The notes under the pieces were generated by a model that saw nothing but the letters and a program-made list of their open reading frames with translations, ran no database searches and was not told the DNA's origin. Made by a program: the position numbers and the translations under genes. A DNA stretch of 64,000 bases from Gracilibacillus oryzae (lineage in GTDB: Bacteria > Bacillota > Bacilli > Bacillales > Amphibacillaceae), in the NCBI RefSeq assembly GCF_009498735.1, contig NZ_ML762433.1, positions 1-64,000 on the forward strand, given 5' to 3'. Below are positions 1 to 64,000 of this stretch, piece after piece (position 1 is the stretch's first letter; the number at the start of each line of letters is the position of its first letter).

Positions 1-1334
1 TGAAAACGAAACAGGTTTTCCCTGGTTTAACAATTGGACTGATTCTTGGTTCCTATTTAGTTAAACCATCTATTATAGGTGGCATTGAACAATCAATTAA
101 CTACATTGTTGACAGCCTGACAGATATAAATAATATAAAGATCATTGTATTCCTTTATATGTTCTCCGGATTAGTAGGAATCATTAAAATATCGGGAGGA
201 ATAAAAGGATTTGTCGATTTTGCATCAAATAAAATAGATACAAAAAAAGAGGCATTAATCGTCACATGGCTCTCTACTTTAGGTACATTCAGTGCTCCAA
301 GTTTCCGGATTGTTACGATAGCCCCAATTATGAAAGCATTACTGTCAAAAATTAATATGACAAAAAAAGAATTGGCTTTTATGATCGAAACAAGTACACA
401 GCCAGTAATTGTCCTTATTCCTATTGCCACAGCTTTCGTTGGGTATATGGTTTCTGTTATTGAAATGGGATTGCAAAATCAAAATATAGATGCTGATCCT
501 TACAGTCTTTATTTGCAAAGTATTCCATTTAATTTCTTTGCTATTTCTATGATTATTATAGGAACAATTTTTGTTATATTTCGTCATTCATCTAAGAATA
601 ATATTCCCATAACAAACGAGTCAGATAATGTGAAAACGGACAATAAAGATACAGTAGAACAGTCAAAGCCATGGAATCTAATTATCCCTGTCAGTTTAGT
701 GATCATTCTTACACTATTCCTGACATGGTTGGACGGATTTTCACAAGGGTATCATTTATTTGAAGCATTTATCGAAGCAGATGTCTTGCAGGCAATGGTT
801 GTCGCACTATTTATTACATTGTTAATTACGATTGTCATGTTGTTGTTTCAAAAAAATTCTCTGAAAACAATGATTCATGAGTTTATTGAGTCTGGTAACA
901 ATTTGATGTCTGTTATCTTATTGCTATCAGTTGTATGGGGGCTATCCTCCGTAACAGAGGATTTAGGATTATCTGAATTCGTAACAAATAATGTCAGCTG
1001 GATTCCTTCATCCTTTATTCCACCGGTAATGTTCATCATAGGTGCATTTATCTCCTATTTTATCGGGTCATCATGGGGAACGTGGGGGATATTGATGCCA
1101 TTGGGGATATCACTTGCTCAGGCGGGCGATGCAAATTTACCACTAGTAATCGGAGCTGTGTTTGCAAGCGGGTCATTTGGTTCTTTTGCCTCACCCCTTA
1201 GTGATAACAACAATACAATTGCAGGGATACTGGAAATAAATGCAATGGACTATGCCAAGTATAAATTGTTGCCAGCCATGATTTCTGCCGTTATCGCTAC
1301 AGGATTATTTTTGCTATTGTCATTCCTCTTGTAA
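1..1334 (+). CDS. NhaC-family Na+/H+ antiporter (5' end cut by window edge)
   Basis: This is an integral membrane protein of the NhaC/YheL-like family, expected to exchange Na+ for H+. The reading frame is open to the first complete codon of the window (position 3), so the start lies upstream; residues equivalent to the first membrane segment are missing. About 443 codons are visible. It has many hydrophobic segments, and the GSSWGTWG and SGSFGSFASPLSDN stretches near residues 345-395 of the visible part are the glycine/serine-rich ion-binding loops typical of this family. It converges on the esterase gene at 1465, with a shared terminator hairpin between them. It has no obvious link to the polysaccharide genes apart from the salt-loving lifestyle it suggests. 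The substrate ion is inferred from the family only. Confidence 0.85.
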   Translation, partial: KTKQVFPGLTIGLILGSYLVKPSIIGGIEQSINYIVDSLTDINNIKIIVFLYMFSGLVGIIKISGGIKGFVDFASNKIDTKKEALIVTWLSTLGTFSAPSFRIVTIAPIMKALLSKINMTKKELAFMIETSTQPVIVLIPIATAFVGYMVSVIEMGLQNQNIDADPYSLYLQSIPFNFFAISMIIIGTIFVIFRHSSKNNIPITNESDNVKTDNKDTVEQSKPWNLIIPVSLVIILTLFLTWLDGFSQGYHLFEAFIEADVLQAMVVALFITLLITIVMLLFQKNSLKTMIHEFIESGNNLMSVILLLSVVWGLSSVTEDLGLSEFVTNNVSWIPSSFIPPVMFIIGAFISYFIGSSWGTWGILMPLGISLAQAGDANLPLVIGAVFASGSFGSFASPLSDNNNTIAGILEINAMDYAKYKLLPAMISAVIATGLFLLLSFLL

Positions 1335-1397
1335 AGAGGTTAAGACACAAATAGTTAATAGAAACGGAATAATAAATACAGTTCTCGGGAATCAAAT

Positions 1398-1425
1398 AAT
1401 CCGGACGATTTCAATCGCCCGGATT
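1398..1425. terminator. Bidirectional terminator between convergent genes
   Basis: AATCCGGACGAT and ATCGCCCGGATT form a 12-bp stem with one mismatch around the loop TTCA. It lies between the antiporter stop (1334) and the esterase stop (1465). The minus-strand side is followed by a T-rich stretch. Confidence 0.75.
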
Positions 1426-1464
1426 ACAATATGGACAAACAAATTTTGCTCCGTTTCGTTTTTA

Positions 1465-2118
1465 TTATTTCTGCCAATCAAATTCGATTGCACGTAAAAA
1501 TGCTTTAGCTAATACAGCATGACCTGTTTGATTTGGATGAACACGATCCCATGCTATACTTGCCGGATACAAATCTTCTAATACTTTATTAAAAGCTTCT
1601 TGCGTATTGACAAAGATACAATCATGCTCATTCGCAATAGCTTTGACAACTTCTCCATATTGATCCATCGTATTCCTCATTGCATCTTGGTTATTAGGTT
1701 CAATAAAAAAAGGTGTCATTAAAACTATATTTTCAGTATTTTTTCTGGAACGAACGACTAATTCTGTTAACTTGTCTTTGTATTCCTCAATATAGACATG
1801 TTGTTCAATCTGCATTGGTGAATCATATTGCCGCCAAACATCATTAATACCAATCATAACGCTTAACCAATCAGGTTTTTGTTCGATAACATCTTCTTCC
1901 CATCTGTCTGTTAAATCACGGACAGTGTTACCAGATGTCCCTTTATTTACTACTCTTATCCCTAACTCAGGATATGATGACTGTAAAAAAGCATCAACTA
2001 TGGAAACGTACCCATTTCCGAGTGCCTGAAACAGTCCTTCACCATGAGGCTTAGCACGATCACAGTCTGTAACCGAATCACCGATAAAAACTAATTTTTG
2101 TTTTGGTTTTAAAAGCAT
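1465..2118 (-). CDS. axe2: Axe2-type acetylxylan esterase (SGNH/GDSL hydrolase)
   Basis: Removes acetyl groups from xylo-oligosaccharides; with no signal peptide it should act inside the cell. At 217 aa it is almost the same length as Geobacillus stearothermophilus Axe2 (219 aa). It shares long stretches as I recall that protein, such as GNTVRD, GINDVWRQYD and AWDRVHP. The Axe2 triad Ser15-Asp191-His194 falls at exactly the same numbers here: Ser15 in FIGDSVTD, Asp191 and His194 in WDRVHP. The ATG at 2118 is preceded by GGAGAGG with a short spacer. It is last in the transporter/GH42/GH31 gene string, after a 323-bp structured gap, so it may be transcribed by read-through or separately. Confidence 0.92.
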   Translation of the reverse strand: MLLKPKQKLVFIGDSVTDCDRAKPHGEGLFQALGNGYVSIVDAFLQSSYPELGIRVVNKGTSGNTVRDLTDRWEEDVIEQKPDWLSVMIGINDVWRQYDSPMQIEQHVYIEEYKDKLTELVVRSRKNTENIVLMTPFFIEPNNQDAMRNTMDQYGEVVKAIANEHDCIFVNTQEAFNKVLEDLYPASIAWDRVHPNQTGHAVLAKAFLRAIEFDWQK

Positions 2119-2441
2119 ACAACCTCTCCATTCTACAGCTATATTTATACTACTTTTTACTATTATATTATTTTCAGCCTTTATATAAAAGACTTAAAAG
2201 ATTGCGTTTACCATTCAATTATTTTTTTAAAAGTATCGGTGGGTTATTTCAAGCTTTCTTGTTTTATTTAGACTTATATTATGATTCAAGATCATAAATA
2301 AGAATCGTCATGGCATTCGTACCTCCTCTCAATGCCTTGAGAGAAAGGATAAGCGAGTGCCATGACATGAAATGCTGAAGCGGGGCTTACATAACTGCGC
2401 CTAAGTTTCTTTGACTCGTCTTTACCTGTAGATGAAGATGG
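2119..2441. other. Structured intergenic segment with nested inverted repeats
   Basis: This gap between the GH31 and esterase genes holds an outer inverted repeat GTCATGGCATTCG (2307-2319) / CGAGTGCCATGAC (2354-2366), with one mismatch. Inside it is a perfect 7-bp hairpin, CTCTCAA-TGCC-TTGAGAG (2326-2343). A further hairpin, TTATGAT-TCAAG-ATCATAA, lies at 2279-2297. The 2300-2440 part is more GC-rich than its surroundings. It could be a decayed insertion-sequence end (IS200/IS605-like ends carry such hairpins) or a structured 3' untranslated region. I see no gene in it. Confidence 0.4.
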
Positions 2442-4718
2442 TTAGCGCTGCGATAAATCAATTCTAGACTTTCCAGTTCCACGGTTAGGACTTATTTTCT
2501 CTTTACCAACTAATTCAATATGATAGTCTTTATCTACACCTTCAACAGTTACTTCCAACTCATCCTTTTTTCGACTTACTGTAATAGAGCCATTTTCTTT
2601 TCCTGCAGAATCTACTAATTTACGTTCAATAGTTTTGTCTTCCTCTATTTGGTATATCTTAAATGTCACTCCATCATTGTAGTCATAAACCGGCGTTTCT
2701 TCACTTTTTCCGATTGGCAAAATCGAATTCGGACGGACAAATAGTGGCAGGCTGAAATAATCATATTTCTGATTTATCCATGTCCCTCCTTCAACAACTT
2801 CACCTGTTAAAAGGTGCGTCCAATTACCCTTTGGTAAATAGAAGGAACCTATCCCCTCTTCATTGAAAATTGGGGCAACAAGAATAGAATCACCTAACAT
2901 ATACTGACGATCCAATGTGTGACATAAAGGGTCTTCTGGAAATTCCATGACCATTGAACGCATTACTGGAATTCCTGTCTTGCTATTTCTAACTGCTTGC
3001 TCATATAAATAAGGCATCAGGCTGTTTTTAAGATTTGTAAAATGACGTGCGACATCCACAGCTTCCTCATCAAAATTCCATGGCACCCTGTAGGATGAAC
3101 TGCCGTGGAACCGGCTGTGACTGGAAAGTAAACCAAATGCTGTCCAACGTTTGAACACATCAGGTGTTGCCGTATTCTCAAAACCGCCTATATCATGGCT
3201 CCAGTAACCAAACCCAGATGTTGTCAAGGATAAGCCGCCTCGTAAACTTTCAGCCATTGCATCATACGTTGAATCACAATCTCCTCCCCAGTGTACAGGG
3301 AATTTCTGACCGCCAGTTGTTGCAGAACGGGCAAATACAACCGCTTCGTCTTCGCCTTTTTCTTCTTTCAATAAGTCAAATACTACCTCATTGTATTTGC
3401 AGGCATAATAATTATGCATTTTCTGCGGATCTGACCCATCATAATAAACTACATCTGTAGGAATTCGCTCCCCAAAGTCAGTCTTAAAGGAGTCAACTCC
3501 CATATCGAGTAATACCTTTAATTTATCCTGGAACCAACGGCATGCATCAGGATTAGTAAAGTCAACAATGCCCATACCGGCTTGCCATAGATCCCACTGC
3601 CAGACATCTCCGTTTGATTTCTTTATTAAGTATCCGTTCTCCATTCCTTCATCAAAGAGGACAGATTTTTGGGCAATATATGGATTGATCCAAACACAGA
3701 TTTTCAACCCTTTTTCTTTCAGTCGGCGCAGCATGCCTTCTGGGTCAGGAAAATTACGACGGTCCCAAATGAAATTGCTCCATTCAAATTCCTTCATCCA
3801 GAAGCAGTCAAAATGAAATACACTGAGCGGAATACCGCGCTCTGCCATTCCATCTACAAAGTGATTGACTGTTTCTTCATTGTAATCTGTTGTAAAAGAT
3901 GTTGAAAGCCATAAACCAAATGACCAAGCAGGCGGTAAGGCTGGTTTACCTGTCAAGTCTGTATAGCGGCTCACCACTTCTTTTGGTGTCGGCCCATTAA
4001 TAAAATAATAGTCTAAGTATTCCCCTTCTACACTGAACTGAGTTCTTGAAACTGTCTCAGATCCCAGCTCATAGCTTACCTCTTCTGTATGATTGACAAA
4101 AACGCCATATCCTTTACTGCTTAGAAAAAATGGAATATTTTTATAAGATTGTTCTGAGCTTGTTCCTCCATCCTTGTTCCAAATATCAACGCTTTGTCCA
4201 TTTTTCACAAAAGGAGTAAATCGCTCGCCTAAGCCATAAATCTGCTCACCTACTCCAAGTCGTAATTGACCGCGCATATATGTTTTCTTTTCGGGACGAT
4301 CTATCCATGCTAAGCCTTTTCCATCTACATCCGTTAACCTTCCATTGTTATTGTCAAAAGACAAATCAAAATTATGCTTGGAAACAGTTAAGGTTAAACC
4401 ACCACTGACAAACCGAACATTGTCTTCATTATCTTCTACTTGGATCGAGTTTGTTCCAACTTCTGTTACCTCAAAGTTCGGATATTTTGCCTTTCCACCT
4501 TTAAAGTGCCATGTCTGAATCCGTATTACGTCTTCTAGTGGAGCTGATATCTTAATGGTCAATAATGGTCCATCCAATGTATCACCACGATGATTGATAA
4601 ATTTACATGGTGCATAAAGTGTAACAGAACCATCAGCCTCCACCACTTCATGGATTATTCTTGGAAAATGGATCCTAAAACCTTCACGCACCATCCAGTT
4701 ACCATCTGTAAATTTCAT
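2442..4718 (-). CDS. yicI: GH31 alpha-xylosidase
   Basis: Retaining alpha-glycosidase of family GH31, expected to release alpha-linked xylose from the non-reducing end of oligosaccharides such as isoprimeverose or xyloglucan fragments. It is 758 aa, against 772 for E. coli YicI. The N-terminal beta-sandwich is followed by a TIM barrel with KTDFGE (nucleophile Asp414) and GGDCDST (acid/base Asp480), near YicI Asp416 and Asp482. No signal peptide, so cytoplasmic. Start ATG at 4718 follows a GGGGGG ribosome site. It lies 14 bp downstream of the GH42 gene, clearly in the same operon. The alpha-xylosidase assignment rests on the YicI-like catalytic surroundings (FDCFWMKEFEW, PYIAQKS); alpha-glucosidase activity is less likely. 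Confidence 0.92.
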   Translation of the reverse strand: MKFTDGNWMVREGFRIHFPRIIHEVVEADGSVTLYAPCKFINHRGDTLDGPLLTIKISAPLEDVIRIQTWHFKGGKAKYPNFEVTEVGTNSIQVEDNEDNVRFVSGGLTLTVSKHNFDLSFDNNNGRLTDVDGKGLAWIDRPEKKTYMRGQLRLGVGEQIYGLGERFTPFVKNGQSVDIWNKDGGTSSEQSYKNIPFFLSSKGYGVFVNHTEEVSYELGSETVSRTQFSVEGEYLDYYFINGPTPKEVVSRYTDLTGKPALPPAWSFGLWLSTSFTTDYNEETVNHFVDGMAERGIPLSVFHFDCFWMKEFEWSNFIWDRRNFPDPEGMLRRLKEKGLKICVWINPYIAQKSVLFDEGMENGYLIKKSNGDVWQWDLWQAGMGIVDFTNPDACRWFQDKLKVLLDMGVDSFKTDFGERIPTDVVYYDGSDPQKMHNYYACKYNEVVFDLLKEEKGEDEAVVFARSATTGGQKFPVHWGGDCDSTYDAMAESLRGGLSLTTSGFGYWSHDIGGFENTATPDVFKRWTAFGLLSSHSRFHGSSSYRVPWNFDEEAVDVARHFTNLKNSLMPYLYEQAVRNSKTGIPVMRSMVMEFPEDPLCHTLDRQYMLGDSILVAPIFNEEGIGSFYLPKGNWTHLLTGEVVEGGTWINQKYDYFSLPLFVRPNSILPIGKSEETPVYDYNDGVTFKIYQIEEDKTIERKLVDSAGKENGSITVSRKKDELEVTVEGVDKDYHIELVGKEKISPNRGTGKSRIDLSQR

Positions 4719-4732
4719 TGCATTTCCCCCCG

Positions 4733-6760
4733 TTATTTAGTTAATATGAACGTTTCTTTTGCATCGATTTCTGTAATTCCTTGATAAAGTTCACCTGTCA
4801 GCATGTTCTGCCATTTTGTATTTCCTGTGTTAAAAGTAGCAGTGTCAGCATTATGATTCATAACAAATAATATTTGTTTATCTTCTTTCTGACGAATTGC
4901 TACTTCTACTCCTTGATCAGATGCCAAGGTACCTTCTATTCCTTTCTCTGCACTGATGGTAACAACAAAATCCTGGACAAAGGATTGCTCTGGACTTGAA
5001 GCCACATAATAGGCATGTCCGTTCCCATATTGATTCTTCGTCAAGACTGGCATTCCCTGATAAAAATCAGATCCATAGGTCGCTAACACTTCTGCTGTTT
5101 CGGCATGTATCAAATCAAATAACAGGTTGCATTTATATTCGCCAGATAAAGCTCCCTCCGAATTATTCATCACAATTTGATTAAAAATAGATGGATCGAG
5201 TGCATCAATCTCTTCTGCCCAAATACCAAGCAGGTCTCTAAGTTCACCTGGATAACCACCAAGCGTAACGAGATCGTTTTCATTTACAATCCCACTGAAA
5301 AATGTCGTTACAAAGGTACCGCCATTCTTAGTAAATTTCTTGAGCCGATCTGCGTGCCCTTCTTTAACCATGTAAAGAACAGGAGCAATCACAATATCAT
5401 ATTTTTCTAAATCCTCTTCCACACTAATCATATCCACTGGTATGTTACGCTGATAAAAGGCATCATAATATTTATGCACTTCTTTAACATAATCAAGAGC
5501 TGCAGATGGTCCACTTGAAAGATTGATCGCCCAGCGATTTTCCCAGTCAAATACAATTCCAACCCGCGCTGGTACACGACTGTCCAACAAGTGATGCTCT
5601 AGCTGACCCAATTCCTTGCCAAGCTGGGCCGATTCACGGAACACACGGGTGTTTTCATGTCCCACATGTTCAATTACCGCTCCATGGAACTTCTCTGTAG
5701 CACCTCTTGACCGTCTTAATTGAAAGAACATAACAGTATCTGCCCCATGTGCCACTGCCTGATAGCTCCATTGTCTCATGACGTTTGGACGTTTCAATGC
5801 GTTATATGGCTGCCAGTTTTGCTGACTTGGTGTTTGCTCCATTAACATAAATGGCTGACCACTTTTTAATCCGCGCATCAAATCATGTGTCATCGCTGTC
5901 AAACTAACAGGTGTATCAAATGAAGGATAGTTATCCCATGATACAACATCCATTTCTTTCCCCCACTTGAAATAATCCAATTCAGGATATAACCCCATTA
6001 AGTTAGTGGTTACTGGTATATTTGGTGTTTCTTGTTTCAATGCATCTCTCTCTAATTTATATGCATCTAACAAACTATCAGACTGAAATCTGCGATAATC
6101 CAGTGAAATCCCCTGAAAATTGGTGTTTTGACCACCCTGCCATTCCTCACTTAATCCATTCGGGGCAACAATTTCATCCCATTCATAAAAAGTATGTCCC
6201 CAAAAACGTGTATTCCACGATTCATTAACCGCTTCCAAATTACCATATTTCTCTTTAAGCCAAACACGAAATGCTTTCTGACAATTATCACAATAGCAAT
6301 AACCACCATACTCATTAGACACATGCCAAATCAAAACTGCAGGGTGGTCTTTGTACCGTTCAGCCAATTTTGCTGCAATCTTTTCTGCATATTTACGGTA
6401 AGTTGGACTGTTTGGACAGGAGTTATGTCTGCCGCCAAATCGTCTCTTTTTTCCATCAAAGTCTACCCGAAGAACGTCTGGATAACGTTTCGCCATCCAC
6501 GCAGGGTGTGCTCCTGTACTTGTAGCTAAACATACATACACCCCGTTCTGATACAAGCGATCAATCGTTTCATCCAAACCACTAAAATCATAGGTTACTT
6601 CATCTGGCTGAATAAGTGCCCATGAAAAAACATTAACGGTAGCAACATCAATCCCTGCTAATTTAAACATTCGCATGTCATCCTGAATCGTGGCTTCATC
6701 CCATTGTTCGGGGTTATAGTCACCACCATACCAAATCTTTGGCAAGTTTTCATTAATCAT
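4733..6760 (-). CDS. GH42 beta-galactosidase
   Basis: Cytoplasmic exo-enzyme of family GH42, expected to remove beta-galactose (or alpha-L-arabinopyranose) from imported oligosaccharides. It has 675 aa. The acid/base is Glu150 in HVSNEYGG and the nucleophile is Glu308 in FMLMEQTPS. The zinc-site cysteines of many GH42 enzymes are present: Cys115 plus Cys155, Cys157 and Cys160 in the YCYCDNC segment. The C-terminal part is a trimerisation domain followed by a beta domain. The ATG at 6760 is chosen because GAGGAGG lies at proper distance; a longer reading to 6844 has no ribosome site and runs into the permease spacer. It follows the permease genes and precedes GH31, which suggests sequential trimming of galactosylated xylose side chains. 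Confidence 0.92.
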   Translation of the reverse strand: MINENLPKIWYGGDYNPEQWDEATIQDDMRMFKLAGIDVATVNVFSWALIQPDEVTYDFSGLDETIDRLYQNGVYVCLATSTGAHPAWMAKRYPDVLRVDFDGKKRRFGGRHNSCPNSPTYRKYAEKIAAKLAERYKDHPAVLIWHVSNEYGGYCYCDNCQKAFRVWLKEKYGNLEAVNESWNTRFWGHTFYEWDEIVAPNGLSEEWQGGQNTNFQGISLDYRRFQSDSLLDAYKLERDALKQETPNIPVTTNLMGLYPELDYFKWGKEMDVVSWDNYPSFDTPVSLTAMTHDLMRGLKSGQPFMLMEQTPSQQNWQPYNALKRPNVMRQWSYQAVAHGADTVMFFQLRRSRGATEKFHGAVIEHVGHENTRVFRESAQLGKELGQLEHHLLDSRVPARVGIVFDWENRWAINLSSGPSAALDYVKEVHKYYDAFYQRNIPVDMISVEEDLEKYDIVIAPVLYMVKEGHADRLKKFTKNGGTFVTTFFSGIVNENDLVTLGGYPGELRDLLGIWAEEIDALDPSIFNQIVMNNSEGALSGEYKCNLLFDLIHAETAEVLATYGSDFYQGMPVLTKNQYGNGHAYYVASSPEQSFVQDFVVTISAEKGIEGTLASDQGVEVAIRQKEDKQILFVMNHNADTATFNTGNTKWQNMLTGELYQGITEIDAKETFILTK

Positions 6761-6870
6761 ATTAAGTCCTCCTCTGTATTCATATGATATTATTGATATT
6801 TTCAAAAGGAAGGATGAACACTCTGAATTAGGAGGTCCATCCATTACTTTAAAAAAACAGAGTTAAATGA

Positions 6871-7701
6871 TTATTGTTTGATAGCTCCCGCAACTCCTTC
6901 GATAAAGTAACGTTGCATAAGAATAAACACGATTAACACTGGTAGCAATGAGATGGTAGCACCTGCAGCCATACCTGCCCAGTCTGTTGAGTACTGCCCC
7001 ACAAAGTTTTGCATACCTACTGCCAATGTTCTTAACTCAGGCTTGGAGATCGTTAAAACAGTTGGAACCAGGAAGGAACTCCAAGTCCAAATAAATTGCA
7101 TAATTACCGTTGTTGCAATAATAGGTTTTGCTAAAGGTAGCATAACACTAAAAAACGTTCTGACAAAGCCGCAACCATCCATAATCGCCGCTTCTTCCAT
7201 TTCTTTTGGAAGCGTTGCAAAATAGGATGTAAATAAGAGCACAAATAAGGTGTGTGCACCAGAGGATTCCGCCAGAATTATACCAAATAAGGAGTTGGTT
7301 AATCCTAGCTGATCTACTAATTCATACAAGGGAATAATTGTATAACCTTTTGGAATAAACATAATCCCTACTACGATCGCCAGAATTGTTTTTTTCCCTG
7401 GGAAGTCCACCCTTCCAAGGGCATAGCCAGTTAAGGCACATAGTAGAACAACAATTGCCACTGTTGCTACTGTCATGATTACTGTGTTAACAAAGTAGCC
7501 ACTAAAGTTCGCGTCAACCCACGCTCTTGTATAGTTATCCCAATTTAGTTCACTCGGAATCGGGTTCCCTGAGACAATAAAATCTGTGTTTGATCTGAAA
7601 GAACCCAATACCATCCAAATAAAAGGGAATATCCAGATCAAGCCGATTAAAAGCAAAATAAAGTGGATAATATATTTTACAATTTTACTAGTAATAATCA
7701 T
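6871..7701 (-). CDS. Sugar ABC transporter permease, MalG type
   Basis: Inner-membrane permease (276 aa, six predicted membrane segments) for oligosaccharide uptake. The cytoplasmic EAA loop reads EEAAIMDGCG...LPLAKP and would dock a shared ATPase. The C-terminus FIEGVAGAIKQ is typical of MalG-like (CUT1) permeases. It is 20 bp from the MalF-type gene upstream and precedes GH42, so one operon. No ATPase gene is present nearby. Confidence 0.92.
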   Translation of the reverse strand: MIITSKIVKYIIHFILLLIGLIWIFPFIWMVLGSFRSNTDFIVSGNPIPSELNWDNYTRAWVDANFSGYFVNTVIMTVATVAIVVLLCALTGYALGRVDFPGKKTILAIVVGIMFIPKGYTIIPLYELVDQLGLTNSLFGIILAESSGAHTLFVLLFTSYFATLPKEMEEAAIMDGCGFVRTFFSVMLPLAKPIIATTVIMQFIWTWSSFLVPTVLTISKPELRTLAVGMQNFVGQYSTDWAGMAAGATISLLPVLIVFILMQRYFIEGVAGAIKQ

Positions 7702-7721
7702 ATTTGCCTCTCCTCTCCATA

Positions 7722-8663
7722 TTAGCCAGTTTCTTTATTTATTTTTCTTCTTGTATACACGGAAATAAGTCCAAATATTCCACTTATCAACAAGGTGAAC
7801 ATTCCCAGCATAACACCTGCAGCAGAAGCATAGCCCATTCTTGTTGTTGCCCCTGTAAGACCACCGCCAAAGGCATAGTTAAATACATACAAGTCTAAAG
7901 TTTCTGTTGTGTGATAAGGATTACCATTTGTAAATGTTTTAACTAAATCAAAGGCATTCATACCGCTTACTACAGAAAGAAGTAAAATAACTACTAATAT
8001 TGGTTTTAACAATGGCAGCGTAATATGAAACAATGTTTTCCAAAAGCCTGCACCATCAAGCTGTGCCGACTCATAAAGGTCTGTTGGAATCGCCTGTAAA
8101 CCTGAGAGCCAATAAATCATGTTAATCCCTAAGTTCTTCCATGTTCCGATTAAAATTAATAGCAGCATGGCTAAAGTAGACGTATTTAGCCAGGAAATTG
8201 GTTGATCAACCAGTCCAATATATTGCAGCAATTGATTCACAGTTCCATCAATTCCAAAAATGTTTTTCATAATTACCCCAATGATAGCGGTAGTTGCTAT
8301 AACTGGAATAAAATAAATAGTCCTGTAAAATGCTTTCCCCTTCATGTTATTAGCATTTAGTACAATAGCTAATAACAGAGAAGATCCTACACCTAATGCT
8401 GTAGTTCCAATCATATAGATAACTGTAGCAAGCAATGCAGACCAGAAACGGGATGTTTGAAATAATTCAATATAGTTATCAAATCCAATAAAATTTGTTA
8501 ATGGACTAGCACCATCCCAGGAGTATAAGGAATATACATAACTCATTATAATCGGGTACAATGACAAGCCTAAAAACACAATAGCTTGAGGCATGATAAA
8601 TATATAAGCCCAAATCTGTCTGCTTCTCTTAAACTTTGATAAGTTGCTATTTTTTGCAGCCAT
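7722..8663 (-). CDS. Sugar ABC transporter permease, MalF type
   Basis: MalF-like CUT1 permease of 313 aa with a basic N-terminus (KFKRSRQIWAY) and about six membrane segments. The EAA loop is YESAQLDGAGFWKTL...LPLLKP. It partners the MalG-type protein next to it and the binding lipoprotein upstream. The start ATG at 8663 has a GGAGGGAG site. A strong hairpin at 8686-8722 separates it from the binding-protein gene and probably lowers permease expression relative to that gene. Confidence 0.92.
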   Translation of the reverse strand: MAAKNSNLSKFKRSRQIWAYIFIMPQAIVFLGLSLYPIIMSYVYSLYSWDGASPLTNFIGFDNYIELFQTSRFWSALLATVIYMIGTTALGVGSSLLLAIVLNANNMKGKAFYRTIYFIPVIATTAIIGVIMKNIFGIDGTVNQLLQYIGLVDQPISWLNTSTLAMLLLILIGTWKNLGINMIYWLSGLQAIPTDLYESAQLDGAGFWKTLFHITLPLLKPILVVILLLSVVSGMNAFDLVKTFTNGNPYHTTETLDLYVFNYAFGGGLTGATTRMGYASAAGVMLGMFTLLISGIFGLISVYTRRKINKETG

Positions 8664-8681
8664 CGTTTTTCTCCCTCCTGT

Positions 8682-8722
8682 AAAAAAATAGGACGAGAAC
8701 AGTCTACAAGCTCGTCCTATTT
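8682..8722 (-). terminator. Intercistronic terminator/attenuator after the binding-protein gene
   Basis: A perfect 12-bp stem, AAATAGGACGAG (8686-8697) and CTCGTCCTATTT (8711-8722), is followed on the minus strand by a run of seven T. It sits between the binding-lipoprotein stop and the first permease. This is the usual place for partial termination, which keeps binding protein in excess over permeases. Confidence 0.82.
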
Positions 8723-8740
8723 TATTGTTAAAGTTCTTGT

Positions 8741-10177
8741 TTATTCGGTTGTATACGGCTCAAAGGGAACCCAATCATCAAAAACAAAATCTGATTCACT
8801 TACATCCTCATATTTATTTAAATTTTCGTTAAATACTTCCATAGCCTGTTGTTGTGCTTCTTCCAGCTCAGCAACTGGGTCTGTAACTTCTCCCTGCATG
8901 TAACCAGCTAAAATAGATCCTGCACTATAAGAGAGACCACCTTGATAATCTTGAATGAAACCAATCGTGCTGTTGTTCTGTTTATAAATATTAGGTGTAG
9001 CAACACTTAATTGATTCGAAAGTTCATTAATTTTATTATACTGTTCAAATGGTGGGTCAGTAACTTCTATATCCACTGGTGGCTCATGTGCTCCTGAAGC
9101 TACTATGACATCTCTGTAACCGTTCTCGATAAAGTAATTTAAGAAAGTTTGCACTTCTTCCCAGTGCTCAGTGTTGTTAGAAACCATTAGCCCTTCTTTA
9201 GCGGCCATGTCATTGTAATAAGTCCCTCCATCTTCTGTTGGCATTGGAGCAACTCCCCAATTCTCAAAGCCTGGTCCTTCTTCTTCATTCATTAAAACTG
9301 ACCCTGCCCAGTTGCCATCAAAATAGAACGCTGATTTTCCAGCTGCGAAATTGGCAATAGCTGTTGGTTCGTTATATTCAATACTTGAAGGGGATAGAAC
9401 GTTTTCATCCATTAATTGCTTCAAATATTCTATCGTTTGTGTACTCCCATCATTAACAAAATCAGGTTGACCAGTTTTATAGTTTATTCTACGAGCCACA
9501 TCAATAGAAGGATGTACTTCTGGGGTAATGTTGGTCGCCATTTGGTTAATGGTCATATCTGATAACCAAGTTGCTTCAGCACCCATAATCAATCCATAAG
9601 TTCCTCCACCTGATTGTTCATAAATGTCTTTACCAACCTCTCTTAACTCATCCCATGTCGTTGGAATCTGACCTTCTGAGACTCCATATTCACTTAATAC
9701 ATCTTTATTATAGTACATTAATACAGCACTTTTTCCTGAGTTTAATGGAAGCTGATAAATATCTTCACCAATTGTAGTCAAGTTTTCGCTCCATACTCCA
9801 GGATAAAACTGTTCCTTGACCTCTGGTGTGACCACATCATTCAGATTGTGTAACAACTCTTGATCTACAAGGTTTTTTAAAGATGTAACGTTAGCGGTTA
9901 CAAAAATATCTGGTAATTCATTATTTTTAATTGCTGTTTGATATTGCTGGTTACCAGATGCACCAAGAGTTTGCATTTCAATATTAATATCCGGATGTTC
10001 TTCCTCAAAGGATGCGATGAAGCTTTCGAAATGAGTTGTAAGCTCAGGTAGACGATTCCAAAAACTTAATGTTGTCGCATCAGGATTTGTATTCTCTTCC
10101 TCCCCAGAACTGCATCCAATAAGCAGACCAGCAGTTATGAGTAGTAAGACCATTAATTTTGTTGTTTTCTTTAACAT
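8741..10177 (-). CDS. Sugar-binding lipoprotein of ABC transporter (CUT1)
   Basis: Extracellular solute-binding protein of 478 aa. A lipoprotein signal ends in LLIGC at residues 18-22, so it is anchored by its cysteine. The mature part has the alternating alpha/beta pattern of family 1 binding proteins (LSFWNRLPELTTHFESFI, YFDGNWAGS). The ATG at 10177 is preferred over the GTG at 10186, because GGAAGG lies eight bases before the ATG but touches the GTG. It heads the operon with the MalF/MalG permeases, GH42, GH31 and perhaps the esterase. The ligand is not readable; galactosylated xylose-containing oligosaccharides are inferred from the enzymes. Confidence 0.9.
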   Translation of the reverse strand: MLKKTTKLMVLLLITAGLLIGCSSGEEENTNPDATTLSFWNRLPELTTHFESFIASFEEEHPDINIEMQTLGASGNQQYQTAIKNNELPDIFVTANVTSLKNLVDQELLHNLNDVVTPEVKEQFYPGVWSENLTTIGEDIYQLPLNSGKSAVLMYYNKDVLSEYGVSEGQIPTTWDELREVGKDIYEQSGGGTYGLIMGAEATWLSDMTINQMATNITPEVHPSIDVARRINYKTGQPDFVNDGSTQTIEYLKQLMDENVLSPSSIEYNEPTAIANFAAGKSAFYFDGNWAGSVLMNEEEGPGFENWGVAPMPTEDGGTYYNDMAAKEGLMVSNNTEHWEEVQTFLNYFIENGYRDVIVASGAHEPPVDIEVTDPPFEQYNKINELSNQLSVATPNIYKQNNSTIGFIQDYQGGLSYSAGSILAGYMQGEVTDPVAELEEAQQQAMEVFNENLNKYEDVSESDFVFDDWVPFEPYTTE

Positions 10178-10276
10178 ACAAGGCACCTTCCTTAATTAAT
10201 TTAATTAATTTAATAAACTGGATATTTCATTGAATGAATATTAGGTAGCTATTTCTAATACTCACCAAATTTACGC

Positions 10277-10290
10277 GGAAACCGGTTTCC
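10277..10290. promoter_or_regulatory. Operator palindrome GGAAACCGGTTTCC, copy 1
   Basis: A perfect 14-bp palindrome with central CG, the usual shape of a LacI-family operator. It lies about 35-48 bases downstream of the predicted start of transcription of the binding-protein operon. The same 14 bases recur at 22272-22285 and a close variant at 14395-14408. Confidence 0.75.
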
Positions 10291-10331
10291 TTTTCGGTAT
10301 TTCACTTAGTTCATCCATCGAACATACTGAA

Positions 10332-10360
10332 ATGATATCATTTTATATTATTTATTTCAA
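10332..10360 (-). promoter_or_regulatory. Candidate sigma-A promoter for the GH42-GH31 transporter operon
   Basis: Read on the minus strand, TTGAAA (10355-10360) and TATCAT (10332-10337) are separated by exactly 17 bp. The operator at 10277 lies downstream in the leader. Confidence 0.55.
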
Positions 10361-10382
10361 CCATATCTATTAAAATTTACAT

Positions 10383-10413
10383 AAAGTTTGTCTAATAAAG
10401 ACAAACTTTGTCT
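10383..10413. repeat. Two overlapping palindromes upstream of the operon
   Basis: AAAGTTTGTCT-AATAA-AGACAAACTTT (10383-10409) is a perfect 11-bp inverted repeat. Its right arm is shared with a second palindrome, AGACAAA-C-TTTGTCT (10399-10413). They lie upstream of the promoter. They could bind an activator such as the AraC-type response regulators, or be a terminator stem. Confidence 0.5.
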
Positions 10414-10602
10414 TTATTTTCATAAGAAGATAGCGTTGTTTTTGCAGGTGACTCATATGTTCATTAATAAACTATTTTTTTAGTCTTACTGGCAAACTGA
10501 AAGATGTATTTATCTACCAATCTATTTCTTTTGAAACTGTCATATGCCATTTCTTTTTATTTGATTATAGATTAATAATCTAATCCTCCCATTCAATAAA
10601 GG

Positions 10603-10632
10603 AAGCCTGATCCGGTAGAATGAATCAGGCTT
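10603..10632 (-). terminator. Terminator of the second transporter operon
   Basis: AAGCCTGAT (10603-10611) pairs with ATCAGGCTT (10624-10632), 11 bp after the stop of the binding lipoprotein at 10643. A T-rich stretch follows on the minus strand. Confidence 0.78.
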
Positions 10633-10642
10633 ATCAATCTCT

Positions 10643-12331
10643 TTATTCTTTCGTACCCCAAAGCTCCATCGTGTCTTGCACCATTTTCGTCATTTCTTGG
10701 TTCGCTTGCTCAATATTCATTGCTTCTAAGTCTGCGATCATTTTATCCCATGCCTGGTCAAAATTCGCCGGGTCTCCAAGAACTGCTTGTGTGATTTGTT
10801 GTTCGGTTAAATCATCCGCTTTTTGTTGAATAATTTGCAAATCACTTCCTGCTGGAATCGTGTAGTTTGATACAGTACCGTGTTTCGATCTTTCTAGTTC
10901 TTCTGGTGAAGGGAACCAATCTATCCAATTTTCCATTTCATATTCCTTCAATACTTCTTTTTCGGCACTGTTGAAGTTATCAATAATATCCTGTTCAGTA
11001 TTTGGTGAAATGGATTGGCCTGTTGAGTCTACTGCACCATTGCCCCATTGCGGGAATGGATATACATAATAACCAACACCTGTTTCCTTGCCATAATCCT
11101 TATCCGTATTCATTCTTTCTCTATCATCTTCCTGCATTACACGTTTGCCATCAACAATGTCGTAGTTTTCTCCTTCAATTCCCCAATTGACAAGAATTTG
11201 TGCCTCTTCTGAAGCCATCCAATCTAAAAATTCGAAAGCTTCCTCTTGATGTTCACTAGTAGATGAAATAGCGATTCCCCATCCACCTGCAAATCCATAA
11301 TCTTTTAAGCCTTGTGATTTGATATCTTCGTTTAAAGTCACTGGTAATGGCGCATAAGTTTTCCATTCCTTACCATCTGCAACAAGAGCCTTATCTGCAT
11401 CACCAATGTTCCAACTCTGGTCCGCAATACTTAATACTCTGCCTGAAGACAATTTGGAAATATACGTATCATATGTGTGTGTAAAAGATTCAGGATCAAG
11501 TAAACCTTTTGCATTCATACCATTCAACCATTTAAAGTATTCCTTAAATTCTGGTAATAGAAATTTATAGGTTGCTTCACCTGTATCATCATTAACAGCC
11601 CACTGCCCATCATCCGGCTTTCCTGCTGCAAAACCGGCCGGATTTCCGACAGTTATTAACCAGCGCCAATCACTGCCAAGGAGAGATAGAGGAATCGTTT
11701 TCTGCCCATCGATCTCAGGATATTTTTCATAGTATTCCGTTAATGCTGCTTCGAATTCTTCTAATGTACGAATCTCTGGATAACCAAGTTCTCGTAATAC
11801 ATCCATTTGAATCTGGAAAGTCCCGCTTGTTTCCCAGAATGCATTTTCCACTCCATAAGTCCCGACTGTATAGATGCTTGGATCTTCAAGAGAGTTACGT
11901 AGACGATTTAGTTGATCACCATACATTGCTTTGAGGTTATCCCCTTTTTCTTCAATTAAATCATTTAATTTTATAACACCACCAGCTTCAATCAACTTAC
12001 CAATATCACCTTTTGCAAAAATTAAATCAGGATAATCTCCACTGGCAATCATTAGTGGAATCGCTTCATCATTTCCCCCAACAGGATAATCTAATTCTAG
12101 CTTTATACCTGTTTCTTCGGTAATCTTCTGTGCTACGGGATCATTGAATTCTTTTTCTGTTCCATCTGCACTAAAGAATGTCAATGTTAACGGGTCTTCT
12201 GCTGAAGGTTCTTCATTATCAGTGTTACTGTCATCTTCTGAACTTGTCTCCTCATCATTACATGCTGCGAGCACAAATATACCTAGTAAAATGATTAATA
12301 GCAGTGCCCAATTTGATAGCTTTCTTTTCAT
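10643..12331 (-). CDS. LipO-type sugar-binding lipoprotein
   Basis: Extracellular binding protein of 562 aa with a lipobox VLAAC near residues 20-24 and a Glu/Asp/Ser-rich linker. It belongs to the long LipO/YtcQ class that works with LplB/LplC-type permeases, which sit directly upstream here. The late motif SEEAQILVNWGIEGENY is characteristic of the class. The ATG at 12331 has a GGAGGGG site. It is the last gene of a three-gene operon (LplB, LplC, LipO) ending in the terminator at 10603. Ligand unknown; a complex oligosaccharide is inferred from the neighbouring GH95 and two-component genes. Confidence 0.9.
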   Translation of the reverse strand: MKRKLSNWALLLIILLGIFVLAACNDEETSSEDDSNTDNEEPSAEDPLTLTFFSADGTEKEFNDPVAQKITEETGIKLELDYPVGGNDEAIPLMIASGDYPDLIFAKGDIGKLIEAGGVIKLNDLIEEKGDNLKAMYGDQLNRLRNSLEDPSIYTVGTYGVENAFWETSGTFQIQMDVLRELGYPEIRTLEEFEAALTEYYEKYPEIDGQKTIPLSLLGSDWRWLITVGNPAGFAAGKPDDGQWAVNDDTGEATYKFLLPEFKEYFKWLNGMNAKGLLDPESFTHTYDTYISKLSSGRVLSIADQSWNIGDADKALVADGKEWKTYAPLPVTLNEDIKSQGLKDYGFAGGWGIAISSTSEHQEEAFEFLDWMASEEAQILVNWGIEGENYDIVDGKRVMQEDDRERMNTDKDYGKETGVGYYVYPFPQWGNGAVDSTGQSISPNTEQDIIDNFNSAEKEVLKEYEMENWIDWFPSPEELERSKHGTVSNYTIPAGSDLQIIQQKADDLTEQQITQAVLGDPANFDQAWDKMIADLEAMNIEQANQEMTKMVQDTMELWGTKE

Positions 12332-12384
12332 AATTTTACCCCTCCATTTTCTCTGAAATTTGTATATTAATATAAATTAATACC

Positions 12385-13263
12385 TTAGCTTTTTACTGCA
12401 CCTAATGTTAAACCTGTTACAAAATATTTTTGTAAGAATGGATAAACAAGTAGTATTGGTACAGTTGCAATTATTGTAATTGCCATCTTTATTGACTGTG
12501 GATTTGTCTGCCCTGCGATTACTTCAGCATTTTGGGAATTAATGTCTCCACTTGAAAGGCTTGCATTGTCGAGAATTTTCATTAATTCAAATTGAAGCGT
12601 AGTCAATGCTTCATTTCCTCTCGCATAAAGATACGTATCAAACCAGCTATTCCACTGAGCTACCGCTAAAAACAATGCAATCGTTGCAATTACTGGCATA
12701 CACAGGGGGATTATTATTTTGCTGAAGATGACAAAATCGTTCGCTCCATCTATTTTGGCCGACTCTTCTAATGCAACTGGCAAGTTATCCATAAAGGAAC
12801 GGATGACAATTACATTAAATGCTGTAAGAAGCATTGGCAAAATGTACACAGAGAAATCATTGATTAATCCAAGGCTGCGAATTAACATATAATCCGGAAT
12901 CAGCCCACCACTAATAAACATTGTTAATACAAGCAACAGACCAACAAACCCATTTAGTACAAAATCTCTTCTACTCAATGTATAAGCAAGCATCGTACTT
13001 GCAATAATGCCAGTAATCGTCCCTACAACTGTCCTTATAATCGACATGATAAAGGCTTGAAACAAAAGATCATTACTGCCGAATATTTCCTGGTAGTTTG
13101 CTATAGTGAATTCTCTTGGCCAAATATGAATGCCGCCACGAGCTGTATCTACTGCATCGTTTAAGGATACAGCAAGTATATTTAAGAAGGGGTAAAGAGT
13201 AATAACAAGTACAAATATCATAAACAGGGTCAAACCTATATCAAAAACAGTCCATTTTTTCAT
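12385..13263 (-). CDS. LplC/YtcP-type ABC permease
   Basis: CUT1 permease of 292 aa, six membrane segments, EAA loop EESAKIDGANDFVIF...PLCMP, ending FVTGLTLGAVKS as in the LplC/YtcP family. The ATG at 13263 is preferred over the one at 13287, which overlaps the ribosome site; AAAGGAGAGG lies ten bases before the chosen start. It pairs with the LplB-type gene upstream. Confidence 0.92.
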   Translation of the reverse strand: MKKWTVFDIGLTLFMIFVLVITLYPFLNILAVSLNDAVDTARGGIHIWPREFTIANYQEIFGSNDLLFQAFIMSIIRTVVGTITGIIASTMLAYTLSRRDFVLNGFVGLLLVLTMFISGGLIPDYMLIRSLGLINDFSVYILPMLLTAFNVIVIRSFMDNLPVALEESAKIDGANDFVIFSKIIIPLCMPVIATIALFLAVAQWNSWFDTYLYARGNEALTTLQFELMKILDNASLSSGDINSQNAEVIAGQTNPQSIKMAITIIATVPILLVYPFLQKYFVTGLTLGAVKS

Positions 13264-13296
13264 TTGGTGTATTCCTCTCCTTTCCATGTGTTCTCA

Positions 13297-14331
13297 TTAA
13301 AATACTCTGCCTTCTCCAATACGCTTGGCGACACTGTTACATATCAGAATAAGAATGACACTGATGACAGATTTAAATATACCGATTGCTGTACCAAATG
13401 AATAACGGAACATCCCGATACCATAATCTAAAGCATATAAATCAATTACTAATGCTTTTTCCATCACAATGTTATTTCCTAAAAGCATTTGTTTCTCAAA
13501 TCCAATGTTGATCAAATTACCGATGTTTAAAATTAATAAAACAATAATCACGGAACGTATGCTTGGCAACGTAATATGCCACATTTGGCGTAATCTGCTG
13601 GCACCGTCTACCTTTGCTGCTTCATATAACTGTGGATCAACACCAGCCATTGCAGCTAAATAAATGATTGCATTCCATCCAGTCTCTTTCCAAACATCTG
13701 ATAATGTTACGATGCCCCAGAACATATCTGGTCTTGCCATAAAATTGATAGGCTGATCAATTAAGCCTAAACTGACTAATATGTTATTGATTGCGCCATC
13801 TTGTGACAGCATTGTGATCACAATGTTCGCTACAATTACCCATGATACGAAATGCGGTAAGTAAGAAATAGTTTGTGTCCATTTCTTCAATGCATGAAAC
13901 CGTAATTCATTTAATAATAAGGCAAAAATAATAGCGGATGCTGTACCGAAAACAAGCCCCAATATCCCCATACCCAGAGTGTTCTCCAGTGCTGTATAGA
14001 ACATAGGCTCATTGAATAAATCCTTAAAGTGCTTCCAGCCTACCCATTCCTGCTCGAAAAATCCAAACTGTGGTTTGAAATCCTGAAAAGCCATGAGCCA
14101 TCCGCCAATCGGAATATATTTAAAAACAACCAGCCAAATAACGAATGGCAATGACATTAATAGCAAGGCTTTCTGTTTACTTGCCCGTTTCCAGAAACCT
14201 TTCCCTTTAGGATCTTTTGAGTGACGTTTCTTCTTTAATAAATCTGTTCCGATCCTTATCTGTCTCTCCACAGGTGGGGGTGGTTCAGGTAGATTCGGTT
14301 GTGCGCTTGTTGCATTGTTTTCTCTACTCAT
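13297..14331 (-). CDS. LplB-type ABC permease
   Basis: CUT1 permease of 344 aa. A cytoplasmic, proline-rich and then highly basic N-terminus (residues 1-50) precedes the first membrane segment. The EAA loop is YEAAKVDGASRLRQMWHITL. The terminal RIGEGRVF resembles the W/F-ending tails of LplB proteins. It is the first gene of the operon; the promoter and operator lie just upstream at 14387-14415. The ribosome site is AGGAGAGAAGG. Confidence 0.92.
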   Translation of the reverse strand: MSRENNATSAQPNLPEPPPPVERQIRIGTDLLKKKRHSKDPKGKGFWKRASKQKALLLMSLPFVIWLVVFKYIPIGGWLMAFQDFKPQFGFFEQEWVGWKHFKDLFNEPMFYTALENTLGMGILGLVFGTASAIIFALLLNELRFHALKKWTQTISYLPHFVSWVIVANIVITMLSQDGAINNILVSLGLIDQPINFMARPDMFWGIVTLSDVWKETGWNAIIYLAAMAGVDPQLYEAAKVDGASRLRQMWHITLPSIRSVIIVLLILNIGNLINIGFEKQMLLGNNIVMEKALVIDLYALDYGIGMFRYSFGTAIGIFKSVISVILILICNSVAKRIGEGRVF

Positions 14332-14363
14332 ATTCCTTCTCTCCTAACCTGACAGTCTATATT

Positions 14364-14377
14364 TGTAAGCGCTTTTC
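14364..14377. promoter_or_regulatory. Candidate cre (catabolite repression) site
   Basis: TGTAAGCGCTTTTC matches 12 of 14 positions of the Bacillus cre consensus TGWAARCGYTWNCA. It lies just downstream of the predicted promoter of the LplB-type operon, where CcpA bound there would block transcription. Confidence 0.55.
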
Positions 14378-14386
14378 CTGATTATT

Positions 14387-14415
14387 ATTATATTAGAAAC
14401 CGTTTTCCTTTTGAA
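14387..14415 (-). promoter_or_regulatory. Promoter of the LplB-LplC-LipO operon with operator in the spacer
   Basis: On the minus strand, TTCAAA (14410-14415), a 17-bp spacer and a perfect TATAAT (14387-14392). The spacer contains GGAAAACGGTTTCT (14395-14408), a two-mismatch variant of the perfect palindrome seen upstream of two other operons in this window. A repressor bound here would exclude RNA polymerase. Confidence 0.68.
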
Positions 14416-14431
14416 CCATATAAAAGAGACA

Positions 14432-14532
14432 TAAATTCATGTAAAATGGAGTGGTAAAAAAGAGCACTTCGCATGAATTTTCTAAAAATCGTCTAAACCA
14501 CTTATCATTTGGTGACTTTTGGACATTCTCTA
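14432..14532. repeat. Truncated copy of the dispersed repeat found at 30.1-30.35 kb
   Basis: Positions 14501-14530 match 30316-30346 with only a few changes (shared core CTTATCATTTGGTGACTTTT). The left end here is different and contains a 9-bp inverted repeat, AAATTCATG (14432-14440) and CATGAATTT (14472-14480). No coding potential seen. Confidence 0.55.
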
Positions 14533-14568
14533 AAAAGAAAAAGCAGACACTGGTTTTGGTGCCTGCTT
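14533..14568 (-). terminator. Terminator after the DUF4340 gene
   Basis: Minus-strand stem AAGCAGGCAC / GTGTCTGCTT (14541-14566) with one mismatch, followed by TTTTTCTTTTT. It lies 12 bp after the stop at 14580 and ends the GH95-YesMN operon. Confidence 0.83.
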
Positions 14569-14579
14569 ATTAATCAAGG

Positions 14580-15905
14580 TTATTCTGGTAAAATCTGATT
14601 GATCCCTTCAAGTGCTTGATATACTTTTGCTTTCTCTATAATGAAGTCTATCCCTTCATTATTTTTCTGGAAAACAAAATATTGATCATCAATCGAATAG
14701 AAGTCAATCTTATCAGAAGATTCATTGTCATTCTCTGTCATATAAGTTATTGTTAGTTCCCTTTCTCCATATTCTTGCATACCCTCTGCTTTTTTATCGA
14801 AAGACAAACCTGCTAATCCTTTATACGCTTCTCTTAAGACATCCGTTGGTATTTCTTTGTTATTAACTGTATAAACAGATGTTTCTTTTTCCCCTTTCGT
14901 ATGGGATGTTATTGTCCAATTAAAGGTTGAGCTCTCCACTTTTAAACCATTTACTGCTTGTAATGGAAGAATGTGTACAAAATGATCAATTAAATCAAAT
15001 GAAGGAACACTAAATGGGTCTAGTTCTCTTGTTTCAATTGTAAATACTTCTTCCGTTCCTTCTAATTTGGCATAATAATGCTGATTTGCTGCTGGATTAC
15101 CAATAAGTAATGTTTCGGAATGATTATCTGTTCTAAACGTAATTCGAAAATCCACTTCTCCCAATAAGCTGTTGTCTTCGACTATATCCACTTTCTTTAA
15201 GTTTTTTAACCCAGTAAGAATTGCCTCCATCCTTGAATATTTCACACTATACATACTGTGAAATGGTTCTTTCACATACCAGCCACTAATATGAGCCATT
15301 GCTTCCTCTACACTAAAAGGAGAATCTTGTGTTAACTCAATTTTCTCTGTACCATTATCAATGAATATCTCATTGACTTGTTCAGGTTTAATACTTATTA
15401 TATTGCTATCTAATAAAGTGCCAGGTTTAAGTGGTATTGTTTCGACAGCGGCTCTATCAACTAAATAAATTCTATCCTTTTCTTTATGATGAACATAATA
15501 TTCATTTTGTGCTGGACTCATCTGACCAATGGAGACTTGCTGGATAGAACCATTATCATTCTCAAAAACGACTGTTACCTTTGGAAAGTCAAGGTTGACT
15601 GTCTTTTTCGCAATGGTTGTTTCTTTTCCTTCCAAGTTCTTCATTGTCTCTATAAACTGGGCTATTTTTTCGTCATTCTGCTCTCTGTCTGCATGTTTAA
15701 GCTTCCAGCCATCTTGATTTTGCATTAATTCAACATTTTCATTTGCTCTTACGGTAATAGAGCCTATCTCCTCAAAATTATCGATAACTGTCTCTTTCTC
15801 TTCTTTCGCATCTGTTGGCTGCGATTGATTGGAAAGAATAAATAGCGAAAAGGCTAATCCACTAATTACGAATAGGAGCAGGAAAATATATCTTTTCTTC
15901 TTCAT
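14580..15905 (-). CDS. DUF4340-like membrane-anchored protein
   Basis: A 441-aa protein with one N-terminal membrane segment (residues 5-25, IFLLLFVISGLAFSLFIL) and a long extracytoplasmic part. Repeated units of the form I-x-V-...-W-x-L-...-V-x-F-...-IGxxSPAxxxYYV look like the DUF4340 fold, present roughly twice (residues 40-165 and 180-310). DUF4340 proteins are usually found beside GldFG-type ABC exporters; here the gene instead closes an operon of YesM, YesN and YesL. The function is unknown. A cell-surface accessory to the sensor kinase or transporter is a guess from position only. RBS AGGGAAGGG before ATG at 15905. Confidence 0.65.
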   Translation of the reverse strand: MKKKRYIFLLLFVISGLAFSLFILSNQSQPTDAKEEKETVIDNFEEIGSITVRANENVELMQNQDGWKLKHADREQNDEKIAQFIETMKNLEGKETTIAKKTVNLDFPKVTVVFENDNGSIQQVSIGQMSPAQNEYYVHHKEKDRIYLVDRAAVETIPLKPGTLLDSNIISIKPEQVNEIFIDNGTEKIELTQDSPFSVEEAMAHISGWYVKEPFHSMYSVKYSRMEAILTGLKNLKKVDIVEDNSLLGEVDFRITFRTDNHSETLLIGNPAANQHYYAKLEGTEEVFTIETRELDPFSVPSFDLIDHFVHILPLQAVNGLKVESSTFNWTITSHTKGEKETSVYTVNNKEIPTDVLREAYKGLAGLSFDKKAEGMQEYGERELTITYMTENDNESSDKIDFYSIDDQYFVFQKNNEGIDFIIEKAKVYQALEGINQILPE

Positions 15906-15921
15906 AAAAACACCCTTCCCT

Positions 15922-16590
15922 CTATTTAGATTGTGTCAAGTCTTTTTCCATTATTTCAAGTGGTTTTCGCAAATTAAACATGATAAAAAATGAGGCAATA
16001 CTCATGCAAAACCAAATGGATATCCCTGGTGCGAATAAATAGATAATGGTTAATGCCACAAATGACGACAAGTTAAGAAGTGTTGATTTAAAAAACTTGA
16101 AGTTCGCATAGATTGAGACAATCCAAAGGTTTTTAAATTTCACTTCAAACCTTGTGAGGATCGGAAATGCATATAACATAATAAACAGGAAAATAATAAT
16201 GAGAATGATCAATATCGGTGTAAGCCATTTCATATTTATGTTTGCATATCGTAAATCAACCAGCAACATTGCAAGGATGGTCCATTTTACTAGCCAATAT
16301 TTCATCGATATTCCAAAATTCTTTTTATAATAAAGCCAAAAATCTTTTGTTGGACTAATTTCTTTTTCACGTGTCAGTTTCCCCATAGTGGCAAATATTG
16401 CGGCCAATGCTGGACCAGCTGGCAGGAGAGCAACATAAAAAATGATCATGTTGGCAAGAGTCAGTTCAAAAAAGATAAATGCCAGTATAAACAAAATATT
16501 CGCACACATAAAGTAAATATTAATCATCATAAATTGATAGATATATTGAATAGCCGTATATAGCGGCCGCTCCGCAATTGTTTGAGACAT
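15922..16590 (-). CDS. yesL: YesL-family (DUF624) membrane protein, copy 1
   Basis: Small membrane protein of 222 aa with about five to six hydrophobic segments and the family stretch LPAGPALAAIFATMGKLTREKE. YesL proteins are almost always encoded beside YesM/YesN two-component systems and sugar transporters, but their biochemical role has not been established. It lies 14 bp after the response-regulator gene and before the DUF4340 gene. Two further paralogues occur in this window, at 26687 and 36195. Confidence 0.9.
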   Translation of the reverse strand: MSQTIAERPLYTAIQYIYQFMMINIYFMCANILFILAFIFFELTLANMIIFYVALLPAGPALAAIFATMGKLTREKEISPTKDFWLYYKKNFGISMKYWLVKWTILAMLLVDLRYANINMKWLTPILIILIIIFLFIMLYAFPILTRFEVKFKNLWIVSIYANFKFFKSTLLNLSSFVALTIIYLFAPGISIWFCMSIASFFIMFNLRKPLEIMEKDLTQSK

Positions 16591-16604
16591 AGATATTCCC
16601 CCTG

Positions 16605-18122
16605 TTAAACAGTAAGCTCTTTATTCAGCTGTTGTTTTTGATATTCTTTTGGACTAACTCCGGTATATTTCTTGAATTTCTTGTAAAAATAATCATTATT
16701 GGAGTACCCTACTTTCTCTGATACTTGATATACTTTCATATCTGGTATCTTGAGCAGTTCTTTTGCCTTTTCCAGCCTTACTTTATCTAGATACACATGG
16801 AAATAGTCACCAGTACTTTGTTTGAATTTCTTCCCTATATATGATCGATTATATTTAAATAGCTCAGCTATAACTTTCAAACTTAGATCTTTATAATGGT
16901 ACTGTTCTACATACTGAGTAATTCTCTCAATCGTATTGCCTGATGTACAAACAAAACCATTTACCGTACTTGATAGTTTTAACAGTTCTTGTTTTGTCAT
17001 CTTTAACAACGCTTCCAAGCTTACAGATTGATAGATCATCTCTACGAGAGTTTCATTTGCTGGCAAGGATATCTCGGGATGATTTTTTTTCAGCTTACTG
17101 ATGATTAATTTGATAAAATCCAACCAGTCTGCTCGAATTTTTTCTTTTTTAAGCATGTTCGTTTGATAATATGTTTGTATTTCTGTAAAGTAAAGATCCA
17201 ATTGGTGGTAGTCTTCGAATTCTAATGTGCGGCAAATCATACTTGCTAACTTTTCACTTAATATATATTTGTTAACTGGCTTTTTTATCAAGGATTCTTT
17301 CACTATTGTTTTATCATCAAAACAGTAACTGTAATTTTGAAGCAATTGCAGTTGTTCAAAACCGAATGGTAACTTGTTTAAAGTGATAGTGCGATCAATA
17401 AATTGAGCCTTTATTTCCACTCCAACATGATTCGTTATCGTTTTTTTCATTACCTTTAGAGATGTTAATGCGGCATCTATGTTATCAGTGATAAACAGAA
17501 TACACATTTGATTTTCTAAAGTGATTATCTTTGTTTCAATGAAGTCTGACTGGTCTATTTTATATTGGACAATTTCCCAGTCGTCAAACAGCAAGGAGTC
17601 AAAGCTTGCCATTATAATCGGTTCATTTTCATAAGATATTCTTAATGTTTGCTCAACTCTTTCCATGTTCCCGTGCAGGATGTCTTTCCATTCCTGATAT
17701 TCTTTTATTTTCTCATATTGTCCCAATTGCGTATCAATTTTCCTATCAATTAAACATTTCATTTTTAAATTTACTATTAAAGGGATTAGTTCTTCTTCAT
17801 CAACAGGTTTCAATAAATAGGATTCGATCCCCAGCCGAATCAATTCCTGAGCATAAGTAAAATCAGAATAGCCGGAGAGAACTACAAATCTAGCTGAACT
17901 CCCCATCTGCTTTGCTTGTGCTACCATCTCTATCCCACTTAATCCTGGCATCTTTATATCCACGAAAACAACATCCGGTTTCAATTTTTGAATATATTGC
18001 AATCCTTCTTTTCCATTTTTTGCAGTACCTATAATTCTATAACCATGCTCTTTCCAGTCAATAATGGAGCAAAGACCTTCACGAATAATTGGTTCATCGT
18101 CAATAAAAAGCACTTTTAACAT
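16605..18122 (-). CDS. yesN: YesN-type response regulator with AraC DNA-binding domain
   Basis: Response regulator of 505 aa. The receiver domain (1-120) has the acidic pair Asp8-Asp9, phosphoacceptor Asp55 in VDIKMPG, and the conserved Lys in LLKPV. A long linker of about 270 aa follows, then an AraC/XylS domain with two helix-turn-helix motifs (about residues 400-500; ending TGVSPKEYQKQ). It should be phosphorylated by the kinase encoded 22 bp upstream and activate uptake/hydrolase promoters. ATG at 18122 with GGGGAGG. Confidence 0.93.
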   Translation of the reverse strand: MLKVLFIDDEPIIREGLCSIIDWKEHGYRIIGTAKNGKEGLQYIQKLKPDVVFVDIKMPGLSGIEMVAQAKQMGSSARFVVLSGYSDFTYAQELIRLGIESYLLKPVDEEELIPLIVNLKMKCLIDRKIDTQLGQYEKIKEYQEWKDILHGNMERVEQTLRISYENEPIIMASFDSLLFDDWEIVQYKIDQSDFIETKIITLENQMCILFITDNIDAALTSLKVMKKTITNHVGVEIKAQFIDRTITLNKLPFGFEQLQLLQNYSYCFDDKTIVKESLIKKPVNKYILSEKLASMICRTLEFEDYHQLDLYFTEIQTYYQTNMLKKEKIRADWLDFIKLIISKLKKNHPEISLPANETLVEMIYQSVSLEALLKMTKQELLKLSSTVNGFVCTSGNTIERITQYVEQYHYKDLSLKVIAELFKYNRSYIGKKFKQSTGDYFHVYLDKVRLEKAKELLKIPDMKVYQVSEKVGYSNNDYFYKKFKKYTGVSPKEYQKQQLNKELTV

Positions 18123-18144
18123 GGTGATAACCTCCCCTGCAATG

Positions 18145-19905
18145 CTAATGATTCCTTTTTGGCAGTTTTAATGTCATTGTTGTCCCTAATCCATAAATAC
18201 TTTCAATCTCCAAACCAAATGAATCACCATAATAAAGTTTTATCCGCTGTTGAACATTGTGTAATCCAATTCTGTTTCCATCTGATTGGTAGTTCTCATC
18301 ATTCATCCGCTCTTTTATTTGTGTAAGTTTATTCTTATCTATACCAACACCGTTATCTGTTACTTGAATAATAAGATATTGATTTTCACTAGATAAAGTA
18401 ATTTGAACAAAACCTTTTCCTTCACGGTTCTCCAGTCCATGAATGATTGCATTCTCAACAATTGGCTGAATCAGCAGTGGAAATATCTTGTAAGCCATTA
18501 CGCTTTCTTCCATACAAATATCATAGGACAATTTATCACCAAATCTTACTTGTTGAATTTCTAAATAATATTCAACAAGCTGAAGTTCCTCCTCAATGGG
18601 TACTGGCCTGTCAGTTCTTTCAAGGGCAGAGCGCATCATTTTACTTAACATCTTGATTATTTTGGCTACTTCCGGATCTTTATTCATCAGTGCCTTCATT
18701 CGAATAGTCTCCAGTGTATTATAAAGAAAATGGGGGTTAATTTGAGATGCCAACATCTTAAAATCCATTTCTTTTTGCTTTCGCTTCCATTTTTCTTCTT
18801 TTATTTTATGAATATATACCTCATCTATTATTTTTTGGACACTTTTAGACGTTGTTTTTAAATCATGATATACCTGACTGATTTCATCACTACCTTTAAT
18901 TGACTGCTCAATCTGAAAATTTCCTTTTGCAACTTGAAACATGGTATTTCTTAGTTGCTGAATACGGCGATAAAAGCTTCTGATAAAAATGCCGATTAGT
19001 ATGACAGAAACAGTCAGCGCTCCTGTAACAATGAAAAAACCTCTTGTAAAGATGGCATTCGGTTTTTGCATAATTTCTTCTACTGGAATAATGGTGGAAA
19101 TTTGAAATGTATTATCAAGTGATTTTTCCGGGATAATCTCCTGAACATTTACCTTCACTTCTTCACCTTCATACTGTCTATCCACGAGATAGTTGTTACC
19201 GTTTTCATTTGATTGTTGGAAAAAATCCGGATGCTTCCCGATATGTTGTGGATTCTTATGATAAACAATTAATTCTTTGTCAAGCGTGATAAATGTATTA
19301 TATGGTTCACCCTCTACGACAGTTTTTAACATATCCGGCGCAACATAGATTACCAAAACCCCAAGTAACTCATTTGATGTACTGTAAATTGCTCGAGTTA
19401 ATGCTAAGTAGTGCAGTTCTGTCCAATGATTTTGCAGAAAGACCCAGGAAATTTTTCCATTTTTTGATACAGCTTCATTATACCACTGCTTTTCTTTCAC
19501 TGTGCTGTCCGCATGAATAAAATAAGAATTTGTTATTCTGTCTCTATTCATAAAAAAGTGAATGTCTTCAATCTCGTCATAATATTTTAAGAACTCGTCA
19601 AAGACAGGATATCTATTGTAAGCATTATATAATTCTAATAAAGAGTCATAATCGGTTGTAAGAAAAGTCTTTAAATCATTATTAATATACAGAAGGTCTG
19701 ATGTGTTTGTAACTCTGTTAAAAATTGTATTAAGTCGCATTTCCATTTTATCTACACTGGTTTCCACTTCACTTAACGTATTGTTTAACACGATATCTCG
19801 TATACTGTAATTCAAATAGGCACCTACAAGGATAATAGGAATTGCTGTGACAATTAAGTAAATACCAAGTAATTTATAACTTACTTTAATCGATATTTTT
19901 TTCAC
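18145..19905 (-). CDS. yesM: YesM-type sensor histidine kinase
   Basis: Membrane sensor kinase of 586 aa. A membrane segment near residues 8-30 and a second near 295-315 flank an extracellular sensing domain of about 260 aa (Cache-like). HAMP follows, then a His_kinase domain with phospho-His392 in QINPHFLYNT, and an ATPase domain with ENAIIHG and DNGVGID. The GTG at 19905 is taken as start because AGGAGAAGGGG precedes it; a longer frame to 19941 lacks a ribosome site. It lies between the GH95 gene and its response regulator, so the GH95 enzyme and its sensor are probably co-transcribed. Confidence 0.92.
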   Translation of the reverse strand: MKKISIKVSYKLLGIYLIVTAIPIILVGAYLNYSIRDIVLNNTLSEVETSVDKMEMRLNTIFNRVTNTSDLLYINNDLKTFLTTDYDSLLELYNAYNRYPVFDEFLKYYDEIEDIHFFMNRDRITNSYFIHADSTVKEKQWYNEAVSKNGKISWVFLQNHWTELHYLALTRAIYSTSNELLGVLVIYVAPDMLKTVVEGEPYNTFITLDKELIVYHKNPQHIGKHPDFFQQSNENGNNYLVDRQYEGEEVKVNVQEIIPEKSLDNTFQISTIIPVEEIMQKPNAIFTRGFFIVTGALTVSVILIGIFIRSFYRRIQQLRNTMFQVAKGNFQIEQSIKGSDEISQVYHDLKTTSKSVQKIIDEVYIHKIKEEKWKRKQKEMDFKMLASQINPHFLYNTLETIRMKALMNKDPEVAKIIKMLSKMMRSALERTDRPVPIEEELQLVEYYLEIQQVRFGDKLSYDICMEESVMAYKIFPLLIQPIVENAIIHGLENREGKGFVQITLSSENQYLIIQVTDNGVGIDKNKLTQIKERMNDENYQSDGNRIGLHNVQQRIKLYYGDSFGLEIESIYGLGTTMTLKLPKRNH

Positions 19906-19976
19906 TGCAATCCCCTTCTCCTGTTTATTAGAATCGTACACAAACCAGATTCTCTGCGGTTAAATATCACTAACTT

Positions 19977-22229
19977 TTATAGATTAATTTCTATTGTTTT
20001 CGTTTGGTTAGGCTGTAAGCTGATAAAAGTTCTATTCAATTTTGCTTTCTTATATAAAGGTAAATAAATCTCTGCCTTTTGCTCGATTGCACTTGTTATT
20101 TCCACTTCCACCTTTCTCTTCTGAAGGTTCCAGTTCAATCGGTTTATTGTTATTTGCTCAGGCAATCGGACACCACTGATCTCACCTTTAACAAGAGATG
20201 ATGGCAAGGATCCTAGAATTGTCAGACGGTTGTGGCTATAGTCTACGAGCATTTCATGAATCACTTGCGGCAATGCTCCGTTACCGTCTACATTGAAAAC
20301 TTCCTGATGATCATAATGAGACATCATTAAAGATGTGTAAAAACAATCATTCTTCACGAGCATATGAAAAATGTCCTCAATTAATTCCGGCATATGGAAT
20401 TGTGTTGCACAAAGCGCGGAATGCATTCTGCCATGTGTGGAAGTGGTGTCACCCTGCTCATTTAACAACCATGCTTCCAATCGTTTATCAAAAGCCACCC
20501 GAGATGCTTCCCACCATTCCGGATGAGACTCTTCATTGAATTCCCGACTCTGGAAGATAGGATAAAGATGTGAAAAATGCCGGTGATTATAGTTTTCTTC
20601 TTTCTCACTCAACCATTCCTTTAAAGCACCTGCTTCATTTATTTCATATGGAGGTAATTTATTAAGCATGTACTCCCATTTTTCGATATCAACACTTTCC
20701 AGTTGCAGAATACGATATGCTTGAATAAGATTCTGCAAAACCTGTTTTGCGACAGCCACATCTTGTACAGCATTATCAGCACACCCATTTTCAGCAGAAT
20801 AAGACGGAGTAAATCTGTAGGTTCCGTCCGGATCATCCACCAGGAAATCTTCATAAAATAATACAATTTCCTCTAACAATGGTATAACTTCCTGTTTCAG
20901 AAACAGCTTATCGCCTGTAAAACGATAATACTCAAAATACCAATGATCTAACCAGCCAGCTCCGCATGTCCAGAAATGGAGGGGCCATTCTTCATTCCAA
21001 TGAAAATGCTTCCCGCTATTACTGGCATGAATTGCTGCCATTATTCCTCTGCATCCATAATATTTTTGAGCATTCTCTCTGAATTCTGGTATTAATTCTT
21101 TAATTAATCGGAAAAAGCCTTCTATACCTTCCAATAGATTACTAGACAAAGCTGCAGCTATGGATAATTGGACATTTGTATCAAATGTAAAATCACCACT
21201 CCAGGCGGGATCAAATGTACCAGTCCATATCCCCTGAAGATTAGGAGTTAATTCCCCTGCACTGCAAATATACATATATCTGCCAGCATCATACATTTTT
21301 TCTAACAAAACTGGTGAAATAGTTTCCTGTTGTTTCGCTTCAGCCACAATGTCATCGATAGACCTTTCTCTCTCAGAATCTGTTACTAAATCAAGATTCA
21401 CTCGTTTAAACATATTTTGATGGACCATACTATGTGATTTGTACAATTCCTCATAGCTTGCCAATTGGTGAAGTGGCTTTTTCCTTATTGCTCTATCCTT
21501 CGATGACTGATAAGGTACAATTTCCATCGCTATCAATATTGGTGATTCTGAATAGAGATGATATCCTGCTCTGTTATTTAAAGGTGTCAGATTGTCACTT
21601 TCTACTTGGAGTATAACATCATAGCCTCCATTACTGTACACATATTGAAATTGTGTATGTAATATATTTCCGTCAGTAAAACTGTCTTGTTCCATCTTGT
21701 TATGTTGATACTGTTTTAAATGAAGGTTATACTCACCTGCACTTAATTGGTGGTAAATCATATTAGTTTTCTGCGATACAAATGTTCTGCGTTTATACTC
21801 CTTCCCATTTACTTGGTAAGAAACACAAAGCTCTCCCGTTTCGTAATCAATGCTTCGTTTGTAATCATCATAGTTTTGATGATCTGCTTCAATATATAAA
21901 TGAAAGCCGGGATGAAATGGATCACTCATCGTCAGTCCTTGGTATCCTAATTCTTGTGCTTTTTCATAATAAAAATGGATGGCTTCCTTATATCCTTCTA
22001 GTTTGATTAATTTTCTCGTTTCATCCAGAAATGGTGCCATCTCCGGTATTTTGTGACTATTACCCTGGGGTAAATAAAGCCTGCAATGGTTTCCAATTAT
22101 TGTATCATTAACAGGGTCACCTAATACCATGACTCCATGACTTCCATTACCTGAAACTAATGCATCTTCCCATTTTTCAGCTGGGGTACGTGACCAGACA
22201 CCTCTTATTGGAAGCTTATGATTATTCAT
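19977..22229 (-). CDS. GH95-like alpha-L-fucosidase/alpha-L-galactosidase
   Basis: Cytoplasmic enzyme of 750 aa resembling family GH95, which removes alpha-1,2-linked L-fucose or L-galactose by inversion. The N-terminal beta domain (WEDALVSGNGSHGVMVLGD) leads to an (alpha/alpha)6 barrel. In the barrel, LQGIWTG with the following TNVQ, TPSYSAEN and NHRHFSHLYP occupy the places of the family's catalytic Asn, acid Glu and substrate-binding His segments. It departs from typical GH95 in the PPWNSKYTININTEMNYW region, here much altered (DPAWSGDFTFDTNVQ), so substrate specificity may differ. The ATG at 22229 follows GGAGGGG. It heads the YesMN operon. L-fucose in xyloglucan or L-galactose in complex arabinoxylan would both fit the neighbourhood. 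Confidence 0.78.
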   Translation of the reverse strand: MNNHKLPIRGVWSRTPAEKWEDALVSGNGSHGVMVLGDPVNDTIIGNHCRLYLPQGNSHKIPEMAPFLDETRKLIKLEGYKEAIHFYYEKAQELGYQGLTMSDPFHPGFHLYIEADHQNYDDYKRSIDYETGELCVSYQVNGKEYKRRTFVSQKTNMIYHQLSAGEYNLHLKQYQHNKMEQDSFTDGNILHTQFQYVYSNGGYDVILQVESDNLTPLNNRAGYHLYSESPILIAMEIVPYQSSKDRAIRKKPLHQLASYEELYKSHSMVHQNMFKRVNLDLVTDSERERSIDDIVAEAKQQETISPVLLEKMYDAGRYMYICSAGELTPNLQGIWTGTFDPAWSGDFTFDTNVQLSIAAALSSNLLEGIEGFFRLIKELIPEFRENAQKYYGCRGIMAAIHASNSGKHFHWNEEWPLHFWTCGAGWLDHWYFEYYRFTGDKLFLKQEVIPLLEEIVLFYEDFLVDDPDGTYRFTPSYSAENGCADNAVQDVAVAKQVLQNLIQAYRILQLESVDIEKWEYMLNKLPPYEINEAGALKEWLSEKEENYNHRHFSHLYPIFQSREFNEESHPEWWEASRVAFDKRLEAWLLNEQGDTTSTHGRMHSALCATQFHMPELIEDIFHMLVKNDCFYTSLMMSHYDHQEVFNVDGNGALPQVIHEMLVDYSHNRLTILGSLPSSLVKGEISGVRLPEQITINRLNWNLQKRKVEVEITSAIEQKAEIYLPLYKKAKLNRTFISLQPNQTKTIEINL

Positions 22230-22271
22230 TCTGCCATCCCCTCCGTTTTGTTTGAGATAGTAACCACTCCA

Positions 22272-22285
22272 GGAAACCGGTTTCC
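22272..22285. promoter_or_regulatory. Operator palindrome GGAAACCGGTTTCC, copy 2
   Basis: Identical in all 14 bases to the palindrome at 10277-10290. It lies 43 bp upstream of the GH95 start codon and just downstream of a TAATAT hexamer (22297-22302) that could serve as -10. A convincing -35 is not visible. Confidence 0.75.
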
Positions 22286-22301
22286 GAGTTATTAACATAT
22301 T

Positions 22302-22315
22302 AGGTAACGCTTACA
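22302..22315. promoter_or_regulatory. Candidate cre (catabolite repression) site upstream of GH95
   Basis: On the minus strand TGTAAGCGTTACCT matches 13 of 14 positions of the cre consensus TGWAARCGYTWNCA. It lies 17 bp upstream of the operator palindrome, in the presumed core promoter of the GH95-YesMN operon. Confidence 0.65.
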
Positions 22316-22432
22316 GTAAATTAATTGAAACTAAGTGTAATCGATGGATTAAGTTTATTATAAATAAATTAATTTTAAAAAGCAATAACTTATCCAGATT
22401 AAGTTAGTTCTGTAGTCATATAACAAATGTAT

Positions 22433-22463
22433 AAAAAAGAACCACTTATTAAAAGTGATTCTT
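22433..22463 (-). terminator. Terminator facing the GH2 gene
   Basis: Minus-strand stem AAGAATCACTT / AAGTGGTTCTT (one mismatch; 22437-22463) followed by TTTTTTAT. No minus-strand gene other than GH2 (stop at 23257) lies upstream, so it probably ended the GH2 operon before the palindromic element was inserted between them. Confidence 0.7.
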
Positions 22464-22530
22464 TTCTAATAAGGGGAACATAACTATTATGTTTCACCCA
22501 AAAAGACGAATGTTTTAAAAAATATATGGC

Positions 22531-23131
22531 GCATAATAGGGATTTTGCGCAGTAAGTAATAAAAGTTAATGTTGAAATTATGAGCGTGCAATGACGCCGC
22601 TACGTCCGATTGCTTCGCCTTCACCACAGGCACGAGTGAAACATCTACTCAAGTAAAGAACACTTTCGTAGTGTTTTCTATGCCGTGGGGACGGCGGTCT
22701 GCTAACTTGTTGAAGAAACCCGCTTCACCAAGTGGATCTTCAGCTCGCCTTGTTCCCACAGGAGTCTACGCAATCGGACTACGCTTGAATATGGCACTAC
22801 AATGTTTTATAGGAAGTAGCAGTTTGATAGTAATGTTTATGACTAAATAAATGAAAACATCTCAAGAACCCTAGTAAGGCAGTCCATAACTAGGAGCCAA
22901 ACGAATTTCCTGTCACAAACATTGTAGAGAAACTCTAAAGCGTAGGCCGGCCACGGAGACTCCTGTGGGACAGCGAGAGGTGAAGATCCACTTTACAAAG
23001 TGCCCTTCTTTGTAAAGTTAGCTGAAGCCGAGCCCACGGAAAGCGAAGTGGCCGGACGGAGCGACATCCTTGCACACTATAGATTTCAAAAATCACTCTA
23101 ATATTGTTATTGCATATAATCCCTATTATGA
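22531..23131. repeat. 600-bp imperfect palindrome made of two inverted repeat copies
   Basis: The outermost arms CATAATAGGGATT (22532-22544) and AATCCCTATTATG (23118-23130) are perfect. Moving inwards, GTGCAATGACGCCGCTACG on the left matches the reverse complement of the right part near 23055-23075. AAGTGGATCTTCA with CCCACAGGAGTCT (22730-22770) matches the region 22960-22995, and ACTACAATGTTT (22797-22808) pairs with AAACATTGTAG (22917-22927). The loop is about 110 bp. The left arm carries about 60 extra bases (22615-22680). The unit resembles the GC-richer dispersed repeats known from many Bacillaceae genomes. Confidence 0.8.
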
Positions 23132-23256
23132 GCCGTAAATGACTTATATAAGAAAAGAATTGATGCGAATAAAGTTTTAAACAAATTCACTATTATTCAG
23201 ATTTTGGGATGAGTAAAATCTTTTGTCTCAGCTTCTTTCTAAAACACACTGTGCTG

Positions 23257-26200
23257 TTATTCATTATATTCAAAACGAAACCATCCAAAGTCAAAATTCG
23301 AACCTGGCAGAAATACAAAACTAACTTTCTGGATGCCACTAATATGGTCTAAATCAAATTCCTTTACTTCATATTTGTCAGTAAAATAAAATTCTACTAT
23401 TTGGTTAATGTCACCCTCTTCACCAGAAAAGCGTACATGAATAGTATTTTTATCTATTGGTGAGCGTCCACAAATAAATAGTTTATTAGCACCGTCTGTA
23501 AAATTAAAATTGTTAAACTCTAATGTAACATTATTTCCGATGCCTTCTACTCCATTTTCCGTGATTTGATAGCTATCACCATAAATTTGGTCCATGTTTA
23601 TGGCATCATTTTGTTCATATGCTCTGTTCTGCTCTTCAAAAGAAAACCCCTTTATATGCACTTTATTCTGTAAAACAAAACAGATAGAAGTAATGCCCTT
23701 TAATTTCCTTTTTAATCGATAAGTTTCTTCCTGATAGACATTCCATTTAGATTCCTTCTGATAGATAACATCTGCCAGCAATTCACTTCCTTCTTCATTT
23801 GGAATCCCTTCCCATATTTGCATCTCATAAGGTTCACTCGAAAGTGCAAAAACAGGTATCGTAATGAGATCTGAGCCATCACTTCCAAAATCGATGTTAT
23901 AAAAACCTACTTGTGTCTCCCCATCACGACTTGTTGCAACACCTCGTTCGTTTCCATTACCTAAATCACCTTTGCTGAAATCGTATAGACCAGCAGAGAT
24001 AAAACCATATGGATCTTTATAGGCGGTACCAAGACCTGTTGCTTTAAATTCCAGTTCAGAAAGTAGTTTTGTTTTATCCGTCCCATTTGTACTTGTGCAG
24101 CGAACACGGAATTCACCGTCACCCAATGCTTTCACTGTGGCAGAATGGCCATGAGACTCAATCTCTGCAATATTTGATTCCACCCCTGTATCTGTCACTA
24201 CACTCCATTCTATATTAGAATACGAGGTATTGGCAGGATATAACTCTACTTCTACTTCCATTTCCGTTTTTGCAGGATCAAAGGTTTGGCCACTTTCAGA
24301 AATGATCTCCATTTTTCTTAATGGTATTTCCCCTTCATTTCCCATTACACAAGGGATAGATTGATTTTCTGCTAATGCTGACACGCCAGTTAAATCTTCG
24401 GTGGTCTTCATCGCTTGTAATTCGATAATTTCCGTTTTCAAATTCTTTGATGCTACTTCTACTTTAATATTTCCCGGCTCCAGCTTAGCTGCAATAATCG
24501 CCATCAGCTTTCCGCTAAACAGTCGTCTGCTTGTCCCTTTATATGAATCATAATCAGTACTGTCACCATTATCTAATCCAATTAAGCGACCGGCACCTGA
24601 TACATGAACCTCCACGCGGTTATTCGCATTTTCTACCAGATTACCTTCATCATCCAGCATGCTGATTTCAACAAATGCTAAGTCTGTTCCGTCTGCAGTT
24701 AAAGTATTTTTATCAGTCTTAAGTTGAATTCTTTTCGCATCTCCAAACGATTTCCTGCTGTCTGTTGCAATTATATTGTTTGATTCATCGTATGCAATCG
24801 CTTTTATTTCCCCTGTAGTATATTGCAGTTTCCACCAGCCAGTTAATTGGTTTCCTTTTTTATGGTCTGTATCAAATGTTCCTATAGTCTCCCCATTAAA
24901 TTGAAGTTCAACTTTTGGAGCATTAGAACAAACTCTGACATCAATTATTTGCCCTTTATTAAAATCCCAATATGGAAAAATGTGTACCATCGGACTTTTT
25001 TTATAATCCGTCCATGCTGCTTGATATATATAATAAGAATCTTTTGGGAATGTTGCTGTATCAATCTGCCCCAGATATGAATTTTTCGTATGATAAGGGG
25101 TTGGTTCACCAATATAATCAAACCCAGTCCAAATAAAGGTCCCTAATGAGAATGGAGCATCACGATCCGCGGTAATACAGGCTTCCGTTGACTTAGCACC
25201 CCAGCTTGTTGCACTATTCCCAAGTGCAGAACACTGTTCATCATCATCCGCAAGAATGGATCTATCGAAAGGAAAATGGTAAATACCTCTGCTTTGCACA
25301 GTTGAGGCTGTTTCACTCCCATAGATAACCCAATCTGGATGTTTTTCATGATGCTCGTGATAATATTTTTCTGCGTAATTATAGCCTGCTATCTTCACAA
25401 TATCAGCACATTTCTGCGCATTTTCCCATGGCATGTAGTTGGAGCCTATCGTAATTTGTGCATTCAGCTTTGGATCAAATTCTCTCACATAATCTACTAA
25501 TTTCCTTGTAATTTCCTGACCTCTTTCATCTGCATGGGTGTCATAAATTTCGTTACCTATACTCCATAAAAGTAAGCTTGGATGGTTTCGATCTCTTTTG
25601 ACCCAGCTTTTCACATCTTCGTATGCCCATTCTTTAAAGAACCTCGCATAATCATAAGGTGTTTTGGACCTTTCCCACATATCAAATGCTTCTGTGATAA
25701 TAACAAAGCCCATTTCATCTGCAAGCTCCATTAATTCTTTTGCAGGCATATTATGAGCAGTACGAATCGCATTAACACCCATTTCTTTTAAAATGTACAA
25801 TCTGCGCTTTAAAGCGTTTACGTTAAAAGCTGCTCCAAGCGCCCCCAAATCATGATGTTCACATACACCGTTCAGTTTCATCTTCTCTCCATTTAAGATA
25901 AAACCCTCATTTGGATCCAGTTTAATATCACGGAAGCCTAAATTCTGTGTAACCACTTCTATTTTTTCTTCTCCAAGTAGTAAAGTTGTCTCTATCTGAT
26001 AAAGATTTGGTTCATCCATACTCCAAAGTGCGGGAGAATTCACTTTTAACTGTTGTGTGTTGAGCTGTCCTCTATTTATATCTTGAGATGTTGTTACAAC
26101 TAACTCATCTTTATAAAAAATAGTGTGTGTCAACGTTGCTGTTTCATAAAGGCTTAGCTCTGTATCCACTTCCACTAGCCAGTCCTCGCCTTTTCTATAT

Positions 26201-26658
26201 GTTGTAATATAGGTTCCATCTGAGAGGATATGATTTTTATCTCTTGTTTTTAGCCAAACATTGCGGTATATTCCCGCTCCAGAGTACCACCTGCTATTCG
26301 GGCTTTGATGAACTACTTTTAATACAATCTCATTATCTCCTGCTGCTAAATAATCTGTGATATCGTGTTCAAAGGAAGAATAGCCATACTTCCATTCCCC
26401 AACAAACTGTTTATTGACATAAAGTGTTGAGTCCATATAGACACCATCAAAGTATAATAGTACCTGTTTCTCTTCTATATCGTAAGTAAAGTTCTTTCGA
26501 TACCAGCCAATACTATTCTCGTACAGGTTTTGAGAATCATAAATCAACCAATCATGCGGAATATCAACAGGACTAAAGTTCAAAGATGTACTATCTTCTA
26601 TATCCAATGGACTTTTGGCGAATTCCCATTGATCATTAAATAATATTTTTTTGTTCAT
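23257..26658 (-). CDS. Large GH2 beta-galactosidase with C-terminal accessory domains
   Basis: Cytoplasmic GH2 enzyme of 1133 aa. The order is: sugar-binding domain (1-140), Ig-like domain (145-245), and TIM barrel (250-560) with acid/base Glu370 in SIGNEIYD and nucleophile Glu449 in YGSETAS. Then follow a DUF4982-type domain, an invasin/Big-like Ig domain (TADGTDLAFVEISMLDDEGN) and two C-terminal beta-sandwich modules of carbohydrate-binding type (about 850-1133). The ATG at 26658 is chosen because AAGGAG lies nine bases before it. Beta-galactosidase is the likeliest activity of this architecture, but other beta-glycosidase activities occur in GH2. It closes the operon after YesL and Nif3. 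Surface-type modules on a protein without a signal peptide are unusual. Confidence 0.88.
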   Translation of the reverse strand: MNKKILFNDQWEFAKSPLDIEDSTSLNFSPVDIPHDWLIYDSQNLYENSIGWYRKNFTYDIEEKQVLLYFDGVYMDSTLYVNKQFVGEWKYGYSSFEHDITDYLAAGDNEIVLKVVHQSPNSRWYSGAGIYRNVWLKTRDKNHILSDGTYITTYRKGEDWLVEVDTELSLYETATLTHTIFYKDELVVTTSQDINRGQLNTQQLKVNSPALWSMDEPNLYQIETTLLLGEEKIEVVTQNLGFRDIKLDPNEGFILNGEKMKLNGVCEHHDLGALGAAFNVNALKRRLYILKEMGVNAIRTAHNMPAKELMELADEMGFVIITEAFDMWERSKTPYDYARFFKEWAYEDVKSWVKRDRNHPSLLLWSIGNEIYDTHADERGQEITRKLVDYVREFDPKLNAQITIGSNYMPWENAQKCADIVKIAGYNYAEKYYHEHHEKHPDWVIYGSETASTVQSRGIYHFPFDRSILADDDEQCSALGNSATSWGAKSTEACITADRDAPFSLGTFIWTGFDYIGEPTPYHTKNSYLGQIDTATFPKDSYYIYQAAWTDYKKSPMVHIFPYWDFNKGQIIDVRVCSNAPKVELQFNGETIGTFDTDHKKGNQLTGWWKLQYTTGEIKAIAYDESNNIIATDSRKSFGDAKRIQLKTDKNTLTADGTDLAFVEISMLDDEGNLVENANNRVEVHVSGAGRLIGLDNGDSTDYDSYKGTSRRLFSGKLMAIIAAKLEPGNIKVEVASKNLKTEIIELQAMKTTEDLTGVSALAENQSIPCVMGNEGEIPLRKMEIISESGQTFDPAKTEMEVEVELYPANTSYSNIEWSVVTDTGVESNIAEIESHGHSATVKALGDGEFRVRCTSTNGTDKTKLLSELEFKATGLGTAYKDPYGFISAGLYDFSKGDLGNGNERGVATSRDGETQVGFYNIDFGSDGSDLITIPVFALSSEPYEMQIWEGIPNEEGSELLADVIYQKESKWNVYQEETYRLKRKLKGITSICFVLQNKVHIKGFSFEEQNRAYEQNDAINMDQIYGDSYQITENGVEGIGNNVTLEFNNFNFTDGANKLFICGRSPIDKNTIHVRFSGEEGDINQIVEFYFTDKYEVKEFDLDHISGIQKVSFVFLPGSNFDFGWFRFEYNE

Positions 26659-26686
26659 TAACGGATGCTCCTTCTCTTTATAATTG

Positions 26687-27370
26687 TTACGATTCTTTGA
26701 CAAAATTCAGTTTGACATCTTCAATGATTCCTTGCGTATTAGCCATTAGCAGCCATGCAATAACACTAAATAGAAGAAAGATAATAAAATCAGATGTAAA
26801 GAACATTAGGACTAATGTTAAAAATACAATACATATATTTCCGGACGTAATTTTAAATCGCATAAAAATATAATAAACGGATAGTCTGTAGACATCTCTT
26901 ATTCTGAATTGATAATGTGATGTAATAATAAGAGCATAAAATGTGAAAACAGACAGTATAAGTAAAGCAACAAGAAAAATACCATTAAGTATCTGATAAA
27001 ATAAAGTCGGATTCTGATTAAAATATTGAATATCAATCACTAAAATAAAGGCGACAATTAAGATCGGCAGCCATACTTTTAGCACATCTTTGAAATTATT
27101 TCTATACGCATGGATAAAATCAGCAACCGGCGCGACCTCTTTCTCTCTTACAAGTTTACTAAGCGCATGACACAATGCAGCAATTGCCGGGCCTGTCGGT
27201 ATTGATGCAATAAAATAAAAGATTGCATTCGATACACTAGGAATCAGTGTAATAAAAGCAATAAAAAATAGAATATTACTAGCAATAAATAGAACATTCA
27301 ATATCATTAACCAATAAACATAATTAGAAAAACGATAAAAACCACCTTGTGTAAATTGATTAGAATTCAT
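26687..27370 (-). CDS. yesL: YesL-family (DUF624) membrane protein, copy 2
   Basis: A 227-aa membrane protein with about six hydrophobic segments and the family motif IPTGPAIAALCHALSKLVREKE. It is 28 bp upstream of the GH2 start and 79 bp after the Nif3-like gene. Unlike the other two copies it has no kinase gene beside it, only transporter and hydrolase genes. Molecular role unknown. Confidence 0.9.
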   Translation of the reverse strand: MNSNQFTQGGFYRFSNYVYWLMILNVLFIASNILFFIAFITLIPSVSNAIFYFIASIPTGPAIAALCHALSKLVREKEVAPVADFIHAYRNNFKDVLKVWLPILIVAFILVIDIQYFNQNPTLFYQILNGIFLVALLILSVFTFYALIITSHYQFRIRDVYRLSVYYIFMRFKITSGNICIVFLTLVLMFFTSDFIIFLLFSVIAWLLMANTQGIIEDVKLNFVKES

Positions 27371-27449
27371 AATAAATAGTCCCCTTCATATATATTTATT
27401 TTTATTTTACAATGAATTCCCTGTTAATGGTGTATATAAAATGACATAT

Positions 27450-28241
27450 TTAATTCACCTTAATTTGTGATCCTGTTGCCATAAATTTAACAGCGATATC
27501 CGGGAATTGGTTAGATAACTGCTCTGCTAAATATCGCATTCCAGCTTCTTCACTTTCTAAATGGCCTAACATGATAATTGACCTGTTAACACCTTGAGAA
27601 ATTGCGTCTCTTACATATTCGGGCGTTTCCCATTCAGGTCCTTCCCCGTAAATCACAAGGTCAACTTGTTCTTCTTCAAATAATGGTATGGAATGAGAAA
27701 TTCCTCCTCTATATCCAACTAATAAACCAACCTTGGTACATTGCGTTGATAAATCGCCCGCAAAACGAACATAGGAAATATTCAACATCTCTTTTAAATA
27801 TGTCATAATTTGTTCTACTGACATTGTCGGAAGTTCTACAACAGTAGAATAGGTATTATGTTCTTTTACATGCTGATCCCACTTAAGTAAAGTTAAAAGC
27901 CCCTGCATAATTGGATCAGGTTGATATCGGTGCATATAATCATGGAAGCGAAAAATAGCCAGCCCGGATTCTTTAATCAATTTTTGCTTTTTCCATGCTA
28001 CTGCATTTTCTATAGCAATATGGTTATCTGTATGACTGTAAAAAAGACCTTCATGCGTAATAAGAAGATCGACATCTAACTGTGCACATCTCTCAATTAT
28101 TTCATGTGTCGGCATAAAGGATACTGCAATTTTCTTCACTGTTTTATTTGAGTTACCATAATGTAAGATATCTACAGTATCATCAATCTCTTGTATTGGA
28201 TTGATTAACACACTAATGATATCTTGAATGTTGAGATCCAT
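27450..28241 (-). CDS. Nif3-like dinuclear-metal protein
   Basis: A 263-aa cytoplasmic protein of the Nif3/DUF34 family, which forms ring-shaped hexamers with two metal ions per active site. LLITHEGLFYSH and the C-terminal IMLGHLESEEAG give the His and Glu residues expected as ligands. The usual His-His pair of the first motif (THHP) is His-Glu here, so this is a divergent branch. The family function is unsettled; older annotation as GTP cyclohydrolase type 2 is not well supported. The ATG at 28241 is chosen because a frame extended to 28307 would run through a terminator hairpin. Its place between a binding-protein gene and GH2 suggests a metabolic link to the imported sugar. Confidence 0.82.
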   Translation of the reverse strand: MDLNIQDIISVLINPIQEIDDTVDILHYGNSNKTVKKIAVSFMPTHEIIERCAQLDVDLLITHEGLFYSHTDNHIAIENAVAWKKQKLIKESGLAIFRFHDYMHRYQPDPIMQGLLTLLKWDQHVKEHNTYSTVVELPTMSVEQIMTYLKEMLNISYVRFAGDLSTQCTKVGLLVGYRGGISHSIPLFEEEQVDLVIYGEGPEWETPEYVRDAISQGVNRSIIMLGHLESEEAGMRYLAEQLSNQFPDIAVKFMATGSQIKVN

Positions 28242-28260
28242 TACACACCCCAGTTCTAGT

Positions 28261-28295
28261 AAAAAACAAACACGGGAAGAAAGTCTCCCCGTGTA
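28261..28295 (-). terminator. Intercistronic terminator after the third binding-lipoprotein gene
   Basis: On the minus strand ACACGGGGAGACTTTCTTCCCGTGT forms a stable stem, followed by TTGTTTTTT. It begins 16 bp after the stop at 28311 and should uncouple the transporter genes from nif3-yesL-GH2. Confidence 0.82.
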
Positions 28296-28310
28296 TGCTC
28301 TTGTCATTAC

Positions 28311-29939
28311 TTATTTATTTTCTTGGTATACCTGATTAGCTAAATCAACATATCCTTGCAAGTTTTTAGCTTCTAATTCTTTCAGGTAAGCATCCCATTC
28401 GTCTAAGCTTCTCTCACCAACAATAAATTTTAATGTGTTCTGAGTTACATGGTCTTTAAGTGGTGTACTAAGCAACGAAGATCGCTCTAATTGCAGTGCA
28501 TCATATTTAATTGGCGGGTCTGGTAAAACAACTTCTTTTGTTTCATGCATAGCATTCTGGAATTCAATTTCTTCTTCAGCAAACATAGAGTGTAACAGTT
28601 CAGTTGGTCCACCATAAGAGAAATTACCACCTGAGAAACCGTAATCAATTTGCAGATGGTTCTCAGCTTCCGGATTCATTCCACGGAATGTTACATTATC
28701 AGCTAACATTCTTTCACCATTCTCTTTTGTAAAAGTTTCTCCCTCTACACCCCATTTATTAAACTCTAAACCTTCATCGCTATAGAGCATCCAATCGATA
28801 AACTGCAACATCGCTTCAAAGTTAGGATCATCTTTAACAGTTGCCGGGAACATTATACCATTCTCTAATTTAGTTCCAGCCATTAAATGACCAGCAGGGC
28901 CGCCTGGTACTACTATTTTCTTAATTGAATAGTTATCTGCACCTAATGTTTCATCCATCGTTGTACGATATTGTGTTAATGTTTGACCATTTGTATTAAT
29001 AATAAAGGAATCTCCATTAGTAAATTTTTGAATGGCAGGATCGTCTTCTTGCGTTACACTTTCCGGATCCAATAAGCCTTTTTCTACTAATCCATTAAAA
29101 TATTCAAGCATACTGCGATATTCATCTGTTGCTGGGGCAAAAATGAATTCATCTGAATCCTCCTGATACTCTAACATATTAGCAAGTCCCCAACCAGCTT
29201 TAGTACCAAAGCTAGTTGCAGCAATATTTAAAGTACTTTCCATTTTAAAACGGTCAGAGAAAGGAGTAGACTCTGGATACGCTTTCTTCATCTCTTCTAA
29301 TACAACTTCTAATTCTTCCCACGTTTTAGGTTCTTCAAGACCAAGTTCTTCTAAAATATCTGTTCTTATCGCTAAACTGTAATCTGGCCAAACGTTCTCA
29401 TGTAAACCTGGAAGCACATAATATTTACCATCTTGTTGACGTAAGCCATCAAGGAAAGGTTCAATTTCCCATTTCGCCACTTTATCCTGATAATGTGGCA
29501 TCATATCAACATAATCACTAATTGGCAGAATCGCTCCTGACGAAACAAATGGAGACTCTTCACCAGGATAGGTTTTGGGAATAATATTTGGAGCATCCCC
29601 ACTACTAATCAATAAACTTCTTTTATCAGCATAGTCACTCATTGGAACAGCTGTAGTGTCTAATGTTACATTTGTCATTTCTTTGATTTTTTCAAATAAC
29701 AGCCAATCATCTTTAATTGGGTAGTTTGGGTGATCACTGAAAAGTGCTGTGAAAGTTACTGGTTCAGTTGCTTTAAACGTATCGCCTACCCCATAATCTT
29801 CCATTGCAGCACCTGAAGTCTCCCCTTCTGATCCTTCTTTGTTTGCATCTGTTGATTCCGAATTATTACATGCAGCAAGAACACCAACAACAATTAACAG
29901 CATCAAGGCTAACATTATTTTTTTCGATTGCTTAATCAT
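28311..29939 (-). CDS. LipO-type sugar-binding lipoprotein
   Basis: Extracellular binding protein of 542 aa with lipobox VLAAC (about residues 20-24) and a short Ser/Glu-rich linker. The sequence pattern (TFTALFSDHPNYPIKDDW, FNKWGVEGETF) is that of the long LipO/YtcQ class. ATG at 29939 with AGGGGGAAAG. Its LplB/LplC permeases are encoded upstream, but a 250-bp repeat element now separates them from this gene. The ligand is not readable. Confidence 0.9.
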   Translation of the reverse strand: MIKQSKKIMLALMLLIVVGVLAACNNSESTDANKEGSEGETSGAAMEDYGVGDTFKATEPVTFTALFSDHPNYPIKDDWLLFEKIKEMTNVTLDTTAVPMSDYADKRSLLISSGDAPNIIPKTYPGEESPFVSSGAILPISDYVDMMPHYQDKVAKWEIEPFLDGLRQQDGKYYVLPGLHENVWPDYSLAIRTDILEELGLEEPKTWEELEVVLEEMKKAYPESTPFSDRFKMESTLNIAATSFGTKAGWGLANMLEYQEDSDEFIFAPATDEYRSMLEYFNGLVEKGLLDPESVTQEDDPAIQKFTNGDSFIINTNGQTLTQYRTTMDETLGADNYSIKKIVVPGGPAGHLMAGTKLENGIMFPATVKDDPNFEAMLQFIDWMLYSDEGLEFNKWGVEGETFTKENGERMLADNVTFRGMNPEAENHLQIDYGFSGGNFSYGGPTELLHSMFAEEEIEFQNAMHETKEVVLPDPPIKYDALQLERSSLLSTPLKDHVTQNTLKFIVGERSLDEWDAYLKELEAKNLQGYVDLANQVYQENK

Positions 29940-30361
29940 TTACTTTCCCCCTCTATCTTATTAGAAAAATTCCTATTCGAACGTATCAAACGATTGAATT
30001 GATAAAATCACATGAAGAACTTGCTCTATCATCACCTCCTTAAAGACCTGTTCGAATTTTGCCCTATTAGAGGAACATCAGCTTACGATACTTCATAAAT
30101 GACAACTTTTTGAATAATCCCTTAAAGTGCGGGTTCAAAAAGTCGGCAAAATAGAAGCAAGAAGGTCGAGGCGGTGCAGTGAGGAGCCTCGGAACGTATG
30201 GTTTGAATACGTGAGAAGCGGACTCGCAAACCAACGAGCTTCCACAGGATGTGGTGACTTCAACGTTCGACACACGACGTGTCGGTTCTTAGTTGAAGCT
30301 CCGCTAGATTCGCCTCTTATCATTTGGTGACTTTTTGAACATCCTCTTAAAGACAATTTTT
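29940..30361. other. Intergenic region disrupted by a repeat
   Basis: About 420 bp between permease and binding-protein genes of one transporter. Positions 30105-30352 are the dispersed repeat described separately; the remaining 29940-30100 is AT-rich leader without a recognisable promoter. Confidence 0.7.
30105..30352. repeat. Dispersed 250-bp structured repeat
   Basis: The element is bounded by near-identical 23-bp direct repeats, both starting ACTTTTTGAA and ending TTAAAG (30105-30127 and 30330-30352). Just inside is a perfect 12-bp inverted pair, GTTCAAAAAGTC (30133-30144) and GACTTTTTGAAC (30329-30340). Internal hairpins include CGTAT/ATACG around 30195-30212, CGACAC/GTGTCG around 30268-30284, and ACTTCAAC/GTTGAAG spanning 30256-30298. 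It is GC-richer than its surroundings. A truncated relative lies at 14.5 kb. Short open frames inside it are not credible genes. Confidence 0.78.
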
Positions 30362-31234
30362 TTACCCTTTAACAGAACCTAGCATAACCCCTGAAACAAA
30401 ATACTTTTGAATATATGGATAAACTAACAGGATTGGTAGAACAGTTAATACCATTGTTACTGATTTAATGTTTGCTGAAATCTGAACTAAGTTATCAGCA
30501 CTGGTTGCACCTGTTCCTACACTTGCTTCTGCACCTTTAATCATATTTCTTAAGTAAATGGAAACAGGAAACAGCTCTTTTTCAGTAAAGTAGATGAAGG
30601 CAGGAAACCACGAATTCCAATGGGTTACTGCGTAAAACAACATCATCGTTGCTAGAATTGGCTTGGATAATGGCAAGATAATTTTAAATAATATTCCAAA
30701 TGTATTGGAACCATCCATTATGGCAGCTTCTTCTAATTCTTCCGGTATATTTGCAAAGAACGTTCTCATAATCAGCATATTAAAAACACTTATAGCATTC
30801 GGAATAACAATTGCCCAGATAGAGTCTCCAAAGCCTAACGATGTTACAAGTACGTAGTTAGGAATTAATCCACCATTGAAGAACATTGTGAATACGAAAA
30901 ACATTGTTAGGAAATTTCGGCCTTTTAACCGTTTTTTTGCAAGTGGATAAGCAATCATAGTTGATAATACTAATGAAATAATAGTACCAACAACAGTGTA
31001 AATTACTGTATTTTTGTAATTAACCCAAAACATATTGTCCGACATAATGACTTTGTATGTTTCAATATTAAATCCTTTTGGCCAAAACGTTACCTGGCCG
31101 GAATTGATATACGCTTCCGAACTAAAAGACTGTGCAACAATATTAAAGAACGGAAATAAGGTAACGATTACAATTAGCATTAAAATAACAGTATTGAAAA
31201 TTTTAAATGTTTTATATTGCCATGTATCTTTCAT
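30362..31234 (-). CDS. LplC/YtcP-type ABC permease
   Basis: CUT1 permease of 290 aa with six membrane segments, EAA loop EEAAIMDGSNTFGIL...LPLSKP, and family-type end FVSGVMLGSVKG. The ATG at 31234 follows AGGAGGG; a longer frame to 31294 would overlap the upstream permease gene by 50 bases and has no ribosome site. Ten bases separate it from the LplB-type gene. Confidence 0.92.
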   Translation of the reverse strand: MKDTWQYKTFKIFNTVILMLIVIVTLFPFFNIVAQSFSSEAYINSGQVTFWPKGFNIETYKVIMSDNMFWVNYKNTVIYTVVGTIISLVLSTMIAYPLAKKRLKGRNFLTMFFVFTMFFNGGLIPNYVLVTSLGFGDSIWAIVIPNAISVFNMLIMRTFFANIPEELEEAAIMDGSNTFGILFKIILPLSKPILATMMLFYAVTHWNSWFPAFIYFTEKELFPVSIYLRNMIKGAEASVGTGATSADNLVQISANIKSVTMVLTVLPILLVYPYIQKYFVSGVMLGSVKG

Positions 31235-31244
31235 AATATCCCTC

Positions 31245-32201
31245 CTACCATAAACTATTATCTGTAATCCGACGTGACAGATAGTTAGCTCCAAAGACTA
31301 ATATCAGACCAACAATAGATTCAAATAACCCTATTGCAGTACCATAACTGAAGCTTCCAGACTCTAAACCGATTCGATATACATATGTTGCGATTACATC
31401 AGCTGTTTCATAAGTCAACGGGTTGTAAAGTAATAATACTTTTTCAAAACCAATTTGCAGGAAGTTACCAATATTTAGAATTAACAATACAACAATAGTT
31501 GGCATAATCCCTGGTATTGTTATATGAAGCGTTTGTTTCCACCTGTTTGCACCATCAATTCTGGCTGCTTCATATAATTCTTCGTTTATCCCAGTTAAAG
31601 CAGCTAAGTAAAGGATTGCGCCCCAGCCTAGACCTTGCCAAAGTTCAACACTTACAAATATAGTTCGGAACCATTCCGGCATCTGAATAAAATTAATCCG
31701 CTCAGATCCAAAAAATTCCAACAAACCATTTATCGGACCGTTTAATGCAACCATTTCAAACACCATACCTGCCACAACTACAATAGAAAAGAAGTGAGGT
31801 AGATATGAAGCCGTTTGCACAAAACGTTTGAATATGTGATTTTTTACTTCGTTCAATAATAATGCGAAAATGATCGGTGCTGGAAAAGTTATTATTAATA
31901 GCAAGAAAGCTAATATTAAGGTGTTGGCAAAGACATTGTAGAAAGCAGGATCACTTAGAAACATCTTAAAATAATAAAAGCCTACCCATTCTTCACCGAT
32001 GATACTGCCGCCTGGAATAAATCTTCTAAAGGCGATGATATTTCCAAACATCGGTACATACTTGAAAATGATAAGATAAATAATTGGCAAAGAAATCAAC
32101 GCATACAACTGCCAATCTTTCTTAAATGTATTGAATCTTCGGTTTCTGGAAATATTAGCATTGGTTAGTTTAGAATCCGTTTTTTTCCCTATTTCCTCCA
32201 T
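31245..32201 (-). CDS. LplB-type ABC permease
   Basis: CUT1 permease of 318 aa; basic N-terminus, six membrane segments, EAA loop YEAARIDGANRWKQTLHITI, ending RRITDNSLW. The first codons (MEEIGKKTDSKLT) and about 200 bp of leader resemble the scar ORF at 35864-35917 and its leader, which shows that a second gene of this type once existed there. Start ATG 32201 with GGGGGAG. Driven by the near-consensus promoter at 32388-32416. Confidence 0.92.
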   Translation of the reverse strand: MEEIGKKTDSKLTNANISRNRRFNTFKKDWQLYALISLPIIYLIIFKYVPMFGNIIAFRRFIPGGSIIGEEWVGFYYFKMFLSDPAFYNVFANTLILAFLLLIITFPAPIIFALLLNEVKNHIFKRFVQTASYLPHFFSIVVVAGMVFEMVALNGPINGLLEFFGSERINFIQMPEWFRTIFVSVELWQGLGWGAILYLAALTGINEELYEAARIDGANRWKQTLHITIPGIMPTIVVLLILNIGNFLQIGFEKVLLLYNPLTYETADVIATYVYRIGLESGSFSYGTAIGLFESIVGLILVFGANYLSRRITDNSLW

Positions 32202-32234
32202 TACTACTCCCCCTTTATATATTTCCCTCGCATA

Positions 32235-32248
32235 AGAAAGGGCTTACA
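32235..32248. promoter_or_regulatory. Possible cre-like site in the leader
   Basis: Minus-strand TGTAAGCCCTTTCT matches 12 of 14 cre consensus positions but lacks the central CG, which weakens the case. A similar site lies at the same place in the related leader at 35940. Confidence 0.35.
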
Positions 32249-32365
32249 ATTAATTGATAAAATAATTGGCACACAGCATCTAATTAACATCCAATCACTC
32301 TAGTATAACTAGTATGTCAGTTAGTGCACAGAGAATTAGTTGTTGTTCCTCTAAATCATAAGGGT

Positions 32366-32386
32366 ACTTTGTTTAATCGTTATACT
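32366..32386. promoter_or_regulatory. Shared operator-like block A, copy 1
   Basis: ACTTTGTTTAATCGTTATAC lies directly downstream of the -10 box and recurs at the same position in the promoter at 36037. The position suits a repressor that blocks transcription start, for instance a XylR-type regulator; none is encoded in the window. Confidence 0.5.
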
Positions 32387-32387
32387 T

Positions 32388-32416
32388 ATTATAATTTGTT
32401 CTTTAGGTTTTGTCAA
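32388..32416 (-). promoter_or_regulatory. Near-consensus sigma-A promoter of the third transporter operon
   Basis: Minus strand: perfect TTGACA (32411-32416), 17-bp spacer, perfect TATAAT (32388-32393). So strong a core promoter implies tight repression, consistent with conserved blocks on both sides. Confidence 0.82.
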
Positions 32417-32434
32417 TATACTAGAATGGTAGTT
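32417..32434. promoter_or_regulatory. Conserved block B (ACTACCATTCTAGTATA), copy 1
   Basis: Plus strand TATACTAGAATGGTAGTT, abutting the -35 box. The identical 18 bases occur at 36066-36083 and a near copy at 33778-33795. Confidence 0.6.
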
Positions 32435-32663
32435 TTTTTATTTTCTTTCGATATCATCTTATGTAGATGTCTCTTTCCCAAAAATATTTACCTATCTTAT
32501 ATCCTTTGAATACTTTTGTGTAGTGTAGCATACAATGTTTGATCTGCCTATGGAAGTTTTAAACATCAATAGTATCATCTTACATATGGGGTTAGACTGA
32601 TATATCTTATAAAGATCTGCCAGCTTTAAAAGACCGCCAAATAAAGAATTGCTTAAGAGCAGA

Positions 32664-32690
32664 AAGTGTGTGAAAAAAAGTCACACACAC
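32664..32690 (-). terminator. Probable terminator of the dehydrogenase gene
   Basis: GTGTGTGA (32666-32673) pairs with TCACACAC (32681-32688), nine bases or less after the dehydrogenase stop. The T-tract is short (TTTC), so termination may be weak. Confidence 0.55.
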
Positions 32691-32696
32691 CTTCTT

Positions 32697-33743
32697 TCAT
32701 TCAGGATATATCATAATTTTAATGCTCGTTTCTTTTTCCAATCGCGCTTTTTCTATCGCTTCTTTAATATCATCTAATTTATATTTATGAGTAATTATTT
32801 TCTCAATAGCTAAATCAGATTTACTTACTGCTTGAATGGCATTAGGATAAGTATTAGCATAACGGAATAAACCATAAACATCATGCTCTGAATCTACTAA
32901 ATGGGTAATATCAACAGGTGTTTCACTACTTACAGGCATACCAACGAGTACAATTCGGCCTCCACGTTTAACAGACTTTAATGCATCATTTATGGCAAAT
33001 GTATTCCCTGATGTTTCAATTGCCGCGTCAATTCCATTCCCCTTGGTTAAAGCATCAAGGCGCTCGTCAATATTCTCTTTCGTTGGATCGATGACTGCCG
33101 TGACACCTAATTCTTTGGCTAAATCCTGTCTGAATTTCACTACATCTGTTGCATAAATTTCCTTTACACCGTACATTTTAGCTGCTTGAATTGCTAATAA
33201 ACCTATTGGGCCAAGTCCTGTGATCAATATCCGGTCACTTGGCTTGATTTTCCCTCTATTCATCGCATGGATCCCAACTGAAAAAGGTTCGAGTAAAGCA
33301 CCTTCTTCATAGCTCATGTCATTTGGAATGGGAAATAAAAAATCACTTCGTACCGAAACATAGTCTGCCCACGCCCCATCAACTGGAGGTGTCGCCATAA
33401 ACACAACATCTGGACATAAATTATATCTGCCTGACTTACAATATTCGCAGCGGCCGCAAGTTACACCAGGTTCAACAGCAACACGATCTCCCACTTTTAA
33501 ATTTGTTACATTTTCACCAATTGCGATTACGTCACCAGCCAATTCATGGCCTAATATCAAAGGTGATTTTACTTCATAGCGGCCAATTTTCCCATGTTCA
33601 TAATAATGGACATCTGAACCACAAATACCGATACATTTTACCTTCACTAATGCTTCATCAGTTTTTATTTCTGGAATACTTACCTTTTTTATTTCCATAT
33701 CCAGTGGTTTATTTAACACTGCTGCTTTCATAAGTGCTGTCAT
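32697..33743 (-). CDS. Zinc-dependent sorbitol/xylitol-type dehydrogenase
   Basis: Medium-chain NAD(P)-dependent alcohol dehydrogenase of 348 aa. Catalytic zinc ligands are Cys41, His66 and Glu67 (CGSDVHYYEHG, GHELAG). The structural zinc cysteines are 96, 99, 102 and 110 (CGRCEYC...C), and the dinucleotide-binding loop is GLGPIG. The family oxidises sorbitol, xylitol or related polyols. The ATG at 33743 is used because GGAGG lies before it, while the ATG at 33758 overlaps that ribosome site. It follows the beta-xylosidase gene with a conserved regulatory block between them. In this context xylitol/xylulose interconversion is a reasonable guess. Confidence 0.87.
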   Translation of the reverse strand: MTALMKAAVLNKPLDMEIKKVSIPEIKTDEALVKVKCIGICGSDVHYYEHGKIGRYEVKSPLILGHELAGDVIAIGENVTNLKVGDRVAVEPGVTCGRCEYCKSGRYNLCPDVVFMATPPVDGAWADYVSVRSDFLFPIPNDMSYEEGALLEPFSVGIHAMNRGKIKPSDRILITGLGPIGLLAIQAAKMYGVKEIYATDVVKFRQDLAKELGVTAVIDPTKENIDERLDALTKGNGIDAAIETSGNTFAINDALKSVKRGGRIVLVGMPVSSETPVDITHLVDSEHDVYGLFRYANTYPNAIQAVSKSDLAIEKIITHKYKLDDIKEAIEKARLEKETSIKIMIYPE

Positions 33744-33777
33744 TGTGTCAACCTCCATAATTTTAAGATTCTCCAGG

Positions 33778-33795
33778 TATGCTAGAATGGTAGTG
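33778..33795. promoter_or_regulatory. Conserved block B, copy 3 (variant)
   Basis: TATGCTAGAATGGTAGTG differs from the two promoter copies at two positions. It lies 35 bp upstream of the dehydrogenase start, suggesting that this gene has its own regulated start of transcription as well as read-through. Confidence 0.5.
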
Positions 33796-33833
33796 TATGC
33801 AAATAATAATCCGCTTAAAAATGTTTAGATTGA

Positions 33834-35432
33834 TTATTTTTCTTCGTATTTAAAATAATCAAAGTCAGCATATTTCTTTCTTCCACTTAAATCTTGTGCA
33901 CAAATTCCTATAAATGCTCCGGTAAATGCTTGATCAATCATTTTTCCATAGTATTCAGCTTCCACATAATCATCTGAAATCTTGCTTGCGTCTAATACAG
34001 GGCCAATTTCTTTGAATGTCCCCTCATTTATCGCTAAATAGAATTGCAATTCATCCTCTTGTACAATCACCCGCATTTTATACTTTTTAACTCTCTCCTC
34101 AATAATTAGTGGTGTATTCAATGGTTCCTCATAATCCCCACGATCACTGCTCATTATTGAAATAAAACTCTTTTCCAGGTCCTCATCGTAAGAAGCTGAG
34201 AGATAGATATAATTTTGGGTATTGTAGTAATATATTAATCCCGCCATTTGCTGATAACTTTCCGGATTATATTCAAAACTCGTCTCAGCTGTAAAACTAT
34301 GGCTTTGTTGTCTCCGTGCAATCAAGCTTTGCTGATGCTTAGAATAGAGCGATTCACGGCCATACAATCTTAGTGAACCAGGATTGTCTGTTAAGCTTGC
34401 CCAACTATTGTCGATCGGTTCTCTTAAGGTATTAAGGTGTTGGCTGATTTTATTCTGGTCAAAATTTTCAATGAATGACTGCTTTTCTTCCAATAGCTTT
34501 TCATTTGCTATTTTCACTTTATCTAAAGGATTGTTTGTGCCTTGTGCTAAACGAATCCAACCATCTTCTGTAAACACTGCCTCCTGCAGTGCAGTCTCAC
34601 GTCCAAGTGTACATCTCATCTTCGGGCGAAGGGGGCGTGAACAGAGATGTGCAATATAGTAATTTCCATCAACACTTTCTACTAAACTTGCATGCCCGGC
34701 TTTTTGTAAAGTTAATTCTCTATTAGCAGAAGATGTCAATAATGGACCTTCTGGATCGGCATTATAAGGACCAAACAAATTTTTTGACCTTGCTATAGTT
34801 GCCGCATGTTCATATCTGGTGCCACCTTCCGCTACAAAAAGATAAAAATACTCACCAAGTTTATAAATATGCGGACCTTCTGTTAGTCCGAGCTCTGTCC
34901 CTTTAAATATAGTACGAATCGGTCCTGTTAAACATTTCTTTTCTTTGTCATACTCTTGAATGATGATACCACCGAACGGATTCTTTCCTTTACGATGATC
35001 CCATTTCAAGTTAACCAGCCATGTTTTTCCATCTTCATCATGAAAAAAAGAAGGATCAAACCCGCTGCTGTTTAAATAAATTGGGTCAGACCATGGACCT
35101 TCAATATTGGTTGCTGTTACAACATAATTATGTGTATCTTTATATGGACCAAGATGACTTTTTACATCAGTAAACACGAGAAAAAATGTGCCGTTCTGAT
35201 AACTTAGGCATGGTGCCCAGACACCGCCGGAATCAGGATTCCCAAGCATGTTTAATTGTGACTTTCTTGTTAATGCATGACCAATTAATTCCCAATTCAC
35301 TAAGTCCTTTGAACGGTGAATTTGCACGCCAGGAAACCATTCAAATGTAGAAGTTGCAATATAGTAGTTATCCTTTACACGAAGAATGGATGGATCAGGA
35401 TTAAATCCTTTCAAAATTGGATTATTGATCAT
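33834..35432 (-). CDS. xynB: GH43 beta-xylosidase (subfamily 11 type)
   Basis: Cytoplasmic exo-beta-xylosidase of 532 aa that cleaves xylo-oligosaccharides to xylose. The five-bladed propeller carries the GH43 triad Asp13 (FNPDPS), Asp126 (GFDPS) and Glu185 (LTEGPH), each one residue before the numbering of Selenomonas SXA (14, 127, 186). The C-terminal beta-sandwich (about 320-532) is the usual domain of this subfamily. The ATG at 35432 fits the family's N-terminus; the frame open to 35501 would read through a stable hairpin. It follows the remnant xylulokinase gene. Xylobiosidase or arabinofuranosidase side activity is common in the family. Confidence 0.93.
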   Translation of the reverse strand: MINNPILKGFNPDPSILRVKDNYYIATSTFEWFPGVQIHRSKDLVNWELIGHALTRKSQLNMLGNPDSGGVWAPCLSYQNGTFFLVFTDVKSHLGPYKDTHNYVVTATNIEGPWSDPIYLNSSGFDPSFFHDEDGKTWLVNLKWDHRKGKNPFGGIIIQEYDKEKKCLTGPIRTIFKGTELGLTEGPHIYKLGEYFYLFVAEGGTRYEHAATIARSKNLFGPYNADPEGPLLTSSANRELTLQKAGHASLVESVDGNYYIAHLCSRPLRPKMRCTLGRETALQEAVFTEDGWIRLAQGTNNPLDKVKIANEKLLEEKQSFIENFDQNKISQHLNTLREPIDNSWASLTDNPGSLRLYGRESLYSKHQQSLIARRQQSHSFTAETSFEYNPESYQQMAGLIYYYNTQNYIYLSASYDEDLEKSFISIMSSDRGDYEEPLNTPLIIEERVKKYKMRVIVQEDELQFYLAINEGTFKEIGPVLDASKISDDYVEAEYYGKMIDQAFTGAFIGICAQDLSGRKKYADFDYFKYEEK

Positions 35433-35465
35433 TCGGCCCTCACTCCTTAAAGAGATATAAATAGT

Positions 35466-35505
35466 GAAAATGGAAGTGATGCTAATGATTTTCACTTCCA
35501 TTTTC
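35466..35505. terminator. Perfect 14-bp hairpin between xylulokinase remnant and xynB
   Basis: GAAAATGGAAGTGA (35466-35479) pairs perfectly with TCACTTCCATTTTC (35492-35505). It starts 6 bp past the stop of the remnant. The T-tract is poor, so it may act as partial terminator or as a transcript-stabilising stem. Confidence 0.6.
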
Positions 35506-35511
35506 TTGCTG

Positions 35512-35871
35512 TTATTTTCTAAATGACATCAGTTTTTCATTTAATGGTTTTGTTTGCTTATAAATCTCGCGATACATTACAAATAACTTTTCATATTTAT
35601 CCACGTTTTCATTAATAGGATGATATGTTTCCGCATCTTCTAAGAAAGCATCTGCGCATTCTTTTAGTGATCCAAACCAGCCAGACCCATAAGCCGCCAG
35701 CATTGCAGCACCCATACCAGGTCCTTGCTCCGTCTTTAGGCGGACAATTTTCGCATTAAAAATATCTGCCTGCATTTGAAGCCAATCTTTATTTTTTGCT
35801 CCTCCACCGATTGAGTAAACCATATCAATCTCTTTTCCATTCTCTCTGAAAATCGCAATCGATTCATTCAG
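35512..35871 (-). pseudogene. xylB: Xylulokinase remnant (C-terminal fifth only)
   Basis: Open frame of about 120 codons that begins right after a TAG at 35872-35874. It encodes LNESIAIFRENG followed by SIGGGAKNKDWLQMQADIFN and QGPGMGAAMLAAYGSGWF. This is the C-terminal ATP-binding part of XylB/FGGY kinases, which are normally about 500 aa. The N-terminal substrate domain and the first phosphate loop are absent, so it cannot be an active kinase. An internal ATG at 35823 has no ribosome site. The promoter upstream is intact. A functional xylulokinase must be elsewhere if this organism uses xylose. Confidence 0.9.
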
Positions 35872-35917
35872 CTATAATTGAAATTTTGGATCCTGTGTTT
35901 TTTTCGACTCCTTCCAT
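35864..35917 (-). pseudogene. Start of a lost LplB-type permease gene
   Basis: A 17-codon frame with good ribosome site (AGGGAG) reads MEGVEKNTGSKISIIAE and then stops. Its DNA and protein resemble the first codons of the LplB-type gene starting at 32201 (MEEIGKKTDSKLT), and the leaders are also alike. It is therefore most simply the 5' end of a paralogous permease gene, cut off by the deletion that also removed most of xylB. Confidence 0.6.
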
Positions 35918-35939
35918 TACTGGTCTCCCTTCCCCTTGA

Positions 35940-35953
35940 AGTAAGTGCTTACA
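35940..35953. promoter_or_regulatory. Possible cre-like site in the second leader
   Basis: Minus strand TGTAAGCACTTACT, 12 of 14 to the cre consensus with central CA instead of CG. It sits at the same place as the site at 32235 in the related leader. Confidence 0.4.
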
Positions 35954-36014
35954 AGATCAATCACTCATGTGTAACTAGTATGTTAGTAAAAAAATATTGG
36001 TAATTGATGAAAAC

Positions 36015-36035
36015 ACTTTGTTTAATCGTTATACT
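36015..36035. promoter_or_regulatory. Shared operator-like block A, copy 2
   Basis: ACTTTGTTTAATCGTTATAC, identical over 20 bases to 32366-32385 and at the same distance downstream of a TATAAT box. Confidence 0.5.
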
Positions 36036-36036
36036 A

Positions 36037-36065
36037 ATTATAAATCCTTCAATATAATTAGTCAA
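36037..36065 (-). promoter_or_regulatory. Sigma-A promoter of the xylB-scar/xynB operon
   Basis: Minus strand TTGACT (36060-36065), 17-bp spacer, TATAAT (36037-36042). Related to the promoter at 32388 in both core and flanks, so one is a duplicate of the other. Confidence 0.82.
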
Positions 36066-36083
36066 TATACTAGAATGGTAGTT
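36066..36083. promoter_or_regulatory. Conserved block B, copy 2, between divergent promoters
   Basis: TATACTAGAATGGTAGTT, identical to 32417-32434. Located between the -35 boxes of the leftward xynB promoter and the rightward yesL promoter, so one bound protein could control both. Confidence 0.6.
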
Positions 36084-36093
36084 ATTGAAATTC

Positions 36094-36122
36094 TTGTTAA
36101 AGCTGATTATGTATGCTATAAT
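36094..36122 (+). promoter_or_regulatory. Promoter of yesL copy 3
   Basis: TTGTTA (36094-36099), 17-bp spacer ending in TGC, then TATAAT (36117-36122): an extended -10 promoter. Confidence 0.7.
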
Positions 36123-36194
36123 TTATAAAAACTGTTTTACTTCACCTCTTTTATGAAAGCGTAAACATAATAATGATAAGGAGATCTAAACATT

Positions 36195-36821
36195 TTGATA
36201 AATTCAAAACTGTATACCACACTTGAGACCATTACAAATTTTATCTTATTGAACTTAATATGGCTGGTTGTCTCTATCCCTGTATTTACACTATTCCCTG
36301 CAACAGCTGCTATGTTTAGTGTTGTAAGAGACTGGACCTTAAAAAAAGAAATCAATTTATTGAAGCACTTCTTTCAATATTTCAGATTACACTTTACAAA
36401 AAGTTTTATCTTAGGAATAGGCTTCATCATTTTTGTTATTATTTTCTTTATAGATTTAAGTATCTTGGGAGAACTTGATCATTCTATGAGTATACTCGTT
36501 TTGTCTCTTTTATTTTTAGTTGGGATATCCGTAAGTTTTATGGGTATATTCTTATTCCCCTTAATGATTCGCTATGAGTTAACATTAAGAGACTTAATAA
36601 AAAACTCCTTCATGTTTTCCATCATGTATTATCCTTCGACATTGTTGTCCATTATTCTTCTCGTTACCGTTAGTCTAATTGTTGCGGTCGTACCAATTAT
36701 GGCATGTATGGTATTTGCTCCCACAGCCTATATAATACACAAAATATGCAATCGAACTTTTATAAAAGTATCAAGTGTTATTAATGAGAAAAAGGATGAT
36801 TCAACTATTGCTTCAAGTTGA
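36195..36821 (+). CDS. yesL: YesL-family (DUF624) membrane protein, copy 3
   Basis: A 208-aa membrane protein with about five to six hydrophobic segments; FPATAAMFSVVRDWTLKKEINLLKHF is the family's conserved cytoplasmic loop in a degenerate form. Translation starts at TTG (36195) after AAGGAGAT. It converges on the second two-component pair and is expressed from its own promoter opposite the xynB promoter. Its role is unknown; the repeated coupling with YesMN genes is the only hint. Confidence 0.87.
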   Translation: MINSKLYTTLETITNFILLNLIWLVVSIPVFTLFPATAAMFSVVRDWTLKKEINLLKHFFQYFRLHFTKSFILGIGFIIFVIIFFIDLSILGELDHSMSILVLSLLFLVGISVSFMGIFLFPLMIRYELTLRDLIKNSFMFSIMYYPSTLLSIILLVTVSLIVAVVPIMACMVFAPTAYIIHKICNRTFIKVSSVINEKKDDSTIASS

Positions 36822-36830
36822 ATCATCCTT
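36792..36830. terminator. Bidirectional terminator of yesL copy 3 and the second regulator gene
   Basis: Perfect 15-bp stem AAGGATGATTCAACT (36792-36806) / AGTTGAATCATCCTT (36816-36830), overlapping the last codons of yesL. T-rich stretches follow on both strands. Confidence 0.85.
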
Positions 36831-36840
36831 TAGGTTTAAT

Positions 36841-38463
36841 TTAAAAAATTGTCTCCCGGTATTCTTTAGGAGTAAGCCCACTGACTTTTTTAAAGAATCG
36901 GGTGAATGAATGTGCAGAGGTATAACCAACTGAATTACCCACTTCTCTTATTTTCAAATCTCTTCTTCTGAGTAATTCTTTAGCTTTCCTTATTCGGCAT
37001 TTCTCTATATATTCAGATAAGTTAATACCTTTTTCTTGTTTAAAGAAGTATGAAAGGTATGAAGGATTAAAGTAATGAACCTCTGCAAGACGGACCAAAG
37101 ATAGATCCTCACCAAGGTTTTTTTCAATGTAATTGCATATGCATTCAATTATTTGAGAGGCTCTATCTCTTTCATCTTCCCGGATAATCATGACAATTTC
37201 TTCAGCTGTTTGCCTTAAATATTGAAATGCGTCATGTATGGAAGAATGATCGTCAAGTCGCAACAGCAATTCAGAGTTTTTTATCCTGTCATACCAGCCT
37301 AGTCGGTTAATGTGTGAGTATATTACTAGAGCTACAGAGTAATACGTTTCCATCATTCCATGGGCACTCCCATTAAACAACTCTAAATTAACCAATTCGT
37401 CTAAGTCATTCAAGAATTCTTTACCGCGATTAGCTTCAAGGTGGGTACTCATTGTTTCCATTTTATAACTTGGAATGAGCTGATCCAGCTTAGGATCTTC
37501 TTCTCTTAAGTCTTGATTAACCCACAAAATAGCTGGAACACTTTGACTTCCTTTTAAATGTTGGGTTCGACGTAATCGCTCATAATTCTCTGCTATCTTA
37601 TCCCATTTACAAAATTCTCCACTTAATGTGAAAGTAATCGATAAATTGAGGGAGCTCAAACATTCTTTTTGTATAAGTTCAAGTGTACCCTCTAAATATT
37701 TCGGAAAATGTTGATCTAATTTATCATCAGAATTCTTAAAAGGTTGGATAAACCAGAGGATATCACCATATCTATCAACAATCTCAATACTATTTAGCTT
37801 TTCATGTGTGTAATAATTCCATTTAGTTCTAAGGGAAGAAAGAATCTCACTTTTTTCAGTATATGTTTTCTCACTGGGATAATTTAAACATCCAAGTACC
37901 ATAAGGACACCTCTTGCGGGATCTAAATTAATATTAAATTTCTTGAATTCATTTACAATAAGAACTCTTTCTACACTGACATCTTGCTTCTTTTGTAATA
38001 AATGTCTAAAGTATTCACCCTGTGCAAGAAATTGATAAACATATATTTGCTCACGTGATTGCTCTAATAACAAATTATCCATATTAGTTTGCTGAATTTC
38101 ATGTACCACATCGTTAACCGTATCCATTACCTTATCGTAGCCCTCTGTTTTCAACAAATACCTGACATTTTGCATTTGGATTGCCTGGTAAGTATACTCA
38201 AACTTACTATGACCGGTTAGAAAGATCACTTTACATCTTGGCCAATAAGACTGGACTTGTTCAATTAACTCCAGCCCATTCATTCCTGGCATAGCGATAT
38301 CAGTAAGCACTATATCTATTCTCGTTCGCTTCATCCAAGCTAACGCCTCTAGTGCGGAATATGCTTTACATACATCTAACTGTTCCGGTATGTAATTATG
38401 AAATACTTCATATAATCCGTCTGTTATAATTTCTTCATCATCTACTATTAAAAGTCTATACAT
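36841..38463 (-). CDS. YesN-type response regulator with AraC domain
   Basis: Response regulator of 540 aa. The receiver (1-120) has Asp8-Asp9 and phosphoacceptor Asp55 in LTDIAMPG. The conserved Lys position reads YLLKTEG, with the usual proline lost. A long middle region precedes an AraC/XylS DNA-binding domain (about 435-540, ending SGLTPKEYRETIF). It overlaps the kinase gene by 8 bp, so the two are translationally coupled. It probably controls xylan-related promoters nearby. Confidence 0.92.
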   Translation of the reverse strand: MYRLLIVDDEEIITDGLYEVFHNYIPEQLDVCKAYSALEALAWMKRTRIDIVLTDIAMPGMNGLELIEQVQSYWPRCKVIFLTGHSKFEYTYQAIQMQNVRYLLKTEGYDKVMDTVNDVVHEIQQTNMDNLLLEQSREQIYVYQFLAQGEYFRHLLQKKQDVSVERVLIVNEFKKFNINLDPARGVLMVLGCLNYPSEKTYTEKSEILSSLRTKWNYYTHEKLNSIEIVDRYGDILWFIQPFKNSDDKLDQHFPKYLEGTLELIQKECLSSLNLSITFTLSGEFCKWDKIAENYERLRRTQHLKGSQSVPAILWVNQDLREEDPKLDQLIPSYKMETMSTHLEANRGKEFLNDLDELVNLELFNGSAHGMMETYYSVALVIYSHINRLGWYDRIKNSELLLRLDDHSSIHDAFQYLRQTAEEIVMIIREDERDRASQIIECICNYIEKNLGEDLSLVRLAEVHYFNPSYLSYFFKQEKGINLSEYIEKCRIRKAKELLRRRDLKIREVGNSVGYTSAHSFTRFFKKVSGLTPKEYRETIF

Positions 38464-40204
38464 CCGAATCGGCTCCCTTTAACTTCATCCGAATTATGAC
38501 CTTAAGGCCCTGCAAATCACTTCTTGAGAAAATCAACCCGCTACCTTCTCCGTACGTTAGAACAATTCGTTTATGTATATTCATAATTCCGGTCAGCTCC
38601 TGATGTTCATCTTTATTTTCAACACGATGACCTAATTCATTAATCTCTTCATCACTAATCCTGTTTCCGTTATCCTCAATTATTATATAAATATCGTCAT
38701 TATCCCTTTCAAAAGTTATACGAAGCAAGCCTTCCTCCGCTTTTTTTTCAAGACTATGTTCGTAAGCGTTCTCAATAATTGGTTGTAAAATTAATTTTGG
38801 TACTTTAATCTCTTCCATTTCTATCGGTAAATCATTGAATTCCACAAGAATTCTCCTGGAAAATCTGAGACTTTGAATTTCAGAGTACATTCTTGCGTGT
38901 TTTATTTCCTCTTTTAATGTTACTTTATTTTCTCCATTACGTGTTATAAACCTAAAATATTCCCCAAGCATTTTCGTAAACAATTCCATTCGATCAATAT
39001 CTTCGGTTTTAGCTAATGAATTTAATATAAAAAAACTATTATATAAAAAGTGTGGATTGATTTGAGACTGTAATTGTTTTAACTCGGCTTTTTGCATCAT
39101 TAATTTTTGCTTGTAATCCTGATCAATCAGTTTTTTCAATTTAAACAACATTTCATTATAGCGTTCATATAGAAAACCAAATTCATCTTCTTTATTATGC
39201 ATAATTGGGTTATCCAAATTACCTTCTTCCATTCTTTTGAACCCTTTGACGAGGAGCAGTAATGGGCCATGTACGAGTTTAAATGTAGCATAAGAATAGA
39301 TAAAAACTGCAATGATGGAAGTAAGTGCGAACATCCAAGCCCATTTACTAAATTTCGTTAATGGCTTTCGAACTGTTTCTTTTGGAATATAGGACACAAC
39401 ATAGAGGCCTAACTCATCTGAAAAGACTTGATTAATCTGATATTGGGAGTCATCAGTTTGCGCTAAATTTATCCTATCGATCAGTTCACTTTTTCCATTG
39501 AAATATTTCTGCTCGATAGATTTAATTTCATCACCACTAGCTAACAATAAGTCTAACTTATCAGATATTAGAAAAGTTGCACTATCAGGATATAAGTTCA
39601 TTGATTCTAACGCATTGTTCATCTTTTGCTTATCTAATTCAATTTGTACAACTAAATCGTGCACACCATTAATATCATTACTAATAGCAGAAGCTCTGAC
39701 TGATAATGTATCCTCATGCAACATTATTCTTCTTCTGTTAGATTGCATTGAGTTTAGTAATTCAACATAATGAGAGTATTTAAATTCTTGTACAGCATTA
39801 ACTGCTGAGATTGTTTTATCTATCGAAGGAATATGAATAAAAATATCTTTTATGTAGGTGTTTGTATTTTTAATTGAGGTCAGCCTGTGCAATATATCAT
39901 GTACACTTGACTTTCTTTCAATATTATCCATTGTATCCCATGTGAACGCTATTTCCTTTAATTTACTTTCCTGTAAGATATCATATTGCTGAATTTCCAA
40001 CCATTCAATTTCACGATTTAAATCCTCTAAATATGTAGTTAATTGATTGATTGAATTTCTTGCAATCTCATGACTTGCATTGTTATAACTCCAATTATAT
40101 AAATAGATACCTAGTATAATAATTGGAAGGATTAAAATGAAAAACATACCAAGAAGCCTTACAAAAATAGTTTTTCGCAATGAATTAACTGGAATGTTAT
40201 ACAT
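38456..40204 (-). CDS. YesM-type sensor histidine kinase
   Basis: Membrane kinase of 582 aa with membrane segments near residues 13-33 and 285-307 flanking an extracellular sensor domain. HAMP follows, then the phospho-His385 segment QINPHFLYNS and ATPase motifs ENAYEHS and EDNGNRI. The DNG box reads DNGNRI rather than DNGxGI, a mild deviation in the ATP lid. It lies 46 bp downstream of a sugar-binding lipoprotein gene, suggesting that the lipoprotein presents ligand to this kinase. Confidence 0.91.
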   Translation of the reverse strand: MYNIPVNSLRKTIFVRLLGMFFILILPIIILGIYLYNWSYNNASHEIARNSINQLTTYLEDLNREIEWLEIQQYDILQESKLKEIAFTWDTMDNIERKSSVHDILHRLTSIKNTNTYIKDIFIHIPSIDKTISAVNAVQEFKYSHYVELLNSMQSNRRRIMLHEDTLSVRASAISNDINGVHDLVVQIELDKQKMNNALESMNLYPDSATFLISDKLDLLLASGDEIKSIEQKYFNGKSELIDRINLAQTDDSQYQINQVFSDELGLYVVSYIPKETVRKPLTKFSKWAWMFALTSIIAVFIYSYATFKLVHGPLLLLVKGFKRMEEGNLDNPIMHNKEDEFGFLYERYNEMLFKLKKLIDQDYKQKLMMQKAELKQLQSQINPHFLYNSFFILNSLAKTEDIDRMELFTKMLGEYFRFITRNGENKVTLKEEIKHARMYSEIQSLRFSRRILVEFNDLPIEMEEIKVPKLILQPIIENAYEHSLEKKAEEGLLRITFERDNDDIYIIIEDNGNRISDEEINELGHRVENKDEHQELTGIMNIHKRIVLTYGEGSGLIFSRSDLQGLKVIIRMKLKGADSDV

Positions 40205-40250
40205 TTAATCGTCTCCCCATTATGCTTCAATCCCAAGAGTTTTGGCTAAT

Positions 40251-41927
40251 CTAGTTATTTTCCGTATACCACTGGTTTACTTCTTCCGTTAATTTTGCAC
40301 CACCCATGTTGTACCACTTATTTACAAAATCATCAAAATCATCGATAGGATTTCCTAGAATGATATTCACAAAAGTATCATGCATATAATTATCAAGAAT
40401 AGTCTTCTTTTCTATCATAGTGGTTGTTGGCGGTCCGATAAAACTATCACGTAAGAGCTGGTTGTTTTCTACATAACTATCTAATATAGCAAATGCTCCA
40501 TCTGGTCCATAACTACGTTCCCAGCCCCAACCAGAATCATCCCCCTGCGTTAAGTAACTGGTAATATAATTATGGATGGAATTTGCTTCAGCCTCTAATC
40601 TCGAATAATCTCCAGATAACCTTGCTCTTTCGAGTTGACGATATGCCTCCAGATTTTTTAAGGCAGGGTAAGGAGTTATTGGTGAGAGCTGCCATACGGG
40701 AAATGGATTACTGTAATATTTATTGTATTCAGCCGTCTTACCCCAATTTTTTTCTAAATGTAAATTAATCATTTTAATGACTGCTTCTGGGTGTTCAAAA
40801 CCTTCTCTCACCACAAAAAATTGATTCATATCAACTTTTAAAGGAACTTTTGCTAATTCTCCTCCATTAGAAACAATCGGAAATGCTTGCCATTGTACAG
40901 TTGGATCACCATTTCGACTTGATCCAATTACAAATGAACTCCATTGTTCTCCGTATAGCATCCCTATCTTTCCATCAGCAATTAGTTCCTTAACCCTATC
41001 ACCATCTTTTAGATAGAATTCACTATCCAACTGACCTTCTCGATACATTTCCTGGAGTACTTCCAATGCATCCTTAACATCCGGCTGGATACCGCCATAG
41101 ACAAGTTGGCCATCGTTATTCTCTATCCAAATCTTTGGATAAGCTTCAAACCCGGCCATAAACCCAGTTAAACCCATAACTGGATCCCATAAATGTTGGG
41201 TTATCGAAAGTCCTAGTGTATCATGTTGGCCATTTTGGTCCGGATCCTCTGCTGTAAACGCTTTCGAAATTGTTAGTACGTCTTCTATATTTTGCGGTTT
41301 TCCGAGATCTAGGTTATCCAGCCAATCCATACGGATCCATAAAAACTCTACACTATCAAGAGAGGATTGAATATTAGGGATACCCATTAACTTTTCGTCA
41401 ATTGTCGCACTTTCCAGTGGCGCTGGGCCTTCCTGATTAATAATCTCTTTAGAAAATGGTGTAGCGTACTTGTCATAAACTTCAGATAAATCTTGAATTA
41501 ATCCAGCATTATTCAGTTGTCTTAATTGCTGGGCATTTACTTTTACTACATCTGGCAGGTTTCCTGACGCTAATACACTTCCCAATTTTCTGTAATAAAT
41601 ATCTCCTTCGGCTTTCCAATCATATATAATTTCTATCCCCAGGTCTTGCTTGTAGAGCTTGCTCCAACGGTTATCTTCTAACGTTTCCCCAGGAAGATTG
41701 TCGATGAGATCCCGTAATCCCTGTCCTGTTTCTTTAACCAAATGAAGTTCTATTGGTGGATTGTATTTTGTTAGTCCTTCGTGCTGATAAACTGCTTTCT
41801 CTAATTTATCAGGTGTTTGGGAATCATTCGTACCTGTATCCTTTTGATCTTCACATCCTGTTAACAGCTGAGAACTTACTATGAAGAGAAGCAAAAAACT
41901 CACTTTATTCCATTCGTACTTCCACAA
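40251..41927 (-). CDS. Sugar-binding lipoprotein co-transcribed with sensor kinase
   Basis: A 558-aa extracellular binding protein with lipobox LLTGC (Cys25), of the LipO/YtcQ class. It begins with TTG at 41927; GGGG precedes it. No permease gene follows: the next genes are the kinase and its response regulator. This arrangement resembles systems in which a binding protein works as sensor co-receptor rather than in transport, though it could also feed one of the permease pairs in the window. A promoter lies at 41970-41998. Confidence 0.85.
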   Translation of the reverse strand: MWKYEWNKVSFLLLFIVSSQLLTGCEDQKDTGTNDSQTPDKLEKAVYQHEGLTKYNPPIELHLVKETGQGLRDLIDNLPGETLEDNRWSKLYKQDLGIEIIYDWKAEGDIYYRKLGSVLASGNLPDVVKVNAQQLRQLNNAGLIQDLSEVYDKYATPFSKEIINQEGPAPLESATIDEKLMGIPNIQSSLDSVEFLWIRMDWLDNLDLGKPQNIEDVLTISKAFTAEDPDQNGQHDTLGLSITQHLWDPVMGLTGFMAGFEAYPKIWIENNDGQLVYGGIQPDVKDALEVLQEMYREGQLDSEFYLKDGDRVKELIADGKIGMLYGEQWSSFVIGSSRNGDPTVQWQAFPIVSNGGELAKVPLKVDMNQFFVVREGFEHPEAVIKMINLHLEKNWGKTAEYNKYYSNPFPVWQLSPITPYPALKNLEAYRQLERARLSGDYSRLEAEANSIHNYITSYLTQGDDSGWGWERSYGPDGAFAILDSYVENNQLLRDSFIGPPTTTMIEKKTILDNYMHDTFVNIILGNPIDDFDDFVNKWYNMGGAKLTEEVNQWYTENN

Positions 41928-41969
41928 ATGAATAACCCCATTTCATTTTAGTAAAAGTGATTATTCCTA

Positions 41970-41998
41970 ATTATCCTATTAGATTACATTTTTTTCAA
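41970..41998 (-). promoter_or_regulatory. Promoter of the binding protein-kinase-regulator operon
   Basis: Minus strand TTGAAA (41993-41998), 17-bp spacer, GATAAT (41970-41975). None of the three conserved operator types is near it, consistent with basal expression of a sensor module. Confidence 0.65.
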
Positions 41999-42154
41999 CT
42001 TATTTTTCACAGGCCAATTATTTAAAAGATTCCGAGATTTTGCTTATGATACTTATACTCATAATCTTTGCTATCTCTGCTTTCAAATATATCTTATATA
42101 ATCTGCGGTATACTGTAGCAACTAATAAAGATGTTGATCATTAATCGCATCATT

Positions 42155-43660
42155 TTACATATAGTGGAAATAATCAAAATCTGCAATACCGCCAATTTGT
42201 TTGGTTGCATAATTAAATAGGCCCATCCTGCAACCCATAAAATGATCCAATGTATAATATAATTTCACTTCCTGCCCAATCTGCATCCACTTTTCCCCGT
42301 CAGGAGAATAATAGAAATTAGCTGTGTCTTTACTATCCTCAAAATTAAAATCGATCTTCAAAAATATTTGATCGGCCATATAACGAAGAGATTCGATGAA
42401 ATTTTCTGTTCGGTCAGTATTATTAACACACATGGAGACGTAGTATTCACTATTATTCTGTACTTGGATACCAATCCAACCGTAGTGATATTGAAGTGCA
42501 ACCAGACCAGCCCGATCACCTGGCTTCATTCTCTTAAAATCCAACTTAGTTATTCCACTACATGACGGCCCCTCCGTCCGTTGTGTTAACGTATTTCGAG
42601 CATCAGCTACACTTGTGGTTAAATAGCCTGTCTTTAATCGTAAATAATTTGGACGATCAGTTAATGACCATAATGTATTATCTGGATTATGATTCCACTG
42701 CCAATTTAGTGCAAGTTTATTTTCTGAATTATTAAATTCATCACTTTTTACTAGAGAGTGACTCTCTGATTTCGGTAATTGTGCTTCAAACTCTTCCGGC
42801 ACAGCTCCATCCACACCAAAAACTGGCCAATGTTCTTTCCAGGTTACGGGTACAACAATGGGGATTCTTCCCACAGCGTCGTGATCTTGAAAAAGTATTG
42901 CAAACCATTCTCCTTGCTGTGAATCAACTATCCCACCTTGAGCAACTCCTTTATTGTGATAACCCACATCATCATCAAGAATTACTCGACGTTCATATGG
43001 ACCAAGAAGCTCTTTTGAACGATAGCAAAGCTGTCTTCTTCTTGCGCTACCCTTTGATGGCCACTCGATAAAAAATAAATAATAGTAACCGTTTAGCTTA
43101 TATGCATGACACCCTTCACACCTTAATCCTATCCCTTCATGCTCAGTCTCAAATAGTTTTTGATTAATCCCGTCTTGCTTTATGGTTTTGGCATCGTTTG
43201 TTAATTCTTTAATCCAAATCTCCCCATTACCATAAATAACGTAAACAGATTCGTTTTCAAACAATAAACTTGGATCATGAAGAAGACCTTTAATGACATA
43301 ACGCTCCCATTCCCCATTCTCCAAGTCTTTCGTCTGGTAAATGTAAGTCTGATTCATATCATTACTAGAAAAGCAAACATAAAACGTATCAATGTGAAAA
43401 CGTAAGCTAGCTGCCCATGAACCTTTTCCATAGATGTTTTCTCCATCAATTAAATTATGTGCGTCGTTATTCTCCAATGTATCAAACACATAGTTTACAA
43501 TTTCCCAATCCTTTAGGTTCTGCGATTTCATAATAGGACACCCTGGCATCGAGTGCATACTAGTACTCACCATGTAAAATGTTTCCTCATGTCTAATTAC
43601 ACTTGGGTCAGGAATATCCCCCCAAACAATTGGATTCTTGATCGTTATAGAGTTCATCAT
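42155..43660 (-). CDS. GH43 beta-xylosidase/alpha-L-arabinofuranosidase
   Basis: Cytoplasmic GH43 enzyme of 501 aa. Catalytic residues are base Asp18 (DIPDPS), pKa modulator Asp129 (LLHDPS) and acid Glu182 (RCEGCH). The C-terminal half (about 300-501) is a beta-sandwich domain like that of subfamily 12 enzymes (GLVALQYHYGWIGIQ). It should remove xylose or arabinose from arabinoxylo-oligosaccharides. It lies 27 bp downstream of the intracellular xylanase gene and shares its promoter at 44771. The exact sugar cannot be decided from sequence reading. Confidence 0.88.
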   Translation of the reverse strand: MMNSITIKNPIVWGDIPDPSVIRHEETFYMVSTSMHSMPGCPIMKSQNLKDWEIVNYVFDTLENNDAHNLIDGENIYGKGSWAASLRFHIDTFYVCFSSNDMNQTYIYQTKDLENGEWERYVIKGLLHDPSLLFENESVYVIYGNGEIWIKELTNDAKTIKQDGINQKLFETEHEGIGLRCEGCHAYKLNGYYYLFFIEWPSKGSARRRQLCYRSKELLGPYERRVILDDDVGYHNKGVAQGGIVDSQQGEWFAILFQDHDAVGRIPIVVPVTWKEHWPVFGVDGAVPEEFEAQLPKSESHSLVKSDEFNNSENKLALNWQWNHNPDNTLWSLTDRPNYLRLKTGYLTTSVADARNTLTQRTEGPSCSGITKLDFKRMKPGDRAGLVALQYHYGWIGIQVQNNSEYYVSMCVNNTDRTENFIESLRYMADQIFLKIDFNFEDSKDTANFYYSPDGEKWMQIGQEVKLYYTLDHFMGCRMGLFNYATKQIGGIADFDYFHYM

Positions 43661-43687
43661 TAATTATTCCTCCAATCTAACTGAAAT

Positions 43688-44704
43688 TTACGAGCGTGCG
43701 ATATCCAAAACTCTCCAGTATGATTGTTTCGGATTATGGTCTATATCAAATAAAAACGGCCAATTTTTTCTATTTCTAACAGGAAAGTTATCTAACCAAG
43801 TATAATCATCTGCTGCTCCCCAAAAGGTAACAGATGTAATGTATTCACTATAGTCCTTAAATAAATAAAAGATTTGTTCGTATCGTTCCGCTTGTCGAAT
43901 CATCATCTCTTCTGTTGGATATTTCAAATCAGTTCGTTTATCTTCATAATTGAAAACGGATACATCCAGTTCCGTAATATGTAACTGAACGTTAAGACTT
44001 GCATATCTCTCAATTGCTTTGCGAATATGGTCAAGAGATGGAGTCTCCAAATTCCAATGTGCCTGCAATCCAATTCCATGAATAGGAACATCTTTAGACT
44101 TTAGTGATTTAACTAACTTATATATTTTTTCCCGTTTTTCCGGAACAGATTCGTTATAATCATTATAGAACAACAAAGCCTCTGGATCTGCTTCATGCGC
44201 ATATAGGAATGCTTTTTCAATAAACTCCTCGCCAGCAATATCGAGCCATTTTGATGGTCGAAGAAACTCTCCAACTTTATCAGAAATAACCTCATTTACC
44301 ACATCCCAGGCATAAATATCTCCCTTATACCTAGTTATTATAGTATCAATGTGATCTTTCATTCTAGCTAAAAGTGTCTCGCGATCAACAAGGCTCCCAT
44401 CTTGACTATGAAACAACCATTCAGGTGTCTGATTGTGCCACACAAGTGTATGCCCTCTTACATTTAAACCGTTTTGTTTTGCAAATGAGATTAACTGATC
44501 CGCCTGGTCAAATGTGTATTGATTTTCTGATGGATGGAAGCTCAAAAATTTCATTTCATTTTCTGCTGTCACACTATTAAAATGGCGTGTGATTAACTCA
44601 TGTTGACTGATGATAGTCTTAGGATTTACCGCGGCACCAATTAAAAAGTGCTCCTTATAATCATGGTAAAGCTTTGGATAGTTGTTACTTTTCGTATTTT
44701 CCAT
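43688..44704 (-). CDS. Intracellular GH10 endo-1,4-beta-xylanase
   Basis: A 338-aa GH10 enzyme without signal peptide, as in the intracellular XynA2/IXT6 xylanases of Geobacillus, that cuts imported xylo-oligosaccharides. Acid/base Glu138 lies in DVVNEV and nucleophile Glu245 in HITELDVS; GHTLVWH is the conserved strand-3 segment. ATG at 44704 has AGGAGG nine bases before it; the ATG at 44713 lies too close. Followed by the GH43 gene. Confidence 0.94.
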   Translation of the reverse strand: MENTKSNNYPKLYHDYKEHFLIGAAVNPKTIISQHELITRHFNSVTAENEMKFLSFHPSENQYTFDQADQLISFAKQNGLNVRGHTLVWHNQTPEWLFHSQDGSLVDRETLLARMKDHIDTIITRYKGDIYAWDVVNEVISDKVGEFLRPSKWLDIAGEEFIEKAFLYAHEADPEALLFYNDYNESVPEKREKIYKLVKSLKSKDVPIHGIGLQAHWNLETPSLDHIRKAIERYASLNVQLHITELDVSVFNYEDKRTDLKYPTEEMMIRQAERYEQIFYLFKDYSEYITSVTFWGAADDYTWLDNFPVRNRKNWPFLFDIDHNPKQSYWRVLDIARS

Positions 44705-44770
44705 TGGAAGCATTCCTCCTATATAATTATTTTCTATTGAATTAATTTTATTTGATATAAAGTTAGAGTG

Positions 44771-44805
44771 AGTTTAGCACAATCTTATACTGACAACAAC
44801 CTGTT
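44771..44805 (-). promoter_or_regulatory. Promoter of xylanase-GH43 operon with ACAGGTTGTTG box
   Basis: Minus strand AACAGGTTGTTG (44794-44805) whose TTGTTG is the -35, a 17-bp spacer, and extended -10 TGCTAAACT (-10 hexamer 44771-44776). The same layout recurs at 59165 and 62397. Confidence 0.75.
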
Positions 44806-44816
44806 AATCACTTGGT

Positions 44817-44842
44817 ATTCACCTAGTAAATAATAGGTGAAT
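44817..44842 (-). terminator. Weak terminator after the lipid-anchored xylanase gene
   Basis: ATTCACCT (44817-44824) pairs with AGGTGAAT (44835-44842), 41 bp downstream of the stop at 44883. The stem is short and the T-tract poor. Confidence 0.5.
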
Positions 44843-44882
44843 TTATTTTCGAAAAACTTATGATAGCATTGACGTAGCCAGA

Positions 44883-46178
44883 TTAAGGTAATTTTGATGG
44901 ATCAACAACTCCCCAAAATGCTGGCTTTGCATGAAGCTGTTTATCAAATAATAGTGGTGCATTCGTTCGTTCAATTGGAAAGGAGTCAAGCCATGTATGG
45001 TCATCTGCAATACCCCAAAAAACAACACCGCTAAGAATTTCTTTGTTTTCTTTAAATGCTTCAAATAATTCATGATATCTTTCTGCTTGCTTCTGTAATA
45101 TTTCTTCAGGTATCTCCTCCCCATAATCACTGTGGTCATCCCAAGCATAAATGCTCATATCTAACTCAGTTACAAGATTATCAAGTCCAAGGTCACTAAA
45201 CATTTGCATCGATTCAATGACTGATGTAACAGTTGGTCCATAAAGATCAATATGTGTCTGATGTCCAACTCCATCAATAGGAACTCCCTTGTCCATTAAT
45301 TCTTTTACTAGCTTATAGAGATGGTCACGTTTAGCTGGATTGTCTGTACCATAGTCATTAATATAAAGTTTAATGTTTGGGCCACCTGCTTCACGTGCTG
45401 CTCGAAATGCTGTTTCAATAAAGTCTGGACCAGCTATTTTGTACCACTCACTCGCCCGCATCCCTTCAGGATCTCCTGGTTCAATTACTTCATTTACCAC
45501 GTCCCATGACTTTATATCATCCTTATATCGACTTACGATGGTTCGAACATGACTATCTAAACGATCTAGTAGTAATTTCTTGTTCTCTTCCTGTTTTACT
45601 GGATCGGTCTCATCCACCATCGGTTTACCTTCAGCATCTGTGAAAAACCAATTACCAACTTGAGTATGCCATACCAATGTATGAAATCTTAGTTCCATCC
45701 CATTAATTTTAGCAAACTCTACAATCTTATCTGTATTTTCCCAGTTGTATTTATCTTCAGAAGGATGAATAGCATCGGGCTTCATTACATTCTCTGCCAC
45801 CAGATAATTGACATGCTTTTTAAGAAGCTCAGACTTTAGCCCAGTGGTTTGAAACGGCTCTACCGCCGCTCCTATAGGGAAATACTCTGCATAAGCTGCG
45901 GCAAGAGATGGTATATCTTCCTCCACTGATGGTACAGGAGTTTCTTCGATACTATCATGCTCGTACTCTACAGCGTCTTCTGTTACCTGATCGTTAGTAT
46001 TATTGCTATTACTTTCACTTGAGTGATTTAACTCATTTTCTTCTTCACTGTTCTGATTTTCAGTATTTCTCACTAATGTTTCCGTAGATTGGCAACCGAT
46101 AATGAAAAATATCGAACATACCATTATTATTTTTATCATTAAGCGCTTACTCTTAGTTAAAATAATCTGCCTGTTCAT
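44883..46178 (-). CDS. Lipid-anchored GH10 endo-1,4-beta-xylanase
   Basis: A 431-aa GH10 enzyme with a lipoprotein signal (membrane segment 14-28, lipobox FIIGC, Cys29). A 60-residue Asn/Glu/Ser-rich linker (30-90) holds the catalytic domain away from the membrane. Acid/base Glu230 (DVVNEV) and nucleophile Glu339 (VTELDMS). It should attack xylan at the cell surface and supply oligosaccharides to the transporters. ATG 46178 with AAGGAGG. It follows the 11-kb cassette after a terminator hairpin; no promoter of the ACAGGTTGTTG type was found for it, so expression may come from read-through. Confidence 0.94.
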   Translation of the reverse strand: MNRQIILTKSKRLMIKIIMVCSIFFIIGCQSTETLVRNTENQNSEEENELNHSSESNSNNTNDQVTEDAVEYEHDSIEETPVPSVEEDIPSLAAAYAEYFPIGAAVEPFQTTGLKSELLKKHVNYLVAENVMKPDAIHPSEDKYNWENTDKIVEFAKINGMELRFHTLVWHTQVGNWFFTDAEGKPMVDETDPVKQEENKKLLLDRLDSHVRTIVSRYKDDIKSWDVVNEVIEPGDPEGMRASEWYKIAGPDFIETAFRAAREAGGPNIKLYINDYGTDNPAKRDHLYKLVKELMDKGVPIDGVGHQTHIDLYGPTVTSVIESMQMFSDLGLDNLVTELDMSIYAWDDHSDYGEEIPEEILQKQAERYHELFEAFKENKEILSGVVFWGIADDHTWLDSFPIERTNAPLLFDKQLHAKPAFWGVVDPSKLP

Positions 46179-46252
46179 ACGACAGCCTCCTTATTTAAAA
46201 ATCAGGAAACGAAGGAAAAATCATAGAAGTACCATTCTCGTAGTATAAGAAT

Positions 46253-46291
46253 GCCTTGCGGAAGATAGAGGATGTAATTTATCCGCAAGGC
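46253..46291 (-). terminator. Terminator of the transporter/DUF5696 cassette
   Basis: Perfect 10-bp stem GCCTTGCGGA (46253-46262) / TCCGCAAGGC (46282-46291), 16 bp past the stop of the last permease gene. Without a long T-tract, so possibly partial. Confidence 0.65.
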
Positions 46292-46306
46292 TCTAGTAAA
46301 CATATT

Positions 46307-47254
46307 CTATCCAACAATCCCTGAACGTTCTATACTTTCTACGAAATAACGTTGAACAAATAAATAGATGATAATAAGGGGCAAGATAGCTAGCAATATC
46401 CCCGTATCCTGTACCATACTCATATAGAATGGATCCTTATTTGTTGCAACCCCGCCTTCCAGTTGAATTGACAGGTTGTGTGGTAATGAAGACAATTGTG
46501 TTGCCATTACATTACTTGAAGTGAGGTATGTTGTCGTATAAAAACTGTCATTCCATTGCCAAACAAAGGAGAAAAGCATTACAGTTACTATCGCCGGTAT
46601 AGCATTTGGCAACATGATACGTAAAAATGTTTTTCCAACACCTGCTCCATCAATATATGCCGCTTCTTCAATAACTTTTGGGATGCCTCTAAAGAACTGT
46701 CGGAATATAAAAATATATAATCCTGCTTTAAGAGAGTTAGCTGTAATGGAAGTCAAAATAAATGGCCAATAAGAGTTTAGTAAATTTACAGAATCTCCTG
46801 TAAGTAGTGGAATTATACCCATTAGTGTAAAATCCTTCAGATTCATATATATAGGAATTAGAATCGTTGTTGGCGGAACTAAGATTGTTAATATAACACC
46901 AGCGAAAAGTAATTTACTTCCTTTGAAACTTAGTCTGGCAAATGCATAGCCAGCAAGTGCACAAGAAGCAGTAGTTAAAATCGTTGTTGTACTTGAAAGT
47001 AGAAATGTATTAAGTAAAGTCTCCCAATAATCCATAATTGAAATAGCATTTTTAAAATTTTCTAATGTGAAGTTTTCTGGAATCCATACGACGATTGGAG
47101 AATACAAGTCACTTTTATGTTTAATTGCAGTAGCTATTTTTTGTAGAATTGGATACAAAATTACAAACGACAACCCAGCAATTAAAACAAATCTTACAAT
47201 TGACCATAACCAACGCTTCCAGTTCTCAAAAGATAGTAATCGTGTCATTAACAT
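46307..47254 (-). CDS. Sugar ABC permease, MalG type
   Basis: CUT1 permease of 315 aa, six membrane segments, EAA loop EEAAYIDGAGVGKTFLRIML, ending FVESIERSGIVG. Last gene of the cassette; 14 bp after its MalF-type partner. ATG 47254 follows GGAGGG. Belongs to the second of two permease pairs in the same operon. Confidence 0.9.
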   Translation of the reverse strand: MLMTRLLSFENWKRWLWSIVRFVLIAGLSFVILYPILQKIATAIKHKSDLYSPIVVWIPENFTLENFKNAISIMDYWETLLNTFLLSSTTTILTTASCALAGYAFARLSFKGSKLLFAGVILTILVPPTTILIPIYMNLKDFTLMGIIPLLTGDSVNLLNSYWPFILTSITANSLKAGLYIFIFRQFFRGIPKVIEEAAYIDGAGVGKTFLRIMLPNAIPAIVTVMLFSFVWQWNDSFYTTTYLTSSNVMATQLSSLPHNLSIQLEGGVATNKDPFYMSMVQDTGILLAILPLIIIYLFVQRYFVESIERSGIVG

Positions 47255-47268
47255 ACTACATCCCTCCT

Positions 47269-48174
47269 CTATTCTTGATAAAAAACTTTTCTAGAAACGA
47301 AATACGTACTAATAACCAAGACTAACATTATTGCGATAAAATAAAGCCAAGCCATCGCAGAACTTAGGCCAAAGTCACTGTTGTCAAAACCCGTTGTCAT
47401 AACTAATTCAGTTATTGGGCTTCTGGAAAACGAGTCAATAATAGTATAAATCATATTTACTAAAATAAGAGGACTAACTAATGGAAATGTAATCTTCCAA
47501 AAAGCCTCATAACCAGTAGCACCCTCCATCTTTGCTGCTTCGTATAATTGAGGTGATACTGTTTGGATTCCGGCAAGAAAAATCAGAATCTGAACACCTG
47601 ACTGACTTACGATTTGATAGATCCGATCAACTGCACCAGTTAGATAGGCTACAATTGTTTCATTTACACCAGACCTTATCATGATTCTTTCAAGTTCAAA
47701 AGATCCAAAAGCGTTAACCAATCCACCAGAATTTGCATTCTGTTCATTTACAGCTTGTACTAAGCTTGTTGATTCCAAGTTTAAAATAACACCAGATGCT
47801 AGTATTACTGGGAGAAAGAAAATACCTCTAGCAAAAGTCCTGCCAAAGAACCTCTGATTAAGCAATACAGCCAAAAACAAACTAAATATAACGATTAATG
47901 GTATATTTACAATCATATTTATAATAGATTCAACTAGAGTTCTATTGAAATTTGTGTTAACTGTTAAAGCTTCAACATAATTCTTAAACCCAATAAATGT
48001 TATCTTCATTCCTTCCGAACTTGCTTGGATAGAACTAAAGCTGAATTTTAATGATGTTAACAACGGAATTAAAAAGAAGAATACAAAGCCGAGTAACCAA
48101 GGTAACACAAAGATTACACCCCAAAAGGCCTTTTGACCTTCATATGACTTGGGAGTCAAGCTGAATTTTGGCAT
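47269..48174 (-). CDS. Sugar ABC permease, MalF type
   Basis: CUT1 permease of 301 aa. An unusually long periplasmic loop (about residues 120-190, ESTSLVQAVNEQNANSGG...) lies between the second and third membrane segments. The EAA loop is YEAAKMEGATGYEAFWKITF. The ribosome site overlaps the end of the DUF5696 gene, 8 bp away. Two complete permease pairs in one operon suggest either two substrates or a non-transport role for one pair. Confidence 0.88.
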   Translation of the reverse strand: MPKFSLTPKSYEGQKAFWGVIFVLPWLLGFVFFFLIPLLTSLKFSFSSIQASSEGMKITFIGFKNYVEALTVNTNFNRTLVESIINMIVNIPLIVIFSLFLAVLLNQRFFGRTFARGIFFLPVILASGVILNLESTSLVQAVNEQNANSGGLVNAFGSFELERIMIRSGVNETIVAYLTGAVDRIYQIVSQSGVQILIFLAGIQTVSPQLYEAAKMEGATGYEAFWKITFPLVSPLILVNMIYTIIDSFSRSPITELVMTTGFDNSDFGLSSAMAWLYFIAIMLVLVISTYFVSRKVFYQE

Positions 48175-48182
48175 TTATTTCA

Positions 48183-50726
48183 TCATTTCTCGCCTCCTGA
48201 CACGTAACCCATTGGTTCAATAGTATTACCTTCAATTGTTACTGACGATTGATTGTAATTCACTACTACAAACATATCGTTATCGTATACTGTTTTATAT
48301 ACTCCATCTTTCAGTTTTTCATGAGACTTAATCTGTTTATTTTCTACACTTTTAAGAATCGAGTTAACCTCATTGTAGATTTCCACCGCTTGTTCTAACC
48401 ATGATTCATAATTTACAGCGTATAAATAATCAAACTCCGTATCTTTTACGGTGTAATTAGACGCATTGATCCATTTAAAATGAACGCCTGAACCATACTC
48501 TAGACATTTCAAAACATACTCTTTCATATTTGTATAAGTAGAAAGGTTATACGGTAACCCAGTATAATCTACATATCCACGAATCACCATTTGATAGAAT
48601 GGCACCTCTTCATCTTCCAGTTTAAATCTACTATTTCCCATCGGGGCATCGGTAAGATTAGAAATGTATGGCAGCGCATAAGCATTCCCGCCTTCCGCCA
48701 TTATCTTTAAACCTTTATCTTGAATCATGGTAAAAGTATTTCTTGAAACAACTTTGGACTGAGAACGATATATTTGTTCGTTTTCCCTAAAATCACTATT
48801 TAGTTGATCAGCTAAATCCCGAAGTGAGATTCCCGCTGTTTCATATTCCTCTAGCTCACTAAGCATATCCTCGGTATATTCTTCTACTAATTTTGGAGAG
48901 ATAACATAAGACGGTGATTTTGTTCTATCCCTTCGATCAAGCGTAATATCTATTGGATATACGGCTGCAGGAACACCTCTTAGTGTTCTTGATGCTTCTG
49001 CTTCTATATTGAAACCAGAACCTGAATATGCTGATAAAAGAGCAACATCTGGGTATAAGCTTATATTATTTTCTTGAGTGAAAGTTATAAACTCTTTTAA
49101 CCCTCTACTTCCACCAATTGTGTTTTCAACTGATATATCGTCTGGCAGTTTGTGATTGATGCCTCCATTAAACCAACCTGAAAACTTTAAATTTATATTT
49201 TCAATTTCTTGTGTCTGTAACTGACTTAAAATATATTCCGCCTCATCAAATGTAGTTAAGGGTTCTATTGAACGGTATGGAACACCCATAAAATGCTTTT
49301 GTTTAGATATACTACCAACAAGATCTAAATAAAATGGCAGATTTTGCGTTTCATTTCCTTCTTGAACAAGTGGTAACTCCTTCCTGCTTACCAGATATTC
49401 CTGATACGATTTCGCCATTCCGGTATAGGATGCCTTATCTCCATTTAAAAATAAATACCTTACTGTATAATCTGTATTCATTGGCACATCTTGGAACTTA
49501 GGTAAAGTACGCTCTTGTTCATTCGCCTGTAAAGTTACCTCATCTTTGTTAATCACATAAAAACTTGGGTAAACATAGTTATAACTGTTTAATCTGCCAC
49601 TAATATCTGCATTAATATTAGCAACTGACGCCCCATTCTCAATGATTCCTAATAATGCGTCTTTTTCATAAATAAGGCCAAATACAGGTAATCTTACTTT
49701 CTGTTCCATCGAGTTAGATTCTGGAACTTTTAGAGCTAAATCCACTCCATACACTGACTGCTGATAGGATGGATATTCTGTTTTTCCATTGTTAAAATGA
49801 ATTAGAGCCCCAGATCCATCAGGGACAAACAGTGACCCTTGATCTTCCATCCCTCCTGCTCCAAAAAAATTCATAAGCGAGATCATATTGACAGGGTAGT
49901 CTTCAGGGTAATGAATGCTTGAAACTGGTACATTTACTACGAGACTATCCGTATCCAGAGTATACTCGATAGCAGCTTGAAAGATACGGGTGGAGGATTT
50001 TTCCTGGGTAAAGTTCAATTCTGACATATCCTGTTGCAAGTCTTCTTCCGTATAACCAGCATCGCCAAACGCTTGTAAGGCCTTCTCTAATTGAAGCCCA
50101 TTTAGAGCGCTATCATTCCTTTCATAAGCTGAAGTCTCTTGATTCTCTGTATAAGCGATCATCATGGATCGTTGTCCTGTTTTATCCAACTTACTTGATA
50201 ACTCATCAAACCGGGCTTTGCTTATCATAAGTGGTAAGTCATCTATCGATCTCTCAGTCTTACCAAATTGATAATAAACTTTAATCCCATTAGGAATTAT
50301 TTCGAATTTATACTGCTTATGGGCAACACTATCAGAGTAAGTATTAATAGAGTTTAACTGATTAAACTTATTATAAAAATCAATCTGCATTTGAGCAGAT
50401 AATAAGGATTTGTTTACACCAGTAGCTATCGTATCTGTCTCTCTTTCAGGCGGATTACTGTGCCAGATTTTCCCGCTGTTCTTATTAAGAATAGCTATAC
50501 TTCCTGTTTCCTCTGCAATAAACAATTGCAACTGGTCATTTTCTACGATTCCTTTCATACCAGGTAATCGATCGTCAGTAAATGCTGCCTGCAAAGGCTC
50601 TCCAGGTGTAATAAGATATATATTTTGCTCATTGTCTTCTCTCAAAGTCGATGAGGCCGAATTAGAACACCCTATAATAAAGAAAATAAAACTCATCAGC
50701 AATAGAACCATCTTCATTATGTTCAT
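48183..50726 (-). CDS. DUF5696 lipoprotein, possible TIM-barrel glycosidase
   Basis: An 847-aa lipoprotein (lipobox FIIGC, Cys20). Residues 40-330 look like the beta-sandwich that precedes many glycosidase barrels: QLFIAEETGSIAILNKNSGKIW, then strands and VPDGSGALIHFNNGK. Residues 465-760 read like a (beta/alpha)8 barrel: LDLVGSI, INLKFSGWFNGG (510-522), ISLYPDVALLSAY (555-567), LKIMAEGG (673-680), NLTDAPMGNSRF (690-701). The C-terminus VVVNYNQSSVTIEGNTI is like the beta domain closing such barrels. Asp560, Glu678 and Asp693 are possible catalytic residues. DUF5696 has no established activity that I know of; hydrolase function is inference. Located between the Yip1 gene and the second permease pair. 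Confidence 0.72.
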   Translation of the reverse strand: MNIMKMVLLLMSFIFFIIGCSNSASSTLREDNEQNIYLITPGEPLQAAFTDDRLPGMKGIVENDQLQLFIAEETGSIAILNKNSGKIWHSNPPERETDTIATGVNKSLLSAQMQIDFYNKFNQLNSINTYSDSVAHKQYKFEIIPNGIKVYYQFGKTERSIDDLPLMISKARFDELSSKLDKTGQRSMMIAYTENQETSAYERNDSALNGLQLEKALQAFGDAGYTEEDLQQDMSELNFTQEKSSTRIFQAAIEYTLDTDSLVVNVPVSSIHYPEDYPVNMISLMNFFGAGGMEDQGSLFVPDGSGALIHFNNGKTEYPSYQQSVYGVDLALKVPESNSMEQKVRLPVFGLIYEKDALLGIIENGASVANINADISGRLNSYNYVYPSFYVINKDEVTLQANEQERTLPKFQDVPMNTDYTVRYLFLNGDKASYTGMAKSYQEYLVSRKELPLVQEGNETQNLPFYLDLVGSISKQKHFMGVPYRSIEPLTTFDEAEYILSQLQTQEIENINLKFSGWFNGGINHKLPDDISVENTIGGSRGLKEFITFTQENNISLYPDVALLSAYSGSGFNIEAEASRTLRGVPAAVYPIDITLDRRDRTKSPSYVISPKLVEEYTEDMLSELEEYETAGISLRDLADQLNSDFRENEQIYRSQSKVVSRNTFTMIQDKGLKIMAEGGNAYALPYISNLTDAPMGNSRFKLEDEEVPFYQMVIRGYVDYTGLPYNLSTYTNMKEYVLKCLEYGSGVHFKWINASNYTVKDTEFDYLYAVNYESWLEQAVEIYNEVNSILKSVENKQIKSHEKLKDGVYKTVYDNDMFVVVNYNQSSVTIEGNTIEPMGYVSGGEK

Positions 50727-50742
50727 TCATATCCCTCCTTTC

Positions 50743-51369
50743 TTAATACCTAATGACAATCTCCTGATAAATCACATGAAAAAATGCAACTATTTGCTGA
50801 ATCAGACTGAAGAACAATAAACAGAGAAATGCCATAAAACCCATTGCCAAAATTGTAAGTAAGATCGTTCCTACTGACTTCATTGGAGCAAATTGATGTA
50901 CTGTCATGTTGCCAATAAACAGTAAGTAGAGAAACCACAGAAGTGCAAAGGTGCTTGAAAAGTAGTAAAATGTGGTCTCCTGCATTGAAACAAAGTTGCT
51001 TAACCAAATCCATGGAAAATTAATAATAATTAATGGAGTTAATGAAAAGCATGTAGATGTGAAAATTTCAATAAACTTCCCTTCCCCATCCATTAAAGTT
51101 GTAAGTGACCAATTCGCAACACACCAGAACAAAAGTGGAACAAGTACATATAAAATCTCTAGTAAACTATTCATATTATTAGGATTGTATATGTTAACCA
51201 AAAATCCACTATATTGTGTACTTAGAATGTTCGTCACAACCATCGAAAATAAAATAACAAAAGAAATAATTAGATTCATCCTTTTATTCATTTCATACTT
51301 CAAATCCCAAAAGCCATTAAATGGATGAACAATGAGATAAAACGGGTATTTAATCATCTCCCTATTCAA
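50743..51369 (-). CDS. Yip1-family membrane protein
   Basis: A 208-aa protein with about five membrane segments after a short N-terminus (IKYPFYLIVHPFNGFWDLKYE), as in bacterial Yip1-domain proteins. The start is TTG at 51369, with AAGGGG seven bases before it; this overlaps the NHL/TPR gene by 8 bp, so the two are translationally coupled. Function unknown. The polar motif HPFNGFWDLKYE faces the cytoplasm. Consistent neighbours (NHL/TPR protein, DUF5696) suggest a membrane complex. Confidence 0.78.
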   Translation of the reverse strand: MNREMIKYPFYLIVHPFNGFWDLKYEMNKRMNLIISFVILFSMVVTNILSTQYSGFLVNIYNPNNMNSLLEILYVLVPLLFWCVANWSLTTLMDGEGKFIEIFTSTCFSLTPLIIINFPWIWLSNFVSMQETTFYYFSSTFALLWFLYLLFIGNMTVHQFAPMKSVGTILLTILAMGFMAFLCLLFFSLIQQIVAFFHVIYQEIVIRY

Positions 51370-52822
51370 TAGCTATCCCCTTCTTTCTCTTCCTCATTTT
51401 TCTATATGTTCTGAATCCGATCATCCCGATGGCAGAAACCAATATAATTGTCATCAAAGCAGGAAAGTAGTCTCTTAACAATTCTTTACGATAAAGCAGA
51501 AATGCTTTCGAATAATTTTTTTGATCCAAACTTTGTTTAAAATTTTCCATTGCACCTTTGTAATCACCTTGTCTTAATAAAGCTTTGCCTATCCCGGTGT
51601 AGGCAAATTCAAGATTTGCATTCAATTCAATCGCTTTCTTGTACAGTTGAAACGCCTTTTCTTCATCTCCCTGATAGTAACTTCTGTTTGCCTCATTTAT
51701 TGTATGGCCATAGTCTGTTTCACGAAAAACGGTGATTTCGCCAACTGTTTTATCTAACACAAGAAAGCTATCATCAACACGTTCAATCGCAACTGGAGTA
51801 TGAAATAAGCCTATTTGATTCCCCAGCCCTCCAAAAACGTACATTAGATGACCATCGCCATTATAAGTAAATATTCGGCCTTGCTTGGAATCAAGCACAG
51901 AATATACCTCACTATCAGTGACATCAATATCAATTAGTCGAGAGGGTCCAACATCATGTGGATATCTAATGTCTCCAATAGGGCTGTAATACCCTTCTCT
52001 TCTTAGAATATCCGTACCCCTGGCATTTAGCTTTTTTATCTTATCACTGCTGTCATCACCATTAGTTGCATAAATGAAGCCTTCACTGTTTATATCAAGG
52101 TTAGTAAATTCTGTTGGTATGAACATCATCATCTGACTTCGTTGGGCCTGTGTGGACAACCGTTTCCACAGTAACTCAATCGGATCAATTTGTACGCGAT
52201 TAGCACCTATGAAGGTATTAAACTCACCATTGACGTTGAATTCCATAAAACCATCAAATACTCCTGCTGCCATAACATAAACTCTATCAGCATTATCAAC
52301 TACTACACGAATTGGCTGGAAAACGTAATCTTCTTTTAATAATTCAGATTCTGGTTTTTCGATGATACCCACTAAATGATAATGTTGATCAAGATGAACG
52401 ACTCGGTTGTTTCCCGTATCAGCAATGAAAATGTGCTTATCTTCTGTAACATATATCCCTTGTGGATTTGAAAATGTTTCTGTTTTATTCTCATTTTCAA
52501 AAGAATCAATGGCATCCAGGGCCTTGAATTCCTTATCCATAATAACTACACGATTATTGCCTGAATCCATTACATAGATCGTTTTATCTTCTGTTACGAA
52601 TAAATCGTTTGGTTCCTTAAACGCGCCAAATTTCAGATCATCGCCTTGAATTAAAGTAGCAGCCTTAAAGGCATCTGGAGCTGCAATGGAATCACCCCAG
52701 AACGAATAATTATAGGAAGGTACGTCAACGTGTGCATTTGCACTGATTGGCTTCATATGAATCATGAATGAGAATATCATGGAAACAACTAGTAATTTGC
52801 TGAATATCTTTATTCTATTCAC
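51362..52822 (-). CDS. Secreted NHL-repeat/TPR protein with C-terminal membrane anchor
   Basis: A 486-aa protein. A signal peptide (residues 1-29, ending ISANA) is followed by an NHL-type beta-propeller (about 55-375). Repeats include VTEDKTIYVMDSGNNRVVIMD and VTEDKHIFIADTGNNRVVHLD. Next come TPR helices (380-440, AFQLYKKAIELNANLEFAYTGIGKALL), a membrane segment (about 452-472) and a basic cytoplasmic tail (RKMRKRKKG). The propeller and TPR therefore lie outside the membrane. Such a domain pair is suited to protein or polysaccharide binding. Start GTG at 52822. Role unknown; it may organise the giant binding protein and permeases. Confidence 0.8.
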   Translation of the reverse strand: MNRIKIFSKLLVVSMIFSFMIHMKPISANAHVDVPSYNYSFWGDSIAAPDAFKAATLIQGDDLKFGAFKEPNDLFVTEDKTIYVMDSGNNRVVIMDKEFKALDAIDSFENENKTETFSNPQGIYVTEDKHIFIADTGNNRVVHLDQHYHLVGIIEKPESELLKEDYVFQPIRVVVDNADRVYVMAAGVFDGFMEFNVNGEFNTFIGANRVQIDPIELLWKRLSTQAQRSQMMMFIPTEFTNLDINSEGFIYATNGDDSSDKIKKLNARGTDILRREGYYSPIGDIRYPHDVGPSRLIDIDVTDSEVYSVLDSKQGRIFTYNGDGHLMYVFGGLGNQIGLFHTPVAIERVDDSFLVLDKTVGEITVFRETDYGHTINEANRSYYQGDEEKAFQLYKKAIELNANLEFAYTGIGKALLRQGDYKGAMENFKQSLDQKNYSKAFLLYRKELLRDYFPALMTIILVSAIGMIGFRTYRKMRKRKKGIAIE

Positions 52823-52840
52823 TCCACTTGCAACTCCTTT

Positions 52841-53722
52841 TTAATCTTTAATTCCTGAATTCGCCATCGTCTGCATTACGCTGCTTTGCGAAATAATAAA
52901 GAGAGTAATTGGTACGATCATTATGAATAATGCAACAGCCGCACCAACCCCTGCTCGAGCAATCCCCCCCTGTATAATTTGACCAAGCGCATAATGAAGT
53001 GTTTTTAAGTTCTCACTGTAAATAAAGTTACCTCCATCTGTTCCCCACAGCATTGGAAATTGAAGTATCATTAATGTTAACCAAGCAGGTTTTACATTAG
53101 GCATGACAATACTCCAGAATATTCGATATTCACTTGCTCCATCGACCTTCGCAGCTTCCAGCAATGCATTTGGCAGTTGTTCCATAAATTGTTTCATTAA
53201 AAATAATCCCAGAGGAAACGCTAATGATGGAACAATTATAGATGCCTGAGTATTTATCCAGCCTAACCAGGACATCACCATATAATTAGGAATTGCAGTT
53301 ACGTGTGGTGAAAACATTAATGATAATACAACAATTGAAAAAATCGCTTTAGATCCGAAAAATCGATATTTAGCAAGCGGATATGCTGCCGCTGATGCCA
53401 GTAAAATATGACCGACAGTACCTGCGATCGTTATAAATAATGTGTTGGTAATGTATCTAGATAAAGGCACCCAGGAATTCCCCATTAAAGAAACTAAATC
53501 AAAGAAATTATCTAAAGTCGGATTCCGCACAAAGAACCTTGGTGGAAAGATAAACAATTCATCTAATGGTTTAAATGCATTATTTACCGCATAAACTAGC
53601 GGCAGTGCCATGAACGCCCCAAATAATGCTAAAAACACGAACATCAGGAAGGTGACGGTAAACGACCGGTTAAGTTTTTTATTCATTCGAAAGAGTTTTA
53701 TTGTATTAGAAACCATTTTCAT
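52841..53722 (-). CDS. Sugar ABC permease, MalG type
   Basis: CUT1 permease of 293 aa with EAA loop LEAAKVDGASEYRIFWSIVM and six membrane segments. Its ATG overlaps the stop of the upstream permease gene by 4 bp (ATGA). First permease pair of the cassette; ends QTMANSGIKD. Confidence 0.91.
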   Translation of the reverse strand: MKMVSNTIKLFRMNKKLNRSFTVTFLMFVFLALFGAFMALPLVYAVNNAFKPLDELFIFPPRFFVRNPTLDNFFDLVSLMGNSWVPLSRYITNTLFITIAGTVGHILLASAAAYPLAKYRFFGSKAIFSIVVLSLMFSPHVTAIPNYMVMSWLGWINTQASIIVPSLAFPLGLFLMKQFMEQLPNALLEAAKVDGASEYRIFWSIVMPNVKPAWLTLMILQFPMLWGTDGGNFIYSENLKTLHYALGQIIQGGIARAGVGAAVALFIMIVPITLFIISQSSVMQTMANSGIKD

Positions 53723-54681
53723 GCACCTACCTTTCTTAGTAATCTCTGAACCACCATATTAGTACCAACCATTATAGTGAATAAAATCGTTGCAATTGCT
53801 GATGCGTATCCCATTTCAAAACGAATGGTTCCATAATCCATTAAGTGCGTTACAACAGTATGTGCAGCGTAGTTAACACTTGGGAAACCTGCAAGAGCGA
53901 TCGATATTTCGGCAACTGCAAATGATTGTGTAATTTGCATAACTGCCCCAAACATTAACATCGGTCTCATTGATGGTAAAGTTATAAACCATAGTTCCTG
54001 CCACCTGTTTTTAATTCCATCAATTGCTCCCGCCTCAATAAGAGAACGGTCAATTGTTTGCAAACCTGCGATAAAAGCAAGAAAACCGGCACCCAAACTT
54101 AGCCATAGTTGAACGATAATAACCACTGCCAGAATATACTGCTCATCTTTCAACCATTGAATTGGCTCTAAGATAAATCCAATGTTCATAAGTATCCCAT
54201 TCAGGTATCCATAGCTATCACCCGAAAAAATAATCAGCCAGATAAAGAATACGTTTCCTGAAATGGAAGGTGCATAGAACACCAGCGTCATAAATGCTCG
54301 GACCTTTGGCGAAAGTTCATTGATTATCCAAGCAAAGATAAAGCAAGCTATATAACTAATTGGTCCAGTTATGATCGCAAACATAAATGTATTCTTTAAT
54401 GCGATACTAAAAATATCGTCACTCAGAAATAATCGAGAATAATTCGACCACCCAATAAATCGTGGAAATTCCAGCATATTAAAGTAAGTAAAGCTAAGTC
54501 CGAACGATATAACTACCGGAATCACCGTAAATAATAGGAATATAATTAAATAGGGAGCCATCAATACGTAATAATGTATATTTTTTCTTAATTCCTTCAA
54601 AAAAGAGGCTATACGTGATCGCTTTTCTGGATAACCGGATTCCTCCAGAGGTTGTTCTATCGATTTTGATTGCACTTGCAT
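53719..54681 (-). CDS. Sugar ABC permease, MalF type
   Basis: CUT1 permease of 320 aa. A charged cytoplasmic N-terminus of about 40 residues, six membrane segments, and EAA loop IEAGAIDGIKNRWQELWFITL, in which the usual Ala is Gly. ATG at 54681 with AGGAGG close before it. It lies 12 bp after the giant binding-protein gene and is coupled to the MalG partner. Confidence 0.9.
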   Translation of the reverse strand: MQVQSKSIEQPLEESGYPEKRSRIASFLKELRKNIHYYVLMAPYLIIFLLFTVIPVVISFGLSFTYFNMLEFPRFIGWSNYSRLFLSDDIFSIALKNTFMFAIITGPISYIACFIFAWIINELSPKVRAFMTLVFYAPSISGNVFFIWLIIFSGDSYGYLNGILMNIGFILEPIQWLKDEQYILAVVIIVQLWLSLGAGFLAFIAGLQTIDRSLIEAGAIDGIKNRWQELWFITLPSMRPMLMFGAVMQITQSFAVAEISIALAGFPSVNYAAHTVVTHLMDYGTIRFEMGYASAIATILFTIMVGTNMVVQRLLRKVGA

Positions 54682-54693
54682 CCACCTCCTATC

Positions 54694-57597
54694 CTAATTC
54701 GGTAAATTAAATTCATCTCGTTTCACTTCAATTTCATCGTTGATATACAGAATATAATCTGACAATGCTTCTCTAGGATTTTCATTCGCATTTACCACTT
54801 TCCTAAACGCATTGTCCAAATGTCTACCTGTAAAGTAACCTCCTGGAACTTGTGGTATTCCTCTTACCCACTGCCATTGGCTCTCCAAATTGTTATAATC
54901 CTCGACTGGCCATGGTAATTCTTTTAGTGCTTCGATATTTGCCGTAGGATATCTCGCTGCCTCTCCCATTAAACCTTCCATTTCCCGACCGAAAGATATT
55001 TGAGTTTCTTTCTCTGTCCACCATTTCATAAACTCCCATGAAGAATTTTTGTCTATTGCATTCTCAAGCATCATTACTGCTGTTGTATGACTGGCAACTT
55101 CATGATTAATGCTGCTATCTTCTGTTACTGTTCCAGGAACCATAGTAAAATCCCACAACCCTTTGATTTCAGGAGCCAGTACAGTCAACATATTATAAGT
55201 AGTATAATCTGCTATACCAATCGGCATCTCTCCAACTCGGAAACGGTTAGGGAAGTCAGCCATTAAAGGAAACTTATAATTGGTGTAAAATTGGGTCCAT
55301 GTTTTGAATTGTTCCATAGATATTTCAGAGTCTAACGCACTAGATTTCTGATCATCTTCATAGAACTTACCTTCATTTTGGTACAATAGCATCGAAAAGG
55401 TTGCATTAGGTACCATATTCGTTTGTTCCTGTGCCTGTGGATCATCAATTGGCAAAAAGAACTCTAAATTATGTTTTTGTAAAACAGAAATCATATTGTA
55501 GACATCCTCCCAAGTTTCCGGGGGAGTTAAACCTAGTTCGTTCAGAATATCTTTACGATAGAACAACATCGGAAAAATTTGCTGTTCAGGCAGTGCATAT
55601 ACTCCACCATCAAACTCATAAGGTACTATTGCACTATCTCTAAATCGACTGGAAATCTCTTCATAATCATCAAACTCTGTCAAATCAGCAGCTGCATTTC
55701 TCATGGCATAATTAACAGGAATATCCTCACCAATCTGCAGTGCTACATCAGGACCTTCATCAGCTAATGTTGCTGGCAATAGAATATTTGGAGGTACTAA
55801 TCTTAAATTAACCGAAATGTTCGTTTCTGGAGTAAAAGTATCGTCAATCAGCGATTTTAAAACTTGTGCCTGGTCTCGTCCTGTGGTAATCCAGACTGTG
55901 ATAGAACGTTCTTTTTCTGATATATTACCGATGCTGTCATAATCTTCGGTATATGAAGCAAGAAGTCCACCAGTCTCATGAGCTGCAGTTTCTAAAATCG
56001 TTGCATGCGCATCCGGCAACTCTTGATCAGGTGAAGAAACGACTAAATAATCAAGTGTAAGAGGTTGTTCGCGAACCGTTAACATCCATGTTCCTAAACC
56101 ACCCACATTAACCTTAAAATTATCCAACCTTCTTGCAATCGTATCGGGATTCTCGACCATATCATTCAATTGTCTTACTAAAGAATGGAGAACCGCAACC
56201 TTATCACTTCGTTCCCCTGTCGACTTTTCTAAGTGCTCTGCAACGCTTTGAATCGTCTCTGCCTGCTCAGTAAATACATCCAGCATATCCGGAATACGTT
56301 TATCTAATTGATAATCTCGAAATGGATCAGGTGTATTTGATGTAATCATTAATATTTTTCTGTACATTTCGTTAAGCTCAAGTACACTCGATTCAATTGT
56401 CTGCAGCAAAGGAGCCATATCCCCAAGTGAAACCATCATTCGAATACGGTGAGTCCCTTCCGTCAAGTGATACAGAAACGGTTCTTCCTCACCAAGAACA
56501 TCCATTTCCCAATTCATATTATGGTTAAATCGAATCCTTTTCATTTCTTCAAATGGAGATTTTCCATCAATAGTGATACTTCTTGTTGCATATACTCCCT
56601 GAAGTTGATCTTGCTTACGTTTTAGTGCTATTTGATATAATCCATCTCTTTCTACCTCAAATTCCCATTCAATCCATTGACCTGGCAGCTTCCAATTCAA
56701 TCCTCCAATTGTATTCATCCTCAGTTTGGAAACATGATAAGGCATTACCGTTGGACTTGATCTATCTGACAAAGGATATAGCGTCGGAGACGATTTGCTA
56801 GTCGCTTCTTCTGCTTGTATAATGATGTATTGGTCTTTTGTCTTTTCAATCCCTTTAGCATTATATTCTTCTTTTACTTCTTCGTAAGGCAGAGGTAAAG
56901 CTTCCTGATATAACTCAATATAATCAATTGCCATTGGTTCTCGTAAAGATGACAGAGAAATTTGTTGAACGCCAGAAGCAAAATAAAAAGAATACGGTTC
57001 TTCATAATAACCTTCACTATCCATTAGTGGCTTTAGTATCCACTCAGGCCGTTCGATTTGCCTTGGTCTCAGTTCATTCCCTCTATCGTCCATCTGAATT
57101 TCTTCATAACTGTTATCCCAAATCCGATCAAATAACAATAACCCAGCACCGTTAAATGGGATTTGGTCATTTATTGCGAATTCCCTTTCAATAGCAGAGC
57201 TCTTTCCTTCCATAGGATAGTAATGAATTCTTATGTTATACATCCCTGGCTTGTCAATTCGTACATTCCACTTTATTGAGCCCTCTTCAGGTGTTACCAC
57301 TGCACTTCCATCTAAACCTTCATAGTTTTCTTCGACAAAAAATCCATCATTACTTGCACTAATAAAGTCCTCTCCTTCAATACGAACAATTTCATCTGGT
57401 CGCTTCTCAGAGGAATATATAATTTCATAAGTGTCATATCCATCTTCCTCCAAACCACTTGTAATAGCTTCAAAATCATCGATGGCTTTTACCTGACCTG
57501 GATTAGTTGAATCCAAAGGATAAAACCCCCAAATTAAAGCTAATATAATTACTATTACTAATAGGATTTTCAGCTTGGTATATCTTATTAATTTCAC
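54694..57597 (-). CDS. Giant membrane-anchored binding protein with carbohydrate-binding-like domains
   Basis: A 967-aa protein, about twice the usual size of a binding protein. A membrane segment (residues 7-27) without lipobox anchors it. Residues about 55-235 and 260-400 look like two beta-sandwich carbohydrate-binding modules of CBM6/35 type (VRIEGEDFISASNDG..., IIIQAEEATSKSS...); each begins with the acidic strand such modules share. A helical segment (400-530) leads to a family 1 solute-binding domain (about 560-960; SITVWITTGRDQ, GGVYALPEQQIFPMLFYRKD). The GTG at 57597 follows GGGGGGAG. It probably captures polymer chains and passes fragments to the permeases encoded next to it. Domain borders are estimates. 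Confidence 0.82.
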   Translation of the reverse strand: MKLIRYTKLKILLVIVIILALIWGFYPLDSTNPGQVKAIDDFEAITSGLEEDGYDTYEIIYSSEKRPDEIVRIEGEDFISASNDGFFVEENYEGLDGSAVVTPEEGSIKWNVRIDKPGMYNIRIHYYPMEGKSSAIEREFAINDQIPFNGAGLLLFDRIWDNSYEEIQMDDRGNELRPRQIERPEWILKPLMDSEGYYEEPYSFYFASGVQQISLSSLREPMAIDYIELYQEALPLPYEEVKEEYNAKGIEKTKDQYIIIQAEEATSKSSPTLYPLSDRSSPTVMPYHVSKLRMNTIGGLNWKLPGQWIEWEFEVERDGLYQIALKRKQDQLQGVYATRSITIDGKSPFEEMKRIRFNHNMNWEMDVLGEEEPFLYHLTEGTHRIRMMVSLGDMAPLLQTIESSVLELNEMYRKILMITSNTPDPFRDYQLDKRIPDMLDVFTEQAETIQSVAEHLEKSTGERSDKVAVLHSLVRQLNDMVENPDTIARRLDNFKVNVGGLGTWMLTVREQPLTLDYLVVSSPDQELPDAHATILETAAHETGGLLASYTEDYDSIGNISEKERSITVWITTGRDQAQVLKSLIDDTFTPETNISVNLRLVPPNILLPATLADEGPDVALQIGEDIPVNYAMRNAAADLTEFDDYEEISSRFRDSAIVPYEFDGGVYALPEQQIFPMLFYRKDILNELGLTPPETWEDVYNMISVLQKHNLEFFLPIDDPQAQEQTNMVPNATFSMLLYQNEGKFYEDDQKSSALDSEISMEQFKTWTQFYTNYKFPLMADFPNRFRVGEMPIGIADYTTYNMLTVLAPEIKGLWDFTMVPGTVTEDSSINHEVASHTTAVMMLENAIDKNSSWEFMKWWTEKETQISFGREMEGLMGEAARYPTANIEALKELPWPVEDYNNLESQWQWVRGIPQVPGGYFTGRHLDNAFRKVVNANENPREALSDYILYINDEIEVKRDEFNLPN

Positions 57598-57650
57598 TCT
57601 TCTCCCCCCTGTAGCAAAAGTTCGATGCACAAAGCTTAGTTACATTAATA

Positions 57651-57686
57651 AAAATTACAAGGTACTTGATGAGTAACAAGTACCTT
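57651..57686 (-). terminator. Intercistronic terminator after the fifth binding-lipoprotein gene
   Basis: Perfect 10-bp stem AAGGTACTTG (57659-57668) / CAAGTACCTT (57677-57686), followed on the minus strand by TAATTTTTATT. It lies 31 bp after the lipoprotein stop and before the giant binding-protein gene, and so can set different expression levels. Confidence 0.78.
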
Positions 57687-57717
57687 TTTCAGATTCACTT
57701 AAAATGATCTATTTTGC

Positions 57718-59124
57718 TTAATCTCCCCAAACTTCATCAATGGCAGATTGGAATAGCGGTTTATATTTCTCAACAACTGTTGACACAGAGGTACCACTAC
57801 CTATTTCTGCAACAAAATCATAGTACCCTAAATTAGGATAAGTATTGTAATCCAGTACTAATAAGTTCTCTGAAACCATACGAAGATTGTTTATATCTTC
57901 TTCATTTGTATAATTAGTTTCATAACTTGCTTGACCTGGATAATCATAAATGGATTCGATATCATTAATTTTTTCCCAGATGTACATCAATTGCTCCGGA
58001 TTTTCTACTGACTTCGGAATAGTCAGCGCTTGTAATAAAGCTTCAGCTGAATAATACTCTGTAACACTCGGACCTTTAGGGAATGGTATGAATCCAATAT
58101 CATAATCAGGCATATCTTCCCTGAATCCACCAATTTCGTGATCAGCGCCTGCATACATTAATGTATTACCTTGACGGAAAAATTGGCCAGGTTCCGTCCA
58201 ATCTCCACCTTCAGTAGGTCTTGGTATCTGTTCCGTTACCAGCCGTGATTCAAATTCTAATGCTTCAATTGTTGCGGGATCATCAAGGTTTTGCTGATCT
58301 CCATTAACTAAATCTGTATTATTAGAATATAAAGCATGGATCATTAAGGATGAATTCGCCAAACCCCATATATTGAGTTTTCCATCATTATTTGTGTCTT
58401 TGTTTGCTTCCTTAGCTACTTCCAGAAAAGTCTCCCAATTCCAATTATCTTCCTCGACATATTCCTGAAGTGGTTTCATTCCTAATTGGTTCATTAGTGT
58501 ACGATTATAAAAGATACCTTGAGCTAAATTTTTATGATCCTCTGTAAATCCGTATCCCCGTCCTTCATATGTGTAAAGATTGTTGGTCATATTTTGGTTA
58601 AAAACATTTGTATTTTTCGTATACTCATCGATTGGCCATAATAAATCTTGCTTGACCAATGCAGGTACTGTATATGTTTTACCAAGTCTTACAATATCAC
58701 CTATTGGTTCACCAGCAATTAGAGAGGCAGTAACTTTCTCTTGATATTCGCCATAATCAATTGCCACATACTCTACCTGGAAATTATGTTTCTCCATTAG
58801 TGCCTCAAGATTTTCCTGCCGGAGTATATTATCTGGATTATCTTCTGGAATAGTCATATCCCACCAAGACACAATCTTTATTGTTTTTCCACCTAAATCA
58901 AAGTCCATTTCAGGCGTTTGATAGTAATCCACTTCAATTTCATCCTCAGCATTATCCTCTGTTCCATCCGTGTTATCTTCCGTATCGGTATTTTCAGTAT
59001 TTTCCGCTACACTTTCTTCCTTACCCTCTTCATTGTAACCGCTTACATCATTGCCGTTGCATGCTGCAAGAATTAAAACTAAAAAACATAGAAATAACGA
59101 TAATAACAATTTTTGTTTTCTCAT
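57718..59124 (-). CDS. Sugar-binding lipoprotein (first gene of cassette)
   Basis: A 468-aa extracellular binding protein; lipobox LILAAC around residues 18-23, then a highly acidic linker rich in Glu, Asp, Asn and Thr (about 25-65). The binding domain starts at GKTIKIVSWWDM. The ATG at 59124 has GAGGAGG upstream; the frame open to 59160 has no ribosome site. Its promoter carries the ACAGGTTGTTG box shared with xylanase and arabinofuranosidase genes, so a xylan-derived oligosaccharide is the likely ligand. It may supply either permease pair of the cassette. Confidence 0.9.
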   Translation of the reverse strand: MRKQKLLLSLFLCFLVLILAACNGNDVSGYNEEGKEESVAENTENTDTEDNTDGTEDNAEDEIEVDYYQTPEMDFDLGGKTIKIVSWWDMTIPEDNPDNILRQENLEALMEKHNFQVEYVAIDYGEYQEKVTASLIAGEPIGDIVRLGKTYTVPALVKQDLLWPIDEYTKNTNVFNQNMTNNLYTYEGRGYGFTEDHKNLAQGIFYNRTLMNQLGMKPLQEYVEEDNWNWETFLEVAKEANKDTNNDGKLNIWGLANSSLMIHALYSNNTDLVNGDQQNLDDPATIEALEFESRLVTEQIPRPTEGGDWTEPGQFFRQGNTLMYAGADHEIGGFREDMPDYDIGFIPFPKGPSVTEYYSAEALLQALTIPKSVENPEQLMYIWEKINDIESIYDYPGQASYETNYTNEEDINNLRMVSENLLVLDYNTYPNLGYYDFVAEIGSGTSVSTVVEKYKPLFQSAIDEVWGD

Positions 59125-59164
59125 GATCCTACTCCTCCTCTTTTTAATAAATAGGTACATTAAA

Positions 59165-59200
59165 AATGTAGCACTAGCCTATTCGACCAACAACCTGTTG
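59165..59200 (-). promoter_or_regulatory. Promoter of the cassette with ACAGGTTGTTG box
   Basis: Minus strand CAACAGGTTGTTG (59188-59200) with TTGTTG as -35, a 17-bp spacer, and extended -10 TGCTACATT (hexamer 59165-59170). CTAGTATA sequence follows on the upstream side (59201-59210), reminiscent of block B. Confidence 0.75.
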
Positions 59201-59391
59201 TATACTAGTATTTATACCTGTCATATTCTAGTTATTTTATTGGAAATTTTAACCATATACATTATTTTTGCAAAGTTATAAATATCTGTGTGCAATATAA
59301 AGAATTGCACATTTTTTTTCATTTAAAGATTTCATATAATGAAAACGCATACATTATGTTTTATCAAATTTTCTATTAGGGGGGATAGTTA

Positions 59392-60153
59392 GTGTTTAAG
59401 GTATTACTTGTTGATCCTAATTGTCGTTCAGCTGAAACCATAAAAAAATTGTTTAATTGGAATGATTTGGGCTTTATTTTAGAAGACCATGCGGAAACCT
59501 CATCTAGAGCAGTAGACTTATTTAATATGGAGAATTATTCACTGGTAATAATCAATATAACTGAGTTAAAGGATAAAGGTATACAACTATGTGAGATTCT
59601 ACGTAAAGGTAGTTTGATTCCAATCTTACTAATTGGCGGGCCGAAAGATTTTCTCATAATTAGAAAAGCTCTTAATCTTCAGGTAAATGATTATTTGCCT
59701 GCCCCTGTGCAATCAGATGAATTAAGAACTTGTTTACTTCTCATAAAGCAAAATCTTAAAAGATATAGTTTAATTAAGAACCCAGAGCAATTAAGTAATG
59801 CTGTATATATACAATCGGAAGACATTATTGGGCAAGTAAAGAAATACGTAGCCGAGTCATTAGATGAATCATTAAGTAAAAGAATCACGTTAAAAGAAAT
59901 CTCTGTTATGTTAAATTATAATTGTTCTTATTTGGGACAGAAATTCAAGTATCAGGAGAAGATGACTTTTAATGATTATCTACTGAAACAACGAATGGAA
60001 AGAGCTAAGCACCTTCTCGAGAACACTAACATGAAGATTTATGAGGTTGCTAACGAGGTGGGATATGTAGAATTAGATTGGTTTTATAAGAAATTCAAAT
60101 CCTATACCGGTGTCAATGCTAATAAATATAGAGAGCTAGCAACCTCTAAATAG
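59392..60153 (+). CDS. AraC-type regulator with degenerate receiver domain
   Basis: A 253-aa protein: receiver-like domain (1-120) directly joined to an AraC/XylS DNA-binding domain (about 150-250; ISVMLNYNCSYLGQKFKYQ, EVANEVGYVELDWFYKKFK). Compared with the two YesN proteins of this window, phosphoacceptor Asp55 is Asn55 (IINITELK). The acidic pair is Asp8-Pro9, and the conserved Lys of LLKP is Ala104 (YLPAPV). It also lacks their 250-aa middle region and has no kinase gene beside it. It therefore probably acts without phosphorylation. Start GTG at 59392 after AGGGGGGA. Divergent from the cassette whose promoter it may control. Confidence 0.88.
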   Translation: MFKVLLVDPNCRSAETIKKLFNWNDLGFILEDHAETSSRAVDLFNMENYSLVIINITELKDKGIQLCEILRKGSLIPILLIGGPKDFLIIRKALNLQVNDYLPAPVQSDELRTCLLLIKQNLKRYSLIKNPEQLSNAVYIQSEDIIGQVKKYVAESLDESLSKRITLKEISVMLNYNCSYLGQKFKYQEKMTFNDYLLKQRMERAKHLLENTNMKIYEVANEVGYVELDWFYKKFKSYTGVNANKYRELATSK

Positions 60154-60222
60154 AACTTATTTTCCCCTTAATAATATTGTAAAATGATATAGAAATGTTA
60201 GATAAAAAGTTATTATACAATG

Positions 60223-60268
60223 GTAAACTCGCAATTACTGATCATGACCAAAATAATTGCGAGTTTAC
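60223..60268. terminator. Hairpin terminator between convergent genes
   Basis: Perfect 15-bp stem GTAAACTCGCAATTA (60223-60237) / TAATTGCGAGTTTAC (60254-60268) with a 16-base loop, between the regulator and the GH43/CBM6 gene. No strong T-tract on either side. Confidence 0.7.
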
Positions 60269-60342
60269 TTATCTGGTTATCACAGCGATAAACGTCTGTA
60301 AAACTCCCCACTGACCATAAGTCTCACTTTATTAGTGATAAT

Positions 60343-62373
60343 TTATTCTTGAAATAACCAATAATTCAATCTAAACAATTCTTGAGGGTTCTTTCCTCGA
60401 TAGATAAAATATAAATCGTGGATACCTGTTACCTCAATCACTTCGGTACTGATTTCTTCCCACTGATTCCATCCACCTGTTGCTGGGACCTCTAGTGTAC
60501 CTATTAATTTACCATCTGGTGTATCCAAATGAATGTCAATCACACCACCATCTGTCAAACTAGATACTGAAGCAATGAATTGGGTAGCACCCCGCTTGAA
60601 ATCGACCTCTGAAACCGCATGCCAGTCTCCGTCATCTATGTTAGTTATTGCCAGGTCACTTGACATCGTATTTTCAAATCCATCATTTACAACAGTTTCC
60701 ACTTGGATTCCAGCATTCCAAGCTATTGTTTCTGCCTCTATGCGGATGAATGGATTCAACATTTTGACAGGTTCTACTCCTTCCATATCTGCTTTTATTT
60801 CTTGTATAGAGCCGTCTTCATTAAAGAATACTTTATTGAGGTGTGTGGACCGGTAACCTTTTGGAATACCCATTTCTTTAGATAATGTTTGTGCATGATA
60901 AGCTATATACCAGTTCTCATGAAATTGAAAGATGGAATGATGATTGTTACCACCAACTCCAAAAAACTCACCAGGATTTTTCAAAATGGTACTTTGATAT
61001 GTCCATGGTCCCATTGGATGATCACTAGTCATATAAGCGATCTCCCCGGCAGGCGGACTTCCTTCCGGCCGGTAACCACTGTAGAAATTGGAACAGTACG
61101 TATAGTAATATGTGTCCCCAACCTTATTAATTCCAGCATTTTCAAACATGAAAGGTGCAGGGATTGGATTTGCTTCACCTACAACACTTACCATATCATC
61201 CCCAAGTTTCATCACTCGTGCGGTGTTAGGCATTGCATCCTCTCCTTCAGGTACGCCTCCACCGAAGTAAATATAATCCTCTCCATCATCATCTACTAGT
61301 ACAGCAGGATCAAATAACCATGTTACACCCTCTGCACCAGGATGGGACCTTGAAATAAGCGGTTCACCAATTGGATCAATCCACGGACCTGTGGGACTAT
61401 CACTAGTTAATACTCCAATACCACTGGCATTATTGGCGAAATACAAAAAAAATTTATTTTCTCCGTTAATAACTTTGTGCGCCACAGCAGGCGCCCATGA
61501 CTGGGTTGCCCATTTAGCTGCACCATTTTTCCCAGCTACGTTAATTACCCCATGATCTGTCCAGTTTATTAAATCTGCTGAAGAAACAATCGACAATTTG
61601 TTAATTGTTCCATAACTATTATCTATAACATTGCCATCCTGATCATATTCCAATACATCATTCGTATTATAAATATAAACCCGATCATTGAATACAAGTG
61701 CATAGGGGTCTGCACCGAATTTGTGAGAGACAATTGGATTTCCGTTTGGCGCACTCTTTCCAATAGAACTTGCAAGTGGATTACGAATTACTTTTGTTAT
61801 TGCCCCATCCACTTTATATTTTTCCGTGTTTCCTTCAGTGTCAGTAATTTCAAAATCATCCACTTTAATTTCTTTACTCAATTCTGCTGTCAACTCCTTT
61901 TTCAGTCTGAATTTTATGGAAATCAATTCTTTGCTTCCATCATTATTTTTAAAATTAACTGGTGAATCATCATTATTGATTTTTAGTTCGATGCCTTCAT
62001 CCGATTTTTCAAAAGATATATATTCTGCAGAGAGATTGTTGGTATTCGGAACTACATCAGTAACCTCCAAAATATCGGGAACTTGTATTCCAGATCGTAT
62101 ACTGTTTACTTCAGTATTTTGAGAGAACTCGTCAATGAGTAATTTCATTGTGTACGTTTTTTCAATAGAATGACTTAAAACAATAACCTCTTCTTCCAGA
62201 TAGGCAGTTGATTGTGCTGGTATCTCGTTTACATCTCCGGCTCGTATCACTTCAGAATCACGAGCTTTTTTCTCAACTGTTCCCCTGTTTATTTGAATAA
62301 TCATTAAGAGAACTACCGAGAAACAAATAATGAAAATGACAAAGTATAAGACCTGTTTTCTCTTGTTTTTCAT
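60343..62373 (-). CDS. Membrane-anchored GH43 arabinoxylan arabinofuranosidase with cohesin-like and CBM6 domains
   Basis: A 676-aa protein. Residues 8-27 form a membrane anchor. Residues 55-195 look like a cohesin-type beta-sandwich (SIRSGIQVPDILEVTDVVP). Residues 205-530 are a GH43 propeller with Asp222 (ADPYALVFND), Asp355 (LFDPAV) and Glu411 (MFENAG). Residues about 540-676 form a CBM6 (RIEAETIAWNAG). The GH43-CBM6 part resembles B. subtilis XynD, which removes arabinose from arabinoxylan. The ATG at 62373 follows GGAGGGAGG. It should trim polymer at the cell surface. The cohesin-like N-terminal domain is unexpected; it may be a spacer or protein-docking domain. Confidence 0.86.
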   Translation of the reverse strand: MKNKRKQVLYFVIFIICFSVVLLMIIQINRGTVEKKARDSEVIRAGDVNEIPAQSTAYLEEEVIVLSHSIEKTYTMKLLIDEFSQNTEVNSIRSGIQVPDILEVTDVVPNTNNLSAEYISFEKSDEGIELKINNDDSPVNFKNNDGSKELISIKFRLKKELTAELSKEIKVDDFEITDTEGNTEKYKVDGAITKVIRNPLASSIGKSAPNGNPIVSHKFGADPYALVFNDRVYIYNTNDVLEYDQDGNVIDNSYGTINKLSIVSSADLINWTDHGVINVAGKNGAAKWATQSWAPAVAHKVINGENKFFLYFANNASGIGVLTSDSPTGPWIDPIGEPLISRSHPGAEGVTWLFDPAVLVDDDGEDYIYFGGGVPEGEDAMPNTARVMKLGDDMVSVVGEANPIPAPFMFENAGINKVGDTYYYTYCSNFYSGYRPEGSPPAGEIAYMTSDHPMGPWTYQSTILKNPGEFFGVGGNNHHSIFQFHENWYIAYHAQTLSKEMGIPKGYRSTHLNKVFFNEDGSIQEIKADMEGVEPVKMLNPFIRIEAETIAWNAGIQVETVVNDGFENTMSSDLAITNIDDGDWHAVSEVDFKRGATQFIASVSSLTDGGVIDIHLDTPDGKLIGTLEVPATGGWNQWEEISTEVIEVTGIHDLYFIYRGKNPQELFRLNYWLFQE

Positions 62374-62697
62374 TAACCCTCCCTCCTTTTGGAAAAAGTT
62401 TAGCATCACCTGCTCATAGGAACAACCTGTCAGAGACTATCTCTTGACCCTCTCAACTCTAGGAAATCCTCTTATTGATGAGGAGATTTTTATACTTTTC
62501 TACAATGGAAAGAAAAGATAATTCATCAGCATGTTTGTTTAAGTGTTCGCAAAAGATATGGTTGTAAACTATAAATTAAGACTTTGATCTGTAGGGCTTA
62601 ACAGAAGGTGAGCACTGTGAGAAAATGCTTTTTAAAAAAACGAACACAAAGAAACCCAGTCAGGAAAAAGTTTCCGCTGAGCATTCATAAGATAAAC
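62374..62697. other. Intergenic region upstream of the arabinofuranosidase
   Basis: Holds the ACAGGTTGTTC promoter (62397-62430). A weak CCTC/GAGG hairpin near 62463-62485 could end the esterase gene. Otherwise AT-rich DNA without a gene I can support. Confidence 0.6.
62397..62430 (-). promoter_or_regulatory. Promoter of the GH43/CBM6 gene with ACAGGTTGTTC box
   Basis: Minus strand ACAGGTTGTTC (62420-62430) with TTGTTC as -35 (62420-62425), a 17-bp spacer, and extended -10 TGCTAAACT (hexamer 62397-62402), identical in the -10 to the xylanase promoter at 44771. The leader is only about 15 bases. Confidence 0.75.
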
Positions 62698-64000
62698 TTA
62701 AACGGTATAACCAAATGCTAATATAGTAAAACACTTATCTTTATGAGAAGGAGTCATCCTTATTTCCACCTCGCGCTCTTTACATTCCTTTTCATTATAA
62801 AGAATCGCAGCATGGCAATGCGTCCATTTTATGAGGTGAGGATTAATAGTTTTCATAAATTGTCCATCGACAAAAATTTCTGCTTCCCCGAACTCTTTAC
62901 TTGCAGAATCTTTGTAAATAAGGATAAGACTACTACTATTTATCCTTATTTTAAAGTGGTCTGTTACAGATGCAGCTGTATGCATCCAATTATAAGGGAA
63001 CTGAGGCTTAGCTAATTCATCGTAATCCATTTCTGCCGTTTGCAAGTCGCTATCTGTTTCCGTAAATCCACCGACTTCTATTGTAACAGCAGCATTATTA
63101 TTATCTTTTCTATCAAGCAACTGTATATCACGGAAATCATCCCCGATTACAGGTAATTTATCCAGTGAGATATCAGTTTCCACCTTCTTTTCTTTTTTTG
63201 TTTCAGAAAATAAGTTAGCAAGGCAATCTGCCATTATTTTGTGTCCATCATTGGTTGGATGATAAATATCAGAGAAAAATTGCCTCTTGGATATTACATT
63301 GCCATCCTCTTTTGTTAAACGAAACTGCTCTATTAAAGCGTCTTTGATACTTATCATAGGGAGATCATAATAAAATGCCTACAGGCGACAGTCTCTCCTG
63401 TAAATTCCAGTCATTAACAAACACACTGAACAATAGAACTACAGCTGGCTTATTTTTATTTGAAAGTATCTTTAAGCACAAACTCTCATAACAGATTCCT
63501 TTTGTTTCATCATCTGCATCATTTACTCCAAATTCTACAATAACAATGTCAGGCTCTACATTTCCATTTCTTAAAACATCCCGTTCATACCGGATCACTC
63601 CAAGTTCTGAAGGGGTTCCACCTAATCCAGCCTTAATAAAATGGACATTCTCTCCTCCATTAATTCCGAACATTTCTTTAATTTTTAAATAGGATTTATG
63701 GGCATAACAATTTGTATGTATTGGCATCGCTCCCGCACCCTGGGTTATGGAACCTCCTATATAGGCAATCGTAATATCCTCTCCGTTTTCAGCTTTTTCA
63801 ATTGCTGTTTTTAATCTATAATTATTTCCTTTGCTTAATAAAGACTTTCTAATCATTGCTTTGTATCTCTCTGAACGGTAATCAACTGGTTCTGTCGATA
63901 CTTCCGGAACATGGTAACCTTTGTTCAGGTAGCATTTCATACTCACTCTTGCTTTATCTGATAGTTGATTAAATTCCAAAGTTATTTTTCCAAATGTCTT
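62698..64000 (-). pseudogene. Frameshifted SGNH/GDSL esterase, start beyond window edge
   Basis: Two adjacent frames together encode one SGNH hydrolase of about 430 aa. The upstream part (64000-63365) has the nucleophile segment AYIGGSITQGAG and EFGVNDADDE (SGNH blocks I and III). It then runs into VNDWNLQERLSPVG and a premature TGA. The downstream part (63357-62698) resumes in another frame with YYDLPMISIKDALIEQF, then DIYHPTNDGHKI (Asp and His of block V) and a C-terminal beta-sandwich domain. The shift lies near 63365-63385. The frame is open at 64000, so the true start is outside. Probably an acetylxylan or other carbohydrate esterase, inactive unless the shift is a sequencing error. Confidence 0.82.

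Follow-up and report, generated by a model that had tools for sequence, protein, structure and literature searches.

DUF5696, a divergent sister family of the GH129 and GH101 glycosidases, is linked to an oligosaccharide import cassette in Bacillota

Introduction

The closest described relatives of the protein family studied here are the glycoside hydrolases of families GH129 and GH101. GH129 includes the alpha-N-acetylgalactosaminidase NagBb (PDB 5wzn) and the Zobellia 3,6-anhydro-D-galactosidase DagB (ZgGH129; 5opq), and GH101 comprises endo-alpha-N-acetylgalactosaminidases such as EngBF (2zxq) and an S. pneumoniae enzyme (5a55). The DagB study describes a beta-sandwich (residues 35–299), a TIM barrel (300–620), and an immunoglobulin-like domain (621–693), and equates the catalytic Asp435 of NagBb with Asp486 of DagB (PMC5698469). 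The same study reports that the NagBb acid/base is not conserved in DagB, yet the enzyme works, and that none of the DagB mutants of Asp486, Glu517, Glu531, or Asp202, a residue which the second monomer contributes, is active (PMC5698469). For the genes that surround our protein, the nearest counterparts are importers of the MalE/MalF/MalG type (CUT1), e.g., that of the beta-1,2-glucooligosaccharide-binding protein Lin1841.

Here we analyze a DUF5696 protein encoded by Gracilibacillus oryzae within a stretch of 64,000 nucleotides (contig NZ_ML762433.1, positions 1 to 64,000; hereafter the window). The word DUF5696 occurred in no paper of the literature searched, a body that stops short of subscription papers and preprints. 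Our analysis places the family beside GH129 and GH101 in fold and ancestry, and its genomic context points to a role in transport.

Results

The window encodes a lipoprotein with a GH129-like fold

The gene lies on the minus strand and encodes the following parts, all coordinates being those of the window.

48183–50726, minus strand: DUF5696 lipoprotein of 847 residues (ORF; PF18952, E = 2.7e-217; AlphaFold2 model, pLDDT 87.1, pTM 0.86)
49386–50555, minus strand: beta-sandwich domain at the N-terminus plus linker helix, residues 58–447, with D303 in a near-invariant PDGSG motif (model secondary structure; D303 in 97 of 100 rows)
48432–49334, minus strand: (beta/alpha) barrel domain, GH129/GH101-like, residues 465–765 (model and Foldseek)
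48186–48431, minus strand: C-terminal part with a helix and a small beta domain, residues 766–847 (PF18952 positions 544–612, which also match GH129 proteins)
48816–48818, minus strand: codon of D637, in the barrel domain
48693–48695, minus strand: codon of E678, in the barrel domain

The family profile PF18952 matched residues 227–841 over its entire length (profile positions 1–612 of 612), scoring 723.6 bits against a gathering cut-off of 25.6; neither NCBIfam nor PHROGs held a family matching the protein. Its N-terminus carries a lipoprotein signal, MNIMKMVLLLMSFIFFIIGCS, with the lipobox FIIGC. Across the family, a lipobox was found in at least 65 of 115 DUF5696 ORFs, a lower bound with ORF starts set mechanically; other members have a hydrophobic N-terminus without a lipobox.

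In an AlphaFold2 model built from 76 family sequences (mean pLDDT 87.1), strands extend to residue 428 and are followed by a helix at 434–447, the barrel at approximately 465–753, a long helix at 773–794, and C-terminal strands at 799–844. An earlier note, made from the DNA alone, had described an 847-residue surface lipoprotein in which a beta-sandwich is followed by a (beta/alpha)8-like repeat and a C-terminal beta domain; the ORF, family assignment, lipobox, and modeled domain order all agree with this description.

When the model was compared with the PDB using Foldseek, ranks 1–11 were all GH129 structures (5opq, 8rzk, and NagBb entries; E = 1.8e-33 to 1.4e-25). Ranks 12–19 and 21–27 (E = 8.3e-17 to 1.5e-13) held GH101 structures and fusions on the GH101 enzyme EngBF, together with two lattice-display entries (8a1a and 8a19) whose titles mention no enzyme. 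Ranks 20 and 29 were taken by a Flavonifractor plautii galactosaminidase, and barrels of alpha-glucosidase, alpha-amylase, and GH36 alpha-galactosidase appeared further down. The likeness to GH129 extends over nearly the full length of the protein (TM-score by target of 0.68–0.75), but identity in the structural alignments is 12–15%, and the rmsd of 6–8 Å over the whole length indicates that domain placement differs. GH101 proteins, the next-best fold matches, are much larger and share 8–10% identity with DUF5696. A chance fold match is ruled out by a Foldseek E-value of 1e-33 in combination with the sequence signals described below. The window protein matches GH129 in its fold and in a domain order like that of DagB. 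The expectation of a barrel akin to those of GH31, GH36, or GH101 was right in its broad grouping, GH101 included: the predicted fold does contain a TIM barrel, of the GH129/GH101 type, with GH129 closest.

DUF5696 is a separate family of common ancestry with GH129 and GH101

Sequence profiles detected the homology to GH129 independently of the structure model. A profile made from 14 DUF5696 proteins retrieved the GH129 chains of NagBb and DagB from the PDB (E = 6.3e-7 to 2.2e-6). Alignment of DUF5696 with six GH129 proteins by hhalign gave a probability of 94 (E = 9.6e-8), and use of the 76-row DUF5696 alignment gave a probability of 91 (E = 1e-6); two of the six full proteins in this GH129 set are 93% identical. 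Four GH129 proteins (L028, L029, L031, and L033) also exceeded the gathering score of PF18952, with E-values of 1.6e-10, 1.8e-6, 3e-6, and 1.9e-8, and positions 544–612 of the profile correspond to their C-terminal part. These four were chosen because PF18952 had matched them, and two are near copies. Two other weak DUF5696 matches were set aside: L030 is a GH101 protein, and L032 is a GH13-type protein matched in its barrel, probably through chance or general barrel similarity.

Neither the window protein nor any of 13 relatives matched the GH129 profile PF11308 at E ≤ 10, and we accordingly dropped plain GH129 membership for these 14 DUF5696 members. The Glyco_hydro_101 profile likewise matched none of the 14, and the likeness to GH101 is one of fold only. 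PF11308 itself was present in 5 of 200 Bacilli genomes and was not found in the genome of the window; it appeared in 0 of 299 genomes of the phylum sample, but the control genomes gave no match there either. Taken together, the GH129 sequence signals and the lack of a PF11308 match at E = 10 identify DUF5696 as a separate, divergent sister family of GH129 and GH101 that shares a common ancestry with them.

DUF5696 is a constant member of an import cassette

The genes surrounding DUF5696 in the window are listed below in order of transcription.

57718–59160, minus strand: second solute-binding lipoprotein (PF01547, E = 8.2e-24)
54694–57630, minus strand: giant solute-binding protein of 978 residues (Pfam, model, and fold matches)
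53719–54681, minus strand: ABC permease of pair B (PF00528, E = 3.6e-8)
52841–53722, minus strand: ABC permease of pair B (PF00528, E = 3e-18)
51362–52822, minus strand: NHL beta-propeller/TPR protein whose N-terminus is hydrophobic (signal peptide) and which has a single hydrophobic segment at its C-terminal end (Pfam; constant partner of DUF5696)
50743–51369, minus strand: Yip1-domain membrane protein (PF04893, E = 3.8e-11)
47269–48174, minus strand: ABC permease of pair A (PF00528, E = 7.5e-11)
46307–47254, minus strand: ABC permease of pair A (PF00528, E = 7.7e-12)
43688–46178, minus strand: two GH10 proteins (43688–44713 and 44883–46178), variable cargo (PF00331)

DUF5696 is transcribed between the Yip1 gene and permease pair A, and a GH43 gene follows the two GH10 genes. 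Only 8 nt separate the DUF5696 stop codon from the start codon of the first pair A permease (47269–48174). The two permease pairs, giant binding protein, and xylanases that had been noted from the sequence are borne out by Pfam, which finds permeases, a solute-binding protein, two GH10 proteins, and one GH43 protein adjoining DUF5696. Further along the window lie a gene for a GH95 protein (19977–22298) and one for a GH2-like protein (23257–26703) whose CBM6-like end scores below the Pfam cut-off.

We modeled the giant binding protein from 61 of the 77 fitting homologues (pLDDT 86.7). The model comprises beta-sandwiches at approximately 82–241 and 268–401, a helical part at 405–520, and then a MalE-type oligosaccharide-binding domain whose best fold matches include binders of beta-1,2-glucooligosaccharides and cycloisomaltooligosaccharides. 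No significant Pfam family was found in the N-terminal 560 residues (best E = 0.02). The cassette resembles CUT1 importers in its PF00528 permeases and MalE-type domain, but differs from them in having two permease pairs per operon, additional NHL/TPR, Yip1, and DUF5696 subunits, and an extra N-terminal part of 550 residues in its binding protein.

This arrangement was conserved well beyond the window. We compared 80 near loci (L034–L113), which are the best 80 of 580 confirmed DUF5696 loci and hence biased toward close relatives, with 35 further loci, three of them from the window's own genome; set A2 leaves out five of the 80 near loci with odd ORF lengths. Among same-strand genes no more than seven ORFs away, DUF5696 had the NHL protein as a neighbor at 78 of the 80 near loci and all 35 further loci, permeases at 79 of 80 and 35 of 35, and a binding protein at 77 of 80 and 31 of 35, with some loci running into contig ends. 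The order is also tight: 112 of 117 NHL ORFs stand directly upstream of DUF5696, and a permease starts within 300 nt downstream of DUF5696 in 112 of 116 cases. By this constant linkage to permeases and a binding protein, DUF5696 belongs among the components of oligosaccharide ABC importers.

The partnership with the NHL protein was also close at the level of genomes. DUF5696 was matched at E = 1e-144 or better in 37 of 398 genomes of the phylum Bacillota, and the NHL protein was present in 38, namely all 37 of these and one other, where a partial match was found in an assembly of 250 contigs (Fisher p ≈ 2e-51, with genomes that are not independent). In the class Bacilli, matches of E = 5e-53 or better occurred in 24 of 299 genomes, and the Pfam cut-off was passed in 26, two of these via GH129 proteins. 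In the window, NHL and Yip1 are encoded by separate genes; at many distant loci the two are fused into one. Each of the five long NHL proteins that were scanned contained propeller repeats and a Yip1 match (one below the Pfam cut-off), and their TPR matches were weak, exceeding the cut-off in one of the five.

Four DUF5696 genes are present in the G. oryzae genome. One of them (L163, contig C17) is split over two ORFs, 2416–2850 and 2887–4794; it may be a decaying gene, and the NHL protein and permeases still lie beside it. A DUF5696 gene in another genome (L183, 5602–7893, genome G216) is broken near profile position 512–517, with cassette genes around it.

The enzymes beside the cassette varied. 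Among 92 neighboring proteins scanned, we counted GH10 (24), GH43 (8), GH5 (4), GH29 (fucosidase; 3), GH38 (3), GH30 (2), and GH95 (1), as recorded in the first 25 of 56 families found. These 92 are a subset of 250 candidates on the same strand and of 290–1000 residues, at most two per locus, taken nearest first. The near-perfect co-occurrence with the import cassette, in combination with varied flanking hydrolases, argues for a role in transport: a subunit that stays constant as the cargo enzymes change would be expected of a transporter part rather than of an enzyme dedicated to a single linkage. Of the functional evidence in this study, genome context is the strongest.

Within the same literature scope as above, we found no paper joining DUF5696, Yip1, NHL, and a solute-binding protein, and none on importers of this kind with two permease pairs. 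A search for Yip1 with xylan ABC permeases in Paenibacillus yielded no Yip1 among the matches listed, and one for a pseudoenzyme glycoside hydrolase with an ABC transporter yielded none relevant by title among the matches listed.

The catalytic pair of GH129 appears to be lost in most DUF5696 proteins

Residue conservation was counted over 100 distinct DUF5696 rows, a subset of 149 sequences (L034–L097 being thinned to one in four) from the 168 ORFs found; the 101-row alignment had held the window protein twice, also as L002, and the duplicate was removed. The most conserved residues were N727 (100 rows), W518 (99), R654 (99), E743 (98), and D303 (97), followed by D329 (96), D705 (94), N681 (93), and D645 (90). 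According to the strand limits of the model, W518, D645, R654, N681, D705, and N727 fall after barrel strands, which is the substrate side of such barrels, and E743 falls just before the last barrel strand. The modeled position of these six residues would be compatible with a retained binding cleft and a displaced active site alike. The earlier note had taken LKFSGWFNGG, LYPDVALL, IMAEGGN, and NLTDAP to be strand-end motifs located where glycosidase barrels hold substrate and catalytic residues; the model does place barrel strands there (511–516, 556–561, 674–678, and 690–692), but the acids named are not the conserved ones. Its candidates D560, E678, and D693 are Asp in 70, Glu in 25, and Asp in 34 of the 100 rows, and all three fail as conserved acids of the family.

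We next located the GH129 catalytic positions. Glu478, which we take to be the acid/base of NagBb, aligns with a Glu that all six GH129 proteins share, and hhalign sets E678 of the window protein (IMAEGGN) on this GH129 Glu (GSETGN). The nucleophile column of GH129 falls opposite a gap between L635 and R636 in the hhalign alignment, with D637 two residues past it. GH129 and DUF5696 share an acid nine residues after the nucleophile (E444 in NagBb, D521 in L119, D645 in the window protein), and counting back from D645 puts the nucleophile position at R636, with D637 as the next residue. With the register uncertain by one, position 636 is Asp in 3 of 101 rows (window protein counted twice) and position 637 in 64 of 100, the window protein having R636 and D637. 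The motif HLDGW of NagBb corresponds to KFSGW in the window protein, and Asp is not among the seven commonest residues of that DUF5696 column.

The GH129 pair appears not to be conserved across DUF5696. The window protein retains the acid/base Glu, but just 25 of the 100 rows carry it; 16 rows combine Asp at 636 or 637 with Glu at 678. If any acid is allowed at both places, the count is 30 rows, which weighs against a non-catalytic reading. By entropy, columns 636, 637, and 678 rank 161, 111, and 220 in conservation among 303 barrel columns, and 169, 122, and 217 in the 72 rows below 80% identity. As controls, both catalytic positions were kept in all six GH129 proteins, and the two Glu that are presumably catalytic in GH10 were both kept in 45 of 45 GH10 proteins encoded at the DUF5696 loci. 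With a mean pairwise identity of 0.53, the GH10 set has diverged less than DUF5696 (0.35), which makes this contrast indicative rather than exact. To judge by these columns, the canonical retaining pair has probably been lost in most DUF5696 members, and their likeliest job is a non-catalytic one. The proposal that DUF5696 is an unrecognised glycoside hydrolase stands for fold and ancestry, as seen in the model, Foldseek, and profiles; as a statement on activity, the proposal lacks support and is probably wrong for most of the family.

A possible, if rather doubtful, alternative is that DUF5696 proteins are active glycosidases or transglycosylases with a relocated active site, in which conserved acids such as D645, D705, D303, or E743 replace the GH129 pair. 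These four are kept in 90, 94, 97, and 98 of 100 rows, and the six conserved polar or aromatic residues after barrel strands are as expected of an enzyme with moved catalytic residues. DagB is a precedent for activity without the NagBb acid/base (PMC5698469). However, the D645 column is acidic in GH129 too, where it lies outside the catalytic pair, and this residue may be structural; E743 would, by its place before the last strand, face away from the usual active site; and the cassette adjoins hydrolases for different glycans.

On a further, improbable reading, ordinary retaining catalysis of the GH129 type persists in the window protein and its close clade, D637 being the nucleophile and E678 the acid/base, and decay is confined to outlying branches. 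The hhalign placement of E678 agrees with this, as does the Asp at 637 in 72 of 76 near-clade sequences, but position 678 in the same 76 is Glu in 28, Asp in 18, Asn in 17, and Ser in 7, and D637 misses the nucleophile position both by hhalign and by the count from D645. Given its retained E678 and the D637 beside the nucleophile position, the window protein could be active even if its relatives are not.

Discussion

From the fold, ancestry, anchoring signal, and cassette observed in this analysis, we infer a glycan-binding role for DUF5696. The explanation that we favor, with somewhat better than even confidence, is that DUF5696 is a membrane-anchored, mostly non-catalytic subunit with a GH129 fold that binds glycans within a large oligosaccharide importer. 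Alternatively, the protein could serve importer assembly as a scaffold, or act as a sensor, and make no carbohydrate contact of its own. This would account for the near-strict partnership with the NHL/TPR-Yip1 protein and for the propeller-type repeats in that partner, but is very improbable in light of the conserved aromatic and polar residues that persist after the strands of a sugar-enzyme barrel.

DUF5696 is an extracytoplasmic, membrane-held protein that has kept the three-domain architecture of its GH129/GH101 ancestry, as the model, fold search, and sequence profiles show. Gene order and co-occurrence make it a fixed subunit of the import cassette, beside the giant binding protein, two permease pairs, the membrane-anchored NHL/TPR protein, and the Yip1 protein. 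The old substrate cleft, with the conserved residues W518, N681, N727, R654, D645, and D705, may bind a glycan, and DUF5696 may then present this glycan to the giant binding protein and permeases, or dock them.

In its widest form, this proposal makes DUF5696 a class of pseudoglycosidases and an obligate subunit of an undescribed composite importer, in which a giant binding protein and two permease pairs are combined with a membrane platform of NHL/TPR-Yip1, and through which Bacillota would take up long hemicellulose and other oligosaccharides; we consider the case for this wider claim to be evenly balanced. A family that carried only a DUF name is now placed, by fold and sequence, beside the mucin- and carrageenan-acting enzymes of GH129 and GH101, and the evidence argues against calling it simply an enzyme. 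The constancy of the cassette suggests that many Bacillota import plant and other glycans via a machine larger than a binding protein with two permeases, with a repurposed glycosidase inside.
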